Below are positions 1 through 64,000 of a DNA stretch of 64,000 nucleotides, piece by piece. The notes under the pieces are model-generated. The model was not told the DNA's origin. It saw only the letters and a list, made by a program, of their open reading frames with translations, and did not search any database. Source of the stretch: Ignavibacteriales bacterium (GTDB lineage Bacteria > Bacteroidota > Ignavibacteria > Ignavibacteriales > Melioribacteraceae); contig JAGUYK010000032.1 in NCBI GenBank assembly GCA_020061355.1, positions 62,001 to 126,000 on the forward strand, written 5' to 3'. The position numbers and the translations under genes are program-made. How positions within the stretch are numbered: the stretch's first letter is position 1; the number at the start of each line of letters is the position of its first letter.

Positions 1-2
1 TT

Positions 3-107
3 GATATTCCATTACAAAATAATCCTCAAGCTTTTATTCTGATAATGTCATTTGCGTTGATTTCGGTTATCAGCTTTTTAGTTTTTTGGAAATGGAAGAA
101 GTGGTAA
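3..107 (+). CDS. C-terminal end of a membrane protein (5' partial), possibly CorA-like
   Basis: Only the last 34 codons are in the window; they read in frame from base 3 to a TAA at 105-107. The peptide has a short polar part (IPLQNNPQAF), one long hydrophobic segment and a basic tail (FWKWKKW). This layout resembles the last transmembrane helix of CorA-type divalent cation channels, where a periplasmic loop precedes TM2 and a short positively charged C-terminus follows. The diagnostic GMN motif would lie outside the window, so the family is a guess. That it is the end of a membrane protein gene is fairly likely. Confidence 0.45.
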   Translation, partial: DIPLQNNPQAFILIMSFALISVISFLVFWKWKKW

Positions 108-383
108 AATTTCTCAATTGAATTGGTAGTCAACTTTTGAAGATACACTCCTTATTAAGTCTTTATTAAATGGTCTTTAAATCTTCTGCTCATCAGGAGT
201 TTCTTGCCGTTCTTCAAAATGACTATATAATCAAATTAGTTTTGAACCATTCCAACCAAGACCTCGTTATCCTTCATAAAACAAGACTTAATAGAAATAG
301 GTTATTATAATTCTTAAATTTGCTTCTGCTTTTTGTCAATTTCGTAAATATTTGAATGGCTAAAGAATTACAAAGGATAAAAA

Positions 384-3068
384 ATGAATGACAATAATAA
401 GAACCATTTTTCGGAAATAGATGAATTAGAGTTAAGAGAATGGTTAGAATCCCTTGAGTATGTTCTGCAATCGGGCGGACCGGAAAAAGTTAAAGAACTT
501 TTACACAACTTAAGTGTTTATTCGCATGAAGCCGGTGTTGAGCTTCCGTTTACAGCAAACACCCCATATATAAATTCCATACCTAAAAATTTGCAGCCCC
601 CATTTCCAGGCGGAAGGGAAATCGAGCGCCGTATTAAAAGTTTAATCCGCTGGAATGCTATGGCAATGGTTGTTCGTGCTAATAAAGAGGAATCGGGTAT
701 CGGCGGTCATATTTCTACTTATGCATCAGCAGCAACATTGTACGAGATTGGTTTCAACCATTTCTTCAGAGGTAAAGACGGTAATCAACCGGGTGATATA
801 ATTTATTTTCAGGGACATGCCGCCCCGGGATTTTATGCACGGGCATTTCTAGAAGGAAGAATTTCAAAAGAGCAGTTAGAAAATTTCAGAAGGGAATTAA
901 AACCGGGCGGCGGACTTTCATCATACCCTCATCCATGGCTGATGCCAGACTTCTGGGAATTTCCAACTGTATCAATGGGACTTGGTCCTATCCAGGCAAT
1001 TTATCAGGCAAGATTTTTAAGGTATCTTGAAGACCGGGGATTAAAGCAGCCGAGTGATCAAAAAGTTTGGGCATTCCTTGGTGACGGAGAAACTGATGAA
1101 CCGGAGGCACTCGGTGCAATCTCTCTTGCAGCACGTGAAAAACTGGATAACCTGATATTTGTTATCAACTGTAATCTGCAGAGGCTTGATGGACCTGTTC
1201 GTGGAAACGCAAAAATAATTCAGGAACTTGAAGCTAATTTCCGTGGTGCTGGATGGAATGTTATTAAAGTTATATGGGGAAGTGATTGGGATCCGCTAAT
1301 AGAAGAAGATAAAACCGGGCTGCTGATAAAGAGGATGAATGAAATTATTGACGGTGAATCACAGAATTATATTGTACGCGGCGGAAAATATATCCGCGAG
1401 CATTTCTTTTCTAAGTATCCTGAACTTCTGAAACTTGTTGAAAAATATTCCGATGAGACTCTTGAGAAAATGAAACGCGGCGGACACGATCCGGAAAAAG
1501 TTTATGCCGCCTTCAAAGCTGCTGTTGAACATAAAGATGCTCCAACTGTTATTCTTGCCAAAACTGTTAAAGGTTATGGATTAGGCGAAGCAGGAGAAGG
1601 AAAAAATATTACACATCAGCAGAAAAAATTAAATGAAGATGAATTAAAAGAATTCAGAACACGTTTCGGAATTCCGATTAGTGATGAAGATGTTATTAAA
1701 GCTCCGTTCTACCGTCCGGCAGAAGATAGCCCGGAGATTACTTATTTAAAAGAGAGAAGAAAAGTCCTTGGCGGTTATATTCCTAAAAGAGTTGTTAAAT
1801 CATCACCGATCAAAACTCCATCGGAGGAATTATTTGAGGAGTTTTATCAGGGAACCGAAGGACGTGAAGTATCGACAACCATGGTATTTGTTCGAATACT
1901 TTCAAAACTATTGCGTGATAAAGAACTTGGTCATCTTGTAGTACCAATTGTCCCAGATGAAGCTCGAACATTCGGTATGGAATCGTTGTTCCGTCAGATT
2001 GGTATTTACTCACATGCCGGTCAACTTTACGAACCGGTTGACAGGGATAGTTTACTCTATTATAAAGAAGCGAAAAACGGGCAGATTCTAGAAGAAGGAA
2101 TTACAGAAGCCGGATCGATGTCGTCATTCATTGCTGCCGGAACCGCATATGCAACACACGGGATCAATACAATTCCATTTTTTATTTTTTATTCGATGTT
2201 CGGATTTCAGAGAATCGGAGATCTGGCGTGGGCTGCGGGTGATATGCGCTGTAAAGGATTTTTGCTTGGAGCTACTGCCGGCAGAACCACACTTGCCGGT
2301 GAAGGTTTGCAGCACCAGGATGGAAATAGTTTACTTCTTTCATATACAATTCCGAACCTGATGGTTTATGACCCCGCATTTGCATACGAACTCGCAGTAA
2401 TCATCCGTGATGGAATTTATAGAATGTATGAGAAACAGGAGAATATTTTTTATTACATAACGGTTATGAATGAAAATTATCCTCAACCGGAAATTCCGAA
2501 AGATAAAAGTGTCAAAGAAGGAATATTAAAAGGAATGTATAAGTTCAGAAAAAGTGAGCTTAAGAATGCAAAGGGAAAAGTTCAATTGCTCGGCAGCGGA
2601 ACAATTTTGAATGAAGTAATTAAAGCATCTGAAAAACTTGAAAAGGATTACGGTGTTGCCGCCGATGTGTGGAGCGTAACGAGTTATAAGAAATTGCACC
2701 TCAACGCCCAGGAAACAGAAAGATGGAATATGATGCATCCGGATAAAGAAGCAAAGCTTTCATATGTTGCTGAAATTACAAAAGGTGAAAGCGGTGTTTT
2801 TGTTGCTGCATCAGATTACATTCAGCTATCAAGCGATGCAATTTCAAAATGGCTCCCCGGAACACTTCACTCGCTTGGTACTTATGGATATGGAAGAAGC
2901 GAAGGTAGAGCATCTCTTCGCGATTTCTTTGAAGTGGATGAAAAGCATATTGTTTATGCATCACTTCATTCTTTGATGAAAGAAGGTAAGATCAAACCTG
3001 AAGCAGTTAAAAAAGCACAAAAGGAATTAGGGATAATTCCGGATAAACCAAATCCGGCTAAAGCATAA
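384..3068 (+). CDS. aceE: Pyruvate dehydrogenase E1 component, homodimeric type
   Basis: The 894-residue protein has the length and layout of homodimeric AceE, not the split alpha/beta E1. It decarboxylates pyruvate with thiamine diphosphate and transfers the acetyl group to the lipoyl arms of E2. The thiamine-binding motif is visible as GDGETDEPEALGA, followed about 25 residues later by the NCNLQRLDGPVRGN stretch, and the N-terminal region contains the family segment ESGIGGHIST. The ATG follows AAAGGATAAAAA, an acceptable ribosome binding site. The E2 gene lies about 100 bases downstream on the same strand and the E3 gene at 7025, so the whole complex is encoded locally. No missing residues or frameshifts were noticed. 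Confidence 0.96.
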   Translation: MNDNNKNHFSEIDELELREWLESLEYVLQSGGPEKVKELLHNLSVYSHEAGVELPFTANTPYINSIPKNLQPPFPGGREIERRIKSLIRWNAMAMVVRANKEESGIGGHISTYASAATLYEIGFNHFFRGKDGNQPGDIIYFQGHAAPGFYARAFLEGRISKEQLENFRRELKPGGGLSSYPHPWLMPDFWEFPTVSMGLGPIQAIYQARFLRYLEDRGLKQPSDQKVWAFLGDGETDEPEALGAISLAAREKLDNLIFVINCNLQRLDGPVRGNAKIIQELEANFRGAGWNVIKVIWGSDWDPLIEEDKTGLLIKRMNEIIDGESQNYIVRGGKYIREHFFSKYPELLKLVEKYSDETLEKMKRGGHDPEKVYAAFKAAVEHKDAPTVILAKTVKGYGLGEAGEGKNITHQQKKLNEDELKEFRTRFGIPISDEDVIKAPFYRPAEDSPEITYLKERRKVLGGYIPKRVVKSSPIKTPSEELFEEFYQGTEGREVSTTMVFVRILSKLLRDKELGHLVVPIVPDEARTFGMESLFRQIGIYSHAGQLYEPVDRDSLLYYKEAKNGQILEEGITEAGSMSSFIAAGTAYATHGINTIPFFIFYSMFGFQRIGDLAWAAGDMRCKGFLLGATAGRTTLAGEGLQHQDGNSLLLSYTIPNLMVYDPAFAYELAVIIRDGIYRMYEKQENIFYYITVMNENYPQPEIPKDKSVKEGILKGMYKFRKSELKNAKGKVQLLGSGTILNEVIKASEKLEKDYGVAADVWSVTSYKKLHLNAQETERWNMMHPDKEAKLSYVAEITKGESGVFVAASDYIQLSSDAISKWLPGTLHSLGTYGYGRSEGRASLRDFFEVDEKHIVYASLHSLMKEGKIKPEAVKKAQKELGIIPDKPNPAKA

Positions 3069-3081
3069 ATTTAGTATTGTT

Positions 3082-3113
3082 ATTCTGAATCCTGATATTT
3101 CGGGATGAAGAAT
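3082..3113. repeat. Dispersed-type intergenic hairpin between aceE and aceF
   Basis: An imperfect palindrome: ATTCT (3082-3086) pairs with AGAAT (3109-3113), and ATCCTGA pairs with TCGGGAT around a TATT loop with one G-T pair. The text style (TTCTGAATCC ... GGATGAAGAATC) is common in intergenic repeats of Bacteroidota-type genomes. A related arm (GGATTCTTCACTTT, 3134-3147) lies just downstream, inside the apparent 16-codon upstream extension of aceF, which argues against that extension being coding. Confidence 0.55.
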
Positions 3114-3174
3114 CTGTAAATTAAATTTGAAAGGATTCTTCACTTTAATAGAAGAATATCATAGAGGAAATAAG

Positions 3175-4947
3175 ATGATAGTAGATTTTAGATTACCGTT
3201 TCTGGGTGACGGAATTAATTCGGCAGATGTAATAAAGGTTCCGGTAAAATCCGGTGATAAAATAGAAATTGATCAGGTTGTTGTAGAAATTGAAACCGAT
3301 AAAGCCACGGTTGAAGTTCCGTCCGATGTTGCCGGAATTGTAAAAGAGGTTTATGTGAAAGAGGGAAGCAAGGCAAATGCTGGCGAACCATTGATCTCCG
3401 TTGAAGTAGCACAAATACAAACTACAAGCGAGAAGCAAGAAGAAAGAAGTGAGAATGTCGAAGCAGAGAAGTCTATTACTGCAACTGAAACTAAACCTAT
3501 TGAATCAAAAGTTGCTTCAGACAAATCACTAATCACCAATCACCAATCACCGTCAACTGGTATCTACGAATTCAAAATTCCGACACTTGGAGAAAATATA
3601 TCTTCTGCACAAATCATCAAGGTGCTTGTAAAACAGGGTGACAAAATTGAAGTAGATCAGGTAGTTCTGGAAATCGAAACAGATAAAGCTACTGTAGAAG
3701 TACCAAGTGAGGTAAGCGGTGTTATAAAAGAAGTAAAAGTTAAGGATGGAGATAAAGTTCCGGTCGGGTCGGTTGCGTTTATAATTGAGAACCTGTCTGC
3801 CGTTAGGCAAGATTCAGAATCCACCGAAAAGATGGCGGACAAATTGCGAATTGAGAATGTAGAAATAAGTGAATCCGAAATAGTTTCCATACCGACTCAA
3901 GAGAAAAGATCAGTTGAAAGCAATCAGCAATTATCAACTCTCAACCTGCCTGCCGGCAAGCAAGGCTCTCAAATCTCAACTCAAAAAAAACACACGCATA
4001 TGCCTCAAGCAATATTGGTCCCTAAAGATATTTCTAAAGTTGTTGTTCCTGCAGCGCCTTCGGTAAGAAGATTTGCACGAGAGATCGGAATTGATATTAA
4101 CGGAGTTAGAGGAAGCGGACCCGGCGGAAGAATTTCGATTGATGATGTAAAAGCGTTCGCAAAAAATTTGAATCAGCAGATTCAGAAAGGCGGAATTTTA
4201 GGAAGTGGAATTGCAAAAGAGACGCTTCCAGATTTTTCGAAGTGGGGAGAAGTTGATCGTCAACCGATGAGTAACATCCGCCGTAAGACTGCTGAACATT
4301 TAAGCTATGCCTGGGCTACAATTCCTCATGTAACACAATTTGACAAAGCCGACATTACCGAATTAGAAAAACTTCGCAAGCAATTTGGTAAAAAGGTTGA
4401 AGAAGCCGGGGGAAAATTAACCGTTACAGGAATTTTATTGAAAGTAATTGCCTCTGCAATGAAAGTTTTTCCGCAGTTTAACAGCAGTGTTGATATGGAA
4501 AAGAACGAAATTGTTTATAAGAAATATGTCAATATCGCAATTGCAGTTGATACCGATAGAGGGCTTCTTGTTCCGGTAATACGTAATGTTGACAAAAAGA
4601 ACATAACCGATATTTCCGTTGAGTTAAACGGGATCAGCAAGAAAGCACGCGATAAAAAACTTTCCCTTGAAGAGATGCAAGGCGGATGTTTTACAGTTTC
4701 CAATCTTGGTGGTATCGGCGGCACATATTTTACTCCGATTGTAAACTCGCCGGAAGTTGCAATACTTGGTGTATCCAAATCAGCTTATGAACCGGTTTAT
4801 ATTGAAGGTGAATTCAAACCTCGATTAATGATGCCCCTTTCACTTTCATACGACCATAGAATAATTGACGGCGCTGATGCAATCAGATTTTTACGGTGGG
4901 TTGTCAGTGCTCTTGAAAACCCATTCCTCCTAAGTTTGGAAGGTTAG
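3175..4947 (+). CDS. aceF: Dihydrolipoamide acetyltransferase (pyruvate dehydrogenase E2), two lipoyl domains
   Basis: The 590-residue protein is the acetyl-transferring core of pyruvate dehydrogenase. Two lipoyl domains each carry ETDKATVEVPS, with the lipoylated lysines at about residues 43 and 171. A peripheral subunit-binding domain follows (about 293-330, SVRRFAREIGIDI, GSGPGGRI), then the catalytic domain with the active-site motif DHRIIDG at about 560-566. I start at 3175 because GAGGAAATAAG precedes that ATG and the first lipoyl domain begins at once; the in-frame extension to 3127 lies in a repeat. The linkers are odd: they contain tandem 7-mers and pieces of intergenic repeats read in frame (see findings). 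Confidence 0.95.
   Translation: MIVDFRLPFLGDGINSADVIKVPVKSGDKIEIDQVVVEIETDKATVEVPSDVAGIVKEVYVKEGSKANAGEPLISVEVAQIQTTSEKQEERSENVEAEKSITATETKPIESKVASDKSLITNHQSPSTGIYEFKIPTLGENISSAQIIKVLVKQGDKIEVDQVVLEIETDKATVEVPSEVSGVIKEVKVKDGDKVPVGSVAFIIENLSAVRQDSESTEKMADKLRIENVEISESEIVSIPTQEKRSVESNQQLSTLNLPAGKQGSQISTQKKHTHMPQAILVPKDISKVVVPAAPSVRRFAREIGIDINGVRGSGPGGRISIDDVKAFAKNLNQQIQKGGILGSGIAKETLPDFSKWGEVDRQPMSNIRRKTAEHLSYAWATIPHVTQFDKADITELEKLRKQFGKKVEEAGGKLTVTGILLKVIASAMKVFPQFNSSVDMEKNEIVYKKYVNIAIAVDTDRGLLVPVIRNVDKKNITDISVELNGISKKARDKKLSLEEMQGGCFTVSNLGGIGGTYFTPIVNSPEVAILGVSKSAYEPVYIEGEFKPRLMMPLSLSYDHRIIDGADAIRFLRWVVSALENPFLLSLEG
3842..3965. repeat. Intergenic-type repeat arms embedded in the aceF linker
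   Basis: Bases 3842-3857 are the exact reverse complement of 9700-9715. Bases 3927-3945 match 9710-9728 with one mismatch. Bases 3849-3864 match the left arm of the 9662 repeat directly. A near-perfect palindrome, CCTGCCTGCC/GGCAAGCAAGG, occupies 3945-3965. The same family forms the intergenic inverted repeat between two convergent genes at 9662-9728. Here it is translated as part of the E2 inter-domain linker. Confidence 0.7.
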
Positions 4948-4986
4948 TCGTAGAGGTGTAATTGAACGTCTTGAGAAAATATTAAT

Positions 4987-5973
4987 TTATTTCGCCCCAG
5001 ACTTTTTTAACAAATTTATCATCTCTTCGTTGTTATTTTTTTTAGCATCCCCCAGAGCTGTTACGCCATATTTACTCTTTATGTTAATATTAGCGCCTAA
5101 TTCAATTAACATTTTAACATGTTCCATTTTGTTATAAAACGCCGCTCTTATTAAGGCAGTATTTCCATCGTTGTCCTTTGCATTTATATCCGCTCCTTTT
5201 TCTTTAAGATATTTAATTATTTCCGGGGCCATGTTGTGAACTGTTGAATGAATTGGGCTGGCACCATCAGTTTTCTTTATTTTAACATTTGCACCATTTT
5301 CACATAACAATTTAACAATATCGAAATATCCGGACTGAACTGCATAAAACAATGGCGCTTCTCCGCCTAATTTCTTTTCCCTTTGTGTATTAACATCTAC
5401 TCCATGTGCTAAAAGGATTTTACAACCTTCCAGATTATTAGTCATTGCTGTTAACATTAGTGGTGTCATGGAATCGGAATTTCTATCATTTGCATTTGCC
5501 CCGTTCTCTAAAAGGATTTTAAGAATTTCATTTCGATGAATTGAGCTAACTGCGTAAAAGATTGCAGGTGTATGATATTGATGACGATAATTAACATCAA
5601 CACCGTTTTCAATTAGTGCTTTTACAAAACCAATATTTCCGCTTGTGATACTAATAGCAAGTGCTGTTCCTCCCACAATTGCCATCGCGTTCATATCAGC
5701 ACCATGTTTTAATAGTAGTTTCAAAATGCTAAGAGATGTGCTCCATGAAGAATTAACTTTCGCACAATGAATTAATGCTGTTTCACGGTTATACGTAGAG
5801 TTTGCATTAACTCCGTTATTAAGCATAGATTCAACTTTTTTGACGTCACCTTTTAACACGGCATTTATAAATTCTGCGTTGTCCTGTGCCTTTAACCCAA
5901 TAAATAGGAACGATAGAATAATAAGTGTTAATCCTAATTTGTTCTTAATGGTAGTAATGATTCCTGATTTCAT
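4987..5973 (-). CDS. Exported ankyrin-repeat protein
   Basis: A 328-residue protein with an N-terminal hydrophobic stretch (LGLTLIILSFLFIGLKA, about residues 13-29) that looks like a signal peptide, followed by about eight ankyrin repeats to the C-terminus (units such as DNDGNTALIRAAFYNK, GVTALGDAKKNN). Ankyrin repeats are protein-binding scaffolds; the partner cannot be told from sequence. It converges on aceF, with 39 bases between the two stops. The ATG is preceded by AGGGAAAAA. There is no enzymatic domain. The family call is firm, the biological role unknown. Confidence 0.85.
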   Translation of the reverse strand: MKSGIITTIKNKLGLTLIILSFLFIGLKAQDNAEFINAVLKGDVKKVESMLNNGVNANSTYNRETALIHCAKVNSSWSTSLSILKLLLKHGADMNAMAIVGGTALAISITSGNIGFVKALIENGVDVNYRHQYHTPAIFYAVSSIHRNEILKILLENGANANDRNSDSMTPLMLTAMTNNLEGCKILLAHGVDVNTQREKKLGGEAPLFYAVQSGYFDIVKLLCENGANVKIKKTDGASPIHSTVHNMAPEIIKYLKEKGADINAKDNDGNTALIRAAFYNKMEHVKMLIELGANINIKSKYGVTALGDAKKNNNEEMINLLKKSGAK

Positions 5974-6170
5974 TTTTTCCCTCGCTATATCCTATTGTTG
6001 ATTCAACATAACCAAGAAAATGTTTTCTGTCAAGTGAATGTGAAACTCGTTTTCGTATTTAAATTAGTTGGTCTTTAATGATTAAATAATAACCGCCCTT
6101 TAAAATCATTTCTTGACTGATACTTTTATTATTCGTTTTTTGTATATGAGTTTACTGAAAGGTATTAGGT

Positions 6171-6878
6171 TTGAAAAGGTACCTCAACAAATCACCCGAT
6201 GAAGTAATTAAAATTGTTACAACAGAGATAATTCTTCGCGCAATTAAACTTGGAAGTAAAAAGAAACGGCAGATTCTGATCAGCAAAACTTCAGGTGGTA
6301 AGGGAACAGATGTAAATTTACTGAATCCGAATACTGAGGAAGGAAGAGCAAATCTTGAAAAGTTTTTCACACCAATTAGAAGAGTTTATACTTTCACGGG
6401 ACTCGGATCAATTGAAGAACCGAACTCGATTAATTGGCGTGTTTTAAATCTTCCTTTCGGTCGAAGAGCCTTACTAACACTTCAAATAGCAATTTCATTT
6501 TTCCTTAAAGGAACTCGCTTCAAGAATCGATTTTACAGGTCGATGGGATTTCATATTGGTAAAGGTACGGAGATCATGCAAATGACATGGCTCGATCACT
6601 TCCGTCCAGAGCTGATCTTTATCGGTGATAATTCCTTATTAGGCGCATTCACCCGATTGACTGTTCATGCTTATGAAGGATCTGGAAAATTCCGCTTCGG
6701 AATAATTGAAATCGGCAGCAACTGTAAACTTGGTGCAGGAACAGGGATGGGTCCAATCAAACTTGAAGACAATGTCAGAACTCTACCGGGGGCAACTCTT
6801 TCTCCGTACTTCTCAATTATAAAGAATGGTTCCGTTGTAGGATGGACCCCGCCAAATGTAAAAGAAGCAAAACCTTAA
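6171..6878 (+). CDS. Left-handed beta-helix (hexapeptide) acyltransferase-like protein
   Basis: The 235-residue product has hexapeptide-like turns in its C-terminal half (IGKGTEI, IGDNSLLGAF, IGSNCKLGAGTGMGPI, LEDNVRTLPGATL), typical of left-handed beta-helix acyltransferases or related sugar-modifying proteins. The N-terminal 100 residues are basic and match nothing I recognise. The start is a TTG after GAAAGGTATTAGG; no better ATG lies at the domain edge. It stands alone between the ankyrin gene and lpdA. The substrate cannot be predicted, and a non-enzymatic beta-helix is also possible. Confidence 0.65.
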   Translation: MKRYLNKSPDEVIKIVTTEIILRAIKLGSKKKRQILISKTSGGKGTDVNLLNPNTEEGRANLEKFFTPIRRVYTFTGLGSIEEPNSINWRVLNLPFGRRALLTLQIAISFFLKGTRFKNRFYRSMGFHIGKGTEIMQMTWLDHFRPELIFIGDNSLLGAFTRLTVHAYEGSGKFRFGIIEIGSNCKLGAGTGMGPIKLEDNVRTLPGATLSPYFSIIKNGSVVGWTPPNVKEAKP

Positions 6879-6982
6879 AAACAAATTTTTTCATACTGAA
6901 CTTAGTTTTTCTTCATAAACTGGATCAAAGCCTGCGCAAATCCATCTAACAACTGATACAAAAAACTCTCTCTACTTTTTAC

Positions 6983-6990
6983 TATTTTTG
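6983..6990 (+). promoter_or_regulatory. Candidate Bacteroidota-type -7 element for lpdA
   Basis: TATTTTTG fits the TAnnTTTG consensus and lies 34 bases before the lpdA ATG. No clear TTTG -33 element stands at the right distance, so this is a weak call. Confidence 0.35.
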
Positions 6991-7024
6991 AATCACTTAT
7001 ATTAAGAATTATCGGAAAGATATT

Positions 7025-8443
7025 ATGTCAGTAAAAACACAATTAGCAGTAATTGGCGGCGGACCCGGCGGATATGCAGCGGCATTTCTTGCCGCAGATT
7101 TGGGAATGAACGTAACATTAATAGATCTTGAAAAAAATCCCGGCGGTGTTTGTCTTTACCGAGGATGTATTCCATCGAAAGCTTTGCTTCATGTTGCTAA
7201 ACTTATTCATGAAGCCGAAGAAGCAAAGAAATGGGGAGTCGAATTCGGTGAACCGAAAATTGATATCAATAAGCTCCGCGATTTTAAAAACGGGATTGTA
7301 AATAAACTAACCGGCGGATTAGGTCAGCTTTGCAAACAGCGGAAAGTAAATTATATAAATGGACGTGCCGCCTTCGTAAATTCAACTACTCTTTCAATTA
7401 CAAAAGTTGAGGGAACAACTGAAGAAATTGTTTATGAAAAGGCGATCCTGGCAACAGGATCTGTTCCTGCAATGATCCCAAATTTTCCAACAGATTCACC
7501 CCGGGTGATGGATTCAACTTCAGCTCTCGATATTAATGATGTTCCGGAAAAATTGTTGGTAATCGGCGGCGGATATATAGGATTGGAGCTGAGTACTGTA
7601 TATGCTTCACTTGGAAGCAAAGTTACTGTTGTTGAAATGCTCCCCGGACTTTTACCAGGTGCCGATCGTGATCTGGTTGCAGTGCTTGAGCGGAGATTGA
7701 AAACAATTCTTTACAAAGTTTTTACCGAAACAAAAGTGGTCGAATTAAAAGATACCGGCAAATCAATTGTTGTTAATCTTGAAGGGAAAAATGTTACCGA
7801 AACCGAACAAACTTTTGATAAAGTTCTTGTATCGATCGGTAGAAAACCCGTTACTGCCGGATTGGGATTGGAAAACACGAAAGTTCAGATTAATCAAAAG
7901 GGATTTGTAGTTGTTGATAACCAACTGAAAACAAATGATCCTAACATCTATGCTATTGGTGATATAGTCGGCGGTGCAATGCTTGCACACAAAGCTTCGG
8001 CTGAAGGTAAAGTTGCCGTTGAAGCGATCCTTGGTCATAAAGTTGTTTTCGAACCGAATGCGATTCCGGCTGTAGTCTTTACAGATCCAGAAATTGCGTG
8101 GGCGGGTTTAACAGAAACAGAAGCGCGTGAGAGAGGAATTAAAGTTGAAGTTGCCAAATTCCCATGGGCGGCAAGCGGACGGGCAACAACATTAGACAGA
8201 AATGACGGCATGACAAAGCTTATCATTGAACCCGAAACTGAACGGATACTTGGTGTAGCAATAGTTGGTGTTAATGCCGGTGACATGATTGCCGAAGGAA
8301 CGCTCGCAATTGAAATGGGTGCAGTCGTAAAAGACCTTGAACTTACGATTCATCCGCATCCCACATTGTCGGAAACTATGATGTTTGCGGCGGAGTTATT
8401 TTACGGTCATGCTACCGACATGTACAGACCGAAAAGGAAATAA
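7025..8443 (+). CDS. lpdA: Dihydrolipoyl dehydrogenase (E3)
   Basis: A 472-residue FAD/NAD disulfide oxidoreductase that reoxidises the dihydrolipoyl arms of E2. The N-terminal FAD-binding motif GGGPGGYAAAF comes first, then the redox disulfide in CLYRGCIPSKALL, a second Rossmann motif GGGYIGLEL at about 180, an FAD-contacting YAIGDIVGG, and the C-terminal HPHPTLSE with the catalytic histidine. The usual CLNVGC is CLYRGC here, which keeps both cysteines. The ATG follows CGGAAAGATATT. It probably serves the AceEF complex encoded upstream, although it is separated by two genes and likely transcribed alone. Confidence 0.96.
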   Translation: MSVKTQLAVIGGGPGGYAAAFLAADLGMNVTLIDLEKNPGGVCLYRGCIPSKALLHVAKLIHEAEEAKKWGVEFGEPKIDINKLRDFKNGIVNKLTGGLGQLCKQRKVNYINGRAAFVNSTTLSITKVEGTTEEIVYEKAILATGSVPAMIPNFPTDSPRVMDSTSALDINDVPEKLLVIGGGYIGLELSTVYASLGSKVTVVEMLPGLLPGADRDLVAVLERRLKTILYKVFTETKVVELKDTGKSIVVNLEGKNVTETEQTFDKVLVSIGRKPVTAGLGLENTKVQINQKGFVVVDNQLKTNDPNIYAIGDIVGGAMLAHKASAEGKVAVEAILGHKVVFEPNAIPAVVFTDPEIAWAGLTETEARERGIKVEVAKFPWAASGRATTLDRNDGMTKLIIEPETERILGVAIVGVNAGDMIAEGTLAIEMGAVVKDLELTIHPHPTLSETMMFAAELFYGHATDMYRPKRK

Positions 8444-8514
8444 ACAAACTTTAATTCCACGATTAACAATAAGATTTGGAACTAAAATTGACCATCTGAT
8501 AGTTAAACGAAATA

Positions 8515-9663
8515 ATGAAAACAAAACTGATATATATATTAATATTTATACCTTTACTTCAAATCTTTGCTCAGAACTACGATTGGATAAAGCATGATTC
8601 TCTTGTTAAAGCAGGTATCAATCAAATCTATGGAATTGAATTAGATAAAGCGGACCGCACCTTTGATAAAATTGATAAAGAATACCCGACTCATCCTTCC
8701 GGTAAATTTTTTAAGGCAATGACAACATGGTGGAGGATTCTTCTTGATCTTGATGATGAGAGCATGGACGATAAATTTTATGATCAGCTTGAAGAATGTA
8801 TTGATATGTGCGATGACATTTTAGACAAGAACGAAAAAAATGTTGATGCACTGTTTTTCAAAGGGGGGTCATTCGGATTCAGAGGTCAGCTCCTTGCGAT
8901 ACGTGAGAGCTGGTTCAAAGCCGCGCTCGACGGAAAAGAGGGATTGAATATGGTATTCAAATCTTATGAGGCTAATCCTAAAAATATTGATGTACAACTT
9001 GGTTTCGGAATCTATCATTACTATGCAGACATGATTCCAAAGCGTTACCCGGTTGTTAAGCCATTCATGATTTTTTTCCCAAAGGGTGATAAGGATAGAG
9101 GTCTAAAAGAACTTGAATATGTTGCATTGAACGGGAGATATACTCTGATCGAATCCCGTCATTTCTTACAGAAACTTAATTTCCAGTTTGAAGAGAATAT
9201 GGAAGAATCCCGAAGATGGGGGAGGGCACTTCTAAGAGATTTTCCTGACAATCCGAACTTCCAGAAATATTTTGGTTTGACTTATGTAAAAGAGAATAAT
9301 TATTTCGAAGCGGTAAAAATCTTCCGCGATATTTTCAACAAATCAGAAAGAGGATTGCCGGGTTATAATAAGCGATATAAGCGGGAAGCATCTTATTACA
9401 TTGGTCAGGAGTTTAAAAACCGCGATGTTGCTGATTCAGCCGCACATTATTTTGAGATATCGGAAAAATTATCGCGTGATCTCGACAAAGGAAACGAATC
9501 CGGATTTCTTATCAACACAGTTTTGTATTTAGGTCAACTATATGATATGCTTGGTCAGCGTGATAAAGCAATTAAATATTATAACGAAGTTTTGAAACTG
9601 AAAGAAAGAAACAATTCGCATTCACTTGCCAAACAGTATTTGAAAACACCGTATAAAAGATAA
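8515..9663 (+). CDS. Exported TPR-repeat protein
   Basis: A 382-residue protein with a signal peptide (LIYILIFIPLLQIFAQ) and tetratricopeptide-like helices, clearest at the end (LYDMLGQRDKAIKYYNEVLKL) and near 240-275. Proteins of this type commonly act as periplasmic or cell-surface scaffolds. The ATG is 71 bases after lpdA, without a strong ribosome binding site. The function is not identifiable from sequence. The gene ends at the inverted repeat that separates it from the convergent PorQ-like gene. Confidence 0.7.
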   Translation: MKTKLIYILIFIPLLQIFAQNYDWIKHDSLVKAGINQIYGIELDKADRTFDKIDKEYPTHPSGKFFKAMTTWWRILLDLDDESMDDKFYDQLEECIDMCDDILDKNEKNVDALFFKGGSFGFRGQLLAIRESWFKAALDGKEGLNMVFKSYEANPKNIDVQLGFGIYHYYADMIPKRYPVVKPFMIFFPKGDKDRGLKELEYVALNGRYTLIESRHFLQKLNFQFEENMEESRRWGRALLRDFPDNPNFQKYFGLTYVKENNYFEAVKIFRDIFNKSERGLPGYNKRYKREASYYIGQEFKNRDVADSAAHYFEISEKLSRDLDKGNESGFLINTVLYLGQLYDMLGQRDKAIKYYNEVLKLKERNNSHSLAKQYLKTPYKR

Positions 9664-9728
9664 TTGAGAATGTAGAATTGAGAATACGAATAATTGTTTT
9701 TCTCAATTCGCAATTATCAATTCTCAAC
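9662..9728. repeat. Inverted repeat between convergent genes, probable bidirectional terminator
   Basis: Left arm: AATTGAGAATGTAGAATTGA and following bases. Right arm: TTCTCAATTCGCAATT, ATCAATTCTCAAC. The arms pair imperfectly around a T-rich centre. It sits exactly between two converging genes and shares 16-19-base segments with the aceF linker, so it belongs to a dispersed family in this genome. Confidence 0.65.
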
Positions 9729-9734
9729 TGTCAG

Positions 9735-10658
9735 TTAAAGATTGGTCGATATTCCAAAGCGATGAATTGAGCCGACGTATCCCATCGAAGAGAATGCATA
9801 ATCAACTATATAAGAGCTTACATTAAACCCGATTCCCAAACTGAAGCCTGCTAATCCTGGAGTTGAGCCGATCTTCAACTCTTTCCGTTTTTCATTATCA
9901 TATCCGAATCTCAGTCGGAAACTTGGACCCAATTTAAACTCTCCGCCAATAGTAATTTGTTTGAAACGATCAAAAAAACCTTCCTGCTTTTCATTCAGTT
10001 TATTAAAAGACCAGTAAAATCTGAATGGTAAATTTTCTAATTGCTTTGAAAATCCTAACCGCATATCAAGCGGCAGTTCTTCCTTAGATTCGAAATAAGA
10101 AGAGAGCTGTCCGCCTAAATTCAAAATTGAAAAGCCGAAGTTCCATCTGGTTTCAGGAATCTCATAGTGCAAACCGATATCAAATGCTAAAGCTGTGGAT
10201 GAATAATCTTCAATTCCCGAGTAGATGAATTTTGCGTTGGCACCATAATAAAAATTTTGATCGAGTCTGTTTCCGTAACCTACTATTAAAGCAACATCTC
10301 CCGCCCCGAAATTGCCGTAAGTCATTCCATTTGCATCTGCCTTTGTGAATTCACCATAATTGATATATTTAACAGCGGCACTGAATCTTCCCAGGTCTTC
10401 AAATTCTCTTGAATAGACAAGCGATGCGGAATTAATATCCATCAAATGTTTCAAAAAAGAAAATGAGATCGGTGAATTATTTAAGAAATTAATTCCTGCC
10501 GGATTATAGAAAATCACGTTTGGATCATCATTGTTCGATACAAAACTGCCGGCAACGGCTGCTGCACGCGGGCTTGTATCCAGGCTTAGAAATCTATAAG
10601 TGCTTTGGGAATATACAGTTGTTGATAATAATAATAAGGCGAACAACAATTCTTTCAT
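9735..10658 (-). CDS. PorV/PorQ family outer-membrane protein, likely type IX secretion PorQ
   Basis: A 307-residue predicted outer-membrane beta-barrel with a signal peptide (MKELLFALLLLSTTVYSQ). The segment YRFLSLDTSPRAAAVAGSF followed by DPNVIFYNPAGI is the family hallmark (PorV/PorQ, FadL-like). Alternating strands continue to a C-terminus ending HRFGISTNL. PorQ/PorV proteins help type IX secretion substrates at the outer membrane, and cargo-like tails occur elsewhere in this window. I choose the ATG at 10658, preceded by GGAAAAAAT, over the in-frame GTG at 10679. PorQ rather than PorV is an inference from its short length. Confidence 0.75.
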   Translation of the reverse strand: MKELLFALLLLSTTVYSQSTYRFLSLDTSPRAAAVAGSFVSNNDDPNVIFYNPAGINFLNNSPISFSFLKHLMDINSASLVYSREFEDLGRFSAAVKYINYGEFTKADANGMTYGNFGAGDVALIVGYGNRLDQNFYYGANAKFIYSGIEDYSSTALAFDIGLHYEIPETRWNFGFSILNLGGQLSSYFESKEELPLDMRLGFSKQLENLPFRFYWSFNKLNEKQEGFFDRFKQITIGGEFKLGPSFRLRFGYDNEKRKELKIGSTPGLAGFSLGIGFNVSSYIVDYAFSSMGYVGSIHRFGISTNL

Positions 10659-10785
10659 ATTTTTTCCAAATTGACGCACGATTTTAAAGATTATTGGTTA
10701 TAAAGGCAAGGCAGTGTTTTTTCCGATTACTTTTCAAAATACAAGGACTTACCTATCCAAGGAACATTTCCATAACGGATTCTGT

Positions 10786-10793
10786 TAGATTTG
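10786..10793 (+). promoter_or_regulatory. Candidate -7 promoter element for htpX
   Basis: TAGATTTG fits TAnnTTTG and lies 47 bases before the htpX ATG. The upstream -33 element is poor (TTTC), so confidence is low. Confidence 0.35.
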
Positions 10794-10840
10794 ACAAAGT
10801 TTAGATAAATTTAGAAGCGGAAAAAATAGAAGGAGTAAAA

Positions 10841-11695
10841 ATGAACGGTTTCAAGACTGTAATTCTAATGACACTTATGATGGTGCTCTTCCTGTTCGTA
10901 GGTAATATTCTTGGCGGGCAGCAGGGGATGATGATGGCATTTATATTTTCGCTTGCAATGAATTTCGGTGCTTACTGGTTTTCCGATAAAATTGTTCTAA
11001 AGATGTATCGCGCCCATCAGGTTACAAGAGAAGATCAGCCACAATTGTACGATATAGTAGAAAAACTTGCATCGAAAGCAGAACTACCGATGCCGAAGGT
11101 TTATATAATGGAGAATCCCACACCTAATGCATTTGCAACAGGACGTAATCCTAAGAATGGAGCAGTGGCTGTTACAACCGGGATTATGAAAATTCTTAAT
11201 AGAGAAGAACTCGAAGGCGTTATTGCACATGAGCTTTCCCACATTAGGAATAGAGATATTCTTGTAGGCACAATTGCGGCTACTCTTGTCGGAACTATAA
11301 CCTTTCTTGCACGCATGGCTGGATATGCTGCAATGTTTGGCGGAAGCAGCAGAGACAATGACAAGGGCGGAAATGTATTTTATGAACTGGCACTTTTAAT
11401 TGTAGCTCCCATAGCTGCTGTCTTAATTCAGATGGCAATTTCCCGTTCGCGCGAGTATATGGCTGATGAAAGCGGCGCTAAGATTTCCGGTAAACCGATG
11501 GGATTAGCTAATGCACTAAGTAAATTAAGCCAGGCAAATAAAATGCTTCCGATGGCACATGCAGGTACGTCTTCTGCTCATATGTTTATTGTAAATCCGC
11601 TAAGCGGAAAATCGATGATGAAATTATTTTCAACCCATCCTCCTATTGAAGAAAGAATTGAAAGATTAAAAGAGATTGCCGCAGGTAGAAGATAA
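10841..11695 (+). CDS. htpX: Membrane zinc metalloprotease HtpX
   Basis: The 284-residue integral membrane protease degrades misfolded membrane proteins. It has two N-terminal transmembrane segments (about 7-25 and 30-47), the zinc motif HELSH at 130-134, two further hydrophobic segments and the downstream glutamate ligand in SREYMADESGAK. The C-terminal FSTHPPIEERIERL is typical of the family. Length matches the family norm. The ATG follows AGAAGGAGTAAAA, a strong ribosome binding site. It stands alone as a transcription unit. Confidence 0.95.
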   Translation: MNGFKTVILMTLMMVLFLFVGNILGGQQGMMMAFIFSLAMNFGAYWFSDKIVLKMYRAHQVTREDQPQLYDIVEKLASKAELPMPKVYIMENPTPNAFATGRNPKNGAVAVTTGIMKILNREELEGVIAHELSHIRNRDILVGTIAATLVGTITFLARMAGYAAMFGGSSRDNDKGGNVFYELALLIVAPIAAVLIQMAISRSREYMADESGAKISGKPMGLANALSKLSQANKMLPMAHAGTSSAHMFIVNPLSGKSMMKLFSTHPPIEERIERLKEIAAGRR

Positions 11696-11808
11696 AATTA
11701 CTTCCGACTCCCTTGCAAGGGGAGTCGAAGAATAATTATCAAACTTTGGTTTGAAATTCCTCTATTGAATATCTAATTTGAAACATCACTTATAGACATT
11801 TATTTCAT

Positions 11809-12402
11809 TTGAAGAAGTTACTTTTTATTATTGGCCTAGTATTATCTGTTCAGTCATTGGTCTATTCACAGACAAAGACTAATCTTGAAATTACATTTCA
11901 ATTAATTGATAGAACTATTTCACGGGTTGATTCGTTTGTTAATAACAAGAACAAGGAATATAATTTTAGCTTTACTTCACCGGAGCCCTACGGTTTCCTG
12001 AAATCCACAGTTGTCGATTCATTTATTAAAAAGAATTATTTGCTAAAAAACCTGGACTCATTACAAAATAAAATAGAGTATTCAATTCATAACATTAAAG
12101 TTGGTTACTCGAATCCATTTAAGGATCGATTTTTCGGCAGCATCTTTGTTGAAAGGGAAGTAACATTTAATGGCTCGTCATTGATTTCGGATTTTGGGGA
12201 AATTTCTTCAATTCAGCTTAATCAGACAATAAAAGATACCGTCGCCCTTGATCAAATAAGTTATATTGAAAACCGGGGAATTCCGTTCACACAGGCAACA
12301 ATCCCTGAAATCCCTCTTTTTTCAAATCTTTTGGAACCAATTATTGTCGTAGGAACTTTAATCGTTACAATTATTTTATTTTTTACAGTAAGAAGCAAAT
12401 AA
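11809..12402 (+). CDS. Exported protein with C-terminal membrane anchor, unknown function
   Basis: A 197-residue protein starting with a signal peptide (KKLLFIIGLVLSVQSLVYSQ) from a TTG codon, with no ATG near the signal peptide and no clear ribosome binding site. The middle is hydrophilic and unlike anything I recognise. A single transmembrane helix near the end (PIIVVGTLIVTIILFFTV) is followed by RSK, giving a predicted periplasmic domain anchored to the inner membrane. It precedes bamD by 110 bases. No function is assigned. Confidence 0.6.
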   Translation: MKKLLFIIGLVLSVQSLVYSQTKTNLEITFQLIDRTISRVDSFVNNKNKEYNFSFTSPEPYGFLKSTVVDSFIKKNYLLKNLDSLQNKIEYSIHNIKVGYSNPFKDRFFGSIFVEREVTFNGSSLISDFGEISSIQLNQTIKDTVALDQISYIENRGIPFTQATIPEIPLFSNLLEPIIVVGTLIVTIILFFTVRSK

Positions 12403-12512
12403 GGGGCTGATTAGGATAGAGAGCGCCCACTTTTAATAGTTCTCATTAATACTATTTCACAGCTACTCAAATTTGCTTATTTTTACACCGCTTTTATTTA
12501 AACGGAGTTTTT

Positions 12513-13268
12513 TTGATTAAGAATATTCAGAAAATAGTTCTGGCAGTCGTTCTTCTGTTCACAATTGCGGCTTGTTCATCCTCGACTGATACCAGTCAGT
12601 TCACACCGGAAGAACATTTCAATTACGCATTGCAGTTATATAACGATGAAGATTATGAGCTTGCTGTCAATGAGTTTCAGAACATTATACTTCAGTATCC
12701 CGGCAGCTCGGTAAATGATGATTCTCAATTCTATTTAGGGATGGCATATTTTCAGCGGAATCAATTTCTGCTTGCTGCATATGAATTCAGTAAACTGATC
12801 CGCAGCTATCCTGCAAGTTCTTTTGTACAGGATTCACAGCTCATGTTAAGTGAATCATATTATCAACTTTCACCGCCGTATCCATTGGAACAGTCCTACA
12901 CCACAAAAGCAATCGAAGAATTTCAAGCATTTATAGATTTCTTTCCGGCAAGTGCAAAAGTTGAAGAAGCCGAAAGTAAAATTAAAGAGTTAAATGAAAG
13001 ACTTGCAGAGAAAGAATACAGGAGCGGTTTGATTTATGAAAAGATGGAATATGAATTCGCAGCAATGAAATATTATACTTTTGTTACCGAAACTTTTCAT
13101 GATACCAAGTATGCGCCGATTGCATTGTATAATAAAATCAAGATAGAGCTTAAGAAAGGATTGAACAACGAAGCCCTTGCGGATATAAGCATATTCCTAA
13201 ACCGTTATTCAGATGATTCTAATGCGAAAGAATTACAGGAGATTGAAGCGGGATTGAAATCGAAATGA
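12513..13268 (+). CDS. bamD: Outer membrane assembly lipoprotein BamD
   Basis: A 251-residue lipoprotein with a lipobox-like end to its signal peptide (FTIAAC, lipidated Cys about residue 21), followed by TPR units (EEHFNYALQLYNDEDYELAV, SQFYLGMAYFQRNQFLLAA). BamD binds BamA and takes part in beta-barrel insertion into the outer membrane. Length and repeat arrangement fit the family. The start is a TTG after CGGAGTTTTT. The stop overlaps the next gene by four bases (ATGA), so it is translationally coupled to the thioesterase. Confidence 0.88.
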   Translation: MIKNIQKIVLAVVLLFTIAACSSSTDTSQFTPEEHFNYALQLYNDEDYELAVNEFQNIILQYPGSSVNDDSQFYLGMAYFQRNQFLLAAYEFSKLIRSYPASSFVQDSQLMLSESYYQLSPPYPLEQSYTTKAIEEFQAFIDFFPASAKVEEAESKIKELNERLAEKEYRSGLIYEKMEYEFAAMKYYTFVTETFHDTKYAPIALYNKIKIELKKGLNNEALADISIFLNRYSDDSNAKELQEIEAGLKSK

Positions 13269-13753
13269 GCAATTCTGAGAAAAGAAGAAGTAAGTTTGTG
13301 AAAGATTCGATTGTTACAATGACCGAACTGGTACTTCCAAATCATACAAACCAACTCGGTAATTTATTAGGCGGACATTTAATGCACTGGATTGATATCT
13401 GTGCGGCACTTGCATCATCAAAACATTCACAGAGAGTTTGTGTTACCGCTTCGGTTGATAGGATTGACTTTCATCATCCAATAAAACTTGGAAATGTTGT
13501 AACTTTAGTTGCATCGGTAAACAGGGCTTTTAAAACCTCTATGGAAGTCGGAGTAAAAGTTTTTACCGAATCATTTCTTGAAGGTAAGAGGGTACATTCT
13601 AATACTGCATATTTAACATTTGTAAGCGTTGATGTAAATGGAAAACCAGTTGAAACATTCGAAATTGTACCGGAAACAGAAGATGAAAAACGGCGTTTCG
13701 AAGAAGCTCTTAGGAGAAGAAAAACCCGCCTTGAAAATAGACCGAATCTTTAG
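13265..13753 (+). CDS. Hotdog-fold acyl-CoA thioesterase
   Basis: The 162-residue protein has the YciA/BACH-like hotdog signature NHTNQLGNLLGGHLMHWID, with the GG and the catalytic-region aspartate in place, plus the beta-strand pattern KLGNVVTLVASVNRAFKTSMEV. Such enzymes hydrolyse acyl-CoA thioesters. It overlaps bamD by ATGA at the front, and its last 23 bases overlap the following gene. Substrate specificity cannot be inferred. Confidence 0.88.
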   Translation: MSNSEKRRSKFVKDSIVTMTELVLPNHTNQLGNLLGGHLMHWIDICAALASSKHSQRVCVTASVDRIDFHHPIKLGNVVTLVASVNRAFKTSMEVGVKVFTESFLEGKRVHSNTAYLTFVSVDVNGKPVETFEIVPETEDEKRRFEEALRRRKTRLENRPNL

Positions 13754-15827
13754 TCTTTCATTTTTTATCTCTCTTACTTTTGTATCTATTTTAACCGCTC
13801 AAATCCCTGTTAACGGATTTTGCGGATTCCGGGAGTATGTGACCCGACCAAACCACACAAAAGTTTTTACAGTTGATTTTACGAATGACGGCTGGCGAGA
13901 TTTAATTATTATCGATCGTCTGGAGAAAAAATATTCGGTTCAATCCTGGGAGAAAGATAAATTTACAACTCCAGGCGGACGAATAACATCCACAAGCTTT
14001 TATGATTTTCGATCAATGAATGTTGTAGATCCACGCAGTAAAATGTATGGGTATATTTCCAGAAAGGATAGAGAAGCGGGTATTGTTTCGTTTAATAATT
14101 CAGGTACTGCAAACATTCAATCAAAAGTTAAATTCGATTCTTATCCCTCGGGCATTGATGTGAGTGATGTGAATAGAAACGGAAAATCTGAATTGCTTGT
14201 TTCGGGAAATAACTTTCAGGGGCTGTCTCTAATCATAGAAGAAAAAAAGAAATTAGTAGAAACTCCAATCGATAGTGAGAATCTCTATTCATATTCAAAT
14301 TTTATTGATCTGGATTATGACAGTTACCCGGATATAGCCGCGGTTGATCTCTTAAAGAACTCAATAATATTTTTTAATAATGACAGAACCGGAAAATTCA
14401 ATAAGACAAGATCAATTGATGTTGGCGAAGTGATAAAAGAGTTTAGTATTGCCGATATAAATAGCAACGGCTACAATGACCTGGTGTTTGTAAATGAGAA
14501 CGGTTTTGAAGTCTTGCTCGGTGATTCGGTTTCGTCATTCAAAAACAAGTTAACAATTAAAACCGATGGAAGACCCGACAAGTATACTATTCTCGATTTT
14601 AACGGCGACGGTTATAACGATATTGCTTTCATAAATTATTTTTCCGGCAAATTATTTGTATTATTTGCGAAAGGTGCAAACGAGTTCTATCCACCAATCG
14701 TTTATTTTCAGCGTAACGGAATTGTTGATATAGTTTCGTACATAGATCGCGGGGGGAGAAAACTGGCTGCGTTAGATGGTAATGGTAAAATATATATTGT
14801 TGATAGATTAACCGAAATTGATGATGCCACAATTGCGTTAGCTGTTTCACCGTCATTAGTCGGGACTTTTAATTACTTGAATGACCGCAGAAAAGAAATC
14901 TTCTTTATTGATGATGAACAACCAAGAATTGTTTTCCTTATTTCGGCGAAGAGATTATTTGATACATATTATGATTACAGATTGTCTCAAGTGCACACGA
15001 ATATAACTGTAGATGAAACTCAACGCGACCGGAAAACATTCTACTTCTATTCCGAAGGAGAAAGGATTATTGAACTTCTCAGGATCAACTTCCAGAAAAT
15101 GGAGTTCTCCAAAAGAATTTTATATGCAAGCGGACCGATTTATGATTTAAAAATTACAAGCGACCGCTTAAAAGACCGGCAAACTATTTTTGTATTACCG
15201 AAAGAAAAGGGAAAACTCTTTATAGAATCATTCGACTTTCGTGATTTTAGATATCTCAGTTCGGGTACGGAAGAAATTGCCGATAATGTTGAAAAAGCCT
15301 CCCTGCTGTTTAATGTGTATAAAGAAATATTTCACTTCGAATCCAATTCTGAAAAACTGTTTCTGAAAAAGTCTGTCTTTAACCGGAAAGTTCAAAGCCA
15401 GGATATAATTGCGGAAATAAATATTAAAGAGAATGAAAATCCTTTTATGGAGGTTAAGAGCTTTGAAGATGAGGAGATAAATCAGAATATTACCGCCGCA
15501 TGGATTCAGCAAAAAAATAATACAGAACTTTTCCTGGTAAATCGTAACAAAACCAATAAAATTATATTAAAGGATTTTTGCCCAGATTATGGTACTTTGC
15601 ATTATCTGGATGGTGAGAAAGAGAACTCGATCTTCATGTATGACCGATCAAAGGGTAAAATAAAAAAAGTTGTAATTAACAACTCTAAAAGAGGTATAGA
15701 TATAGAAGATGTTTTTGAATCAAAGAACATCAATAGTTATATTGTCGACAAGTTAAATAGTAAAAAGGAATATTTGATCTATTCCGACAAATCGGACAAC
15801 TTAATTAAACTGAAAAATCTTCGATGA
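13731..15827 (+). CDS. Exported FG-GAP/VCBS-type beta-propeller protein
   Basis: A 698-residue protein with a signal peptide (FSLSFFISLTFVSILTAQ) and repeated calcium-loop motifs of integrin-like FG-GAP/VCBS repeats (DFTNDGWRDLIIID, DVNRNGKSELLVSG, DFNGDGYNDIAFI). It is probably a surface or periplasmic adhesion or binding protein. I start at the TTG at 13731, which gives the signal peptide directly and has AGGAGA 13 bases upstream; the frame stays open back to 13638 but would bury the signal peptide. The second half has no recognisable domain. Its stop overlaps the next gene by four bases. Confidence 0.75.
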   Translation: MKIDRIFSLSFFISLTFVSILTAQIPVNGFCGFREYVTRPNHTKVFTVDFTNDGWRDLIIIDRLEKKYSVQSWEKDKFTTPGGRITSTSFYDFRSMNVVDPRSKMYGYISRKDREAGIVSFNNSGTANIQSKVKFDSYPSGIDVSDVNRNGKSELLVSGNNFQGLSLIIEEKKKLVETPIDSENLYSYSNFIDLDYDSYPDIAAVDLLKNSIIFFNNDRTGKFNKTRSIDVGEVIKEFSIADINSNGYNDLVFVNENGFEVLLGDSVSSFKNKLTIKTDGRPDKYTILDFNGDGYNDIAFINYFSGKLFVLFAKGANEFYPPIVYFQRNGIVDIVSYIDRGGRKLAALDGNGKIYIVDRLTEIDDATIALAVSPSLVGTFNYLNDRRKEIFFIDDEQPRIVFLISAKRLFDTYYDYRLSQVHTNITVDETQRDRKTFYFYSEGERIIELLRINFQKMEFSKRILYASGPIYDLKITSDRLKDRQTIFVLPKEKGKLFIESFDFRDFRYLSSGTEEIADNVEKASLLFNVYKEIFHFESNSEKLFLKKSVFNRKVQSQDIIAEINIKENENPFMEVKSFEDEEINQNITAAWIQQKNNTELFLVNRNKTNKIILKDFCPDYGTLHYLDGEKENSIFMYDRSKGKIKKVVINNSKRGIDIEDVFESKNINSYIVDKLNSKKEYLIYSDKSDNLIKLKNLR

Positions 15828-17467
15828 ATAAATTTTCCCTGATTATAATTTATTTCATATCTGTAATTTCTATTACCGCACAAAACCTGGATTCACTTTA
15901 CAATCAGTTTGTTAAAATAAAATCACACTCTGTTGAGACTATAAAATATCCATTACAGCAAATTACCGGAGATGATGTGCCGAGCAAATGCGGATTTGGA
16001 ATTATCAACGACGTAAAACTTAATTTTGACCGATTTAATCCGAAACAAAGAGAAGTTTTAGCCGGATTATTATCACGTCCACAAGCAGATACAAGTTTTG
16101 TTACACCATCCGGTAAATTCAGGATTCATTATAAGAAAAGCGGCTTCGATGCACCTGGTTACAGTTTAAGTGAATTAGCAAAAGCTGCTGATTCGTCTTA
16201 CAATTATGAAGTTAACATTCTTGGTTATCCCCCCCCTCCAGGCGACAATGGTGCAGGCGGTGATGACAAGATTGATATTTATATCGGAAATCTTTCAGCC
16301 GGTTTGTACGGCTATACAGAAATGGAAACGGAGTTATCGCCAAATGTTTGGACAAGTTTTATTGTTATCGATAATGATTTCTCAACTCACAATACAAAAG
16401 GAATTGACGGCGCACGTGTTACAGTTGCGCACGAATTTCATCACGCTATTCAGGTGGGGAATTATATTTACCGATCCAGCGACCAATACTATCATGAATT
16501 GACATCTAGTGCAATGGAAGAATTTGTATTCGATGATATTAACGATTACTACTTTTATATTCCTTCTTATGTAAGAAATCCCCAGAGACCTTTTTCAAGG
16601 AATGGATCGAATGACGGTTATGACCTGGCTGTATGGAATATTTTCCTTAAAGAACGTTTCGGATTCAGTATACTTAAAAGAACCTGGGAGCTGATGAGGG
16701 AAAAAAGAGCTCTGAATGCAATAGCAGATGCAATTGCTGAAGCCGGGTCATTATTCAAAAATGAATTTAGCCTGTTCGGTCAATGGCTCTACTTCACGGG
16801 GGGACGATCGGTGCCTAATAAATACTTTAAGGAAGCACAAAATTATCCGCTTATCAGACCATTAATGACATCGTTGTTTAATAAGCCGCAGACAATTATG
16901 AATGTTGCTTCCAATCCCGTTTCTATTAATTATTTGGTATTTACTGATCAAGCCACACGCACTGATACATTTGTTGCCATTGTAACTAATTCCGATTTAA
17001 CAAACGGGGTGAGCGATATATATAAAACGCTCGGTTTCAAATACACTCTTTCAAATCAAAGTGGAAACGGTTTCAGAAAAGTTATTGATGGTTATTACGC
17101 CAGCCTTGAAAGCGACAACAGCTTCTTACTTTCGGAAATGAACATTTTTAATAACAGTCCGGTTAACGACATTGTAACCAACGAAATAAATTATGCTTTT
17201 CCGCAGCCGTTCAGGTATTCCAGAAATTCATATATTTTTTTCCCGGCAGGCAATACTTTAGCCGGTTTTGCAGATCTTTCTATTTATTCAATTGATATGG
17301 ATTTGGTTTACAATGGTGAATTGCGAATTATTACATCCGATAAAAAAGTTCTAATGTGGGATGCTATAGGGAATAATGGCAGAAAACTGAGTACCGGTGT
17401 TTATTTTTACGTTATTAAAAACGACAATGTCACATTAAAAGGGAAATTTGTTATCTATAATGACTAA
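15824..17467 (+). CDS. Secreted zinc metalloprotease-like protein with type IX sorting-like tail
   Basis: A 547-residue exported protein (signal peptide FSLIIIYFISVISITAQ). The central motif VTVAHEFHHAIQ is a HExxH zinc site, preceded by a proline-rich GDNGAGGDDKIDIYIG segment like that of MXAN_6640-type surface proteases. The C-terminus (NNGRKLSTGVYFYVIKNDNVTLKGKFVIYND) has the shape of a type IX secretion sorting domain. It is coupled to the FG-GAP gene upstream by a 4-base overlap and to ccmA downstream by an 8-base overlap. Protease activity is inferred from the motif only. Confidence 0.75.
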   Translation: MNKFSLIIIYFISVISITAQNLDSLYNQFVKIKSHSVETIKYPLQQITGDDVPSKCGFGIINDVKLNFDRFNPKQREVLAGLLSRPQADTSFVTPSGKFRIHYKKSGFDAPGYSLSELAKAADSSYNYEVNILGYPPPPGDNGAGGDDKIDIYIGNLSAGLYGYTEMETELSPNVWTSFIVIDNDFSTHNTKGIDGARVTVAHEFHHAIQVGNYIYRSSDQYYHELTSSAMEEFVFDDINDYYFYIPSYVRNPQRPFSRNGSNDGYDLAVWNIFLKERFGFSILKRTWELMREKRALNAIADAIAEAGSLFKNEFSLFGQWLYFTGGRSVPNKYFKEAQNYPLIRPLMTSLFNKPQTIMNVASNPVSINYLVFTDQATRTDTFVAIVTNSDLTNGVSDIYKTLGFKYTLSNQSGNGFRKVIDGYYASLESDNSFLLSEMNIFNNSPVNDIVTNEINYAFPQPFRYSRNSYIFFPAGNTLAGFADLSIYSIDMDLVYNGELRIITSDKKVLMWDAIGNNGRKLSTGVYFYVIKNDNVTLKGKFVIYND

Positions 17468-18101
17468 TTACTCTGTACAGCTTGAGAACCTGGTTAAATA
17501 CTTTGGAAGACGATTAGTTTTTAGTGAAATGAATTTTTCATTTTCTTCGGGTGGTATTTATGGAATTTCGGGTCCAAACGGTTCTGGAAAATCAACTCTT
17601 GTTAAAATTATCAGTAACATCATTTCGCCGACACGCGGCAAAGTAATTCATAAGTTAGACGATCAGAATATCACACAGGAAAATCTTCATAATCATATCG
17701 GGTTTGTATCGCCGTATCTTTTTCTTTATGATGAATTTAGTGCTGAAGAAAACCTGGTTCATTTCTCAAACATTCGCGGAATAAATTTTGAAAAAGAGCG
17801 CTCCGATTTTTTACTAAACAAACTGAATCTGTTCGATAGAAAGGATGACCTTGTGCGCGGTTACTCATCGGGTATGAAGCAGAGGTTGAAGTTTCTTTTT
17901 GCATTGCTGCATCGTCCGCAGTTGGTAATACTTGATGAGCCGACTTCGAACCTTGACAGCGACGGCAAAGAAAAAGTTTATGAGTTAATAAAAGAAGAAG
18001 CTAAATCGAATCTTGTTATAATTGCTTCGAACGAAGATTCAGATCTACAGTTGTGTAAAGAGACAATTAATATTGAGAATTATAAACGGACTAAAAGATA
18101 A
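17460..18101 (+). CDS. ccmA: ABC transporter ATPase, CcmA-like (cytochrome c maturation)
   Basis: The 213-residue ATPase has Walker A GPNGSGKST, signature motif YSSGMKQRL, Walker B LVILDEPTSNLD and a short length typical of CcmA. The neighbouring gene encodes a CcmB-like membrane protein, which supports the CcmA role: CcmAB form part of the machine that moves or releases heme chaperone for cytochrome c maturation. The ATG at 17460 overlaps the previous gene by 8 bases; an upstream in-frame ATG at 17448 is less likely. No ccmC, ccmE or ccmF is nearby. Confidence 0.8.
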   Translation: MTNYSVQLENLVKYFGRRLVFSEMNFSFSSGGIYGISGPNGSGKSTLVKIISNIISPTRGKVIHKLDDQNITQENLHNHIGFVSPYLFLYDEFSAEENLVHFSNIRGINFEKERSDFLLNKLNLFDRKDDLVRGYSSGMKQRLKFLFALLHRPQLVILDEPTSNLDSDGKEKVYELIKEEAKSNLVIIASNEDSDLQLCKETINIENYKRTKR

Positions 18102-18185
18102 AACTCTGCGTTCTCTGCGTGTTGATCGTTAATTGATTTACACGCATTTGTCCGCCTCAGGTGGAATTCGCAAAGAAAGAATGAT

Positions 18186-18845
18186 ATGAAAGCATACTCA
18201 CTATTTAAGAAAGACTGGCAATCGGAATTGCGTACCCGCTATGCAATTAATGCACTCGCTATGTTTATACTGGTGACGATAAGTGTGATTATGTTTTCGA
18301 TCGGAAGTGAAAAAATTACAGAGTATTTAACAGGCGGACTTCTGTGGGTTGTAATCTTTTTTTCTGCTATGTCGGGTTTGTCACGCGCTTTTGTATCTGA
18401 AGAGGAACGCGGTACAACAATGACTCTTCACCTAATTGCATCTCCATCAACAATCTTCTCAGGTAAATTAATTTTTAATCTGCTCCTTGTATTCCTGATG
18501 AACTTTGCAATCACATTCCTCTTTTTTATTCTTTTTGAATCATTTGTCATAAAGAACTTTTTACTTTTTACTTTTGCCTTTATACTTGGGAACATCGGTA
18601 TTGCAATTTCTTCTACTATAATTGCTGCAATTATTTCCAAAGCATCCTCCAAGGGAACGCTTTACCCGGTTCTTTCATTTCCGATTTTACTTCCCTTAAT
18701 TCTCACTCTTATAGAACTCACTAAGTTTGCAATGGACGGTAATTCGGTTAGCGATTCCATGGTTGAGATTCTCGTTCTGGTCTGTTACGATGTAATAATG
18801 TTTACCGCATCCTACCTTTTATTCGATTTTATATGGAAAGAGTAG
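18186..18845 (+). CDS. ccmB: Heme exporter membrane protein CcmB
   Basis: A 219-residue protein with about six transmembrane helices and the family patterns FKKDWQSELRTRYAIN at the start, FVSEEERGTTMTLHLIASP at about 62-80, and a Ser/Pro-rich LYPVLSFPILLPLI segment. Its partner is the CcmA ATPase encoded 85 bases upstream; together they act in cytochrome c maturation at the inner membrane. The gap between them holds a stretch (CTCTGCGTTCTCTGCGT) typical of dispersed intergenic repeats. The ATG follows AAAGAAAGAATGAT. Confidence 0.88.
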   Translation: MKAYSLFKKDWQSELRTRYAINALAMFILVTISVIMFSIGSEKITEYLTGGLLWVVIFFSAMSGLSRAFVSEEERGTTMTLHLIASPSTIFSGKLIFNLLLVFLMNFAITFLFFILFESFVIKNFLLFTFAFILGNIGIAISSTIIAAIISKASSKGTLYPVLSFPILLPLILTLIELTKFAMDGNSVSDSMVEILVLVCYDVIMFTASYLLFDFIWKE

Positions 18846-18935
18846 ATTTTAACCATTTTTACCCGTTGTTAAATAGCCCCTCAATTACTAAATTTAGCTC
18901 GCCTATAGTTCATCATTCAATAAAACGGATAAATA

Positions 18936-19718
18936 GTGATTTATTGGGATGTTAGTCCGGACATTTTTTCGATCGGTCCATTTGTAATCCGATGGTATGG
19001 ACTTCTTTTCGCACTTTCCTTTATTGTCGGCTATCAGATTATGTTTGTTATTTTCAAGAAGGAATCGAAGTCGGATACTATTTTAAATGATTTGGTCTGG
19101 TATATGATTCTCGGAACGGTTATCGGCGCCCGGTTAGGACATTGTTTCTTTTATAATCCGGCATATTACATAGCAAATCCGCTTGAGATACTTCAGGTCT
19201 GGAAAGGAGGATTAGCAAGTCACGGTGCTGCAATTGGTATTCTATTATCAATCTATTTATTTGTAAAGAAGCATAAAGAGTTTTCATATTTATGGATTTT
19301 TGATCGAATAGTAATAACTGTTGCTCTTGCAGGGTTTTTCATCCGGATGGGAAATTTATTCAATTCGGAAATCATCGGTAAAGCTACAGATGTACCATGG
19401 TCTTTTGTATTTGCTGCTGTAGATGGAGTTCCCCGTCATCCCGCACAACTTTACGAGGCGATTGCTTATTTAATAATTTTTATTGTATTGATAAATTACT
19501 ATTTCCGTAAAGCCGGCAAATTTAAAAACGGTTTAATTTTTGGATGGTTCTTAATTTCAATTTTCGCATCCCGTTTCTTTATAGAATTTCTAAAAGAGAA
19601 ACAAACCTACTTTGAGGAGGGCTGGACACTTAATATGGGGCAGTGGCTAAGCATTCCTTTTGTATTACTCGGTATTTACCTTGTTTTGCGTAAAGATAAA
19701 AAGATTATCAAATTATAA
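18936..19718 (+). CDS. lgt: Prolipoprotein diacylglyceryl transferase
   Basis: The 260-residue seven-helix membrane enzyme transfers diacylglycerol to the lipobox cysteine of prolipoproteins. Visible hallmarks are GPFVIRWYGLLFALSF, GARLGHCFFYNP, GGLASHGAAIG and the Lgt signature RMGNLFNSEIIG at about 145-156, then RHPAQLYEA. Translation starts from a GTG (18936). Clear lipoboxes occur in bamD and in the gene directly downstream, both expected substrates. Confidence 0.95.
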   Translation: MIYWDVSPDIFSIGPFVIRWYGLLFALSFIVGYQIMFVIFKKESKSDTILNDLVWYMILGTVIGARLGHCFFYNPAYYIANPLEILQVWKGGLASHGAAIGILLSIYLFVKKHKEFSYLWIFDRIVITVALAGFFIRMGNLFNSEIIGKATDVPWSFVFAAVDGVPRHPAQLYEAIAYLIIFIVLINYYFRKAGKFKNGLIFGWFLISIFASRFFIEFLKEKQTYFEEGWTLNMGQWLSIPFVLLGIYLVLRKDKKIIKL

Positions 19719-19733
19719 TATAGAAAGTGATTA

Positions 19734-20843
19734 ATGAATATGATTAATAAATTCTCTTTACTCTTGTCTTTTATTTTTCTCATTACATTAATTAGTTGTA
19801 CTCAGGACGTTTATGATCCGGCACAGGATACCTTACGTTATGAAGGCGAAGTTCATATAAGGAATATTCGTCAGCTTACATTCGGCGGCAATAATGCCGA
19901 AGCGTACTGGAGCTTTGATAATAAACAGCTGGTTTTTCAGAGCGACTGGAATAAAATAAATCCTCAAGGATGTGATCAAATATTTACAATGAATGCTGAT
20001 GGTTCAGATCTGCCAAACGGTGATAAGTATTATTTGGTTTCAACCGGAAAGGGACGTACCACCTGCAGTTATTTCTTAAGTGACGGCAGAATTATTTATG
20101 CATCGACACACGAAGCAGATGCAAAGTGTCCAGAACCAGTTATGTTCTCCGAGGGAAGATATGTTTGGCCGATTTATAATTCGTACAACATTTATGTTGC
20201 TGATGCCGATGGTTCAAATCCCGATGTATTAATCGGTGGCGATAGTTATGATGCGGAAGCAACCGTATCACCCGACGGAAGATATATTGTTTTTACATCA
20301 ACAAGGTCCGGCGATCTGGATTTATGGCGCTATGATCTTAAGACAAAAGAATATTTGCAATTGACTAATGAAGTTGGATACGACGGCGGTGCATTTTTCT
20401 CGCGCGATTCAAAACATATTGTGTGGCGTGCGAGCCGCCCGAAAGGTGAAGATGCCGGGAACTACAAAAAACTTCTTTCGGAAGGATTGATCGAGCCAAA
20501 AGAATTAAACGTTTTTGTCGCTGATATAGACGGTAAAAATGTAAAGCAGGTAACCGATCTGCCGGGTGCAAACTGGGCTCCTTTTTTTCACCCCGACGGG
20601 AAGAAGGTTCTATTCTGTTCAAACCATCATTCGTTAAACGAAGGCGGTAGAAGGTTCGATATTTTTATGATCAACATCGACGGGACGGGTCTGAAACAAA
20701 TAACTAACTCAGGTATTTTCGATGCATTTCCAATGTTTTCATATGACGGTAAAAAATTAGTTTTCTGTTCGAATAGAAATGCAGAAAGAAAACCAACACG
20801 TGATACAAATGTATTCGTTGCCGAATGGGTAGAAGAACCTTGA
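19734..20843 (+). CDS. TolB-like beta-propeller lipoprotein
   Basis: A 369-residue lipoprotein with lipobox LISC (cysteine about residue 22) followed by WD40-like PD40 repeats: FSFD/SPDGRYIVFTSTRSGDLDLW, FHPDGKKVLFCSNH, FSYDGKKLVFCSNRN. These repeats make TolB-type propellers that bind proteins or peptidoglycan-linked partners. It follows lgt by 15 bases and probably shares its transcript. The specific role is unknown; TolB itself is usually longer and has an N-terminal domain missing here. Confidence 0.8.
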   Translation: MNMINKFSLLLSFIFLITLISCTQDVYDPAQDTLRYEGEVHIRNIRQLTFGGNNAEAYWSFDNKQLVFQSDWNKINPQGCDQIFTMNADGSDLPNGDKYYLVSTGKGRTTCSYFLSDGRIIYASTHEADAKCPEPVMFSEGRYVWPIYNSYNIYVADADGSNPDVLIGGDSYDAEATVSPDGRYIVFTSTRSGDLDLWRYDLKTKEYLQLTNEVGYDGGAFFSRDSKHIVWRASRPKGEDAGNYKKLLSEGLIEPKELNVFVADIDGKNVKQVTDLPGANWAPFFHPDGKKVLFCSNHHSLNEGGRRFDIFMINIDGTGLKQITNSGIFDAFPMFSYDGKKLVFCSNRNAERKPTRDTNVFVAEWVEEP

Positions 20844-20862
20844 ATTTAGTTACTTAAAGAAG

Positions 20863-21288
20863 ATGACAGAAAAAGAATTCATAGAAAAGTGGGTTGATAA
20901 AATCAAATCGGAACTTAAAAGTTTTCCGGACGATTTTGTTCATTCTGAAGAGTTTGAAGAAGTAAGCTTGCCCGGTAAAATACTTTTTTTAAACCCGCCA
21001 TTGTTCGGAAGTTATCAACTATCAGATGAAGCCGGTGATACTTTTTATTCAACCGGTGATATGTTTAGAGCCAAGTACGTTTATTATGCAAACAGGTTAA
21101 AGCCTCTAGGCATTAAAATCCCGGTCGATCAATTACGCACGTACGAAACCGTCAGGGATTATGAAAGATATCTCGACGGATTTTTAAAAGAGATGGAAAA
21201 GGATTTTAAGCAGACATTCCAAAAGACGAAAGGATTCAAAATAATTTCCTCCCAGATATTCAGTTCATTAAATCTCGCTCGAACATAA
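20863..21288 (+). CDS. Conserved-looking small cytosolic protein, unknown function
   Basis: A 141-residue acidic protein with no signal peptide and no family I recognise. Its sequence alternates predicted helices (FIEKWVDKIKSELKSFPDDF, YERYLDGFLKEMEKDFKQTF). It lies 19 bases after the TolB-like gene and one base before the RNA methylase gene, so it is probably cotranscribed. Codon use and composition match its neighbours, which supports a real gene. Confidence 0.7.
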   Translation: MTEKEFIEKWVDKIKSELKSFPDDFVHSEEFEEVSLPGKILFLNPPLFGSYQLSDEAGDTFYSTGDMFRAKYVYYANRLKPLGIKIPVDQLRTYETVRDYERYLDGFLKEMEKDFKQTFQKTKGFKIISSQIFSSLNLART

Positions 21289-21289
21289 G

Positions 21290-22720
21290 TTGATTGAACT
21301 CAGCAAAAACATAAGCGCTTATATTACAGAACACTTCGGGAAAGATTATTTAGATAATTACCGCGAGCATCTTCAGAAAGAACAAACTACATTCCTACGG
21401 TTATCTTCTCTAATAAAATCTGAAGAAAAAATTAAAAATCGTCTAAGCCAATATGGAATTAGCATTGAGCGGATTGAAAATATTCCGAATGCTTTCAGGG
21501 TATTGGAAGGGGAATCAATAGTTGGTAAAACACTTGATTTCATTCTCGGTGCTTATTACATACAAAGTCTCTCCTCAATGATTCCTGCTTTGGTTCTAAA
21601 ACCAAACGAGACTGATAAAGTATTAGATTTATGTGCAGCACCGGGTTCTAAGACTACTCAACTTGCGGAGATGATGAATAATAGAGGAACACTGGTTGCA
21701 AATGAAATTTCAATTGAGCGGCTGAAAAGCCTGGTTTTCAATATTGATAAAATGAACCTTGTCAATGTTGGAGTTCTGCACGGCAAGGGTGAACTGCTTA
21801 GTAAAATGTTCAGCAATTATTTTGATAAAATTTTAGTTGATGCTCCCTGCAGTGCTCTTGGAATTATTCAAAAAAAGAACGAAGTAAGTAATTGGTGGAA
21901 TGAGAAAAAAGCAGAGGGACTTGCAGAAATACAATTCAAACTATTGTTGGGTGCGATTAAAGCATGTAAGATCGGGGGTGAAATAGTTTACTCAACATGT
22001 ACACTTACCTTGGAAGAGAATGAACTTGTATTAGATAAGATACTGAAAAAATACCCGGTGGAAATTGTTGAAATTGAGTTGCCGGTCAAAAGCCGTGAAG
22101 CATTTACAAATTTTGGAAACGAAAAACTTACTTCCGCCATAAGCAAAGCGAGTAGAATTGTTCCCTGGGAAATCGACTCCGAAGGTTTTTTTGTCGCTAA
22201 GCTTAGAAAAATAGGCGAAACGGAAAATCAACCCGTTAATTTTACAAAACATAAGAAGCCGGTATTTGTTGAAACAGATAATAATCAAATAAAAAAATTC
22301 TTAGAAGTGCTGTGCAGCTATTATGGAGTTGAGGAAAAAATTTTCAATCAGTATAAATTTTTAATTAAGAACTTTGATATTTATTTTGTAAACGATGGAT
22401 GGACGATCGAGAATCCGGATCCTTTTGTGCGTGTTGGTTCTAAGCTTGGTTTAATAGATAAAAGGGAATTTGTTCAGCTTCACACATTGGCGGCTCAAAC
22501 ATTTGGTGATCAATTCACAAAAAATGTTGTTGAATTAATAGAACTTAGAGAGCTTGACATATATCTAAGCGGTGGAACGATTAAAAGAGAAATGGAAAGT
22601 ACTGGACAAAAAGTTGTTAAATGGAATGATTACATTATCGGCACCGCATCATCTTCAAAGGATGGATTAAAAAGTCAATTCCCAAGAGCTTACCGGACGC
22701 AAGAGATTATACTAAAATAA
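21290..22720 (+). CDS. RsmB/NOP2 family RNA (cytosine-5) methyltransferase
   Basis: The 476-residue protein carries an N-terminal RNA-binding region, then the SAM-binding motif VLDLCAAPGSKTTQLAEMM at about 110-130, the catalytic DAPCSALG and the second conserved cysteine in YSTCTLTLEENE. A C-terminal extension with a PUA-like shape (RVGSKLGLI) follows. Such enzymes methylate cytosine in rRNA or tRNA; the length and extension resemble RsmF. Translation starts from TTG directly after the preceding stop. It ends at a clear terminator hairpin. Confidence 0.9.
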   Translation: MIELSKNISAYITEHFGKDYLDNYREHLQKEQTTFLRLSSLIKSEEKIKNRLSQYGISIERIENIPNAFRVLEGESIVGKTLDFILGAYYIQSLSSMIPALVLKPNETDKVLDLCAAPGSKTTQLAEMMNNRGTLVANEISIERLKSLVFNIDKMNLVNVGVLHGKGELLSKMFSNYFDKILVDAPCSALGIIQKKNEVSNWWNEKKAEGLAEIQFKLLLGAIKACKIGGEIVYSTCTLTLEENELVLDKILKKYPVEIVEIELPVKSREAFTNFGNEKLTSAISKASRIVPWEIDSEGFFVAKLRKIGETENQPVNFTKHKKPVFVETDNNQIKKFLEVLCSYYGVEEKIFNQYKFLIKNFDIYFVNDGWTIENPDPFVRVGSKLGLIDKREFVQLHTLAAQTFGDQFTKNVVELIELRELDIYLSGGTIKREMESTGQKVVKWNDYIIGTASSSKDGLKSQFPRAYRTQEIILK

Positions 22721-22744
22721 AAGCGGCTAATAAAAAGCCGCTTT
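22720..22744. terminator. Bidirectional hairpin terminator
   Basis: AAAGCGGCT (22720-22728) pairs perfectly with AGCCGCTTT (22736-22744) around AATAAAA. It sits between the converging methylase and glutamine synthetase genes, with A and T runs inside the stem on both sides. Confidence 0.85.
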
Positions 22745-22780
22745 CTATAAACTGAAAATTGAATACTCCCAACTAAAAAA

Positions 22781-24208
22781 TCATACATCAAAATACATTT
22801 CGAATTCGTATGGATGCGGACGTAATGCCATCGGTTTAATTTCTTTTTCAACCTTATAATTAATCCATGTCCGGATAACATCCTCTGTGAATACATTTCC
22901 TTTAAGTAGATATTCATGATCTTCTGCTAAAGCTCTGAGAGCATGAGTCAATGATTCGGGAGTTGAAGGAACATCTTTCAATTCTTCCGGAGACATATCA
23001 TAAATATCTTTTTCAAGTGGGTCACCTGGATCGATTCGATTCATAATACCATCAAGTCCAGCCATCATAATGGCAGAAAAAGCAAGGTATGGATTAGCTG
23101 CGGGGTCAGGACAACGGAATTCAATTCTCTTAGACTTAGGTGAATTGGAATACATCGGAATTCTCACTGAAGCACTTCGGTTACGTTGTGAATATGCAAG
23201 ATTAACCGGTGCTTCAAAACCGGGGACAAGTCGTTTATAAGAATTCGTAATGGGGTTTGTAAAAGATAGAAGAGAAGGCGCATGTTTCAAAACACCACCG
23301 ATAAAATAGAGTGCCATCTCACTTAATCCGGCATAACCGCCGCCTGCAAAAAGAGGTTTTCCTTTAAGCCATAAACTTGTATGAACGTGCATACCGCTTC
23401 CGTTATCTCCAAAGATCGGCTTGGGCATATAAGTAACGGTTTTACCCCGCTTCTTTGCGGTATTCTTAATTACATATTTGAACATCAGTAATTGATCTGC
23501 TGCTCTCAACAACGGTTTGAACTTCATATCAATTTCGCATTGACCTCCGCTTGCTACTTCATGATGTTGTGCTTCAACTTCAATTCCAATGTTGATCAGA
23601 TTTTGAACCATCTCATTTCGGAGATCCATCAATTGATCTGTAGGAGGAACAGGGAAATATCCTTCTTTGTAACGAGGCTTATATCCTAAGTTAGGATTTT
23701 CTTCACGCCCTGAATTCCATTTGCCTTCAATAGAATCAACAGTATAAAAAGAAAAGTTCGGACCGGAATCGAAACGGACATCGTCAAAAACAAAAAATTC
23801 TGCTTCAGGTCCAAAGTAAGATGTATCAGCCAATCCGGTTGATTTCAAATATGCTTCTGCTTTTTGAGCGATATTGCGCGGACATCTATCGTACTTTTCT
23901 TTTGTTGCCGGTTCATAAACATCGCATATTAGTGAAATTGTCGGTGCTTCGATAAACGGATCAAAAAACATAGTTTCAGCATCCGGAATTAATAGCATAT
24001 CACTTTCGTGAATACTTTTCCAACCTCGGATTGAAGAACCATCGAACCCGAAACCATCTTCAAATGAATCGGCTTTCAGTTCACTTGATGGAATAGTAAA
24101 ATGCTGCCACTGCCCCGGGAAATCCATGAACTTGAAATCCACGAACTGAATTTTATTTGATTTAATGTAGGAAAGAATTTCCTGAACATGTGAAGCTGAC
24201 TTACCCAT
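22781..24208 (-). CDS. glnA: Glutamine synthetase type I
   Basis: The 475-residue enzyme makes glutamine from glutamate, ammonia and ATP. Visible motifs are [16 protein letters not shown], the metal/ATP loop [33 protein letters not shown] and the C-terminal context [12 protein letters not shown], which contains a tyrosine where type I-beta enzymes are adenylylated. The ATG at 24208 has AGGAGAAATT just upstream, which is better than the open extension to 24265. The Lrp-type regulator ends 13 bases upstream on the same strand. Confidence 0.96.
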
Positions 24209-24221
24209 AATTTCTCCTGAA

Positions 24222-24668
24222 TTATATATTGATAGAAGTTGTTTCTTTAATTGTTGATAAAACAAAATTTGTTACTGTGCGGTTAACGCCGGGCCACGAT
24301 TGAATCTTACTAAGAAGCTGCTCCAGAGATTTTGTATCCTTAACAAGAGCTTTCATTATGTGAGAACCTTCGCCAAGAATTGCATGGCACTCTAAAATCT
24401 CAGGTGTTTTCTTAACATGATCGGTTAGCTTCTCATAATTTTTTGAAGAGTCCATAATCACAACTATGAATGCCATTATATCTAGGTTGAAGATATGACG
24501 GTTTAGTTTTGTATAGTATCCTTCAATTATACCATTATCTTCAAGCTTTTTTAACCGCTCGCTTAGGGATGGAAGGGATAAACCAATGGCATCGGCAAGC
24601 TCTCCTCTTTTGGTCCTGCCGTTCTCCTGAAGCTTTTTTAGCATAGAAATATCTAAGTTGTCAAGCAT
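24222..24668 (-). CDS. Lrp/AsnC family transcriptional regulator
   Basis: The 148-residue protein has the AsnC-type winged helix at the N-terminus ([43 protein letters not shown]) and the RAM ligand-sensing domain after it ([31 protein letters not shown]). It lies directly upstream of glnA on the same strand with a 13-base gap, so a role in nitrogen or amino-acid control of glnA is a reasonable inference, not shown. Length is normal. Confidence 0.92.
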
Positions 24669-24789
24669 GTTATAACTTAATTAATTAGGAAATATGAATT
24701 AATTGACTGAAAAAATAAGGCAACATAGATTAAATAGCAAATATAATTTTTCGGGTTGTCCAGCAAGTTCTTTGTGTAAATTTTAGTGG

Positions 24790-24820
24790 ATTGTTAAAAC
24801 TGGGGAGAATCCTATATTTG
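24790..24820 (+). promoter_or_regulatory. Bacteroidota-type promoter for the M28 peptidase gene
   Basis: ATTG at 24790-24793, then a 19-base spacer, then TATATTTG at 24813-24820, fitting the TTTG / TAnnTTTG pattern. The peptidase ATG is only 14 bases downstream, so the leader would be very short. Confidence 0.5.
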
Positions 24821-24834
24821 TAACGGGTATTCCT

Positions 24835-26049
24835 ATGAAAAAGTTAATCCTCCTGATTTTAATTTTAACACTAAATTGTTCGTTTGCCCAGACAAATCCG
24901 GCAATCCATCAACTAATTAACAAAGTTAACTCTGATTCACTCTATGAGTTTTTAAATATTCTAACCGGTGAAAAACCGGTTACTCTTTTTTCGGGTCCCA
25001 TCAGAATTGATTCCCGATATTCTTTTAATGTGTCCAATGGATACGCAGCGGAGTATCTGTTTAGAAAATTATCCGGATATGGTTACAAAACTTTTCGGCA
25101 GGATTTTGGTCAGAACGGTCAGAATATTTATGCATATCATTATGGAACAGAAAAACCTAATCAGTATGTAATGCTTTGTGCTCATTATGATAGTATGCCA
25201 TCAGGAAATGCTGCTCCAGGCGCAGATGATAACGGTACCGGTACGGCGGCAGTAATTGAAGCTGCCCGAATACTTAAAGATTTTTATCCGGAGTATACAA
25301 TAATATTTGCTTTGTGGGATCAAGAGGAACAGGGTTTAATAGGAAGCGGGTATTATGCTTATCAAGCCAGTGTAAGAAATGATCCGATTATTGCTGTAAT
25401 TAATTTAGATATGATTGGATATGACGGCAACAATGATGGTAAAATGGAAATTCATACAAGAGACATTTCGACATCAGTGAGTTTAGCAAATAGGATAAAA
25501 GAATTGAACTCACTCTACCAAATCAATTTATCAGCGGATATAATCAACCCGGGAACTGATAGAAGTGATCACGCATCTTTCTGGATTTATAAGTACCCGG
25601 CTGTTCTGCTTATTGAATCATTTGCAGACTTTAATCCATACTATCATCAAACAAGTGATACAATTGACAAGATTAACAGAATTTATTTTCACCGAAATAC
25701 GATGCTGGCATTAGCAGCGGTGGGTGATTATGCTAAAGTTGCCGCCGATAGCACAACTATAGGCGATTTACCTTTTACTTATCATCTATTCCAAAATTAT
25801 CCAAATCCTTTTAACTCATCAACAATCATTAAATATTATGTTGAAAAAGAAGCACATGTGAAGTTAGTAGTTTATGATATACTTGGTAATGAAGTGGCCG
25901 TACTTGTAGATAAAGTACAAACACCCAATTTTTATGATTTTACATTTGATGCATCAAAGATTAGGGGTGGTTTATCGAGCGGAATTTATTTTTATACGAT
26001 GTATTCCGGCAACTACTCGAATGCCAAGAAAATGCTTTTTGTCAAATAA
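24835..26049 (+). CDS. Secreted M28 family zinc aminopeptidase with type IX sorting domain
   Basis: A 404-residue protein with signal peptide LILLILILTLNCSFAQ. The M28 metal-binding residues are visible in order: H and D in HYDSMPSGN, D in GADDNGTGT, the EE pair in DQEEQGLIGSG, D in NLDMIGYDG, and H in SDHASFW. It ends with a type IX secretion sorting domain (FQNYPNPFNSSTIIKYYV ... SSGIYFYTMYSGNYSNAKKMLFVK). It is likely exported across the outer membrane. It converges on pdxB, sharing 8 bases. Confidence 0.92.
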   Translation: MKKLILLILILTLNCSFAQTNPAIHQLINKVNSDSLYEFLNILTGEKPVTLFSGPIRIDSRYSFNVSNGYAAEYLFRKLSGYGYKTFRQDFGQNGQNIYAYHYGTEKPNQYVMLCAHYDSMPSGNAAPGADDNGTGTAAVIEAARILKDFYPEYTIIFALWDQEEQGLIGSGYYAYQASVRNDPIIAVINLDMIGYDGNNDGKMEIHTRDISTSVSLANRIKELNSLYQINLSADIINPGTDRSDHASFWIYKYPAVLLIESFADFNPYYHQTSDTIDKINRIYFHRNTMLALAAVGDYAKVAADSTTIGDLPFTYHLFQNYPNPFNSSTIIKYYVEKEAHVKLVVYDILGNEVAVLVDKVQTPNFYDFTFDASKIRGGLSSGIYFYTMYSGNYSNAKKMLFVK

Positions 26050-27178
26050 CCTTAAAACGTAATGTTTCTAATTTACTTTTTAACCTTTCATCAGGCGAAG
26101 AAAGTTTAATAGTGTAATTATTAAACTCGCGCCGCATACGATATGTTTTCCTTAGTTGATCAAAGTATTTTCCCGGCTCTTCAACATTCTGAATAACGGA
26201 TTTCTTTAGCAATTGTGAATCGAAATTAATATCGTAAATTCTTTTACATATTTCGAAAAGGATCTCTACAACTTCTTGCCTTGAGTCAATCTCAATCATT
26301 GGTTCAGATATTTCGGGATAAACCGGCTGCCATTTTGCATTAATATTAAATTGTTCACATAATTTTTTATAAATGAAATAAGTGCCGTTCAATTTTCCCT
26401 CTAATGAATATCCGGCAATATGTGCTGTACCTATATCTGCAAGTTCAAGTAATTGTAAGTCAATGTTAGGTTCATTCTCCCAAACGTCAAAGACAACATT
26501 AATATCTTTCTTATCAAGCAAGCGATTTTTAAGGATAGAGTTTTTTACAACTGGTCCGCGGGAAGTATTAATTAAAAGAGTACCTGGTTTTATTAGATCA
26601 AGATTTTCTTCGTTTAATAAGTAGTATGTATTATCAATACCTGATTTATTCAATGGCACATGAAATGTAACAACATCGCAGTTAAGAGCATCTTTCAATT
26701 GTCTGAAATTCCCTTTACCAAGTTTCCTTTCAAGGGGCGGGTCGTTAATTATTGTTTTGAATCCGAGCGCTTGTGCAAATCGCACAATTTTTGTCCCGAT
26801 ATTACCAAAGCCAACAACTCCAATTTTATTATCCTCAAAAGACTTATTCTTTTGAATAAAGATATTGGTTAGGGCGGCAATAACATATTCAGCAACTGAA
26901 AACGAATTACATCCAGCGGCATCTGCAAAAAAAACATTTTGCGATTTCAAATATTCTTTATCAATATGATCAGTCCCGATTGTAGCAGTTCCGACAATCT
27001 TCACATTTGTTTTATCTAACAATTCCCCATTAACATTTGTAATTGATCGGACAACAAGAATATCGATCTCTTTTAACATCTCGTTGGAAATGTATCTTCC
27101 GTGAGTTAGTTTTACTTCACCAAATTGAGAAAAAGCTTCTTTCACTTGTGGAATATTTTCATCGGCTAATATTTTCAT
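26042..27178 (-). CDS. pdxB: Erythronate-4-phosphate dehydrogenase
   Basis: The 378-residue D-isomer 2-hydroxyacid dehydrogenase acts in pyridoxal phosphate synthesis. The N-terminus KILADENIPQVKEAF and GTATIGTDHIDKEYL are typical of PdxB; the NAD motif is GVVGFGNIGTKIV and the catalytic histidine lies in GTAHIAGYSLEGK. A C-terminal dimerisation extension is present, as in PdxB. I start at the ATG at 27178, where the family N-terminus begins, instead of the in-frame ATG at 27202. It is a single gene between the peptidase gene and aspS. Confidence 0.9.
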   Translation of the reverse strand: MKILADENIPQVKEAFSQFGEVKLTHGRYISNEMLKEIDILVVRSITNVNGELLDKTNVKIVGTATIGTDHIDKEYLKSQNVFFADAAGCNSFSVAEYVIAALTNIFIQKNKSFEDNKIGVVGFGNIGTKIVRFAQALGFKTIINDPPLERKLGKGNFRQLKDALNCDVVTFHVPLNKSGIDNTYYLLNEENLDLIKPGTLLINTSRGPVVKNSILKNRLLDKKDINVVFDVWENEPNIDLQLLELADIGTAHIAGYSLEGKLNGTYFIYKKLCEQFNINAKWQPVYPEISEPMIEIDSRQEVVEILFEICKRIYDINFDSQLLKKSVIQNVEEPGKYFDQLRKTYRMRREFNNYTIKLSSPDERLKSKLETLRFKVI

Positions 27179-27242
27179 ACTCTTAACAAAACTATTTATC
27201 AAATATAAATTAATTGTGGCAGATTAACCGGAAACGACTCAA

Positions 27243-27274
27243 TTTGTAATCCCCTCATTAAATGTTTATTTTTG
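27243..27274 (+). promoter_or_regulatory. Bacteroidota-type promoter for aspS
   Basis: TTTG (27243-27246), a 20-base spacer and TATTTTTG (27267-27274) match the -33/-7 consensus of the Bacteroidota primary sigma factor. The aspS ATG is 34 bases downstream with AAAGGAG between. Confidence 0.65.
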
Positions 27275-27308
27275 CCCCTGAATTTTGTAAAGGAGTAAAA
27301 TTATCCAG

Positions 27309-29075
27309 ATGAAATTTAAGAAAAGAACACATACATGCGGTGATTTACGCGAAAATAATATTGGTGAAAATGTTGTATTAAATGGCTGGGTAGCAAATAG
27401 ACGTGATCTTGGCGGGGTTATATTTATTGAGCTAAGGGATCGTTACGGAATTACTCAGGTCGTATTTGAACCTTCTTATAACTCCGATGCACACGAACAC
27501 GCAAAAAAATTAAGAAGTGAATATGTTATTTCAGTCGAGGGAAAGGTTCGGAAACGTCCCGAAGGAACTGAAAATTTGGAATTGGCAACAGGTATGATTG
27601 ACATGATGGTCGATAAACTTATCATCCTTAACCAGGCAGAAACTCCACCATTTCCAATAGATGATAATGTGGATGCAAGCGAGGACATTCGTTTAAAGTA
27701 TCGATACCTCGATCTCAGAAGAAATGAAGTCCAGAAAAATCTTCTTCTTCGTCATCGCATGTATCAGATCACCCGAAAATATTTTGATTCAAATGGTTTT
27801 GTCGAAATTGAAACACCGGTTTTGATGAAAAGTACACCGGAAGGTGCCCGGGATTTTCTTGTCCCGAGCAGACTTCATAAAGGGAAGTTCTATGCATTGC
27901 CTCAATCACCGCAAACGTACAAACAGATTTTAATGGTCTCCGGATTTGATAGGTATTTTCAAATTGTAAAATGTTTTCGCGATGAGGATTTAAGAGCTGA
28001 CCGTCAGCCAGAATTTACACAGATTGATGTTGAGATGTCCTTCGTGGATGTTGAAGATATTTTCGAAATGGTTGAAGGGCTGATGAAAATATTCTTCAAA
28101 GAAATTTTAGATTATGACCTATCTGCCAATATTCCGCGTTTAAGTTTTGAAGAAGCAATGGAAAAATACGGAAGCGATAAACCTGATCTGAGATTCGGTT
28201 TAAAGCTGGTTACTCTAAACGATGTCTTTGAGAAATCTGAATTCCGGGTCTTTAAAGATTCCATTTCACAGGATGGAATTATAACAGGATTGCTTGCAAA
28301 GAGATGTGGAGACTATACAAGAAATCAGCTTGATGTATTAACTGATTTTGTTAAAAAACTTGGTGCCGGCGGACTGATCTGGATGCGTGTAAAAGAGAAT
28401 GATCTTGATGCACCGATTGCTAAATTTTTATCCGATGAAGAAAAACAAAATCTAATTAAAAAATTGAAAGCCGAACCGGGAGATTTATTATTTATTTTAA
28501 CCGGTCAAAAATTGAAAACTTTATCCCTCATGGGTTCTCTCCGTCTTGAAATGGCAAAACGAATGAATTTAATTCCCCAGGATGCTGAACCTTCATTATT
28601 GTGGGTAACAGATTTCCCCTTATTTGAGTGGGATGAAGAATCAAAAAGATATTATGCAATGCACCATCCCTTCACTTCACCGAGGATTGAAGATATTCCT
28701 TTAATGGAAACCGATCCGGTAAAAGTAAAAGCACGTGCCTATGATTTAGTATTAAACGGAAATGAAATTGCAGGCGGATCCATAAGAATCCATGATTCGA
28801 AATTGCAGTCTCTTATGTTTAAAGCATTGGGAATCGGGGAAGAGGAAGCAAAAGAAAAATTTGGTTTCTTGATGAATGCTTTTAAATACGGAGCCCCACC
28901 CCATGGTGGTATTGCGTTTGGTTTCGATCGTTTAGCGATGTTATTTGCCGGTAAATCATCAATCAGAGATGTTATAGCGTTCCCAAAAACCTCCAGCGGT
29001 TTATCTTTAATGGATGAATCACCTTCTCATGTAGATGAAGCTCAACTAACAGAATTGCATATCAAAATAAAGTAG
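27309..29075 (+). CDS. aspS: Aspartyl-tRNA synthetase, bacterial type
   Basis: The 588-residue class II synthetase has an N-terminal OB anticodon-binding domain (GWVANRRDLGGVIFIELRDRYG), class II motif 1 and 2 (FVEIETPVLMKSTPEGARDF, FRDEDLRADRQPEFTQIDVE), the bacterial GAD insertion in the middle, and motif 3 (GIAFGFDRLAML). Length and insertion match bacterial AspRS. The ATG follows AAAGGAGTAAAATTATCCAG. It stands as a single gene with its own promoter. Confidence 0.97.
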   Translation: MKFKKRTHTCGDLRENNIGENVVLNGWVANRRDLGGVIFIELRDRYGITQVVFEPSYNSDAHEHAKKLRSEYVISVEGKVRKRPEGTENLELATGMIDMMVDKLIILNQAETPPFPIDDNVDASEDIRLKYRYLDLRRNEVQKNLLLRHRMYQITRKYFDSNGFVEIETPVLMKSTPEGARDFLVPSRLHKGKFYALPQSPQTYKQILMVSGFDRYFQIVKCFRDEDLRADRQPEFTQIDVEMSFVDVEDIFEMVEGLMKIFFKEILDYDLSANIPRLSFEEAMEKYGSDKPDLRFGLKLVTLNDVFEKSEFRVFKDSISQDGIITGLLAKRCGDYTRNQLDVLTDFVKKLGAGGLIWMRVKENDLDAPIAKFLSDEEKQNLIKKLKAEPGDLLFILTGQKLKTLSLMGSLRLEMAKRMNLIPQDAEPSLLWVTDFPLFEWDEESKRYYAMHHPFTSPRIEDIPLMETDPVKVKARAYDLVLNGNEIAGGSIRIHDSKLQSLMFKALGIGEEEAKEKFGFLMNAFKYGAPPHGGIAFGFDRLAMLFAGKSSIRDVIAFPKTSSGLSLMDESPSHVDEAQLTELHIKIK

Positions 29076-29113
29076 CCTTTCAGATAAAGGAGTGGAATAT
29101 TGCACTACTTTAC

Positions 29114-29138
29114 AGGTAAGAATTACCTAATGTTTTTT
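29114..29138 (+). terminator. Short terminator after aspS
   Basis: AGGTAA (29114-29119), loop GAA, TTACCT (29123-29128), then AATGTTTTTT. The stem is short, so termination may be partial. Confidence 0.5.
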
Positions 29139-29332
29139 GCTCTAAATCATGTCATCAATATTTTTCTTTCCTTTTTAGAACCCCTTTGTTATATTTCTAT
29201 CCACAAGATGAAAAAATTTCCACTTTCTGATTTGGTTTAATATTTGATTTAGGATTAAGCGAAAATGAGTTACAATTTTTTGAGACGAACGGAAATATTT
29301 ACATGATTTCAAAATTATAAAGGGATTTAAAA

Positions 29333-29713
29333 GTGGGGCAACAACAACTATTATTTATTTTATTAGGGATTTTAATTGTTGGTGTTGCAATTATTGTCGG
29401 AATAAATCTTTTTCGAGCAAATGCAATTGAAGCTAAAAGGAATAACGTGACTAACGAGTTAGTAAATTTAGGAGCATTAGCACAACAGTATTATATGAAA
29501 CCGCAAGCTCTTGGAGGAGGATCCAGATCATTTACCGGATGGTTTTTACCTTCAGAACTGGTTACAACTTCCAATGGTCATTTTACTGCTACAGTTTTTG
29601 CCGATAGCGTTATTCTCATTGGTGTTGGAAATGAAGTAGTTACAAATAATGACTCCGTGACTGTAAAATTAACAGTACGACCTACAACTTTTCAAACAAT
29701 TATAGTTAACTAA
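29333..29713 (+). CDS. Pilin-like protein with non-canonical N-terminus (copy 1)
   Basis: A 126-residue protein that starts MGQQQLL and has one hydrophobic helix right after (FILLGILIVGVAIIVGINLF), then a small predicted globular domain. It shares the first seven residues and the pattern LAQQ(Y/H)Y-KPQALGGGSR with the next gene. The N-terminal shape is pilin-like, but the usual prepilin cleavage context and glutamate at +5 are absent; cleavage after Gly2 is conceivable. It starts at GTG after AAAGGGATTTAAAA. The following genes encode pilus assembly ATPases, platform and secretin, which supports a structural subunit role. Confidence 0.7.
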   Translation: MGQQQLLFILLGILIVGVAIIVGINLFRANAIEAKRNNVTNELVNLGALAQQYYMKPQALGGGSRSFTGWFLPSELVTTSNGHFTATVFADSVILIGVGNEVVTNNDSVTVKLTVRPTTFQTIIVN

Positions 29714-29785
29714 AATGTTCAAGATCTACTTAAATTCATCGTTCTCACTAATTAATTTATTTTCAATAAAAAACAGGAGTAAAAA

Positions 29786-30190
29786 ATGGGTCAACAACAA
29801 CTTCTCTTAATCGTACTAGGCGTTATCATTGTTGGTATCGCAGTAGTTGTAGGAATCAATGTATTTACCGCAAGCAGCACACAAGCAAACAGGGATGCAG
29901 TTATTGCAGACATGACTAACTTAGCATCTTTAGCTCAGCAGCATTATAGAAAACCAGCCGCTTTAGGTGGTGGCAATAATGCATTTAACACTGCTAATGG
30001 TGGAACAGTTTGGGCTATTCCCGGGCAATTGGATACAACCGGTAATGGAACCTATGCTGCAACAGTTGCAGCTCAAACAGTAACAATTGTTGGTACAGGA
30101 AGAGAAACAGGAAATAACGGTACTAGTGCTGTTCAAGCTACAATGGTAGTTGGTCCGAACGCCATCACATCCACAACAATCAATAATTAG
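29786..30190 (+). CDS. Pilin-like protein with non-canonical N-terminus (copy 2, probable major subunit)
   Basis: This 134-residue paralogue of the preceding gene starts MGQQQLLLIVLGVIIVG, then has an Ala/Thr/Gly/Asn-rich globular part (ALGGGNNAFN, GNGTYAATVAAQTVTI). Low-complexity, Thr- and Ala-rich composition is usual for abundant surface subunits. It has a strong ribosome binding site (ACAGGAGTAAAAA) and is followed at once by an excellent terminator, so it is probably expressed at higher level than the assembly genes. No disulfide cysteines are present. The role as a pilus or pseudopilus subunit is inferred from context and shape. Confidence 0.72.
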   Translation: MGQQQLLLIVLGVIIVGIAVVVGINVFTASSTQANRDAVIADMTNLASLAQQHYRKPAALGGGNNAFNTANGGTVWAIPGQLDTTGNGTYAATVAAQTVTIVGTGRETGNNGTSAVQATMVVGPNAITSTTINN

Positions 30191-30217
30191 TTTTTTGGTT
30201 GATTTTTCTTAAATTGG

Positions 30218-30252
30218 AGGCGACTAAATTGTATTTAGTCGCCTTCTTTTTT
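30218..30252 (+). terminator. Strong intrinsic terminator after the pilin-like genes
   Basis: AGGCGACTAAA (30218-30228) pairs perfectly with TTTAGTCGCCT (30234-30244) around TTGTA, followed by TCTTTTTT. It separates the subunit genes from the assembly genes on the same strand. Confidence 0.92.
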
Positions 30253-30271
30253 AATTAAAAGGGCTTTTGTC

Positions 30272-31612
30272 ATGATTGAAGTTCGTTTTAACGCTCACAA
30301 AGTTAATGGTCAAGCTATTAGCGGCAACTTAACAGAGCCGACTTATAGAGAAGCCAAACAAAAAATCCATAAACTTGCCGAAAAACATCAGTTAAAGATT
30401 AAATCAATTGAAAAGAAAAGCTCATATATATATAAAATTCGACGCGGTAAAGAAAAACCTATTGTTGGAGAGCAAAGAGCATTTACTAAAGAAGAAGTTG
30501 CAAATGCACTTAGAAAACTTGGTTACGAAGTTATTTCTATCAATAGAAAGTTTTTAGAGTTCAATCTAAAACCACCGCAACAGGACATTGTTTCTTTTGT
30601 AAAAATTAGTGCTGAATTATTAGAACAAAAATTACCTTATAGTGAAATTTTGACACTTCTTATAAATGATATTGAGAACAAAACTCTTAAGGAAACATTA
30701 AAACAAATCAACAATGAATTGAAAAAAGGTGCAGATAGCGAAGCAACATTCTTACGCTACCAGGGAGTGTTTGGAAAGTTTACCGCTTATATGCTGGGTC
30801 TTGCATCAAAAAGCGGTAATATGGCAGAGATTTACAGAGCAACCGCAAAATTTTTAGAAAGACAGCAGGAATTCAAAAAGAATTTGAGAAGTGCTCTTAT
30901 CACCCCATTTGTAACTCTTTTTGTTTTATTCCTTGCGGTAATATTTTATGTAGGCTACATTTTCCCGGAAACAGCAAAGTTATTCCTTAAATTTGATATT
31001 CCTCTTCCACCAATGACTGCAGCAACCTTAGGTATTAGTGATTTTCTGATGGGAAATATGCTGCTCGTTACTCTAGCAATGGTTATTCCCCCAATAATTT
31101 TTTGGCGATTTTCAAAAACTAAAAACGGCAAACTGTTCGTTGATAGATTTATCTTAAAGATACCAATAATGGGCTCACTGATACACAAAACTTTAATTGA
31201 AGTTTTCTGCCGTGTATTTTACACTCTTTACAGCGGTTCGGCTGAAAGCATTGAACCAATACGGATTGCAGCAGAAGCTTCAGGAAACGCATATTTTGAA
31301 AATCAAATAAAAAATGTTGCAATACCTATGATGATCAAAAAAGGAATTGGAATTACCGAAGCATTTCAGGCAAGTGATGTTTTTACTGAAACAGCCCTTT
31401 CGAGATTCCATTCCGGTGAAGAGACAGGTACAATAAAAAATACAGCCCTGCAACTTGCTAATTATTATGAAAGCGAAACTGTATTCAGATTAAAAAATGT
31501 TATTGAAATGATTCAGGTAGCTATAGCAATGGTTATAATGATCGTAATGATTGGTTTAACTTTAATTTCGGCAGAAACAGCAACGATAAGCCCGAAATCA
31601 CCCGTTATGTAA
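30272..31612 (+). CDS. Inner-membrane platform protein, PilC/GspF family
   Basis: The 446-residue protein has two T2SSF domains with transmembrane helices (about 210-235, 265-285 and 410-435) and motifs such as LASKSGNMAEIYRATAKFLE and FHSGEETGTIKNTALQLANYYE. It would anchor the ATPases and draw subunits from the membrane. The N-terminal 85 residues are an extra basic segment, longer than in most PilC proteins. It is followed by pilB with a 20-base gap containing CGAGGAAATGTA. PilC/GspF membership is firm; pilus versus secretion system cannot be separated by this gene alone. Confidence 0.88.
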   Translation: MIEVRFNAHKVNGQAISGNLTEPTYREAKQKIHKLAEKHQLKIKSIEKKSSYIYKIRRGKEKPIVGEQRAFTKEEVANALRKLGYEVISINRKFLEFNLKPPQQDIVSFVKISAELLEQKLPYSEILTLLINDIENKTLKETLKQINNELKKGADSEATFLRYQGVFGKFTAYMLGLASKSGNMAEIYRATAKFLERQQEFKKNLRSALITPFVTLFVLFLAVIFYVGYIFPETAKLFLKFDIPLPPMTAATLGISDFLMGNMLLVTLAMVIPPIIFWRFSKTKNGKLFVDRFILKIPIMGSLIHKTLIEVFCRVFYTLYSGSAESIEPIRIAAEASGNAYFENQIKNVAIPMMIKKGIGITEAFQASDVFTETALSRFHSGEETGTIKNTALQLANYYESETVFRLKNVIEMIQVAIAMVIMIVMIGLTLISAETATISPKSPVM

Positions 31613-31632
31613 TTTTAGATCGAGGAAATGTA

Positions 31633-33420
31633 ATGATAGAAACACAAATCGAAATGACTGACAAAATCGGCTATCTTCTTTTAAAGAAAGGGATAATCGA
31701 TTCAAAAATTCTTGAGCAGTCATTAAAAATTAAAGATGCCGATCAGTTTAAACAAAAGAGAAATCTTGCTCAAATTTTAGTGGAAGAATTTGGTTTTGAA
31801 CACGATGTTATTTTCCGTGAAGTTGCTGTCCTTTATGCATTTAAAGAATTAAACATTCACCCTGAAGAACTTTCAGAAGAAAGAATAGCAGAAATGAAAG
31901 GATTGATTAACAAACAGGGTCCGGATGTACGGAAGATGCTTCTTGAGCATAGAGTGATTCCATATAGGTATGACGATAAAATAAAGGATAAATTAATTCT
32001 TGCTGCGGTTGATCCGACTGATCGGGCGTTAGCAAAAATTGCATATACGCTAAATGCTAAGAAGTTTGAGATTAATTACTTAAGAAAAAAAGATTATGAT
32101 AAATTATTGAATATGCTAGTCGTTTCTGAAAATGAATTTCTGAAAATGATAGAAGAAGCCGGCGAAGAGATGCAGGTTATTCCCGGTGAAGTTACAATCA
32201 ATGAAGACGAACTTGATGCAGAAATAAATAAAAGCGCTTTGATCAATTTGATAGAAGCTTCCCTTGTTGAAGGTGTACGTAAAGGGGTAAGTGATATTCA
32301 TCTAATTCCAAAATCCGGGAATAAAACGGAAATTCATTTTAGGCTCGACGGAAAATTACAGTTGTGGCATGTTCAGGAAAATACAATGCCGGAAGCTGTT
32401 ATGGCTGTTGTAAAAGACCGTTCCAGAGGTTTAGACCGTTTTGAAAGAGAAAGGGCTCAGGATGGTTTTATTCAGAGAGAAATTGACGGTATAATTATTC
32501 GTTTCAGAGTTTCGGTGCTTCCTACAGTTGGAACTGAACTGAAAAATAAATTTGAAAGCATTGTAATAAGAATTCTTGATGATCGAAAAGTAATAAAAGA
32601 CTTGAGTAAACTTGGTCTTACAGGGTATTCTAATAAAGCATTTGTAAAAGCGATTAGTCAACCGCAGGGAATGATTATTTTAACCGGCCCAACAGGTTCC
32701 GGAAAAAGTACAACACTTGTTGCGGCATTATACCAGGTTATCAATCCTACTAAAAATGTTTTAACCGTAGAGGATCCGGTTGAATACGTTATTGAAGGTG
32801 CCCGACAGTTAAAGATTGGTTACAAAATGAATTTTGAACAAGCCATCAGATCAATACTACGTCATGATCCCGATATCGTTCTTGTTGGTGAGATGCGTGA
32901 TAAAGAAACAGCCGAAACAGCTATCAAGCTCGCCAATACTGGTCACTTAACATTTTCAACACTTCATACCAATGACGCACCAAGTGCAGTTGCACGTTTG
33001 TTTAAAATGGGTGTTGAACCTTTCCTGATTGCTTATGCTATTAATATAATTGTTGCGCAAAGACTTATTAGAAAATTATGTCCGATATGTAAAAGAAAAG
33101 TAGAAAATATTGAAGAACACACAGCTATCTCAGGTTTAGATATTAAAGACTGGATAGGTCATGATATTTATGATGCCGGCGGATGCGAAAAATGTAATCA
33201 AACAGGTTACAAAGGTCGAATGGCAATTCACGAAGCATTATACTTCACGAAAGAGATTAGAAGACAAATTGTTCGTTCTGGTGAAGAAGTGGATGAAGAG
33301 GCAATTCGTGATCAGGCACGTAAAGATGGCACAATGAGTTTGAGAGATTCCGGATTTGAAAAAGTTAAACAGGGATTGACGTCTATCCAAGAAGTGATAG
33401 GCGCAACTATGGAAGATTAA
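31633..33420 (+). CDS. Assembly ATPase, PilB/GspE family
   Basis: The 595-residue hexameric ATPase powers pilus or pseudopilus extension. An MshEN-like N-terminal domain comes first (about 1-180), then the secretion ATPase domain with Walker A GPTGSGKSTT from residue 352, Asp box VEDPVEY, Walker B VGEMRDKETA and His box FSTLHTNDAPSAVARL. The four-cysteine zinc motif is present (CPICKRKV ... GGCEKCNQTGYKGR). All catalytic features appear intact. It lies between pilC and pilT genes on the same strand. Confidence 0.94.
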   Translation: MIETQIEMTDKIGYLLLKKGIIDSKILEQSLKIKDADQFKQKRNLAQILVEEFGFEHDVIFREVAVLYAFKELNIHPEELSEERIAEMKGLINKQGPDVRKMLLEHRVIPYRYDDKIKDKLILAAVDPTDRALAKIAYTLNAKKFEINYLRKKDYDKLLNMLVVSENEFLKMIEEAGEEMQVIPGEVTINEDELDAEINKSALINLIEASLVEGVRKGVSDIHLIPKSGNKTEIHFRLDGKLQLWHVQENTMPEAVMAVVKDRSRGLDRFERERAQDGFIQREIDGIIIRFRVSVLPTVGTELKNKFESIVIRILDDRKVIKDLSKLGLTGYSNKAFVKAISQPQGMIILTGPTGSGKSTTLVAALYQVINPTKNVLTVEDPVEYVIEGARQLKIGYKMNFEQAIRSILRHDPDIVLVGEMRDKETAETAIKLANTGHLTFSTLHTNDAPSAVARLFKMGVEPFLIAYAINIIVAQRLIRKLCPICKRKVENIEEHTAISGLDIKDWIGHDIYDAGGCEKCNQTGYKGRMAIHEALYFTKEIRRQIVRSGEEVDEEAIRDQARKDGTMSLRDSGFEKVKQGLTSIQEVIGATMED

Positions 33421-33515
33421 TTTGCAGCAGAAAGTATTTAAAACTTTTCTTTTTCTTATATTGCTTTTTAAATATGCACTCAAATAATATTTACCAAGAA
33501 ATACGGTAATTGCTG

Positions 33516-34742
33516 ATGGTAGAACGGGCAAAACAAATCCTCTCTGCATTTGCTAAGCAAATTCCTGCCACAATTTTAGGTCCGGAAAGAGTTCGATTTA
33601 TTATTGACAACATTGAACGGATTAACCAGGACGAGAAATTACAAATCCTTAACCTTGCCAATTATATTTTATCGGTAATGCTAGAGCGGAATGCTTCTGA
33701 CGTTGAAATAGGGGGTTTTGGTACTCAAAATTTTATTTGGTTCAGGACTTTTGGAAAGAAGGAACGTGTTAAGGAGTTACCTCAATTTACAGCTGATGAA
33801 GCCTCTTCTCTGATTGTCTGTTTGTTAAATAAAAATCAGTGTGAGTATTTACTTCAAAATAGAAATTTAGATTTCAGTTATACTTACAAACAAGAAAAAA
33901 TTGCCCGGAATGTAAGATTTAGAGCCGATGCCTATTTCGATCTTGATGCACTCGCACTTAATATGCGTGCAATACAAGCTTCCGTTAGGCCTGTTGAATC
34001 ATTAGATTTTCATCCATATGCTATCAAAATGATGAGCCATAACTATATCAAGTTTGGCTTATCCCTCATTACCGGAATTACCGGTAGCGGTAAATCCTCA
34101 ACACTTGATGCAATAATTGATTTTCATAATCAATTTGACCCTTGTCACATTGTAATAATTGCCTCACCCATTGAGTATGTGCACGCTTCCAAAATTTCGA
34201 TAATAAAGCATAGAGAGGTTGGCAGAGATGTTATCACTTTTAAGGATGGTGTCGTTCAAGCCTTACGCCAGGACCCCGATATAATTGTAATTGGTGAAAT
34301 GAGAGACCCGGACACTATTTTAGCCGCTTTAGAGGTAACAGATACAGGTCATAAGGTATTTTCTACCTTACATACTTCTTCAGCTGTGGAGTCAATAGAC
34401 CGTATAATTGCTGAAGTTAACCCCGAAGAACAGGAAAGAGTCCGGAATAGATTGGCAGACGTTTTGATATCTGTTGTATCTCAAAAATTGATCCCAAGTC
34501 TGGATGGAAAAAGAGTATTGGCTAAAGAGGTTTTAATTGTTACACCAAGCGTCAAGGCAGCAATTAAGAATAATAACACCAGCGAAATTTATATGATGAT
34601 TAATCAAGGCGGGCAACAGGGCATGGTAACAATGGAACAGGATTTGTTACGATTATTTATGGAAAGAAAGATTTCCAAGGAAAATGCTGTGGCATACTCT
34701 AATAATAAGACAAGAATTCTTCAATTGATGAAGGGTGCATAA
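33516..34742 (+). CDS. PilT-like retraction ATPase with altered Asp box
   Basis: A 408-residue PilT-family ATPase expected to drive subunit disassembly and fibre retraction. Walker A GITGSGKSS is at 187-195, Walker B VIGEMRDPDT near 258-267, and a His box FSTLHTSSAVESI follows. The Asp box, normally EDPIEY, reads ASPIEYVH at 216-223, so the first acidic residues are replaced. The frame is open back to a TTG at 33510; I choose the ATG at 33516. No ribosome binding site is obvious for either. Its presence points to a type IV pilus, since type II secretion systems normally lack a PilT. Confidence 0.88.
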   Translation: MVERAKQILSAFAKQIPATILGPERVRFIIDNIERINQDEKLQILNLANYILSVMLERNASDVEIGGFGTQNFIWFRTFGKKERVKELPQFTADEASSLIVCLLNKNQCEYLLQNRNLDFSYTYKQEKIARNVRFRADAYFDLDALALNMRAIQASVRPVESLDFHPYAIKMMSHNYIKFGLSLITGITGSGKSSTLDAIIDFHNQFDPCHIVIIASPIEYVHASKISIIKHREVGRDVITFKDGVVQALRQDPDIIVIGEMRDPDTILAALEVTDTGHKVFSTLHTSSAVESIDRIIAEVNPEEQERVRNRLADVLISVVSQKLIPSLDGKRVLAKEVLIVTPSVKAAIKNNNTSEIYMMINQGGQQGMVTMEQDLLRLFMERKISKENAVAYSNNKTRILQLMKGA

Positions 34743-34743
34743 C

Positions 34744-36297
34744 TTGAAGCCTGTTGTTTGTATATACTGTGAAGGTACTGATACTAAAGTTGCTGTTTTA
34801 AAGAAAGAGAAAGATACAGTAAAAATTTTACGTGTTGCTTCGCTTACTATGTCCCATTCCCTGTTACAGGTTTCAAAGCAGGAAGTATTTGAAGAATTAG
34901 AAAATGCCGGTTCAGCAGGCGATCTTTCTTTTGATAGTATCGATGATGTTCCTTCTGTTGAAGCAACTGAGGATAAATCAGATGCCGGAATTCTTCAATC
35001 CGCACTTTTCGGATTGAAATTAAACCAATGCGAATTCATTCCTATTATTACCGAACCGATTGTAAATTATCATAGTTATGAAGGTCCGAGAGATTCGAAC
35101 AAGAAAAAGCTTCTTCAACTTGTTGCTAACGATATTCAGAATGTTAAGGGAATTACTGTAGATGTCGATTCGGTTGATGTTACCGAGTTAAACGACAAAG
35201 CAATGCTAAGTGTTTTTATTGAAGGGGAGATACCATGTGTTAACCTTGTTAATCTATATGCAAATTATAATAACCGCAGATACTTTAAAATTCCTACAGT
35301 AAAAACAGCTGAACTCTCTTTGGCTTATTACGTAAGTAAATCAAATAAGTTCTTCCCGGAGGATAACACACTTATCATCTACATCGGCAAGGAATATAGC
35401 AAACTTATTTTTCTTGAAGGACAGAAATTAAAACATATCGGGGCTACCTTAGACATTGGGACAAAAAATCTTCACACATATGATGTTTACTTTTCAAAAA
35501 TACTTCTTGAAATGGAAAACGGCGGTATTCCGAAATTAGATAATATCATTTTGTGTGGTGAAGATCGTTCTGAAAATCTTATTCTCTCATTCTTCGGAAC
35601 TTTCCCCGAAGCGAACGTAAGTGAATTAAAATTCGAAGGTTTTGATTATTCTGCAATTACAGAGGAAGATTTAAAAAATCTTGCATTATTCGCAATACCG
35701 ATTTCTTCAGCATTAGAATATTTTGATGAACTTAGCAAGGAACATATAGGCGTAAACTTTCTGCCAAAGTATATTCAGGAACATCAAAAGTTTCTTCAAT
35801 TTGGCTGGCACAGTTATGCAATTCTTCCTCTGCTGTTTGGCGCTACTTTCTTTTTCACATTTCAAATTTTATCCAGTTACCGTGAAATGAATGATCTTGA
35901 TTTTGAAATCGAAAGATTAACACTCCGGCAGCAACAAAACCAGGCTCTTGTTGAGGAGATAACACCGCTTAATGTACGCATCAATAGTTTTGATGCAACC
36001 CAAGCAATTCTTGATTCTGCCACTTCAGGTGCCGGAATTTGGAATTCAACAATTACTAAGGTTGGCGATTTTATTGAGAGGCGTAGAAATTTTTGGCTAA
36101 CCAGATTAGAAACTGTTTCTGCCGATGAAATAAAAATAAACGGTTACGCTTTATCAAGAAGTGTTCTCACAGAATTTGCACAGTACAGTAATACCGGTCT
36201 GCTCAAATTTATTAATTATGAGCCGCTTCGTGAAAAAAGCGCATTCGCATATACAATTAATTTTAAGATAGGTCAGGATTCCTTGACGACAAAATGA
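34744..36297 (+). CDS. PilM-PilN fusion-like assembly protein
   Basis: The 517-residue protein combines a cytoplasmic actin-like domain (about 1-345; LIIYIGKEYSKLIFLE, IILCGEDRSENLI) with one transmembrane helix (SYAILPLLFGATFFFTFQIL) and a periplasmic coiled coil and ferredoxin-like part typical of PilN, giving GspL-like architecture. It would link the ATPases to the periplasmic alignment complex. The TTG at 34744 has AAGGG eight bases upstream and is preferred over the GTG at 34735. It overlaps the next gene by four bases (ATGA). The assignment rests on domain shape and order. Confidence 0.78.
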   Translation: MKPVVCIYCEGTDTKVAVLKKEKDTVKILRVASLTMSHSLLQVSKQEVFEELENAGSAGDLSFDSIDDVPSVEATEDKSDAGILQSALFGLKLNQCEFIPIITEPIVNYHSYEGPRDSNKKKLLQLVANDIQNVKGITVDVDSVDVTELNDKAMLSVFIEGEIPCVNLVNLYANYNNRRYFKIPTVKTAELSLAYYVSKSNKFFPEDNTLIIYIGKEYSKLIFLEGQKLKHIGATLDIGTKNLHTYDVYFSKILLEMENGGIPKLDNIILCGEDRSENLILSFFGTFPEANVSELKFEGFDYSAITEEDLKNLALFAIPISSALEYFDELSKEHIGVNFLPKYIQEHQKFLQFGWHSYAILPLLFGATFFFTFQILSSYREMNDLDFEIERLTLRQQQNQALVEEITPLNVRINSFDATQAILDSATSGAGIWNSTITKVGDFIERRRNFWLTRLETVSADEIKINGYALSRSVLTEFAQYSNTGLLKFINYEPLREKSAFAYTINFKIGQDSLTTK

Positions 36298-37181
36298 CAA
36301 GTAAAGTAAAAAATACAATCATAATGATAATAATCCTGATTGCCATTACTGCGGGCGGAGTATTATTTAATTATTTTTTCTTAAAAGGTAAAATTGATGA
36401 TCGTGAAGTAAAGGTTAAGGAATTAAAACTCTTTCAACTGGATACTGAATCACTTGAACAGCAATTGGCATTCTTAAAAAAACGTGTTGCTGAATTGGAC
36501 TCTATATTGGCAAACCGGAAATACAATATTCCATTCAACCTCCCGCAATCAGACTTTTTTGATTTTGTTAATAAGGTCAGTTTCTCCTTTTCCCCTGACT
36601 CATATGTTAATATTGAATATGAAGAAATGGAAGTCAGTGCAAATTTTAATGTTTATAATTATGTATTGAATGGGATAGCTAAATTTAACGATTTGCAGTC
36701 ATTGATATACGCTATTGAAGAAAGCAAGCTGCTAAAGAAAATTACCGGTCTTGATTTAACTAATAATGTAAAAGTTGATCAGGATGGTATACCCCATTAT
36801 TTGGTAACATTTAAGTTCAAGGTTGCAGTTTTTTATTCTAACGATAATCGATTCTATGTTACAAAGTACACAGAGAATTCACTTATACCTAATCCAGTTT
36901 ATGATATTTTTTATCCTTTAATTCGTAACGAAATTCCACCTAATAAAGAAGGGCTGCTCGACGTTCAATCTGCTTCGCTGCTAGCTTTAATTCCTGATGG
37001 TGCGTTCCTGGTAGATGCAAACGGAAATACATATCTGCTGTGGGAAGGTGATAGAGTTTACCTTGGCTATCTGACAAACATCAATTATCAAAATAACGAA
37101 GTAAATTTTGTCCTTAATAAAGGCGGAATAATTGAAACAGTAACACTGAAACTCGACAAAGAAAAAAAGCAGAGTAAATAA
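36294..37181 (+). CDS. PilO-like alignment protein with PilP/GspC-like C-terminal domain
   Basis: A 295-residue protein with one N-terminal transmembrane helix (TIIMIIILIAITAGGVLFNYFF), a coiled coil (LKLFQLDTESLEQQLAFLKKRVAELD), a PilO-type ferredoxin-like middle and a C-terminal beta domain (about 225-295, GAFLVDANGNTYLLWEGDRVYLG) that resembles the PilP/GspC homology region known to contact the secretin. The gene lies between PilM-N and the secretin, as expected. PilP-like character of the last domain is inferred from sequence texture and position. Confidence 0.72.
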   Translation: MTSKVKNTIIMIIILIAITAGGVLFNYFFLKGKIDDREVKVKELKLFQLDTESLEQQLAFLKKRVAELDSILANRKYNIPFNLPQSDFFDFVNKVSFSFSPDSYVNIEYEEMEVSANFNVYNYVLNGIAKFNDLQSLIYAIEESKLLKKITGLDLTNNVKVDQDGIPHYLVTFKFKVAVFYSNDNRFYVTKYTENSLIPNPVYDIFYPLIRNEIPPNKEGLLDVQSASLLALIPDGAFLVDANGNTYLLWEGDRVYLGYLTNINYQNNEVNFVLNKGGIIETVTLKLDKEKKQSK

Positions 37182-37182
37182 A

Positions 37183-38424
37183 ATGAAAAAAATAATTATA
37201 CTTGGGCTGTTTCTAATAATAACGCATGCAACCGATGCTCAGATTGATCTAAAACAAAAACTTCAGGGATACGTTAATCCGGTTGAATTAGTTACTCTTG
37301 CAGAAACTATTCCGTTCGATCAGGCAATTCAACTTCTAAGTACGGTTAGCGAAAAAGTTACAGGAAAGCGGATTGTTTCTACTGCAATTATTTCTGATCC
37401 CATCGGTATTGAACTTGACCAAATCCAATACAAGAAAGCTCTTTTTATTATAGTTCAATATCATAATTTAATTATTGAAGAGACCGAATCGGCTCTGATT
37501 GTAAAGAGAAAGGATATGAGCAAAGAACAGCTTGCAGTAGATGTTTATGCGTCGGTTGATGATAGAGAAGTAAAAATAACTGCGCTAATGTTCGAAGCCA
37601 ATGTATCTGAAATGCAAGAACGCGGAATTAATTGGCAATTTTTACTCTCGCGTACGGGTCTTTCAATAGGCAGCGATTTCGTAAGTATTCAGGAACAACA
37701 GCAGCAAAGCACCGGGACAAGCGTTGTTCAGCAGAAACCCCCTTCATTTGATCTTTCAAGCGCATCAACTTTCGAAATGGGAAAATTCAAAGGCAATGCC
37801 ACTGCACTTTTCAGATTTTTTGAAACAGAAAACCTTGGCGAAATTTTTGCCAGACCTAATGTTACTGTACGTAATAATATTCAAGGAAGAGCTCAGGTAG
37901 GTTCCGACTTTTCAATTAAAGAAAGAGACTTTGCAGGAAATTTAATTGATAAATTTTATTCAACCGGTACTATTCTGGAAGTAACTCCGCATATCTACAA
38001 AGAAGACGGTATTGATTATATATTACTCCAATTAAAAGTTGAAAGAAGTTCGGCTATCCCCGGTGTAATAAGTACTGAAATAAGAAAAACACAAGCTACA
38101 ACAAGTGTAATGCTATTAGATAATGAAGAAACTGCAATTGGCGGTTTGATAGTATATGAAGAAACAAGCAACAGAAGGGGAATACCATTTTTAAAAGATT
38201 TGCCATGGTGGGTCTTTGGAATAAGATATTTAGCCGGCTATGATTCGAAAGAGATTGCCAAAAAAGAAATAATAATGCTTATCAAAGCTGAAATACTTCC
38301 TTCGTTGAAAGAAAGGGTCTCCAGGCAAAAGAGTGCCGATGTTCTCAAAAAAGAACTTCAAGATAATGCTGAAGCAGTTGAAAAAATAAAATCTAATTTG
38401 AAAAAAAACGAAGAAGAGAAATAG
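37183..38424 (+). CDS. Short secretin, PilQ/GspD family
   Basis: The 413-residue outer-membrane channel protein has signal peptide IIILGLFLIITHATDAQ, one N-type domain and the secretin core: VTALMFEANVSEMQERGINWQ-type start, ARPNVTVRNNIQGRAQVGS, TGTILEVTPHIYKEDG and the C-terminal RGIPFLKDLPWW, which are the family hallmarks. It is much shorter than usual PilQ/GspD (600-700 residues), with only one or two periplasmic N-domains. A C-terminal coiled coil (about 380-413) is added. Its ATG is one base after the upstream stop, so the two are coupled. Confidence 0.9.
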   Translation: MKKIIILGLFLIITHATDAQIDLKQKLQGYVNPVELVTLAETIPFDQAIQLLSTVSEKVTGKRIVSTAIISDPIGIELDQIQYKKALFIIVQYHNLIIEETESALIVKRKDMSKEQLAVDVYASVDDREVKITALMFEANVSEMQERGINWQFLLSRTGLSIGSDFVSIQEQQQQSTGTSVVQQKPPSFDLSSASTFEMGKFKGNATALFRFFETENLGEIFARPNVTVRNNIQGRAQVGSDFSIKERDFAGNLIDKFYSTGTILEVTPHIYKEDGIDYILLQLKVERSSAIPGVISTEIRKTQATTSVMLLDNEETAIGGLIVYEETSNRRGIPFLKDLPWWVFGIRYLAGYDSKEIAKKEIIMLIKAEILPSLKERVSRQKSADVLKKELQDNAEAVEKIKSNLKKNEEEK

Positions 38425-38508
38425 TTTTAAAAGAAACCTTTACGGATAAAATAATAATTCCTGAATACAAAGAATTTCATTATATAAAAAGAATGAAGCT
38501 AATTAATT

Positions 38509-41500
38509 ATGACCCTTCAAGTAAGATTGATATTGATTACGTTTGTGATTCTTTTAATTGCATTATTTACCACAACACTTATATACTATAGTCTAACCGG
38601 GCAGCTGCTCTCGAAATACCAGTCCCAAAGCATCCTAAATTCAACCAACGATTTTGTCTTCGAATTTCAAAGTACTATTCAGCAGACCGATGAGGATTTC
38701 AGCAGGTTATCTCCCAGACTATCGAATTTCAGTAACATAAATCTTGATTCAACTGGTATAGATTTCTTATTCACCCTTGTTAATGATTCATTGCTCAGTA
38801 ACACTGAATTCAAACTCAAGTCGAATTCTTTTTTAAATGTTAGATCAAGATCATTCACTCAACTTTTTGCCGATAATCCTAATATAATATTACGATATAC
38901 AAAGCTCACTGACGGAAGGACTGTCTATTACGGGTGCTTGATATCGCCTCAATTTCTTGATGAAATAAGTAAAAAAATCCGGGCTGATGTTGCGCTTGTA
39001 ATAAACGACTCACCTGTTGAACTTTCAAATGCCGATAAAAATCAGATTTACTTTTTAAGCGTTATTAATGCTATTAGTAATCTTAAGTATAGAAACAATT
39101 ATGATCTTTACAGCGAAGTACTTGAGAACGCCGATTTTGAAGCCGCTAAAATTACACCGCAACAAATTCTTACACCGGGCGGCAAAATGCATTTTGTTCT
39201 ATTCAACACTTATGTCGAAGGTGCCGGCTTTAGAGAAACATTAAAGAATGTAATGATCATCATAGTTATTGCGGGAACGGCTCTTACATTTATAGTTGTA
39301 TTACTATTTACTACTAAACTTAGAAAACAAATCTCTTTGTTAAACGAAGCCGCTGAAAAAACAAAAAAAGGAAATCTCGAACACCGTGTTCAGGTTATTT
39401 CAAAAGACGAATTAGGCAAACTGGGTGAAGCTTTTAATGGAATGCTTGATGAATTAAACAAGAAAGAAAAAGATGAAAAAGAATACACAGAATTTATTAC
39501 GCTGATTAATCAGAGTCCTACTTTAAAAGAAGTTTCGGAAGCAGCTTTAACAAAGATTATTAAATCAACCAATCTTACTTTCGGCGTGCTTTATATCGTT
39601 GAAAAAAAAAATCTTAGACTAATTTCTTCATTCGGTATAGGGAAAAATTTAGTAAAACCTACCCAGGACCCCGATCTTTACAGTAATGCTATTGACAAGA
39701 AGGAAATTGTAGAATTTAATTTTCATGAGAATTATCCAGAGATTAAAACCGGTCTCGCTTCTATAAAAATAAAATATATTTTAATCTATCCTATCATTTA
39801 TAATAAAGAAACAATTGCTATACTTGAATTAGCCTCGGAATCCGATCCTGTTGGTGACATAAAAAAATATATTAGCAATATTCAGGAGCAGCTTGCAATC
39901 GGATTGATTAATTCAAGATCACTTGAACAACTCGAAAATTTTGTTATTGAATTACGCCGGCTTAACGAAGAGTATCAGAGACAGAACAAACAGATAATTG
40001 AACAGAACGACCAGCTGAAAGAACTTCACAAACAGATCAATGAAAAAGCCATTGAACTCGAGAGGCAACGATCAAAGGCAGTTGAACTTACAAAAGTTAA
40101 ATCCCAGTTTCTTGCAAGTATGTCGCATGAATTGCGTACACCTTTGATTTCGATTCTTGGTTTAACAGAACTGATTTTAAAAGATGATTTAACCCCTGTA
40201 AAATCGAAGGAGAGGTTGGGGATTGTACATAGAAATGGGAAAAAATTACTTGGAATGATCACCAATATCCTGGAATTTTCGAAGTTTGAATCTGGAAAAA
40301 TCGAGATCAAGAAAGACAATTTTTTGCTTAATGATCTGATCGAAGAAATTAAACCTAATATTCATCAAATAGCCGGTGACAAAAAAGTTAGATTTGTTAT
40401 AGAATCCCCGCACGGCAAAAACCTGCTTCTTAATACCGATAAAAGCAAACTAGAGCAGATATTGAATAATCTTTTAATTAATGCGGTAAAGTTTACAGAT
40501 AGCGGTGAAGTAAGACTGATTATTCAATTCGAAGAAGATTACCATGTAAAATTCTGTATTCGTGATACAGGAATTGGAATATCCGAAGAAAACCAGCAAA
40601 TTATTTTTTCTGAATTCAGACAGATTGACGGCAGCACATCCCGCATATACGGAGGGGCCGGTTTAGGTTTAACTATAACAAAAAGATACGTTGAGTTACT
40701 GGGAGGCAGCTTATCTCTAAAAAGTGAATTAAATAAAGGTTCTGAATTCTCTTTCATATTAGGCGATATTGTTCTTGATGTAATTGATATACCTGCTCAG
40801 AAATTCCTGAAGGTTGAAGAAGTATTACCTGATAATAACTCTAAAAAGGCACTACTGGTTTCTTGTAGAAATATTGAAACAAGAAAACTGATAGCCGATT
40901 ATTTACACTCTTATGATTATGAAATTATTTCCTGTAGCTTCGAAGAAAATGGATTAAATATACCCGGAGCAATTTCACCGGACGCAATAATTATTTGTGC
41001 CGATGATCAGCAGAAAAATATCTGGCAGATTATCACCGAAGTAAAATCAAACCCATCGACTGCTGATGTTGTTACAGTTATTGTTTCAACTTTGGAGAAC
41101 GAAAAAGTTGGATGGTTACCACCGATATATGACTTTATGATTCAGCCAATTTCAGTAAGCGCGATTAAGAGAACAGTACACAACATTGAACTCTTTGCCG
41201 AATCGAAAGTATCAAGGATTATTTTCGCAAGTTATAATAAGGAAAAATATTCAGTTCTTGTAATTCCGGAGAATCTAAGTGATGATATTATCTTTTTCGA
41301 TAATCTAGAAACGCTCCTCAGCAATTTGAATAGAGAAAGTCTTCAGGTTGTTTTTATTGATTTTAAATCTCTCGGAGCCGACGCTCTGAGATTTTTATCA
41401 ATTGTGAATGAATCTAAATTAAACAAGAACGTTTATACGGTTTTCTGTTTATCACATGACATATCGGAATTAGAGTATCAAATGCTAAATCTGGAAATGC

Positions 41501-42045
41501 AAAAATTAACTTTAAAGAGTAAAAAACACCCCCTGGATGTTTTAAAAGATTTAAAAGACCGGCTTAAAATTGATGATGAAACTATAAACAAAAAACAAAA
41601 TCTGATTGAAGAAAATGTCGATGATGAACTTTTACGATTAAATGATGCTCATATTCTCCAATCAAAACATACAATCTTAATTGTGGATGATGATGCTGAC
41701 ACATTATTTACAATAGGCGAAATAGTAAAAGAAATGAAATACGATACTATTTTTGCTCATAACGGGACTGAGTGTTTGCTGATGCTTAATCATATTATCC
41801 CCGATATAATTCTACTTGATATAATGATGCCCCAGATGGATGGATTCGAAACAATAAAAAGAATTCGAAGCGATGATCGATTCGTTGCAATGCCCGTTAT
41901 TGCTCTGACCGCATACGCAATGCTCGATAACAAAAATGTTGTTACTAAAAACGGCTTTAATGATATTGTAACCAAACCGGTTAATTCATCACTTCTAGCA
42001 ACGAAAATTAATTATTACCTTAAGTCAAAGGTTGATGTAGTATGA
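38509..42045 (+). CDS. Membrane hybrid sensor histidine kinase
   Basis: The 1178-residue protein has TM1 (about 7-26), a periplasmic sensor region (about 27-245), TM2 (about 247-268), HAMP, a GAF-like domain (about 330-480), a coiled coil, the HisKA H-box SMSHELRTPLISILG with phosphoacceptor His540, an HATPase_c domain (LNNLLINAVKFTDSGEV, GAGLGLTITKRYVEL), a degenerate receiver-like domain without the acidic pair (about 780-860) and a final intact receiver (phosphoacceptor Asp1104, ILIVDDDADT start). It overlaps the next regulator gene by four bases. The signal sensed is unknown; position suggests control of the pilus machine. Confidence 0.92.
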   Translation: MTLQVRLILITFVILLIALFTTTLIYYSLTGQLLSKYQSQSILNSTNDFVFEFQSTIQQTDEDFSRLSPRLSNFSNINLDSTGIDFLFTLVNDSLLSNTEFKLKSNSFLNVRSRSFTQLFADNPNIILRYTKLTDGRTVYYGCLISPQFLDEISKKIRADVALVINDSPVELSNADKNQIYFLSVINAISNLKYRNNYDLYSEVLENADFEAAKITPQQILTPGGKMHFVLFNTYVEGAGFRETLKNVMIIIVIAGTALTFIVVLLFTTKLRKQISLLNEAAEKTKKGNLEHRVQVISKDELGKLGEAFNGMLDELNKKEKDEKEYTEFITLINQSPTLKEVSEAALTKIIKSTNLTFGVLYIVEKKNLRLISSFGIGKNLVKPTQDPDLYSNAIDKKEIVEFNFHENYPEIKTGLASIKIKYILIYPIIYNKETIAILELASESDPVGDIKKYISNIQEQLAIGLINSRSLEQLENFVIELRRLNEEYQRQNKQIIEQNDQLKELHKQINEKAIELERQRSKAVELTKVKSQFLASMSHELRTPLISILGLTELILKDDLTPVKSKERLGIVHRNGKKLLGMITNILEFSKFESGKIEIKKDNFLLNDLIEEIKPNIHQIAGDKKVRFVIESPHGKNLLLNTDKSKLEQILNNLLINAVKFTDSGEVRLIIQFEEDYHVKFCIRDTGIGISEENQQIIFSEFRQIDGSTSRIYGGAGLGLTITKRYVELLGGSLSLKSELNKGSEFSFILGDIVLDVIDIPAQKFLKVEEVLPDNNSKKALLVSCRNIETRKLIADYLHSYDYEIISCSFEENGLNIPGAISPDAIIICADDQQKNIWQIITEVKSNPSTADVVTVIVSTLENEKVGWLPPIYDFMIQPISVSAIKRTVHNIELFAESKVSRIIFASYNKEKYSVLVIPENLSDDIIFFDNLETLLSNLNRESLQVVFIDFKSLGADALRFLSIVNESKLNKNVYTVFCLSHDISELEYQMLNLEMQKLTLKSKKHPLDVLKDLKDRLKIDDETINKKQNLIEENVDDELLRLNDAHILQSKHTILIVDDDADTLFTIGEIVKEMKYDTIFAHNGTECLLMLNHIIPDIILLDIMMPQMDGFETIKRIRSDDRFVAMPVIALTAYAMLDNKNVVTKNGFNDIVTKPVNSSLLATKINYYLKSKVDVV

Positions 42046-42719
42046 AAAAGATTCTTGTAATAGATGATTACCCCGATAATGTATTTTTGCTTCAAGACCG
42101 GCTTGAGCGTGAAGGTTTCGAGGTTTTAAAAGCTTACGATGGAGAAATGGGAATTCAGAAAGCTATGTCTGAGAAACCTGATCTGATTCTACTTGATATT
42201 ATGATGCCCGGGGTTTCCGGATACGATGTTTGCAAGACGTTATCTACTAATGATGAAACAAAACTAATCCCGATAATTCTTTTAACTGCACTTACAGAGG
42301 CGGATAATTTAAAGTCTGGTTTACAAGCCGGGGCTTTCGATTATATTAAAAAACCATTTAATAAAACAGAGCTTATTGCTCGAATTAATTCCGCACTACG
42401 TTTCAGTGAGACGAATAAATTCCTACTCGAGATCGAAAAGATTAAAACCTTTGCAGCGACTGTTGTTACTGCTAATCATGAAATAAAACAGCCGCTTACA
42501 CTAATTAATCTCTCAACAACGGCGATAAAAAGAGAACTTACTAAGGAAAACCCATCGAATGATATCGTTTTGAAACGTGTTGAATTTATTGAAAATGCTG
42601 CAAAGGAAATTATAAAAGTTCTTGAAAAGATGGGCTCAATTAAGAAACCGGTTATAACGCCATATGTAAATAATCTGCACATCATAGACTTGAACTCGGA
42701 AAAGCATAAATCTAACTGA
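42042..42719 (+). CDS. Response regulator fused to an orphan HisKA-like dimerisation segment
   Basis: The 225-residue protein has a complete receiver domain (ILVIDDYPDN, phosphoacceptor Asp52 in LLDIMMPG, KP motif KKPFNK) followed by a coiled coil and a short segment containing ANHEIKQPLTLIN, an H-box-like sequence with His146. There is no ATPase domain, so it cannot autophosphorylate. It may pass phosphate in a relay or dimerise with the upstream hybrid kinase. It overlaps the kinase gene by four bases and converges on the next gene, sharing 8 bases. Confidence 0.82.
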   Translation: MKKILVIDDYPDNVFLLQDRLEREGFEVLKAYDGEMGIQKAMSEKPDLILLDIMMPGVSGYDVCKTLSTNDETKLIPIILLTALTEADNLKSGLQAGAFDYIKKPFNKTELIARINSALRFSETNKFLLEIEKIKTFAATVVTANHEIKQPLTLINLSTTAIKRELTKENPSNDIVLKRVEFIENAAKEIIKVLEKMGSIKKPVITPYVNNLHIIDLNSEKHKSN

Positions 42720-43794
42720 CAAGTTCTCTTATAACCGATAACATTTCTTCAAAATTGTACGGTTTGCTAATTACGCGACTTACTAAAAATTTTAATTCTT
42801 CTTCAATTGCAATCTCGCTTTGAGAACCGGAAGCAAGAATTATCGGAATTCGTAGATCCAACTCTTTAATTTTTCTTATACATGTAAGTCCATCCATATC
42901 AGGCATTTTCTGATCAATTATTAGTAAGTCCGGCATAGAGTTCTTATTCAATTCCTGCAGAACATCTTCTCCGTTTGCTGCAGTGATAACTTTAAAGTCA
43001 TATGAAATTAATAGTTCGGCAAGAAGTTCGCGGAGGATATCCTCGTCTTCAGCGATCAAAATCAATTTTTGCTTAACTATCAAGGGTTGTTTTACGTTTA
43101 AGACAGCTGGAAATTTCAGTGTGAATTCAGTTCCTTTATTTTTTTCGCTCGCTACTTTAATAATTCCACCGTATTCATCAACAATCTTTTTAACTATCGA
43201 TAAACCGATTCCGCTGTTTTTCTTTTTTGTTTTGGTTGTAAAGTTGTTTTCGAAAATGAAAGACATAACAGAAGGATCGATCCCTTCGCCGTTATCAGAA
43301 ACTTTTATTTGAATAAATGAATTACCTTCAAAAAATCCGGGCTCGCCGGTCTGGACCTTTGAATTTGAGGTCGATATACTAATTACACCTTTTTCTTTGA
43401 TCGCTTCGGAGGCATTGATAATTAGATTCATAAAAACTCTGTAATAATCAGAATAACGTCCTTCAACAAAAGATAGTGAGGATTCCAGTTTAAGATTAAA
43501 TGTTATCTTGTCTTTTAAGTGAATTGAAATTGTATGTATTAAATCGCTTATAAGAGTATTAATGTTAATTCTTTTCTTTCTAACAATTTTCGTTGTAGAT
43601 TCTGAGAGAAGGTCTTCAATTATTTCCGCGGCCATATAAGTGCCGTTCTCAATACTGCTCAATAACGGGGAAACATCCCCAGGATTGCTAACCTTTTTTT
43701 TTAGTAACTCAACACTGTTTAAAATTCTTGTTAGGATATTATTTAGATCATGAGCTACGTGACTTACAGGTGCCGGTTCTTCTTTTTGCTGCAT
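42712..43794 (-). CDS. Soluble histidine kinase with C-terminal receiver
   Basis: A 360-residue protein lacking transmembrane segments. The H-box is VAHDLNNILTRIL (His15), followed by N-box FMNLIINASEAI, G1 DNGEGIDP and G2 SGIGLSIVKKIV of HATPase_c, then a receiver domain (LILIAEDEDI, aspartate in LLIIDQKMPDMDG, KP in ISKPYNF). The NtrB-like short H-box and NtrC-type partner gene directly upstream (one base apart, same strand) make a two-gene operon. The first two codons follow that gene's stop. Confidence 0.9.
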   Translation of the reverse strand: MQQKEEPAPVSHVAHDLNNILTRILNSVELLKKKVSNPGDVSPLLSSIENGTYMAAEIIEDLLSESTTKIVRKKRININTLISDLIHTISIHLKDKITFNLKLESSLSFVEGRYSDYYRVFMNLIINASEAIKEKGVISISTSNSKVQTGEPGFFEGNSFIQIKVSDNGEGIDPSVMSFIFENNFTTKTKKKNSGIGLSIVKKIVDEYGGIIKVASEKNKGTEFTLKFPAVLNVKQPLIVKQKLILIAEDEDILRELLAELLISYDFKVITAANGEDVLQELNKNSMPDLLIIDQKMPDMDGLTCIRKIKELDLRIPIILASGSQSEIAIEEELKFLVSRVISKPYNFEEMLSVIRELVS

Positions 43795-43795
43795 A

Positions 43796-45139
43796 CTACT
43801 TCAGATTATATTTAATGATTTTTGAGTACAATGTTTTTTGGCTTATCCCAAGTGTTCTGGAAGTATTCTCACGATTCCAATTGTTATGTTCCAAAGCCCT
43901 CTTTATATGGGATTTCTCGAGCTCTTCTAGTGTCACAAGCGTACCGTCTTCACGTACGAAGTTAGAAAAATCGAAATCGTCCTTCGGAATATTTAAATCT
44001 TTCGATTGAATAACTTCTCCATCGGAAAAAATAATTGCTCTTTCAATTATATGTTCCAGTTCGCGCACATTCCCCGGAAAATTGTATCGTAATAATTCCT
44101 TTCTAGCATCTTCCGAAAGTTTTTTAACAGCTCTTACAGGTGATTTTTTAAGTAGAAAGAATTCAGATAAAGATAATACATCGCTCTGTCTTTCGCGAAG
44201 TGGTGGGATTGTTAATGTAATTACATTTAACCGGAAAAGAAGATCTCTTCTAAAGTTCTTCAGTTCAGCTTCCTGCATTAGATTTTTGTTGGTTGCACCG
44301 ATAACTCTTACTGATGAGGATAGATTCGTAATTCCACCGACTCTTCTGAACTCGCCATTTTCTAAAAAGCGTAAAAGTTTTGGTTGAAGCGATAGACTCA
44401 TTTCGCCAATTTCATCTAAAAACAAAGTACCGCCATTTGCAATTTCCACCAATCCTTGCTTCGAAGTTTTAGCATCCGTGAAAGCGCCCTTTTCATATCC
44501 GAATAGTTCACTCTCCATAAGTTGATCAGGAAGTGACGCGCAGTTAATTGCAACAAAAGGTTTTTCACTTCTTCCGGAATTTTTATGAATGTACTCGGCA
44601 AATAATTCTTTACCGGTTCCGGTTTCTCCTTCTAATAAAATATTTGATTCCGATTTTGCAGCCCGCTCAGCTAAATTAATTACATTCTTAATACTTTCAC
44701 TTTCACCAATTATTGAATTCGGAATAACCTGATTTATTTTTGATGAGAGAATTTTGTTCTTAATGATCAAATCTTTGTGTTCAAGTGCACGGTCAATCGT
44801 TAAACAGAGCTGCCCGAATTCATATGGCTTGGTGATAAAATCGTAAGCACCGTACTTTATACAATCTATCGCTGTTCTCACATCGGTTTTAGCAGTTAGA
44901 ACTATTACCTGTGTGGACTGATGATTTTCTTTTACGTAATTAAGTACTTTTTCACCATGAACCTCACGCATCTCAAGGTCTAATAGAAGTACATCGTAAG
45001 ATTTCTTCTTAAAATTTTCAATTGCATCCTTTCCATCATACACAATGTCAACATTATGACCCTCGTTAACCAGTTCTTCCTTAAGAAGATAACATAAGGT
45101 TTCGTCATCATCGGCTATTAAAATTTTGGAGTCTTTCAT
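43796..45139 (-). CDS. NtrC-family sigma54-dependent response regulator
   Basis: The 447-residue regulator has a receiver domain ([11 protein letters not shown], phosphoacceptor Asp54), an AAA+ domain with Walker A GETGTGKE at 171-178, the sigma54-contact loop GAFTDA at 218-223 (consensus GAFTGA), Walker [13 protein letters not shown], arginine finger context [14 protein letters not shown], and a Fis-type helix-turn-helix ([20 protein letters not shown]) at the end. Its likely partner is the kinase encoded next. The target promoter is not visible here: I found no convincing -24/-12 site near the pilus genes. Confidence 0.94.
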
Positions 45140-45415
45140 AGAACTTTATTAATTAATTTTTTCGAAAAATAAAGAATTTTAATGATATATCCTTTAGATG
45201 TGATAAAATGATTCTGATTTCTTACATACAGAGATTTAATGATCACAAAAGGATTTGGGCAGGTTTGGATTTTTTAAGGGGATGGTTTATATTTGTGCCT
45301 CAAATTTTGGTGAAATGTATACGGAAATACTCTGTATAAACCTGCGAAGGTGAAGATCATACGCTTTTTAAGCTAAGATTCAAAAGTTCTTATTAAAATG
45401 TTTAAAAGTAATGTT

Positions 45416-45487
45416 GGGCGCGTAGCTCAGTGGTAGAGCAACACCCTTTTAAGGTGAAGGTCGGTGGTTCGAGCCCACCCGTGCTCA
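45416..45487 (+). tRNA. tRNA-Lys (TTT anticodon)
   Basis: A complete cloverleaf folds: acceptor GGGCGCG/CGTGCTC with two G-T pairs, D-arm GCTC/GAGC, anticodon loop CTTTTAA giving TTT, T-arm GGTGG TTCGAGC CCACC, discriminator A. The outermost anticodon-stem pair is an A-A mismatch. CCA is not encoded. It lies exactly at the border between housekeeping genes and the accessory region, a usual integration position. Confidence 0.95.
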
Positions 45488-45493
45488 CAAAGT

Positions 45494-45534
45494 AAAGCCT
45501 TGTAAGATAATAACTTGCAGGGCTTTCGTTTTTT
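45494..45534 (+). terminator. Terminator of the tRNA-Lys gene
   Basis: AAAGCCTTGTAAG (45494-45506) pairs with CTTGCAGGGCTTT (45514-45526), 13 pairs with two G-T, loop ATAATAA, followed by CGTTTTTT. Confidence 0.85.
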
Positions 45535-45890
45535 AGTTCAAATTTGAGGGAGTAAAAAGGGAGTAATTTCTAAGTAATTAGTTTGATACAAGAATCGGCC
45601 ATTGTGGAGGATATGTTTAGTTTTTGTCGTAAGTCCAACTCTGCTCTACTGGCTTAAGTCAATTCGAGACTACTTTCTTGAAAATACCGATTCATTCTTC
45701 GCAATCAAGTTAAATATATATTTGAATAAATTGAAGTAGGTTCGAACTACGTTTAATAGGGGATTATGTCCCCTATTATTTTATTATAGCTTATTTTTTT
45801 CTCAGCGATCTTATCAAGCTCAAAATCATTTTAGAATTCTTATAACGAATAAAACGAAATCCCGGCTAGAATTTTTTACTTATTATTCTT
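45535..45890. other. Gene-free border region between tRNA-Lys and the ubiquitin-like operon
   Basis: These 356 bases hold no open frame of note. A perfect hairpin AATAGGGGA (45755-45763), TTATG, TCCCCTATT (45769-45777) with T-rich flanks is a plausible terminator for either strand and would stop the minus-strand operon ending at 45891 or shield it from tRNA transcription. A short near-palindrome, GTAGGTTCGAACTAC, stands at 45736-45750. I see no repeat of the tRNA 3' end and no integrase fragment. Confidence 0.5.
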
Positions 45891-47273
45891 TTATCTCCAT
45901 AAGTTTTCAGCAAACTCTGATTTATATAAATTATTACAAAAAGAACATTTTTTATTACTTCGCCATAGTTGCTTCAATTTAGGAATTGGAACAAGCCAAG
46001 GGCTAACTTTCCAAAAATTATAATCTGATGGAATTAATAATTTTCTGACGGTTTCAATCGCTAGTATTGTACCTGCCAACAAAGATACAAAACCAAATGG
46101 AGCTAATATTTCCTTTTCATTTTGAATTTTCAACATATCCTGCCCACATAATTCCTTGAATAATGTATCATAAGATTGCCCAACAATTTTTTCTTGATCA
46201 AGGTTTGGAAACTTCAAACAAATCTTTGAAGCAGCTTCAATTGATATGTTTAATTTTGAAATATCTTCCAGTGATATCCCCAGAGCTTCTGCGATATGTT
46301 GTTCATGTGCATTCTCTAAATGATCATGTGGATATACACATTCTAAACAAGCACCACCATTAAGCGGTCGTTTATGAAAGTGAAATACAACTTCTTCAAT
46401 ATTTGTTGTTGAAGCGTCAAATACTTCTCCAGGGATTTCCGTTTGCAGGTTTCTTCTAGCTCTTCTACTATCTACCGCTATAATTAATTTTTTAAGCCAC
46501 TTATCATCTGTGTTACGATCTTGAATGGTATTAAGAAAATTAGGGTAGGCTTTGAGTCTAAGATTATGAAAATGTGGCTGTGCTATTTCGGCAAGAACTT
46601 CAGCTTTATTTTTTTCTATCATGGATTTGTCAAACCATATGCATCTATTCAAATTTCCATCACTGATTGAGTCTGGGTCAGCAATGATTATTTCCCCTTT
46701 TACATTGAATTCTTTCAAAGCATACAAGAATGCGTTTCCAATTGCACCACCACCAGCTAAATAAGTTTTTTCAAATATTACTTCACTATAAAGAATCGTT
46801 AAATCAGGGAATAATGCGTTAAAATCTATTTTTATATTTTTTTGCATCTCCGGTAGCTTAGAATTATCACCAATAATTTGTCGAAGCGAAAAAGATGATA
46901 TGTAAATTGCACTTAATAGAATTAATGAACCGTGAGGAAAAGATTGGTGTTGATAGAAGTCAAACGGATTAATTGAAATATGGACACAATTTTCGTCGAG
47001 TAAGACAAATACTATTCTAGCTTTAGTTCTAGGGGTTGCGTTGTTAATAACAATTTCAATATCAGGATTCTCAGATAGAAGATTTGTTACATTAGCAACA
47101 GTCCTTGTTAGAATTTTTTTTATATATGTAGATAATAACACATCATTTTCAGTTTGCTCATTTGCTGTAATGAGAATGGTTCGTGAAAGGATGTCTTCAG
47201 CTCGAGAATCACTCATCCCTAATATATTTCGAAGTGTAAGGATATCTTCCTGATGCGCAGTAATTTTATCCAT
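45891..47273 (-). CDS. E1-like ubiquitin-activating (ThiF-family) protein
   Basis: A 460-residue ThiF/E1 fold enzyme. The glycine loop AGGGAIGNAF (174-179 core) binds ATP, and ADPDSISDGNLNR matches the E1 pattern for adenylation of a Ub-like C-terminus. Two CxxC pairs (C309/C312 and C443/C446) form the usual E1 zinc site. Cys376 in ELCGQD is my best candidate for the thioester cysteine. The first 150 residues are an extra domain I cannot name. It is the last gene of a minus-strand operon, two bases after the JAB gene. It should activate the small Ub-like protein encoded at its head. Confidence 0.85.
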   Translation of the reverse strand: MDKITAHQEDILTLRNILGMSDSRAEDILSRTILITANEQTENDVLLSTYIKKILTRTVANVTNLLSENPDIEIVINNATPRTKARIVFVLLDENCVHISINPFDFYQHQSFPHGSLILLSAIYISSFSLRQIIGDNSKLPEMQKNIKIDFNALFPDLTILYSEVIFEKTYLAGGGAIGNAFLYALKEFNVKGEIIIADPDSISDGNLNRCIWFDKSMIEKNKAEVLAEIAQPHFHNLRLKAYPNFLNTIQDRNTDDKWLKKLIIAVDSRRARRNLQTEIPGEVFDASTTNIEEVVFHFHKRPLNGGACLECVYPHDHLENAHEQHIAEALGISLEDISKLNISIEAASKICLKFPNLDQEKIVGQSYDTLFKELCGQDMLKIQNEKEILAPFGFVSLLAGTILAIETVRKLLIPSDYNFWKVSPWLVPIPKLKQLWRSNKKCSFCNNLYKSEFAENLWR

Positions 47274-47275
47274 TG

Positions 47276-47728
47276 TTATGTTACTTTTATTTGATCTTTG
47301 ATATTAGTTTCTTCCCATCGTCCCAGAGATGTGTATGTATAACAAACAGTGTCTTCAAAAAAAGTTGCTAATGTTGTTTTCAGGCCAAACCATGGTAGAA
47401 CTAGAGACAAAGCGTTCTCATGTCTTAAGATTGCCATAAAATCATCAGCTTCAGAATGAAATGCTAATTTTGGATGAATATGAACCTGGGCAACAAGGAT
47501 ATATCTTGTTGCTCTTAAATGAACAAATAGTTCCTTCATCCCTTTTTCAGGAATTTTAATTGTTATTCTGCTGGTCAATTGATGTGGAATATATACTTCT
47601 CGTATTTCAAAATAATTATTCATCTTTGTTCCTAACCAGAAAACCATGAATTCACGACCTGAAGCACCCACAACTTGCAGTTTTGAAATAGTTTCAATAA
47701 TTAATTCCGATGATATTTGCACAATCAT
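47276..47728 (-). CDS. JAB/JAMM-family metallopeptidase (deubiquitinase-like)
   Basis: The 150-residue protein has the JAMM zinc signature: glutamate E26 in GREFMVFWLG, then HIHPK with H83 and H85, then S92-x-x-D95. This is the prokaryotic JAB form found with Ub-like genes, where it trims the tail of the Ub-like protein or removes it from targets. I start at the ATG at 47728, which overlaps the stop of the E2-like gene as ATGA and follows GGAGAGTT; a longer start at 47752 would lie inside that gene. Metal residues are all present. Confidence 0.88.
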   Translation of the reverse strand: MIVQISSELIIETISKLQVVGASGREFMVFWLGTKMNNYFEIREVYIPHQLTSRITIKIPEKGMKELFVHLRATRYILVAQVHIHPKLAFHSEADDFMAILRHENALSLVLPWFGLKTTLATFFEDTVCYTYTSLGRWEETNIKDQIKVT

Positions 47729-48165
47729 GTTGTAACTCTCCATGCATTCCATATCTGTGTTAAAATGCCGCCTAAATCATATTCAGATTTTGATTTATAA
47801 TTTTCCCACAAATCTGTTATATGACTTGTATGTTGATGATATTCCAAGGAACCTGGGGAACATATAAATGGTTTATTTGTTATTGGGTGCAAAGATTGAT
47901 TGAACACATTGTTCCCGCGGGGAAATCGGTTAGCATCCAAGAGAACACTTTCAACATCCAAAATCTCGATAGAAGGAGGTAGCTCATCCCAATCAGTACA
48001 ATTCATTCTTACTCTAATTGATCTTTTATTTGATTGAGAAAATTCAACCATCAATATTGGATACTCTTGAAGAATGATCTTCCAACTTCTTAATATTAAT
48101 AAACGCTCATTCGAACAAAACAAAGAGTGTTTCTCAAATAGACTTTTGGATAACTCTTTATGCAT
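47725..48165 (-). CDS. E2-like (UBC-fold) conjugating protein
   Basis: A 146-residue protein with the E2 pattern: a beta-strand region, then HP at 93-94 and, eight residues on, a cysteine in PFICSPG (C102) where E2 enzymes have HPN...GxICL; then a histidine-rich YHQHTSH (H110, H112, H115), W120 and a helical end. This matches divergent prokaryotic E2-like families that sit beside JAB and E1-like genes. It starts at an ATG that overlaps the upstream Ub-like gene by 8 bases. Its E2 nature is inferred from motif order and operon position; activity is unproven. Confidence 0.72.
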   Translation of the reverse strand: MHKELSKSLFEKHSLFCSNERLLILRSWKIILQEYPILMVEFSQSNKRSIRVRMNCTDWDELPPSIEILDVESVLLDANRFPRGNNVFNQSLHPITNKPFICSPGSLEYHQHTSHITDLWENYKSKSEYDLGGILTQIWNAWRVTT

Positions 48166-48460
48166 AAAGTAAGCCACCACCACCTTGACGTGGGCCCCAA
48201 TCAATATCAATCTGGTCGTGTAAATTGTTTTCGAGATAGCTTAGATCAACATTTATCTCGTTACCCCCTACCCGAGCAACCCAATTAGTAATATCTACTA
48301 CATTAAGTTCCTTCTTAGCTTTCTCCAGCTCGACTCTCACCTTTTGATGAGAAGGGATTCTATTATAACCGCTAGTTGGATACGTCCCGCTAGTAGTTAA
48401 AACAGCAACCTCAACAAACTTTTCTTCAACTTTTTCTTTTTGTTCTTTTTGCTTTTCCAT
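48158..48460 (-). CDS. Small ubiquitin-like protein with internal GGGG near the C-terminus
   Basis: A 100-residue protein. After a charged coiled start (about 1-14) come strands compatible with a beta-grasp fold (FVEVAVLTTSGTYP, QKVRVELEKAKKEL, TNWVARVGGNEINV). The end is RQGGGGLLYA: a glycine run at 93-96 followed by four extra residues, so an exposed di-glycine would need removal of LLYA, plausibly by the JAB peptidase two genes on. The ATG at 48460 has AGGTGATGCA upstream. It is the first of four coupled genes (Ub-like, E2-like, JAB, E1-like). The fold is predicted, not proven. Confidence 0.75.
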   Translation of the reverse strand: MEKQKEQKEKVEEKFVEVAVLTTSGTYPTSGYNRIPSHQKVRVELEKAKKELNVVDITNWVARVGGNEINVDLSYLENNLHDQIDIDWGPRQGGGGLLYA

Positions 48461-48488
48461 TGCATCACCTGTATTTAATTTATAATAA

Positions 48489-48722
48489 TTAATTCTTGTC
48501 CTTCGGAGGATTGGGATCATTACCGTGACTATCCGATTGGGAAATTCTGCCATTTTTATTATGGATGACTAACTCAGTTTTTTGATGTTGGCTAATTAGG
48601 CGACCATTATTGATTGCATCTGTTTTATTATCTGTATGCAAAGATGCTTTACTGGCACCACCTTTCTTTACATCCCAACCACCTTGTGGATTGGGCACGA
48701 TATGATGAGATTTTCTTGACAT
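48489..48722 (-). CDS. DUF2188 family small protein
   Basis: A 77-residue protein matching DUF2188: SRKSHHIVPNPQGGWDVKKGGASKAS at the start, then a segment for side-by-side basic residues (ISQHQKTELVIHNKNGRI) and SHGNDPNPPKD at the end. Such proteins occur in many bacteria; their function is unknown. It is the first gene downstream of the inverted-repeat element at 48728-48761 and is 28 bases before the Ub-like gene on the same strand, so probably part of the operon. The ATG at 48722 is chosen over 48734 because it starts the conserved domain and has TTTGGAGTATAAT before it. Confidence 0.85.
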   Translation of the reverse strand: MSRKSHHIVPNPQGGWDVKKGGASKASLHTDNKTDAINNGRLISQHQKTELVIHNKNGRISQSDSHGNDPNPPKDKN

Positions 48723-48727
48723 ATTAT

Positions 48728-48761
48728 ACTCCAAATGAATATTGGTTTATTTATTTGGAGT
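48728..48761 (-). promoter_or_regulatory. Inverted-repeat operator overlapping the ribosome binding site of the Ub-like operon
   Basis: ACTCCAAAT (48728-48736) and ATTTGGAGT (48753-48761) are perfect 9-base inverted arms, centres 25 bases apart. In the operon's transcript the GGAG of the proximal arm is the DUF2188 ribosome binding site. It lies between the WYL regulator gene and the operon. It could be the WYL protein's operator, or an RNA hairpin that hides the ribosome site. Confidence 0.6.
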
Positions 48762-48829
48762 AATAATAAAATAGAATGGCGAACTGAGAGTTCGTGATCG
48801 GGAAAAAATAATAATAATATTCTAGAATA

Positions 48830-49825
48830 TCATTTATAGTTACGGTAAGCTAGTCGTAGTCTATCCTTAAGCTGCTGTGCAATTGATTTGGGAGATATAA
48901 TTTTTACATCTTCTCCGTAACTAAGAATTTTAGAATAGAATTCATAAGATGGTTTCACCATAACTGATATTCTCAACTCTTCTTTATTATCTTTGATTAT
49001 ATTCTGTGTTCCATGGATTGGTACCGCTTTAATATACTTTCCTTGGTGATAGTTAAATGATAAAACTATTTTTATTGGTTTTTCAGAAGAGACTGTTATA
49101 CCAAACGAATATTTGAAATAATCCTCAATATCTATTGTCACCGGTGTAAAATAATTATTTGTGACGACAAGATTACTAATCCTATCTAAAGCAAAGGTTG
49201 TCAATTCCTGTTTACCTGGTATTGTCCCAATTACATACCAAAAATTTTTATCCTCTTTTAGCAGTATAGGAGCGAATTTTCGATGTTGTGGTGCTTGGTC
49301 TTCAAATTTCTGATAATCAAATGTAATTTCTTGTTCTTCTAATATTGCTTTTAGAATTGGATCGATAAACTCATTCCCTTTATTAATGGTGATTTTTTCA
49401 GTTAACAATAATGGTTTATTAGCAACTCTTTCTCGTATGCTTTTTGTAACACTAATATTATTGACAACTTTTTCTATAGCCATTAAAATGTTCTCAAAGA
49501 ACTTAAAGCCTTTATACTGCTCAAGAGTTCTTGCATAAAAGGATAGGGCCAATATATCATCAGATTTGAGTCCAAAAGCCTGTATTGTAAAATTTGGATC
49601 AGTGTAATAATAGGATTTAGTTTTCGTGTCGAATTCAATTGGTGCAGAATATCCTGTCGGCCAATTCTCTTTCATATGGTTAATATCATTTTGAACAGTT
49701 CTTTGCGTTACCGGTAAATCTTCTTCCGAAATGATTCTGACAAGGTCTTTTGTTTTTACACGTTGATTCTTTATTAATTCTCTATCTATAATCTTAATCC
49801 TTGCAAACGGGTGTTTTGTCTTCAT
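48830..49825 (-). CDS. WYL-domain transcriptional regulator
   Basis: A 331-residue protein: N-terminal winged helix-turn-helix (about 1-65, TQRTVQNDINHMKENWP), a WYL ligand-sensing domain (about 145-225; ITFDYQKF, FAPILLKEDKNFWYVIGTIPG, FALDRISNL) and a WCX C-terminal extension. WYL regulators such as BrxR and CapW repress antiphage defence operons and release them on infection signals. This gene sits just upstream of the Ub-like operon. Its first bases overlap the stop of the DUF2779 gene by four (ATGA), so the two are cotranscribed. Confidence 0.9.
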   Translation of the reverse strand: MKTKHPFARIKIIDRELIKNQRVKTKDLVRIISEEDLPVTQRTVQNDINHMKENWPTGYSAPIEFDTKTKSYYYTDPNFTIQAFGLKSDDILALSFYARTLEQYKGFKFFENILMAIEKVVNNISVTKSIRERVANKPLLLTEKITINKGNEFIDPILKAILEEQEITFDYQKFEDQAPQHRKFAPILLKEDKNFWYVIGTIPGKQELTTFALDRISNLVVTNNYFTPVTIDIEDYFKYSFGITVSSEKPIKIVLSFNYHQGKYIKAVPIHGTQNIIKDNKEELRISVMVKPSYEFYSKILSYGEDVKIISPKSIAQQLKDRLRLAYRNYK

Positions 49826-51663
49826 CGGTTACTCTCAAGTAAGTTTTTCCAATGCACCCAAATTATTACCATAGCTAGAGTATCGAGCTTACAGTATCGT
49901 AGTAATGCTTTTCGATATTTTTCTAAATCATCCAAATTTCCTTTTCGCAATCCCCACATTATATCTTCATAAGCTTGCATAGCACCCGTTCCATCCTTAA
50001 TTGTTTCTGCTTCATCATAAATGTCTAAACCAGGAAGTAGTTGATAAGGATTAATTATTTCATTTTTCTCATTCCTTTTTAATAATGATAATCCTTCCTC
50101 ATAATTATTTAACAGATCTTCGATTCGTGTGGATGTTGTTGCTTTTAGAACTGCTGGTAACGTCCATTTAATCGATGTTTTTCCTTTCATAGCCGGATGA
50201 AAATAATTATCAAGAGCTAATCGATTCATATCAACAAATTTCCCTTCATCATCTTTACCAAATTTCACCATGAATTCTAACCATTCTTTCAAAACAGCAT
50301 TATTGTAACCATACTTCTGATATTGGTTATAAATGGTTTTTAACATAGTATTTTCATAAGGAGACCAGATAAAATGTGTTCCTCTCGTTCCAATAGTTTC
50401 CATCAAAGACTCGGCAAACTTAAAACTCGGAAAAATTGGTTCAAGATTTATCCATTCTGTATGTCTTACGTTTGAATATGGATTATCAATCGTATGACAA
50501 CTCCATTGAAAGTTTACTACTTCATAAGGTCTCATATTCTTGTGCATAGGAAGAGCTGATATTGCAGTTTCAAAATCTATGAAATGAATCGGGTATTCGA
50601 GGCTATTGATAATAATACTGAGATCAGGATTAACCCATTCCAGGTTTTCAAGAGTGTTTTTTATTTGAACTTTCTGACGTTTTGCATGAGCCCCTTCCTT
50701 CAAAATACCTATGGGAAATTCTAAGAATGAAATTTTCTTTTGTTTTATTAATTCATTCGCAAATGGATTTTTATATCCCCCAATTGAACCTATATGAAAT
50801 AAATCCTTAATATGATTTTCTTCCACTGGATAATCACACCAGCATTCATTAAAGCCTGATACCGGATGTCCTTCATCAATAACATTAAATTCACACTTAA
50901 AACACTCTTTAGAAAGTTCATTATCAATCTTTTTTACACCATTTACCAAACTTTTTAGAAACAGATTAGATTCGTTAATAATTAACGGCTGCAATTCATT
51001 TACTTTTTGTTCAACATCAATTAGAGTCATAAGATCATCACTTCGTAATTCTTCAATACAACCTTCATAGGAAACATGATATTTTCGGAATTTTGAATTA
51101 TCATCAATCATTTCCTCTATATTAAATAAAGTTGTTAATCCCTCTATTTTTGTGTTCTTTGATTTATCTGGTAATAATAAAAATGGTTTTATATCCCATT
51201 CCGGATAGGATTCTTTCATCACATAGCACTGGAAAGCAACGTCTAGAATATAAGCCTCTAATTCTTTATCATTTTTTTTCCTTTTTGAAGGATCGTTAGT
51301 AGTTTCATAAGATTTAGATTTCACTTCAATTAAATTGATTGTATTACCATACTTTTCGAGTATATCGATTCGAATTAACTTACCATTAGATTCAATAGCT
51401 GCTTCAAAAATTGTTACTTTTTCTTTCAGCAATAATTCTTTAGTTACCCGTATTGCTTCATCATGATCTCTACCGGTATCGATTTCTAGACCGTCAGCGA
51501 AAAGTAATGTGGCAAGTTTACCAACCATATATCCACCTCTTGCAAGATGTTGTAGATACTCGTTTTCATCTTTTGAGTTTGGGTAATATTTTTTTCGGTA
51601 ATAAAGTTTTGTCGGACAATCATGAGCTATTTTGAAATCGCTTTTGGATAAATATTTTATCAT
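49822..51663 (-). CDS. DUF2779 nuclease-like protein (Cas4/RecB-like plus exonuclease-like domain)
   Basis: A 613-residue protein of the DUF2779 family. The N-terminal part looks like a Cas4/RecB nuclease: Cys16 in DCPTKLYY, active-site residues D100 and E113-x-K115 (IRIDILEKYGNTINLIEVKS), and further cysteines later (ECFKCEF, CWCDYP) that could hold an Fe-S cluster. The C-terminal half has an RNase H-like exonuclease pattern (IHFIDFETA, then YCKLDTLAM). Such proteins are common in defence islands; their DNA targets are unknown. It overlaps the WYL gene by four bases. Confidence 0.85.
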   Translation of the reverse strand: MIKYLSKSDFKIAHDCPTKLYYRKKYYPNSKDENEYLQHLARGGYMVGKLATLLFADGLEIDTGRDHDEAIRVTKELLLKEKVTIFEAAIESNGKLIRIDILEKYGNTINLIEVKSKSYETTNDPSKRKKNDKELEAYILDVAFQCYVMKESYPEWDIKPFLLLPDKSKNTKIEGLTTLFNIEEMIDDNSKFRKYHVSYEGCIEELRSDDLMTLIDVEQKVNELQPLIINESNLFLKSLVNGVKKIDNELSKECFKCEFNVIDEGHPVSGFNECWCDYPVEENHIKDLFHIGSIGGYKNPFANELIKQKKISFLEFPIGILKEGAHAKRQKVQIKNTLENLEWVNPDLSIIINSLEYPIHFIDFETAISALPMHKNMRPYEVVNFQWSCHTIDNPYSNVRHTEWINLEPIFPSFKFAESLMETIGTRGTHFIWSPYENTMLKTIYNQYQKYGYNNAVLKEWLEFMVKFGKDDEGKFVDMNRLALDNYFHPAMKGKTSIKWTLPAVLKATTSTRIEDLLNNYEEGLSLLKRNEKNEIINPYQLLPGLDIYDEAETIKDGTGAMQAYEDIMWGLRKGNLDDLEKYRKALLRYCKLDTLAMVIIWVHWKNLLESNR

Positions 51664-51898
51664 AAACCCTCCATTAGTTCTTTTTCATTTATTTCTATCA
51701 ATGAATCAAAAGCTCATGTTTATGCGATACTAGAAGTGTAAAAGAATCAGATTTAATAACACAATTTTAGTTGATAAAATAATTTACTATAAGTTATAGC
51801 TAAATATTGAAAAATAATAGTCACCACTACCAATAATTGTAAAGATGATTTTTGATTAACAATTACTGAATTTAGAGTTATCTTTTTTCATTTACCTC

Positions 51899-51928
51899 TT
51901 GACAAGATCCTACCCACCTCCCTATAAT
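51899..51928 (+). promoter_or_regulatory. Perfect-consensus sigma70 promoter
   Basis: TTGACA (51899-51904), an 18-base spacer and TATAAT (51923-51928). Both hexamers are exact consensus for proteobacterial-type sigma70, unlike the TTTG/TAnnTTTG elements in front of core genes here. Confidence 0.8.
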
Positions 51929-51934
51929 TAATTA

Positions 51935-51996
51935 TTCCACTTATAGAAGTGGCGAAAACCTCTAAACGAAAAGTCGTTCCGGAGGTTTTTTATTTT
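51935..51996 (+). ncRNA. Predicted small RNA with two hairpins, about 62 nt
   Basis: The promoter at 51899-51928 should start transcription near 51935. A perfect hairpin CCACTT-ATAG-AAGTGG spans 51937-51952. A second stem pairs AAAACCTC (51955-51962) with GAGGTTTT (51982-51989), with an inner AACG/CGTT stem, followed by TTTATTTT, which is an intrinsic terminator. No reading frame fits inside. The next gene begins at 52014, so the element is either a stand-alone small RNA or an attenuator leader for the replication genes. Confidence 0.6.
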
Positions 51997-52013
51997 AATC
52001 AAAAAAGGAAAAT

Positions 52014-52310
52014 ATGCAGAAAGAATATGCAAACAAGGATTTCTACTTATCGGCATTTCTGATTGCTTCGGGTTACCGATTAAGCGATCATGATAAGAGT
52101 GGGGGGATAACAACCTTCTATTTCGAGGTAGACGAAAAACTTGAAAATACAATACAGCAATATTACTCGATGAAAACAGTCATCGAGCCTATCAGCTATG
52201 GTAACGCTCTCAAAAACTTAAAAAGCGTAATCCATTCATACGATAGACCCAATTCAAATTCGGAGAAATTAACTAATGTCAAACAATGTAAGGAATCAAC
52301 AAGAGTATAA
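52014..52310 (+). CDS. DUF5659-like small mobile-element protein
   Basis: A 98-residue protein whose layout, FYLSAFLIASGYRLSDHDKSG, FYFEVDEKLENTIQQYYS, YGNALKNLKSVIHSY, matches the DUF5659 family of small proteins common upstream of phage and plasmid primases. It starts at an ATG after AAAAAAGGAAAAT. It overlaps the primase gene by 35 bases, so the two are coupled. A role in replication of the element is an inference from position only. Confidence 0.7.
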   Translation: MQKEYANKDFYLSAFLIASGYRLSDHDKSGGITTFYFEVDEKLENTIQQYYSMKTVIEPISYGNALKNLKSVIHSYDRPNSNSEKLTNVKQCKESTRV

Positions 52311-54945
52311 AACATTTGATAGCTTAAAAGCTCACATCAAAGAAATACCTATCGAATCAGTTCTTGAACATCTAGGAATAGAGCTGCAAAAAGTCGGATC
52401 AAATTACCAAGGTAATTGTCCTACCGGACACCCATCGGAAAGCGGAACATGTTTTAGAGTAAACACAAAAGGAAAATTTTTCTTATGCTTTAGCTGCTTA
52501 GCTGGCGGAGATGTAATCAGCTTAGTTGAAGAAGTAAAGAGAATATCATTCAAAGAAGCTGTTATATGGTTGATAAAAGAATACGATATCAAACATTCAG
52601 TTAATCTAAAATATCTGAAAGACACTGTTTTAACAGAAGAGCAAAAAAAAGAAGAAGGTAGAAGATTATTATACGCAACCTATTATGAAACCTCTTATGA
52701 GTGGATGCATGAACTTTTATTTAAGGAAGAGGGAAAAGAAGCACTCGCTTACCTTGTTAACGAAAGAAAGTATGATGTCGAAACACTTAAGAAAAGTGAA
52801 TTTTGTTTCTTTCCATATAGCGTTGAAATAAGAAAGTATTTAAGAGAAAAGCACCCGAATGAATCAGACTTAATTAATGCACTACCATTAGTAGGAGCTT
52901 TCAGAGATAATTTCAGAATTGCATTTCCATATCGAGACGCAAGAGGAAGAATAACCGGGTTCATTAAAAGATCGATATTTCCCAAAGGAATATCTGTAAA
53001 GAAAAAGGATAAGATCCATGAAAATGTTAGATGGGACAGCACTTTTGGATTAAGTAAAAGAGACCTATTCAATTTATGTAATACAAAAAACAATGATACA
53101 CTTCTTATTGTTGAAGGATATCCCGATGCAGTTTATTTCAATGCCCTTGGCATGGATAACATAACAGCGGTCGGGCAAGGAAGATTAGCAGAGAGTCATC
53201 TGATTGGTCTTAAACACAAAAGAGTAAAAAACGTAATCATATCGTTTGACAACGACCTTGTAGGCCCTAATAATACAAGAGATGCTATAGAACTTCTTAC
53301 ATCTGAAAGTAATATTACTCCTTATGTTCTCGATCCAAATCTTTTATCACCTCACAAAGATCCCGATGAATATGTTAAAGCAAACGGTATCGAAGCTTTC
53401 CAATCACTTTTGAAGAAAATTGAAAAAGGGTTAATCTGGTATTCAAAGCAAATAATAAACAATTGTGATATGGAAGATGAGATGTCAAAAGATAATGCTA
53501 TTAAGAAGATTATTGAATTTGCATGTTCAACTACGGATGCCCGTGAGAATGCTGAAATATCTAATTTAATATTGCACAAGTTCAAAATCGATAAAGCAGT
53601 GTTGAACAGAATGATGAAAACTCAAAAGGATAGCGGCAAAATCGAGACATATAAACGAATCAAAGATGGTGAAGGGGCTGGTAGATTTTTTGCATTCATT
53701 GAGAAAGCAACTAACTCCTATTCATATTATGATACGAAAGAAGATGAAGTATTCCTCGGAGTTCCAAAAGATATTCTAGAAAATATTTTGGTATCGGCTC
53801 AACAAACATTACCGGAAGTATTGCCGGTACTAAAAGCTGATTTTGATGTGACTATGAATGAACGATACGATTTGAAAAAAGAGATATTTAATTTCTTTGT
53901 TCCGACTAAGTATATGCTACTTGAAAAGAATGATAAAGAGATTAATTCTAGTGAGAGGTTTGAAAATATTGAAAGACTATTGGTTAATCTGATTCCTAGG
54001 ACAGAAGAAAGACTAGCCTATATTAATTGGCTTGCTGGAATATTACAAACTAGACAAAAACAGCAGACCGCATGGGTCTTTAAGGGAAAACCAGGCGCGG
54101 GAAAGGGGCTTATGCTTGAGCATTTATTAAAACCATTGTTTGGATCAAGACAAGCCATTAAGGTTGAGGATGAACAGCTTAATGCATCATTCAACCCTTG
54201 GCTTCAGAACGCTATTTTAATTGCCTTCAATGAGGTTGCTCATGATAATAGAACAAGAAACTCTATTAATTCAAAAGTAAAAGCCATTATTACTGATTCT
54301 GAAGTTATTATTAATGAAAAGAATATCCGTAACTACACAATCACCAACCACGTCAACTGTTTATTTTTTAGTAATGAGAAGGTTCCGTTATTCATAGAAC
54401 AAGCTGACAGACGATTTAACATTGTAGTTACCGGAGGAAATCTTAGAGAGAAAGAATGGTTTAAGGATCCTGATGAATTCATAAAAAGTTTAGAAAAAGA
54501 ACTCCCCCACTTCGCCCAATTTCTAATGAATTGGGATTATGATAAAAACAAGGCGATGACTTGTATTGACAATGAAGAAAAGCAATTGATGGTTGGTGCT
54601 GCAATGAACAAGTTCGAAGAGTTCGCTCATCATTTGAAGACATGTGATTTTGACTGGTTTGAAGAAAATCTGAATCCAATCATATTGAAAAAATACTTTA
54701 ATGGTTCGGACTTACGTAACGGAAGAATTAAGAAAGGTTCTGCGCTCATAATGTTTCAAGACATTAATTCTAATTTTTCGACCAACTCAGTTGATTTCGG
54801 TAAGAAGCTTAAGCTTTATGAGATCACTGCTCAACGAGATAGAAAAGTCGGAGGTGGGGGGCATTATTACACTTGGAAACCATCTCTGCCAATTGACATA
54901 GATAGTGGCATAGATGAAGTTGGAAAGTCAAATGAAAAATCTTAG
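52276..54945 (+). CDS. Primase-helicase of a phage/plasmid-type replication module
   Basis: An 889-residue protein with three parts: a CHC2-type zinc finger (CPTGHPSESGTCFRVN, LCFSCLAGGDVISLV), a TOPRIM primase core (LLIVEGYPDAVYFNALG, ISFDNDL) and a C-terminal SF3/D5-type helicase (Walker A WVFKGKPGAGKG, LIAFNEVAHD). It would prime and unwind DNA for autonomous replication of a mobile element. The ATG follows CGGAGAAATTAACTA. An iteron-like repeat cluster begins within its last codons. Confidence 0.92.
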   Translation: MSNNVRNQQEYKTFDSLKAHIKEIPIESVLEHLGIELQKVGSNYQGNCPTGHPSESGTCFRVNTKGKFFLCFSCLAGGDVISLVEEVKRISFKEAVIWLIKEYDIKHSVNLKYLKDTVLTEEQKKEEGRRLLYATYYETSYEWMHELLFKEEGKEALAYLVNERKYDVETLKKSEFCFFPYSVEIRKYLREKHPNESDLINALPLVGAFRDNFRIAFPYRDARGRITGFIKRSIFPKGISVKKKDKIHENVRWDSTFGLSKRDLFNLCNTKNNDTLLIVEGYPDAVYFNALGMDNITAVGQGRLAESHLIGLKHKRVKNVIISFDNDLVGPNNTRDAIELLTSESNITPYVLDPNLLSPHKDPDEYVKANGIEAFQSLLKKIEKGLIWYSKQIINNCDMEDEMSKDNAIKKIIEFACSTTDARENAEISNLILHKFKIDKAVLNRMMKTQKDSGKIETYKRIKDGEGAGRFFAFIEKATNSYSYYDTKEDEVFLGVPKDILENILVSAQQTLPEVLPVLKADFDVTMNERYDLKKEIFNFFVPTKYMLLEKNDKEINSSERFENIERLLVNLIPRTEERLAYINWLAGILQTRQKQQTAWVFKGKPGAGKGLMLEHLLKPLFGSRQAIKVEDEQLNASFNPWLQNAILIAFNEVAHDNRTRNSINSKVKAIITDSEVIINEKNIRNYTITNHVNCLFFSNEKVPLFIEQADRRFNIVVTGGNLREKEWFKDPDEFIKSLEKELPHFAQFLMNWDYDKNKAMTCIDNEEKQLMVGAAMNKFEEFAHHLKTCDFDWFEENLNPIILKKYFNGSDLRNGRIKKGSALIMFQDINSNFSTNSVDFGKKLKLYEITAQRDRKVGGGGHYYTWKPSLPIDIDSGIDEVGKSNEKS

Positions 54946-55172
54946 ATAATAACTTAAAAAGCGAACATTGGAATATTTGACATAGATGGCATAGATAAAA
55001 TAAATAGAATCAAGAGAAAATATTTTATAAAAAGTAAAAATATATTTGTAATGACTTCAATTATCTATGCCAGATGTGCCAACACTGTCAATCTGTGATT
55101 TTACGCTGAAATCAAACAATTTTCTTGGCAGAGATAAAAAATCAAGTATGGCAATTGAAAAACTGGCATAAT
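54906..55172. repeat. Iteron-like repeat cluster, candidate replication origin
   Basis: The motif TGGCATAGATRA recurs at 54906-54915 (TGGCATAGAT), 54987-54996 (TGGCATAGAT), 55126-55139 (TGGCAGAGATAAAA) and, shorter, 55164-55172 (TGGCATAAT), with an inverted copy at 55063-55072 (ATCTATGCCA). The stretch is A+T-rich, has no gene and lies directly after the primase-helicase gene. From 54946 to 55314 nothing else is recognisable. Confidence 0.6.
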
Positions 55173-55284
55173 AGCAATGTGCTTAACTATTGCACGATAC
55201 CCCAAAGCTATCTTCAACACTTACCATTATCAATGAAAAATAAGGGAGTCCGGAATTAGCTAAAAAATAAGTTTATAAATAAAA

Positions 55285-55308
55285 AAGGGGCTTTTCAGCC
55301 CCTCCCTC
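55285..55308 (-). terminator. Terminator of the small HTH gene
   Basis: On the minus strand GGGGCTGAAAAGCCCC is followed by TTTTTTATTT, an ideal intrinsic terminator just after the stop of the 55315-55506 gene. Confidence 0.85.
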
Positions 55309-55314
55309 CGACTG

Positions 55315-55506
55315 TTATACATCTCTGACAACTGTTCTAAACAAAAGATGTTTTTTGCCTGCTTTACCAATCCATCTTTTAATTGTTGAAGAACCACCAA
55401 TATTGTATTTGATTTGAGCTTCTGTGTATGAGCGGCAAACGCCAGTCTCAAGATCATTCAATACTTTTTCTTTGAAAGCTTCAGTATAGGTTATTAACTC
55501 TTTCAT
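55315..55506 (-). CDS. Small HTH protein resembling IS3 OrfA N-terminus
   Basis: A 63-residue protein starting KELITYTEAFKEKVLNDLETG with a homeodomain-like helix-turn-helix (YTEAQIKYNIGGSSTIKRWIGK), as in the DNA-binding end of IS3-type OrfA transposases. It has a perfect AGGAG before its ATG and its own terminator, so it looks like a complete small gene, not a transposon scrap. No OrfB or terminal repeats are visible near it. It may be a stand-alone DNA-binding regulator of the element. Confidence 0.65.
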   Translation of the reverse strand: MKELITYTEAFKEKVLNDLETGVCRSYTEAQIKYNIGGSSTIKRWIGKAGKKHLLFRTVVRDV

Positions 55507-55857
55507 AAGATCTCCTTTAGTTTTATTATCATACATTCTATAAATGAATCAATTTCGCCGAATAAGTCGGAAACGAGTTGAATTATTCTATCCATAATAA
55601 ATTATAGACATCGAGGATGTGAGTGTCAAGAGTTAAATGTAGGGGAGGGGTGAAACGTATTGGCAACAAGGTCATATAAATAATAGTACTAGGGAAAAAC
55701 TAATGTAGGACCCACCTGGTACCCGAAAACATTAAATTCATTACCACGTTTTCAGATCAATATTTTTATCTAATTTTTTCACCTAGAACCCCCACCCACC
55801 ATCAAAATTTTAGATAAAGTAATCATTTCTGGTATTTCAGTATTCGACGTTGTATAT
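55507..55857. other. Intergenic region between the small HTH gene and the restriction-modification genes
   Basis: A 351-base region without an open frame. Near its end TATATTTG (55853-55860) fits a Bacteroidota -7 element, with TCTG at about -33 (55828-55831). That promoter would give a leader of about 20 bases before the methylase ATG at 55885. Runs of G and C (CCCCCACCCACC near 55789-55800) are notable but unexplained. Confidence 0.45.
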
Positions 55858-55884
55858 TTGGACAAAACTTGTCAAGACTTCAAC

Positions 55885-57063
55885 ATGTCAATTACCACAC
55901 AATATACATTTGGTGAGAAACTTCGAAAAATCCGAGAGGATAATGGAATGCCTTTAAGGAAATTGGCTGCATTACTCGATATTGACCAATCTACACTTAG
56001 TAAAATTGAGCGGAATGAGCGTAAGGGTAATCCCATGCTAATAGATAAAATTTCGAAAATATTCAAAACGGATAAGAATGAGTTCCAAATTAGCTACGTA
56101 AGTGATAAAATTGCATTTGAATTGCTAAAAGAAGAATACTCGTTAGATATTCTAAAAGTGGCAGAAGAGAAAATAGCATATGTAAAAAAAATCATGTTGA
56201 ATACTGCACCTTCATTAAACCGTGTAGGATTTAATAAAGACCAATCACTTTTTCCGGTGCCTACAATTCAGAAACCGTTTTTGAAATGGGCCGGAGGAAA
56301 GACGCAGTTAATCCCCTCACTATTAAAATTCTTACCCAAACAATTTAATAAGTATATAGAGCCCTTTATCGGTGGAGGAGCCCTATTTTTTAATCTTAAT
56401 CACCCATTTTCTATTATAGCAGATCTCAATGAGGAACTTGTAATAACTTATCAACAAGTAAAGGAAGATATAAGCAATGTGCTTTTGGTGCTTGATGGTT
56501 ATGCAAATACTGAAGAATTTTATTATAAAATTAGAGCCATTACGCCTTCTTCTTTATCTAACACAGAAAGAGCCGCAAGATTAATATTTCTTAACAAAAC
56601 ATGTTTCAACGGACTATTTCGAGTTAATAAAAAGGGTGAATTCAACGTTCCATATGGAAAGCGTAAAGGACACTTTATAAATAGAGAGAATTTGCTAAGT
56701 GCCTCAGCATTTCTACAGAACACAGAAATTTACCACATGGATTATAAGGATACAGTGAAAAATTTCGCAAGAAAGGGTGATTTCATTTATTTAGATCCAC
56801 CATACCAACCTGTAGGTAAATATTCGGATTTTAAGAGATACACAAAAGAGTTTTTTTACGAAAAGGATCAGATAGAATTAGCAAATGTTTTTAAGGAGCT
56901 TGTAAGCCTAGGGTGTTTTGTAATGCTGACTAATTCTGACCACCCCTTCATATTGGAGCTATACAAAGATTATCATTTAGAAATAATTGAAACTAAGCGA
57001 TTAATTAGTAGCAATCCGAGCACAAGAACTGGAAAAGATATTATTGTATTAGGTGGAATTTAA
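55885..57063 (+). CDS. Helix-turn-helix - Dam-type adenine methyltransferase fusion
   Basis: The 392-residue protein joins an N-terminal Xre-type HTH (about 8-62; LRKIREDNGMPLRKLAALLDIDQSTLSKIERN) with a D12-class N6-adenine methyltransferase (FLKWAGGKTQL at 132-142, FIGGGALFFN, DPPY at 304-307). The enzyme should methylate adenine in a GATC-containing site. I choose the ATG at 55885: an in-frame TTG at 55858 overlaps a promoter -7 element. It is the first of a three-gene unit with a second methylase and an AlwI-type endonuclease; its HTH could repress the unit. Confidence 0.88.
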   Translation: MSITTQYTFGEKLRKIREDNGMPLRKLAALLDIDQSTLSKIERNERKGNPMLIDKISKIFKTDKNEFQISYVSDKIAFELLKEEYSLDILKVAEEKIAYVKKIMLNTAPSLNRVGFNKDQSLFPVPTIQKPFLKWAGGKTQLIPSLLKFLPKQFNKYIEPFIGGGALFFNLNHPFSIIADLNEELVITYQQVKEDISNVLLVLDGYANTEEFYYKIRAITPSSLSNTERAARLIFLNKTCFNGLFRVNKKGEFNVPYGKRKGHFINRENLLSASAFLQNTEIYHMDYKDTVKNFARKGDFIYLDPPYQPVGKYSDFKRYTKEFFYEKDQIELANVFKELVSLGCFVMLTNSDHPFILELYKDYHLEIIETKRLISSNPSTRTGKDIIVLGGI

Positions 57064-57064
57064 T

Positions 57065-58108
57065 ATGTCCAAAGAAGAGGGTGCTATTCATAAACAATTT
57101 CATTACTTCCCTGGGACAAGGTTTATGGGGAGTAAGAGCAAAATTATTGATCAAATTTGGAAAAGACTTAATAAAGTAGAATTTAATACTGTCTTAGATG
57201 CGTTTGGAGGAAGCAACGTAATTGGCTACTTTCTAAAGTGCCATGGGAAAAAAGTAATCACAAATGACTTCTTGACATTTAGTTACATTACTTCAAAGGC
57301 AATAATCGAAAATTCCTTTGAAAATATTACCGAAAAAGATTTAAGTGTGATTCTAAAAAGCAACAGCAATAATGGTTTTATCGAAAATACTTTCAAAGAT
57401 ATATTTTATTCTTTAGAGGATATTCAATTCCTTGACACTGCAAGACAAAATATCTCAGAGTTGAACAATGAATACAAAAAAGCTATAGCGCTTGCCGCAC
57501 TAGTAAGAGCATGTGTAAAAAAAAGGTCTAGAGGAATTTTTACATTTTCTGGAGAGCGTTATAATGATGGAAGAATTGATATGCAAAAAACCATTAAGGA
57601 GCATTTCAAAGAAAGCATCAAATTATTCAATAAAGCAGTTTTTGATAATGGAAAAAAAAATAAATCCTATAACAAACGAACTGAACTTCTTAAAGTGAAA
57701 GCAGATTTAGTATATCTAGATCCGCCGTATTTTACCCCAAATTCTGATAATGACTATACAAGAAGGTATCATTTTATAGAAGGCCTAGTAAAAAACTGGG
57801 AAGGATTAATAATTCAAGAGCATACAGCGGTTAAGAAATTCGAAAGCTACAAATCACCATTTTCAAAAAAGGATACTGTATATTCAGCTTTTGATCAATT
57901 ATTTGAGAAATATAGGAATTCCATCATCACAATTTCTTACTCTTCCAACAGTTTACCAAGTAAAGGTGAGCTTAAAGAAATGTTAGGAAAGTATAAATCA
58001 AAAGTAACTGTACATGAGATTGATCACTCTTATTCTTTTGGAAATCAAAATCACAAAATTGGTAACCCAAACAACCGAGTCAAGGAATATTTATTTATAG
58101 GGAGATGA
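57065..58108 (+). CDS. Second D12-class adenine-specific DNA methyltransferase
   Basis: The 347-residue protein has the D12 (Dam-like) pattern GTRFMGSKSKIIDQIWKRL, a SAM motif VLDAFGGSNVIGYFL and the catalytic DPPY at 219-222. It starts one base after the previous gene's stop (GGTGGAATTTAAT before ATG). Paired methylases are expected for an asymmetric type IIS site, one for each strand, as the neighbour is an AlwI-type endonuclease. Sequence specificity is inferred from that, not seen. Confidence 0.88.
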   Translation: MSKEEGAIHKQFHYFPGTRFMGSKSKIIDQIWKRLNKVEFNTVLDAFGGSNVIGYFLKCHGKKVITNDFLTFSYITSKAIIENSFENITEKDLSVILKSNSNNGFIENTFKDIFYSLEDIQFLDTARQNISELNNEYKKAIALAALVRACVKKRSRGIFTFSGERYNDGRIDMQKTIKEHFKESIKLFNKAVFDNGKKNKSYNKRTELLKVKADLVYLDPPYFTPNSDNDYTRRYHFIEGLVKNWEGLIIQEHTAVKKFESYKSPFSKKDTVYSAFDQLFEKYRNSIITISYSSNSLPSKGELKEMLGKYKSKVTVHEIDHSYSFGNQNHKIGNPNNRVKEYLFIGR

Positions 58109-58112
58109 AGCA

Positions 58113-59861
58113 ATGCCTAAAGTTTGGAACATTGGGAATACAACCGTTAGAAATCCTAAGAGAATTGAAAATGCACTTAAAGTTTTTGTTGAAGAAGGCT
58201 TTTCGGGTAATGCAAAAGGTGAAGAAAATGAAAAAAGATTACACTCAAAACTCAAAGATAGAGAAGTACTAGAATTTGACGGAGAACCTTCTGATATTAA
58301 TGGAAGGAAATGGAGAGCAGCTTTTTATCAATTAGGGTTTATAAGTTTTGAAAAATATAGTATTGGTGAAAATAGACTGACAACAACAGAGTTATTTCAG
58401 CAAATTAATAACCCGACAATCACAAATGCTTATCAATTAACGCCTGCTGGGACAAAATTAATAACAGCTAGAACTGTTCCTGAAATTGAAGATATTTATT
58501 CTCGACAATTTGCATGTTACGAATTGCCGAACTCGTTAGAATCTGGATACCCCCAGGGTAAAATGAAGCCGTTTATTTTATTCCTGCAAGTGTTGAAGTC
58601 ATTACAGGATGCTGGTGAGCAGGGTCTAAATAAATTTGAAACAGGCTTATTCATTCAAAAATTTAGGGATCATACCGCAACGTTATCAGCTGAAATTGTT
58701 GCCGAAATATTAGATTATAGAGAAAACTTAAATAGGTGTGCAAATACTGCCGAAATAAAAGCATTCAAGCAGCAATGTCTAGAAAATTTACGAAATTTTG
58801 CGGATATCGATCCTTCATCTGTGGTGCGAGATTATTCAGACACAACATTTAGATATTTTAGTTTATCAGGTTTATTTTCACGAATTGGTGAAACAATCGT
58901 AATCAGAACAAATAAAAGAGATTTCGTCACTCATCTTTTGAAAACAGAACCACTCTTTGATTTCAATACTCAACCAGTTGAATATTTCAAAAATTTTTAT
59001 AACAACTCATATAAAATACCGACGGATAATCTTGAAGTAGCTTTAGACGAAATTAAACTATTGAAGGATGGGATTCGTGATAGGCAGAATCCATTACTTC
59101 AAAGAGCAAATGAACTGTCATTAGATTCAAATATCGATGAGATACAACAAATTCGTTATGAACTTATTGAATATAATAATTGGGAAAGAGAGGAAGACTA
59201 TGCGAATGAACAGCAATCAAATGCAGCTATTGAAGAAACGATCAAATATCTCAAAGTATTAAACAACGAACATGTAGAAAATAGTCCTGACATTGATGAC
59301 AAGCCAGCTTTTTTTGAATGGGCTGTTTGGAGAAGCTTTTTAGCAATTGATGAAATAACTTGCCCAATTCATAAAACCAGAAGGTTTCCACTAGATCAGG
59401 ATTTTATGCCTAGGAATACAGCGCCCGGAGGTGGTTCTGACCTTATTTTCGAGTTCGAAACTTATGTGCTCGTAGTTGAAGTTACGTTGACTACTTCACA
59501 TCGACAGGTAGCCGTGGAAACAGAGCCTGTTAGAAGACATACGGTTCAATACAAGGAAATGTATCCTGATAAAGAAGTATATTGTTTATTCATCGCTCCA
59601 TCTGTTGATAATAATATTGCAGAGACATTTAGAATTGGTGTTTGGTATAAGTTAGATGTGGAAGAATTTATAAATATTGTTCCAATGAATTTATCAGACT
59701 TTATTGAGACTATAGAAGCGTTACTCCATAAGAAATTCAAGAATGTTGATTATTTGAATCTCTTGGATAAATGTCTTGCATCAAGAAATGTTAGGGCCCC
59801 TCAATGGAAACAAAGTATCAGCCAAGAAGTTGGAAAATGGAAAAGGAAAATAGTTGCATAA
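58113..59861 (+). CDS. AlwI-type restriction endonuclease
   Basis: A 582-residue protein that matches the AlwI family (type IIS, GGATC in the founding enzyme): start KVWNIGNTTVRNPKRIENAL, a GLFIQ(K) helix region, and the nuclease core GGGSDLIFEFETYVLVVEVT. D443 and E456 are candidate catalytic acids; the lysine of the PD-(D/E)xK motif is not at the usual spot (EVT). The ATG lies 4 bases after the second methylase. Together the three genes form a complete R-M system. Confidence 0.88.
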   Translation: MPKVWNIGNTTVRNPKRIENALKVFVEEGFSGNAKGEENEKRLHSKLKDREVLEFDGEPSDINGRKWRAAFYQLGFISFEKYSIGENRLTTTELFQQINNPTITNAYQLTPAGTKLITARTVPEIEDIYSRQFACYELPNSLESGYPQGKMKPFILFLQVLKSLQDAGEQGLNKFETGLFIQKFRDHTATLSAEIVAEILDYRENLNRCANTAEIKAFKQQCLENLRNFADIDPSSVVRDYSDTTFRYFSLSGLFSRIGETIVIRTNKRDFVTHLLKTEPLFDFNTQPVEYFKNFYNNSYKIPTDNLEVALDEIKLLKDGIRDRQNPLLQRANELSLDSNIDEIQQIRYELIEYNNWEREEDYANEQQSNAAIEETIKYLKVLNNEHVENSPDIDDKPAFFEWAVWRSFLAIDEITCPIHKTRRFPLDQDFMPRNTAPGGGSDLIFEFETYVLVVEVTLTTSHRQVAVETEPVRRHTVQYKEMYPDKEVYCLFIAPSVDNNIAETFRIGVWYKLDVEEFINIVPMNLSDFIETIEALLHKKFKNVDYLNLLDKCLASRNVRAPQWKQSISQEVGKWKRKIVA

Positions 59862-60011
59862 TTATTTCTGCTTTTAAGTCTTAACTCTTTAATGAAGTTA
59901 CCCATTACAATTCTAACCAGTAATAATCTGGTATAAGAATAGAACCATTCTCAAACAAATCAATTCTGTTTAATCATACTAATTAAGAAAGAAATTAAAA
60001 GGAGGAATCCT

Positions 60012-60113
60012 ATGCTGAAAAAGCAGTGGTATGACTACGCATTGGAAGTAGTCGAAGTTATCTATTGTAAAAATTATAACAGGAGGCAACTAGATGGAAA
60101 GAAACTTCATTGA
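60012..60113 (+). CDS. Very small ORF with strong ribosome binding site (33 aa)
   Basis: ATG at 60012 is preceded by AAAAGGAGGAATCCT, an excellent ribosome binding site. The 33-residue product (start MLKKQWYDYALEVVEV, then IYCKNYNRRQ) has no known match. It overlaps the start of the Gam-like gene by 20 bases. It may be a leader peptide coupling translation or a small phage-type protein. Confidence 0.5.
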   Translation: MLKKQWYDYALEVVEVIYCKNYNRRQLDGKKLH

Positions 60114-60648
60114 TGAGATGTTGCTTGAAATAGAAGAGAAAGAACAGCAGATGGAATTAGCTCACGCCGACATGCTCTTAAAAGAAATCTCTTCTCTGCA
60201 ATCAGCAATTTCAAAAATTCTTGAACAAGCTGAAGAAGAGAAGCAAATCATTCATGAGTGGGCTTTACAGCGTAGTGCTAAGCTAACAGAACGTGCTGAA
60301 TGGTTAACCAAGAAGCTCGAAGCATTTATGAATGAACAAGAAGCATCTGTAAGAACAATTGATCTTGCTCACGGTCAACTGCTTCGCCGGAAACAAGTAG
60401 AGAAGATTTCAGTTGATGACTTGAACACTTTCTTGCTCAATCCTTATCTCTCACAATTAACCACAACAACACCGGAAGTTGTAAAACCTGATCTAAACAA
60501 AATCAAAGCGTTTTATAAGATGACTCGCAAAATACCAGAAGGATGCAGGCTGCAAGAGTCATCAGACAAATTTTCAATCAAACTAAAAGGAGGCGTTAAT
60601 GGAACGTCCAAAAATGGAACTGGAAGTCAACAAACCGACGAGGATTAA
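60094..60648 (+). CDS. Gam-like host-nuclease inhibitor family protein
   Basis: A 184-residue protein with a long helical first half (LLEIEEKEQQMELAHADMLLKEI...) and a second part resembling Mu-type Gam proteins: ALQRSAKLTERAEWLTKKLEAFM, IDLAHGQLLRRKQVEKISVDD. Gam proteins bind DNA ends and shield phage DNA from exonucleases. It follows an ideal ACAGGAGGCAACTAG. It overlaps the next gene by 50 bases in another frame. The family call rests on pattern, so it is fairly but not fully sure. Confidence 0.72.
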   Translation: MERNFIDEMLLEIEEKEQQMELAHADMLLKEISSLQSAISKILEQAEEEKQIIHEWALQRSAKLTERAEWLTKKLEAFMNEQEASVRTIDLAHGQLLRRKQVEKISVDDLNTFLLNPYLSQLTTTTPEVVKPDLNKIKAFYKMTRKIPEGCRLQESSDKFSIKLKGGVNGTSKNGTGSQQTDED

Positions 60649-61072
60649 GCTTCTGTTTAATGATTGTGTAGAAGGCTCTTCCAAATTCGGTAAATATTAT
60701 TTGTATGCAATTCAAAACGGTGACGGGTCAACGGAATATTCTTTGTTCGCTGCCGACGAGTTGCATAAGCAACTAAAGCAGTTCAAAAAAGATGATGAGT
60801 TGCTAGTAACAAAACTTGCGGCAAGTCGTGGAAACAAAATTGTTGTGAGTTGGGAAGTCAAAAAAATAAATGAAGATATTGCTGTTGATAAAACTGATTT
60901 ATCGAAAGCTAACTCGCCTAATCCCAGCGATGAATTATTCTATATAGCAATGGAAAAATCTTTTGAAGATGCTCTACGCATTCAAAACCGTTTTAACGGA
61001 ATGGCTAACGTAAATCAGATTGCTATTACTTTGTTCATACAGAGAACAAAGGGCAATCATTCATTCGCGTGA
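60599..61072 (+). CDS. Hypothetical element protein, possible single-strand DNA-binding-like
   Basis: A 157-residue protein starting inside the Gam-like gene (AAAGGAGGCGTTA before the ATG). Its first 90 residues have beta-strand texture with alternating basic and aromatic residues (RIKLLFNDCVEGSSKFGKYYLYAIQ), which would suit an OB fold; the rest is helical. Between Gam-like and DUF932 genes, a DNA-handling role is plausible. No firm family is recognised. Confidence 0.5.
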   Translation: MERPKMELEVNKPTRIKLLFNDCVEGSSKFGKYYLYAIQNGDGSTEYSLFAADELHKQLKQFKKDDELLVTKLAASRGNKIVVSWEVKKINEDIAVDKTDLSKANSPNPSDELFYIAMEKSFEDALRIQNRFNGMANVNQIAITLFIQRTKGNHSFA

Positions 61073-61079
61073 GGTGGAT

Positions 61080-61853
61080 ATGACAACTGAATTAGAAAAG
61101 CGATTATCACCATACTTATTCCCGGTAATGGAACGTGAAGTATTTCACTCGGATATACAAAACAAATCTCCGCTTCTTACAAGAGACTATAAAGCTATTG
61201 TTCGAAAAGACACAGGCGAACTGATTTCAATTATGAATGACACTTACAAAATCGTACCCAACAGCGAAGTAATAAAGCCTTTGATGGAACAGCTTAACAT
61301 GCTTGATACAAGTTGGTTTATTGATAGTTCTCACTCATATGTTGAGTCAAATAGAATGAGGCTCCAAGTAACTTTTCCAGAGCTAATTTTTTCGGATGGT
61401 CGTAGCGACGTATCCCTCAGTTTATTTCTGCACAACTCATATGATGGCTCTGAAGGGGTTAGGATGTTTTGGGGAGCTATAAGAGCTATTTGTAAGAATG
61501 GAATGATATTCGGTCAAGTGCTCAGTAAGTTCTATTCTAAACACACCGCAGGAATAAATATCGGCAATCTAAATCAGCAAGTAGAAGCAACATATGAAAA
61601 AATACCGGTAATCAAGCACCGCATCGAACAACTACTAAATGAAAAAGTTAATGATGCTATTCGTATGTCGATTGAAAACAAACTCGGCAAGAAAGTAATG
61701 AAGTATGTTGAAGAGCAAGAAGATGAAAGAAATCAGAAAGCAAAAAATATGTGGGTATTATATAATTTTCTGACCTACTTCATTTCTCATAATGTACAAC
61801 AGCGTATGCGTGCCGGATATCAATTAGAAGTAAGCCGCTTATTCAAATTATAA
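61080..61853 (+). CDS. DUF932 family phage/plasmid protein
   Basis: The 257-residue protein fits DUF932: SPLLTRDYKAIVRKDTGELISIMNDTYKIVPNSEVI at the start and LFLHNSYDGSEGVRMFWGAIRAICKNGMIFG, the family's most typical segment. DUF932 proteins are common on phages and plasmids; their function is unknown, often beside DNA-binding genes. I start at the ATG at 61080, which follows GCGTGAGGTGGAT. Confidence 0.82.
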   Translation: MTTELEKRLSPYLFPVMEREVFHSDIQNKSPLLTRDYKAIVRKDTGELISIMNDTYKIVPNSEVIKPLMEQLNMLDTSWFIDSSHSYVESNRMRLQVTFPELIFSDGRSDVSLSLFLHNSYDGSEGVRMFWGAIRAICKNGMIFGQVLSKFYSKHTAGINIGNLNQQVEATYEKIPVIKHRIEQLLNEKVNDAIRMSIENKLGKKVMKYVEEQEDERNQKAKNMWVLYNFLTYFISHNVQQRMRAGYQLEVSRLFKL

Positions 61854-61933
61854 ACCCCTCCGCCCCGAATGCGTCATAGTAATTTGTAGGGTCGGAGGTG
61901 GGTTCAATTCGTAATTAATAATCTGGAATACAA

Positions 61934-62125
61934 ATGAAAAAACTAATTAAGCAAGGTGCTAAGCTGGCACATATTCTCATAGATATATTAGCTGAGGAAA
62001 TTGCCGGTGGGAAATCTTTGAAGGAGAAGAAGAAAAGTAATGGGAAAAAAGAAAACCATAATCGCAGTCGCAACTCTTTTAACAGTGCTAATAAGCATAT
62101 TCAAAAAAAAGCAGTAAATCGATAG
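61934..62125 (+). CDS. Small hypothetical protein (63 aa)
   Basis: A basic 63-residue frame (KKLIKQGAKLAHILIDILAEEIAGGKSLKEKKK then Asn/Lys-rich). Its first half is amphipathic helix. The weak TCTGGAATACAA precedes the ATG. It overlaps another small frame at 62040 and ends just before a terminator. No homologue is recognised. Confidence 0.4.
   Translation: MKKLIKQGAKLAHILIDILAEEIAGGKSLKEKKKSNGKKENHNRSRNSFNSANKHIQKKAVNR
62040..62117 (+). CDS. Very small predicted membrane peptide (25 aa), overlapping frame
   Basis: ATG at 62040 opens a 25-residue frame: basic start (GKKKTI), one hydrophobic stretch (IAVATLLTVLISIF) and KKKQ end. AGGAGA lies 13 bases upstream. It lies inside the 63-residue frame in another phase. 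Single-helix peptides of this kind can be toxins or phage membrane proteins, but real expression is not shown. Confidence 0.35.
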   Translation: MGKKKTIIAVATLLTVLISIFKKKQ

Positions 62126-62134
62126 ATTTTCAAG

Positions 62135-62164
62135 AAAGTGTCTCCAAATGGAGGCACTTTTTTA
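62135..62164 (+). terminator. Strong terminator of the phage-like module
   Basis: AAAGTGTCTCC (62135-62145) pairs with GGAGGCACTTT (62150-62160), one T-G pair, loop AAAT, followed by TTTT. Confidence 0.88.
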
Positions 62165-62165
62165 T

Positions 62166-62519
62166 GTGGGATAGTGATTTTGAGGAGTTTCGGGGACTTA
62201 AAAACATATTCTAGATTCATTTCATCAATAAGATCAACGGTTCGGAGATATTTCTAAGTATTGAATTTAATGTCCAGAAAGAATTTTTCAGTTGGCTAAA
62301 GTTTTAGATTAATAGTTAGATGCGATCATTCTTGATTAAGAACCCTTAATGAACAACAACTACGAATTTCTACACTAGCTAACTTCAACTTTCTAAAAGA
62401 CGATATTAGCTGGTCAGGTATGTACGAAAAGGATAATCCTCTTTGAAAAGCTTGATTTGAAGTAAAAACTAGATGTAAATTGTAATTATTGTATAATAAA
62501 TTCTGATAGACTACTATTT
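62166..62519. other. Gene-free region before the last gene
   Basis: About 350 A+T-rich bases with no open frame. TATAAT at 62493-62498 is a possible -10 for the downstream gene, about 20 bases before its ATG; no matching -35 is clear. I see no repeats or hairpins of note. Confidence 0.45.
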
Positions 62520-64000
62520 ATGATCCTACTCCTTGATATTGAGTCACTAATTGAGCGAAAATCTACAGACCTCAAGCTAGCTGAATACTTAAAAAATAAT
62601 CCAATCCCAGAAACAATTAATATTGAAAATACGATCTTACCTTATAAAGACCGCTTAAAAATGGAAAATAAACCAATAGACGCTTCCGTCTTTAAGAGAA
62701 AGATCAAAGAACATTTTAAGCAACACATCCCCTTTAATCTAACTAAGATTGCATTTCTAAACTTTTCAGATAATCAGATTACAAAACAGCAAATTATCGA
62801 ATACTCTGAACAAATTATATCAGATATATTTGGCCCTTTTGTCAGTATTCATGCAATAAATGATAGGAAAAGTTTAGCTAAGGATAGTATTGCGGAATTG
62901 GGAGAAATCCAAAATCGTGTTTTTAATAGAAAGGATCTTATAAATAAATCAGGCATGTATGATCTTGGAAAGTTAAATAGATTTATTGACGATGAAGATT
63001 CTTTTTTCCTCTCAAGATATCTCACTGAAAATCTAATTCAGCTATTGAAATTGTTTCCGACCATAATTGGTTATAGAAGATCAGGATTTTGTATTGAATC
63101 CAATTATATCAACAAATCGTATCACCCAATCAGCGATATTGAAAAATATCTAGATCACTATCTAAGTCTTAAAAAGATATCAAAAAGCTATAAAGATAAT
63201 ACTACAGACAAAACGATTTATAACTTCGTAGAAAATCCAGGATTTATTACCGAAGTATTCAAAAGAAATGTTGTGGAAGATATTTCAAGGTCGCATGTGT
63301 TAGGATACATATTTGAGGCCTATGAAAATTGTGTAATGGGTATCCGTAAAAGAATTTATTTGGAGGGAGGGGATAGTTTTATATCTAGAAATTTTATTGA
63401 TGATCTTAAAACGAAAATCGGGACAATATATATCGGTGATTGTACAGAAGGTGAATATTGTATAAACGAAGAAAGCAATTCCCTAGCATTTATTAATATA
63501 GATAAACTTGACAATTCAAGTTTGCTCAATCTTTTCCTCGAACTTAATAAAGAAAAGTTTTATGATAAAAGAATCATACTCCAGAGCAATAATTATCTTT
63601 TAGAACCAGAACGATATTCGTTTTATAAAGTTGGGATACCCTCTGTTGAGTCGTGTAAAGATTACATGTATCTTTTTTTCTGGTTCTTAGCAAAGACAAA
63701 AGGTTTATTTCTTTTCCCAGTATTTTATGAATATCCAGATTCACGAAACTCAATCGACAAACAAGACCTGAATTATTGTAAGGTTATGAACGATGCGCTG
63801 TTTAATATTCCATCTTTAAGAGAACTAGAAAATATTATTGATTTTCTTAAATCTATTCCGAACATTTATCCTTTACAAATAAACTCGGACTTCATTTTCG
63901 ATTTACAAGAGTATATAACACAGAAATATAAAACGGTAACAATAAAGGAACAATCTTATACCGGAAAGGATTCCAATGACTATAGTCTAGTATTTATTCA
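62520..64000 (+). CDS. Large protein resembling a degenerate NtrC-type AAA+ protein (3' partial)
   Basis: An open frame of 493 codons runs off the right edge. The first 250 residues are unrecognised. From about residue 276 the order of elements follows an NtrC AAA+ domain: RIYLEGGDSFISRNFIDDL where Walker A would be, then SLAFINIDKLDNSSLLNLFLEL (Walker B region), then DKRIILQSNNYLLEPE and FYKVGIPSVESCKDYM (sensor and RL..PPLRER region), then IPSLRELENIIDFLK like the RELEN lid. Walker A glycine-lysine and GAFTGA are missing, so it is probably not an active ATPase. No ribosome binding site is clear. Confidence 0.4.
   Translation, partial: MILLLDIESLIERKSTDLKLAEYLKNNPIPETINIENTILPYKDRLKMENKPIDASVFKRKIKEHFKQHIPFNLTKIAFLNFSDNQITKQQIIEYSEQIISDIFGPFVSIHAINDRKSLAKDSIAELGEIQNRVFNRKDLINKSGMYDLGKLNRFIDDEDSFFLSRYLTENLIQLLKLFPTIIGYRRSGFCIESNYINKSYHPISDIEKYLDHYLSLKKISKSYKDNTTDKTIYNFVENPGFITEVFKRNVVEDISRSHVLGYIFEAYENCVMGIRKRIYLEGGDSFISRNFIDDLKTKIGTIYIGDCTEGEYCINEESNSLAFINIDKLDNSSLLNLFLELNKEKFYDKRIILQSNNYLLEPERYSFYKVGIPSVESCKDYMYLFFWFLAKTKGLFLFPVFYEYPDSRNSIDKQDLNYCKVMNDALFNIPSLRELENIIDFLKSIPNIYPLQINSDFIFDLQEYITQKYKTVTIKEQSYTGKDSNDYSLVFI

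Follow-up and report, generated by a model that had tools for sequence, protein, structure and literature searches.

The cassette and its mobile element

Within the window, that is, the whole 64,000-nucleotide stretch of DNA that we analyzed, positions 45891-48460 of the minus strand hold four genes that encode, in order, a ubiquitin-like (Ub-like) modifier (Ubl), an E2-like enzyme, a JAB peptidase and an E1-like enzyme, all with ATG starts. The initial annotation had described four coupled genes in this order on one strand, and all of these open reading frames were found. The Ubl and E2 genes overlap by 8 bases, the E2 and JAB genes by 4 bases (with the short JAB start), and a gap of 2 bases separates the JAB and E1 genes, exactly as had been noted. 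The features of the locus are as follows.

45416..45488, plus strand: tRNA-Lys (TTT), found with ARAGORN, at the left edge of the element; the final 43 bases of the gene, 45446-45488, form the left repeat copy
45891..47273, minus strand: E1-like activating enzyme, BilD-like, 460 aa; Pfam E1-N (PF14463) and ThiF (PF00899)
47276..47728 (or to 47752, from an upstream ATG), minus strand: JAB/JAMM peptidase, BilC-like, 150 or 158 aa
47725..48165, minus strand: E2-like conjugating enzyme, BilB-like, 146 aa; CEHH motif C102, E108, H110, H115
48158..48460, minus strand: precursor of the Ub-like modifier (BilA-like), 100 aa with a single predicted beta-grasp domain, tail ...GGGG-LLYA
48489..48722, minus strand: small DUF2188 protein of 77 aa, listed by PADLOC as phage-defence candidate PDC-S16; its gene would open the putative transcription unit
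48727..48762, no strand: candidate operator, a 15-bp dyad (14/15 pairs, 6-nt spacer) directly before the DUF2188 start
48830..49825, minus strand: WYL + WCX regulator, candidate operon repressor, 331 aa; Pfam WYL 1.7e-13, WCX 2.2e-8
49822..51663, minus strand: DUF2779 protein, 613 aa; Pfam DUF2779 5.7e-23; 4-base overlap with the WYL gene
52276..54945, plus strand: replication gene of the element, CHC2/Toprim primase with DUF5906 (Pfam)
55858..59861, plus strand: restriction-modification cluster, two D12-class adenine methyltransferases and an AlwI-type endonuclease (Pfam)

The cassette is carried by an integrase-encoding element of about 22.5 kb, which lies in the tRNA-Lys gene and is flanked by exact 43-bp direct repeats, the right copy being at G000:C47:129911. 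The element is missing from that site in three genus-mates. The repeats, the integrase and the element-free site bear out the mobile island that had been proposed. No E1 was found in four genus-mates (three of these genomes are 66-87% complete), which fits a mobile element, and only one of the 39 nearest genomes, the window's own, contains the E1. The boundaries of the element are established here, as are the synteny, the conserved residues, the homology and, as a model, the fold of the Ubl described below. A WYL regulator and a DUF2779 nuclease had also been named as neighbors; both genes do lie upstream of the cassette, but the label 'nuclease' goes back to a DUF match only, and the sole nuclease-like match of this protein was to the PADLOC Cas4 model (E 0.061). 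The fifth gene on the promoter side of the cassette (DUF2188), the dyad before it and the ends of the element had escaped the initial annotation.

The four proteins and known Bil proteins

In the PDB, the E1, E2 and JAB proteins matched either Bil proteins only or Bil proteins best. Residue conservation was read from alignments of 24-26 rows, with the window sequence counted in. For the E2, Pfam gave Metal_CEHH (8e-8, residues 95-140) and a sub-threshold match to DUF7665 (5e-5, residues 27-92), and the PADLOC BilB model was matched at 6.8e-6 (model span 27-99 of 159). The E2 family profile matched the solved BilB 8tyz_C at 8.5e-11, from which we infer a UBC fold. Residues C102, H110 and H115 are kept in 25/25 rows and E108 in 23/25, and H93 is invariant. 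The motif spacing (C, E at +6, H at +8, H at +13) is that of BilB, whose CEHH motif is given as C138/E144/H146/H151 (PMC11354881). The JAB protein matched the PADLOC BilC model at 6.9e-13 (model span 11-158 of 168) and the solved BilC 8tyx_B (phmmer E 1e-12; family profile 2.6e-30). Counted on the 158-aa form, its JAMM residues are E34, H91, H93, S100 and D103 (the earlier numbers were lower by 8); all are invariant in 24 rows, and by phmmer E34 aligns with the position mutated in BilC E33A (residue 33). In Bil, trimming of the Ubl precursor is assigned to a JAMM deubiquitinase; here, the invariant residues occur together with an LLYA tail on the Ubl precursor.

The E1 has E1-N over residues 6-154 (Pfam), a glycine loop formed by G174, G176 and G179, and CxxC pairs at 309/312 and 443/446; in accordance with the ThiF assignment made earlier, Pfam found ThiF in all 26 members of the family. 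It matched the solved BilD 8tyz_A with a phmmer E of 7.7e-7, and its family profile did so at 2.6e-34 in an alignment starting at residue 81. The match to the PADLOC BilD model was confined to residues 168-280 (22.6 bits; model span 209-321 of 453). In the phmmer alignment, C376 falls on residue 417 of 8tyz_A, and it is invariant in 26/26 rows; Cys417 has been named as the catalytic Cys of BilD (PMC11354881). The motifs listed in the initial annotation, namely the E1 glycine loop with two CxxC pairs, the JAMM motif and H93/C102 of the E2, are thus all present, and they are not a matter of chance, given that every residue is invariant in the alignments except G179 (24/26 rows).

The 24 Ubls matched none of the PADLOC Bil models, and the window Ubl had no credible match by sequence among solved chains. 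Its predicted structure has a beta-grasp fold, as the initial annotation had anticipated, and is similar to SUMO and to the solved BilA. The glycine run is followed by 1-5 residues in 20/24 Ubls and by none in 4/24. BilA has been described with two Ub-like domains (PMC11354881), whereas the model of the window Ubl has one beta-grasp domain. However, a second domain is no defining trait of the solved Bil proteins, because the solved Ubl chain 8tyz_B is only 83 residues long.

Could a sulfur-carrier or cofactor pathway of the ThiS/ThiF or MoaD/MoeB type have been mistaken for conjugation? The E1 is a ThiF-family adenylyltransferase, and CxxC zinc sites are common to MoeB-type enzymes. However, the top solved match of the E1 family profile was BilD, followed by eukaryotic E1s, and the NCBIfam scores of the window E1 were far under the cut-offs (adenyl_thiF, 28.1 bits against 275.25; MoeB NF004281, 11 bits against 266). 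The E2-like protein with its invariant Cys, the JAB peptidase alongside, the alignment of the E1 Cys with the catalytic Cys of BilD, and the glycine run and short tail of the Ubl also argue against such a pathway, which we regard as highly improbable.

A Ubl, an E2, a JAB/JAMM deubiquitinase (DUB) and an E1 are encoded in one operon, the E2 has the CEHH motif and the E1 has the equivalent of BilD Cys417; the gene order of BilABCD is likewise Ubl-E2-DUB-E1 (PMC11354881). The solved Bil systems (8tyx-8tz0; loci of NGR234, L016, and R. etli p42a, L065) have the same order in four separate genes, and share with the cassette a Metal_CEHH E2, the E1 catalytic Cys, the JAMM residues and a Ubl with one beta-grasp. 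In contrast, NGR234 and R. etli have a DUF2604 Ubl, to which the GGGG-tailed Ubl of the window has no detectable sequence similarity, and their E1s are 514-519 aa long with Prok-E2_C in front, where the 460-aa window E1 has E1-N; for Bil E1s, the N-terminal part is described as an inactive adenylation domain. The identities between the window and NGR234 proteins are 21% (E1), 20% (E2) and 31% (JAB). Only the PADLOC model of BilC was matched over most of its length, so that full-length matching did not extend to the set as a whole. Judged by sequence, the cassette at 45891-48460 is a Bil-like (bacterial ISG15-like) conjugation operon. The claim of a complete Ub-like conjugation and deconjugation pathway of the Bil kind thus agrees with the PADLOC matches, the PDB profile matches and the Ubl model. 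The kind of system is already known, and the cassette is an additional, distant example of it.

Relatives and the E1-N branch

When the window protein alone was used as the query, no close relatives were found in genome contigs, viral contigs or phages, and an alignment-based query found 25 loci. The four genes are kept together and in this order in 24 of 28 distinct loci of relatives, labelled as seven phyla, so that the association expected from the initial annotation holds in related genomes. An E1 search of 395 genomes of the phylum gave matches in 10; the nine besides the window scored 19.6-31.7 bits over partial stretches and were left out of the analysis. Three relatives are apparently broken, by the frame of Ubl/E2 (L011), an insertion sequence (L012) or a split JAB gene (L025), which suggests that function is not always kept.

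E1-N holds as a mark of the branch: it was found by Pfam in 25 of the 26 E1s of the branch and in none of the four other E1s scanned (L016, L065, L050 and L051). Metal_CEHH, present in 23/25 branch E2s, was rejected as a mark of the branch, since NGR234 (2.8e-98) and R. etli (1.5e-71) score far better than the best branch member (3e-12). In the E1 tree, four PADLOC-type BilDs group on their own (100/99), the window groups with L017 (100/98), and these two are joined by L018/L028 (100/99). We relied on the tree for these three groupings only; the deeper joins are unsure, with long branches for MoeB, L016, L053 and L052. The split between the PADLOC BilDs with MoeB and the rest reached only 57/86, and a single clade of E1-N rows apart from NGR234 was not recovered (2 changes; 47% of 200 bootstrap trees).

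The PADLOC-type Bil locus L050, which occurs in the same genome as L025, has the same order by eye, namely a small protein, DUF7665 (E2-like), JAB and BilD. The window genes match the BilB, BilC and BilD models weakly, and the first half of the window E2 has the sub-threshold DUF7665 match. However, the PADLOC BilD model gives 554 bits for L045/L050, as opposed to 22.6 for the window E1, and the BilDs of L050 and L051 have no E1-N in a Pfam scan. On domain content and model scores, therefore, the cassette belongs to an E1-N branch that is distant from the PADLOC BilD model. Operons of this branch resemble the JAB, E1, E2 and Ub gene neighborhood outlined in PMC1779556. The initial annotation had gone further and suggested a distinct subtype on the basis of gene order and the single small Ubl. 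This does not hold, because the order is that of BilABCD and short Ubl genes are common in the branch: Ubl ORFs are below 170 aa in 12 of 23 relatives, a measure of ORF length and not of domain count per locus. Since the PADLOC Bil models are weak on the branch, such operons may be undercounted.

Regulators, proposed steps and role

Upstream regulators of DNA-damage type, that is, HTH with an M78-type peptidase, WYL, or LexA/S24, accompany 10 of 25 four-gene loci, the window included, and suggest how such pathways are switched. HTH with an M78-type peptidase occurs in seven loci, and WYL in the window and L014. The window WYL protein had no phmmer relative in the other loci, including the WYL protein of L014; thus, the two WYL genes were probably acquired separately. 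In seven of the 25 loci, an Xre/RES pair lies upstream in place of a DNA-damage-type regulator.

These regulators bear on the possibility that the operon lies in, or overlaps, the Bub family (bacterial ubiquitination-like; a diverged pathway) instead of Bil proper. CapW (WYL) or CapH+CapP (HTH with peptidase) regulators were reported in 219 of 544 Bub operons (PMC13373217), and the same types are seen in the branch; this likeness concerns regulator types. Bub operons are also described there as not shown to protect against phage. The branch Ubls also vary, their ORFs spanning 90-272 aa; those of L013 and L014 contain Multi_ubiq domains (Pfam), and the N-terminal part of the L014 Ubl matches the solved multi-ubiquitin proteins 9d59, 9cd2 and 9d5b as well as 8u38, which was deposited as BilA. 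However, the E1, E2 and JAB profiles match solved Bil proteins best, no chain among the solved matches listed is named Bub, and the candidate catalytic Cys of the E2 is present in 25/25 rows. Another source treats Bil-type and Bub operons alike as chiefly anti-phage (PMC12687455). We consider membership in Bub possible, although on the less likely side. CapW or CapH+CapP-type regulators occur with other systems, too.

Based on these comparisons, we propose that the cassette is an E1-N-branch Bil-like operon on a tRNA-Lys element and that it probably works in the following way. The JAB peptidase would trim LLYA off the Ubl precursor after G96; the E1 would then adenylate the exposed glycine and form a thioester with it through C376. 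The Ubl would be handed to C102 of the E2, with H115 assisting, and the E1 and E2 would jointly link it to lysine residues of the targeted proteins; a gene for an E3 was not recognized. The JAB peptidase may also take the Ubl off its targets. Finally, the WYL protein would repress the operon at the dyad before DUF2188 until DNA damage, for example by phage, releases it, and phage propagation would likely be disturbed as a result. The steps up to removal of the Ubl are modelled on solved and tested relatives, and the regulatory step on the type and position of the regulator only. WYL regulators belong to a class of switches able to respond to DNA damage. The score of the dyad was reached by 0/1000 dinucleotide shuffles. 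With up to 3 mismatches allowed, the window contains no second copy, and a sigma-70 promoter scan gave 32 hits (shuffle mean 33.3), none of them on the minus strand before DUF2188. The set of E1, E2, Ubl and DUB is compact, complete and apparently intact, although far from characterized Bil operons, and with its single-domain Ubl and GGGG-LLYA precursor tail it leaves every step open to in vitro test.

A defence role of the cassette is plausible by analogy. In a Bil relative from Collimonas, conjugation to a phage protein obstructs tail-fiber function (PMC11364771), and a phage structural protein would likewise be our guess for the target here. Alternatively, the pathway might act in stress response or addiction, tagging host proteins after DNA damage or maintaining the element without direct anti-phage action. 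The DNA-damage-linked regulator types, the mobile element and the toxin-antitoxin-like Xre/RES pairs are in keeping with this, and addiction or protection has already been proposed for mobile operons of this kind (PMC1779556). However, the same element holds restriction-modification genes and a phage-defence candidate gene, and the Collimonas relative acts on phage. We find this alternative rather unlikely.

The phage-defence candidate is the DUF2188 gene, which precedes the Ubl gene on the minus strand at a distance of 28 bases; its product matches Pfam DUF2188 at 1.4e-19 and PADLOC PDC-S16 at 9.2e-33. This gene and the same-strand WYL gene set the window apart from other E1-N operons, none of which has DUF2188 in front by phmmer. 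We doubt that the E1-N branch is a third class of bacterial ubiquitin-like pathway with a function of its own, present in about seven phyla and often linked to DNA-damage-type regulators, with DUF2188 recruited here as a co-expressed fifth component. If this were true, DUF2188 may assist the conjugation machinery as a partner or helper, or be its first substrate, and the class would be one that current defence-system models see only weakly. As a Bil-specific partner, DUF2188 was rejected, since phmmer found no relative of it in the other cassette loci; a literature search found no paper joining DUF2188 with ubiquitin. It was matched in 6 of the 39 relatives' genomes, the window's own included. 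We inspected four of the five other contexts by eye: in one, it has a restriction-like cluster on one side and an AbiE-like pair on the other; in another, it adjoins patatin-like and nucleotidyltransferase-like genes; and in the remaining two, ordinary genes lie alongside. In other words, DUF2188 looks like a free-moving gene that is found near defence-like genes in two of the four contexts.

The five-gene array and its branch

Checking of the ORF coordinates confirmed the starts, stops and overlaps that the initial annotation gave for the four cassette genes, which encode a ubiquitin-like protein (Ubl), E2, JAB peptidase and E1. That annotation had, however, passed over a DUF2188 gene that precedes them, and five close-packed genes run on the minus strand from 48722 down to 45891:

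DUF2188 protein, minus strand, 77 aa, first of the five genes
Ubl, minus strand, 100 aa, second gene
47725-48165, minus strand, E2, 146 aa, third gene
JAB peptidase, minus strand, 150 or 158 aa, fourth gene
E1, minus strand, 460 aa, last gene, ending at 45891

The DUF2188 gene starts directly after a 15-bp dyad (48727-48762; 14 of 15 pairs). No dinucleotide shuffle of the 107-base gap reached the dyad score in 1000 trials; among 598 tiles of equal size cut from the window two did, probably including the dyad's own tile. Upstream of the array, on the same strand, lie WYL and DUF2779 genes (Pfam).

We searched for relatives with the E1. tblastn against plasmids gave 11 records, six of them with at least 80% coverage, from which we took five loci (L011-L015), together with one of the five weaker records (L016, from NGR234). 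A scan of genome_contigs with an E1 alignment query added 25 loci (L017-L041). Of the 30 entries L011-L015 and L017-L041, two are duplicates (L027 of L011, L035 of L013), leaving 28 distinct loci. The complete gene set, ordered Ubl-E2-JAB-E1 on a single strand, is present in 24 of the 28, including L011, where Ubl/E2 is frame shifted, and L025, where JAB is split. The others have an insertion sequence before a JAB remnant (L012), reach contig ends (L039, L040) or hold a short E1 fragment only (L041). The E1 tree carries the labels Bacteroidota, Verrucomicrobiota, Acidobacteriota, Myxococcota, Campylobacterota, Fidelibacterota and Pseudomonadota. In it the window E1 pairs with L017 (46% identity; support 100/98), and the two join L018 and L028 at 100/99; these three relatives are all labelled Bacteroidota.

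The E1-N domain was found in 25 of the 26 E1s of this branch and, by Pfam, in none of four E1s from two other Bil kinds. The window cassette is therefore a member of a related branch marked by E1-N, a domain that is itself already in Pfam. The BilD model was matched at 1e-3 or better by 20 of the 26 E1s, the best at 5.4e-12. Apart from its E1-N cassette, which reaches 25.5 bits on the BilD model, the L025 genome holds a PADLOC-type Bil locus with a DUF7665 E2, and the E1 of that locus reaches 554 bits. The NGR234 and Rhizobium etli p42a loci have a DUF2604 Ubl, a Metal_CEHH E2, JAB, and an E1 with Prok-E2_C and ThiF; since the aligned stretches of the solved BilD chain 8tyz_A are nearly those of NGR234, we assign these loci by alignment to the kind solved as Bil. 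In R. etli p42a (L065 4103-9133), TIR-domain and caspase-family genes follow the operon on the same strand.

Two families match the window E2: Metal_CEHH covers its second half and DUF7665, weakly, its first. Because the two other Bil kinds have E2s of these families, the E1-N branch may bridge them; the E1 tree gives no resolved joining of the three kinds.

Catalytic residues and proposed chemistry

In pairwise alignment, E1 C376 falls on residue 417 of 8tyz_A, which PMC11354881 gives as the catalytic cysteine of BilD. JAB E34 aligns to residue 33, the site of the BilC E33A mutant. C102, E108, H110 and H115 of the E2 are spaced +6, +8 and +13, identically to the BilB motif C138, E144, H146 and H151 described in the same paper (PMC11354881). 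Counting the window, C376 and both CxxC pairs are present in 26 of 26 aligned E1s; C102, H110, H112, H115 and H93 in 25 of 25 E2s, with E108 in 23; and E34, H91, H93, S100 and D103 in 24 of 24 JABs, the split L025 JAB being excluded. The final three tail glycines are kept in all 24 aligned Ubls (frame-shifted L011 excluded). One to five residues follow them in 20 Ubls, and the glycines are terminal in four, which suggests that most Ubls of the branch are precursors requiring trimming and that some are born mature.

By analogy with solved and tested Bil relatives, from which the conjugation chemistry is carried over, the JAB peptidase would trim the Ubl, which the E1 would adenylate and hold as a thioester at C376. 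The Ubl would then pass to E2 C102 and be conjugated to target lysines, from which the JAB peptidase could remove it; the WYL protein would gate expression of the operon. Because a Collimonas Bil is described in PMC11364771 as putting its Ubl on a phage central tail fibre, we put forward a candidate assembly-blocking role for the window operon.

Regulators beside the cassette

We surveyed the regulators of the window and the 24 four-gene loci, using Pfam where tested, record annotation, or otherwise ORF reading. A divergent HTH gene with an M78-type peptidase occurs in 7 of the 25 (L015, L018, L019, L023, L028, L037, L038), and an HTH gene with a different zinc-peptidase-like protein in six (L011, L020, L021, L024, L025, L026), among which L021 reached M78 only at 0.0094 and L020 gave no Pfam match to it. 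WYL is found in two (window, L014), although a phmmer search with the window WYL protein did not recover that of L014, and LexA/S24 in one (L017). Seven (L013, L029-L034) have an Xre/RES pair, an Xre/MbcA/ParS antitoxin-like and a RES toxin-like gene divergent from the cassette (Pfam on L013 only). One has a sigma-54 activator (L022), and L036 comes without upstream DNA to judge.

The WYL and HTH-with-peptidase regulators of the branch resemble CapW (WYL) or CapH+CapP (HTH and peptidase). According to PMC13373217, these regulate adjacent operons in a DNA-damage-dependent manner and accompany 219 of 544 Bub operons. An RtcR gene adjoins the L020 cassette (1362-2963), and L022 has another sigma-54 activator (1403-3112); these relatives are labelled Acidobacteriota and Myxococcota. 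Such activators are a possible alternative way of switching the operon.

The mobile element and DUF2188 relatives

The last 43 bases of a tRNA-Lys gene (45446-45488) have an exact second copy 22,465 bases further along, beyond the window, at G000:C47:129911. Genes for a tyrosine integrase (Phage_integrase 6.4e-17) and for a small HTH_17 protein sit just inside the right-repeat end. Features of the element include:

52276-54945, primase and DUF5906 replication protein (Pfam)
55858-59861, AlwI-type restriction-modification cluster (Pfam)
G000:C47:128765-129953 (L044 2866-4054), integrase and right repeat, outside the window

Within about 20 bases after the tRNA, the genus-mates G396 and G397 run into sequence found here about 5 kb past the right repeat (83% and 81% identity, respectively, over about 1 kb); in a third, G310, the match lies about 2 kb further on (75%). 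The element interior had no match in the three stretches fetched from these genomes. Given this direct joining and the lack of an interior match, we conclude that the element and the further ~5 kb are absent at the genus-mates' site. Since that ~5 kb is also missing from two of them, it may hold a second insertion.

The N-terminal 380 residues of the replication protein match the PADLOC models RT_UG29 and RTasDnaG-like, probably via a shared primase domain. In the AlwI-type cluster, a pair of D12 adenine methyltransferases, of which the first bears an N-terminal HTH, precedes the restriction endonuclease.

A DUF2188 relative in another genus-mate, G395 (L061 1148-1384), shares the ending GNDPNPPKD with the window protein and is flanked by a restriction-like cluster on one side and an AbiE-like pair on the other (neighbours labelled by eye). 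In G132 (L063 124-4033), a DUF2188-like stretch with one in-frame stop adjoins patatin-like, nucleotidyltransferase-like and other genes, a cluster that by eye looks CBASS-type.
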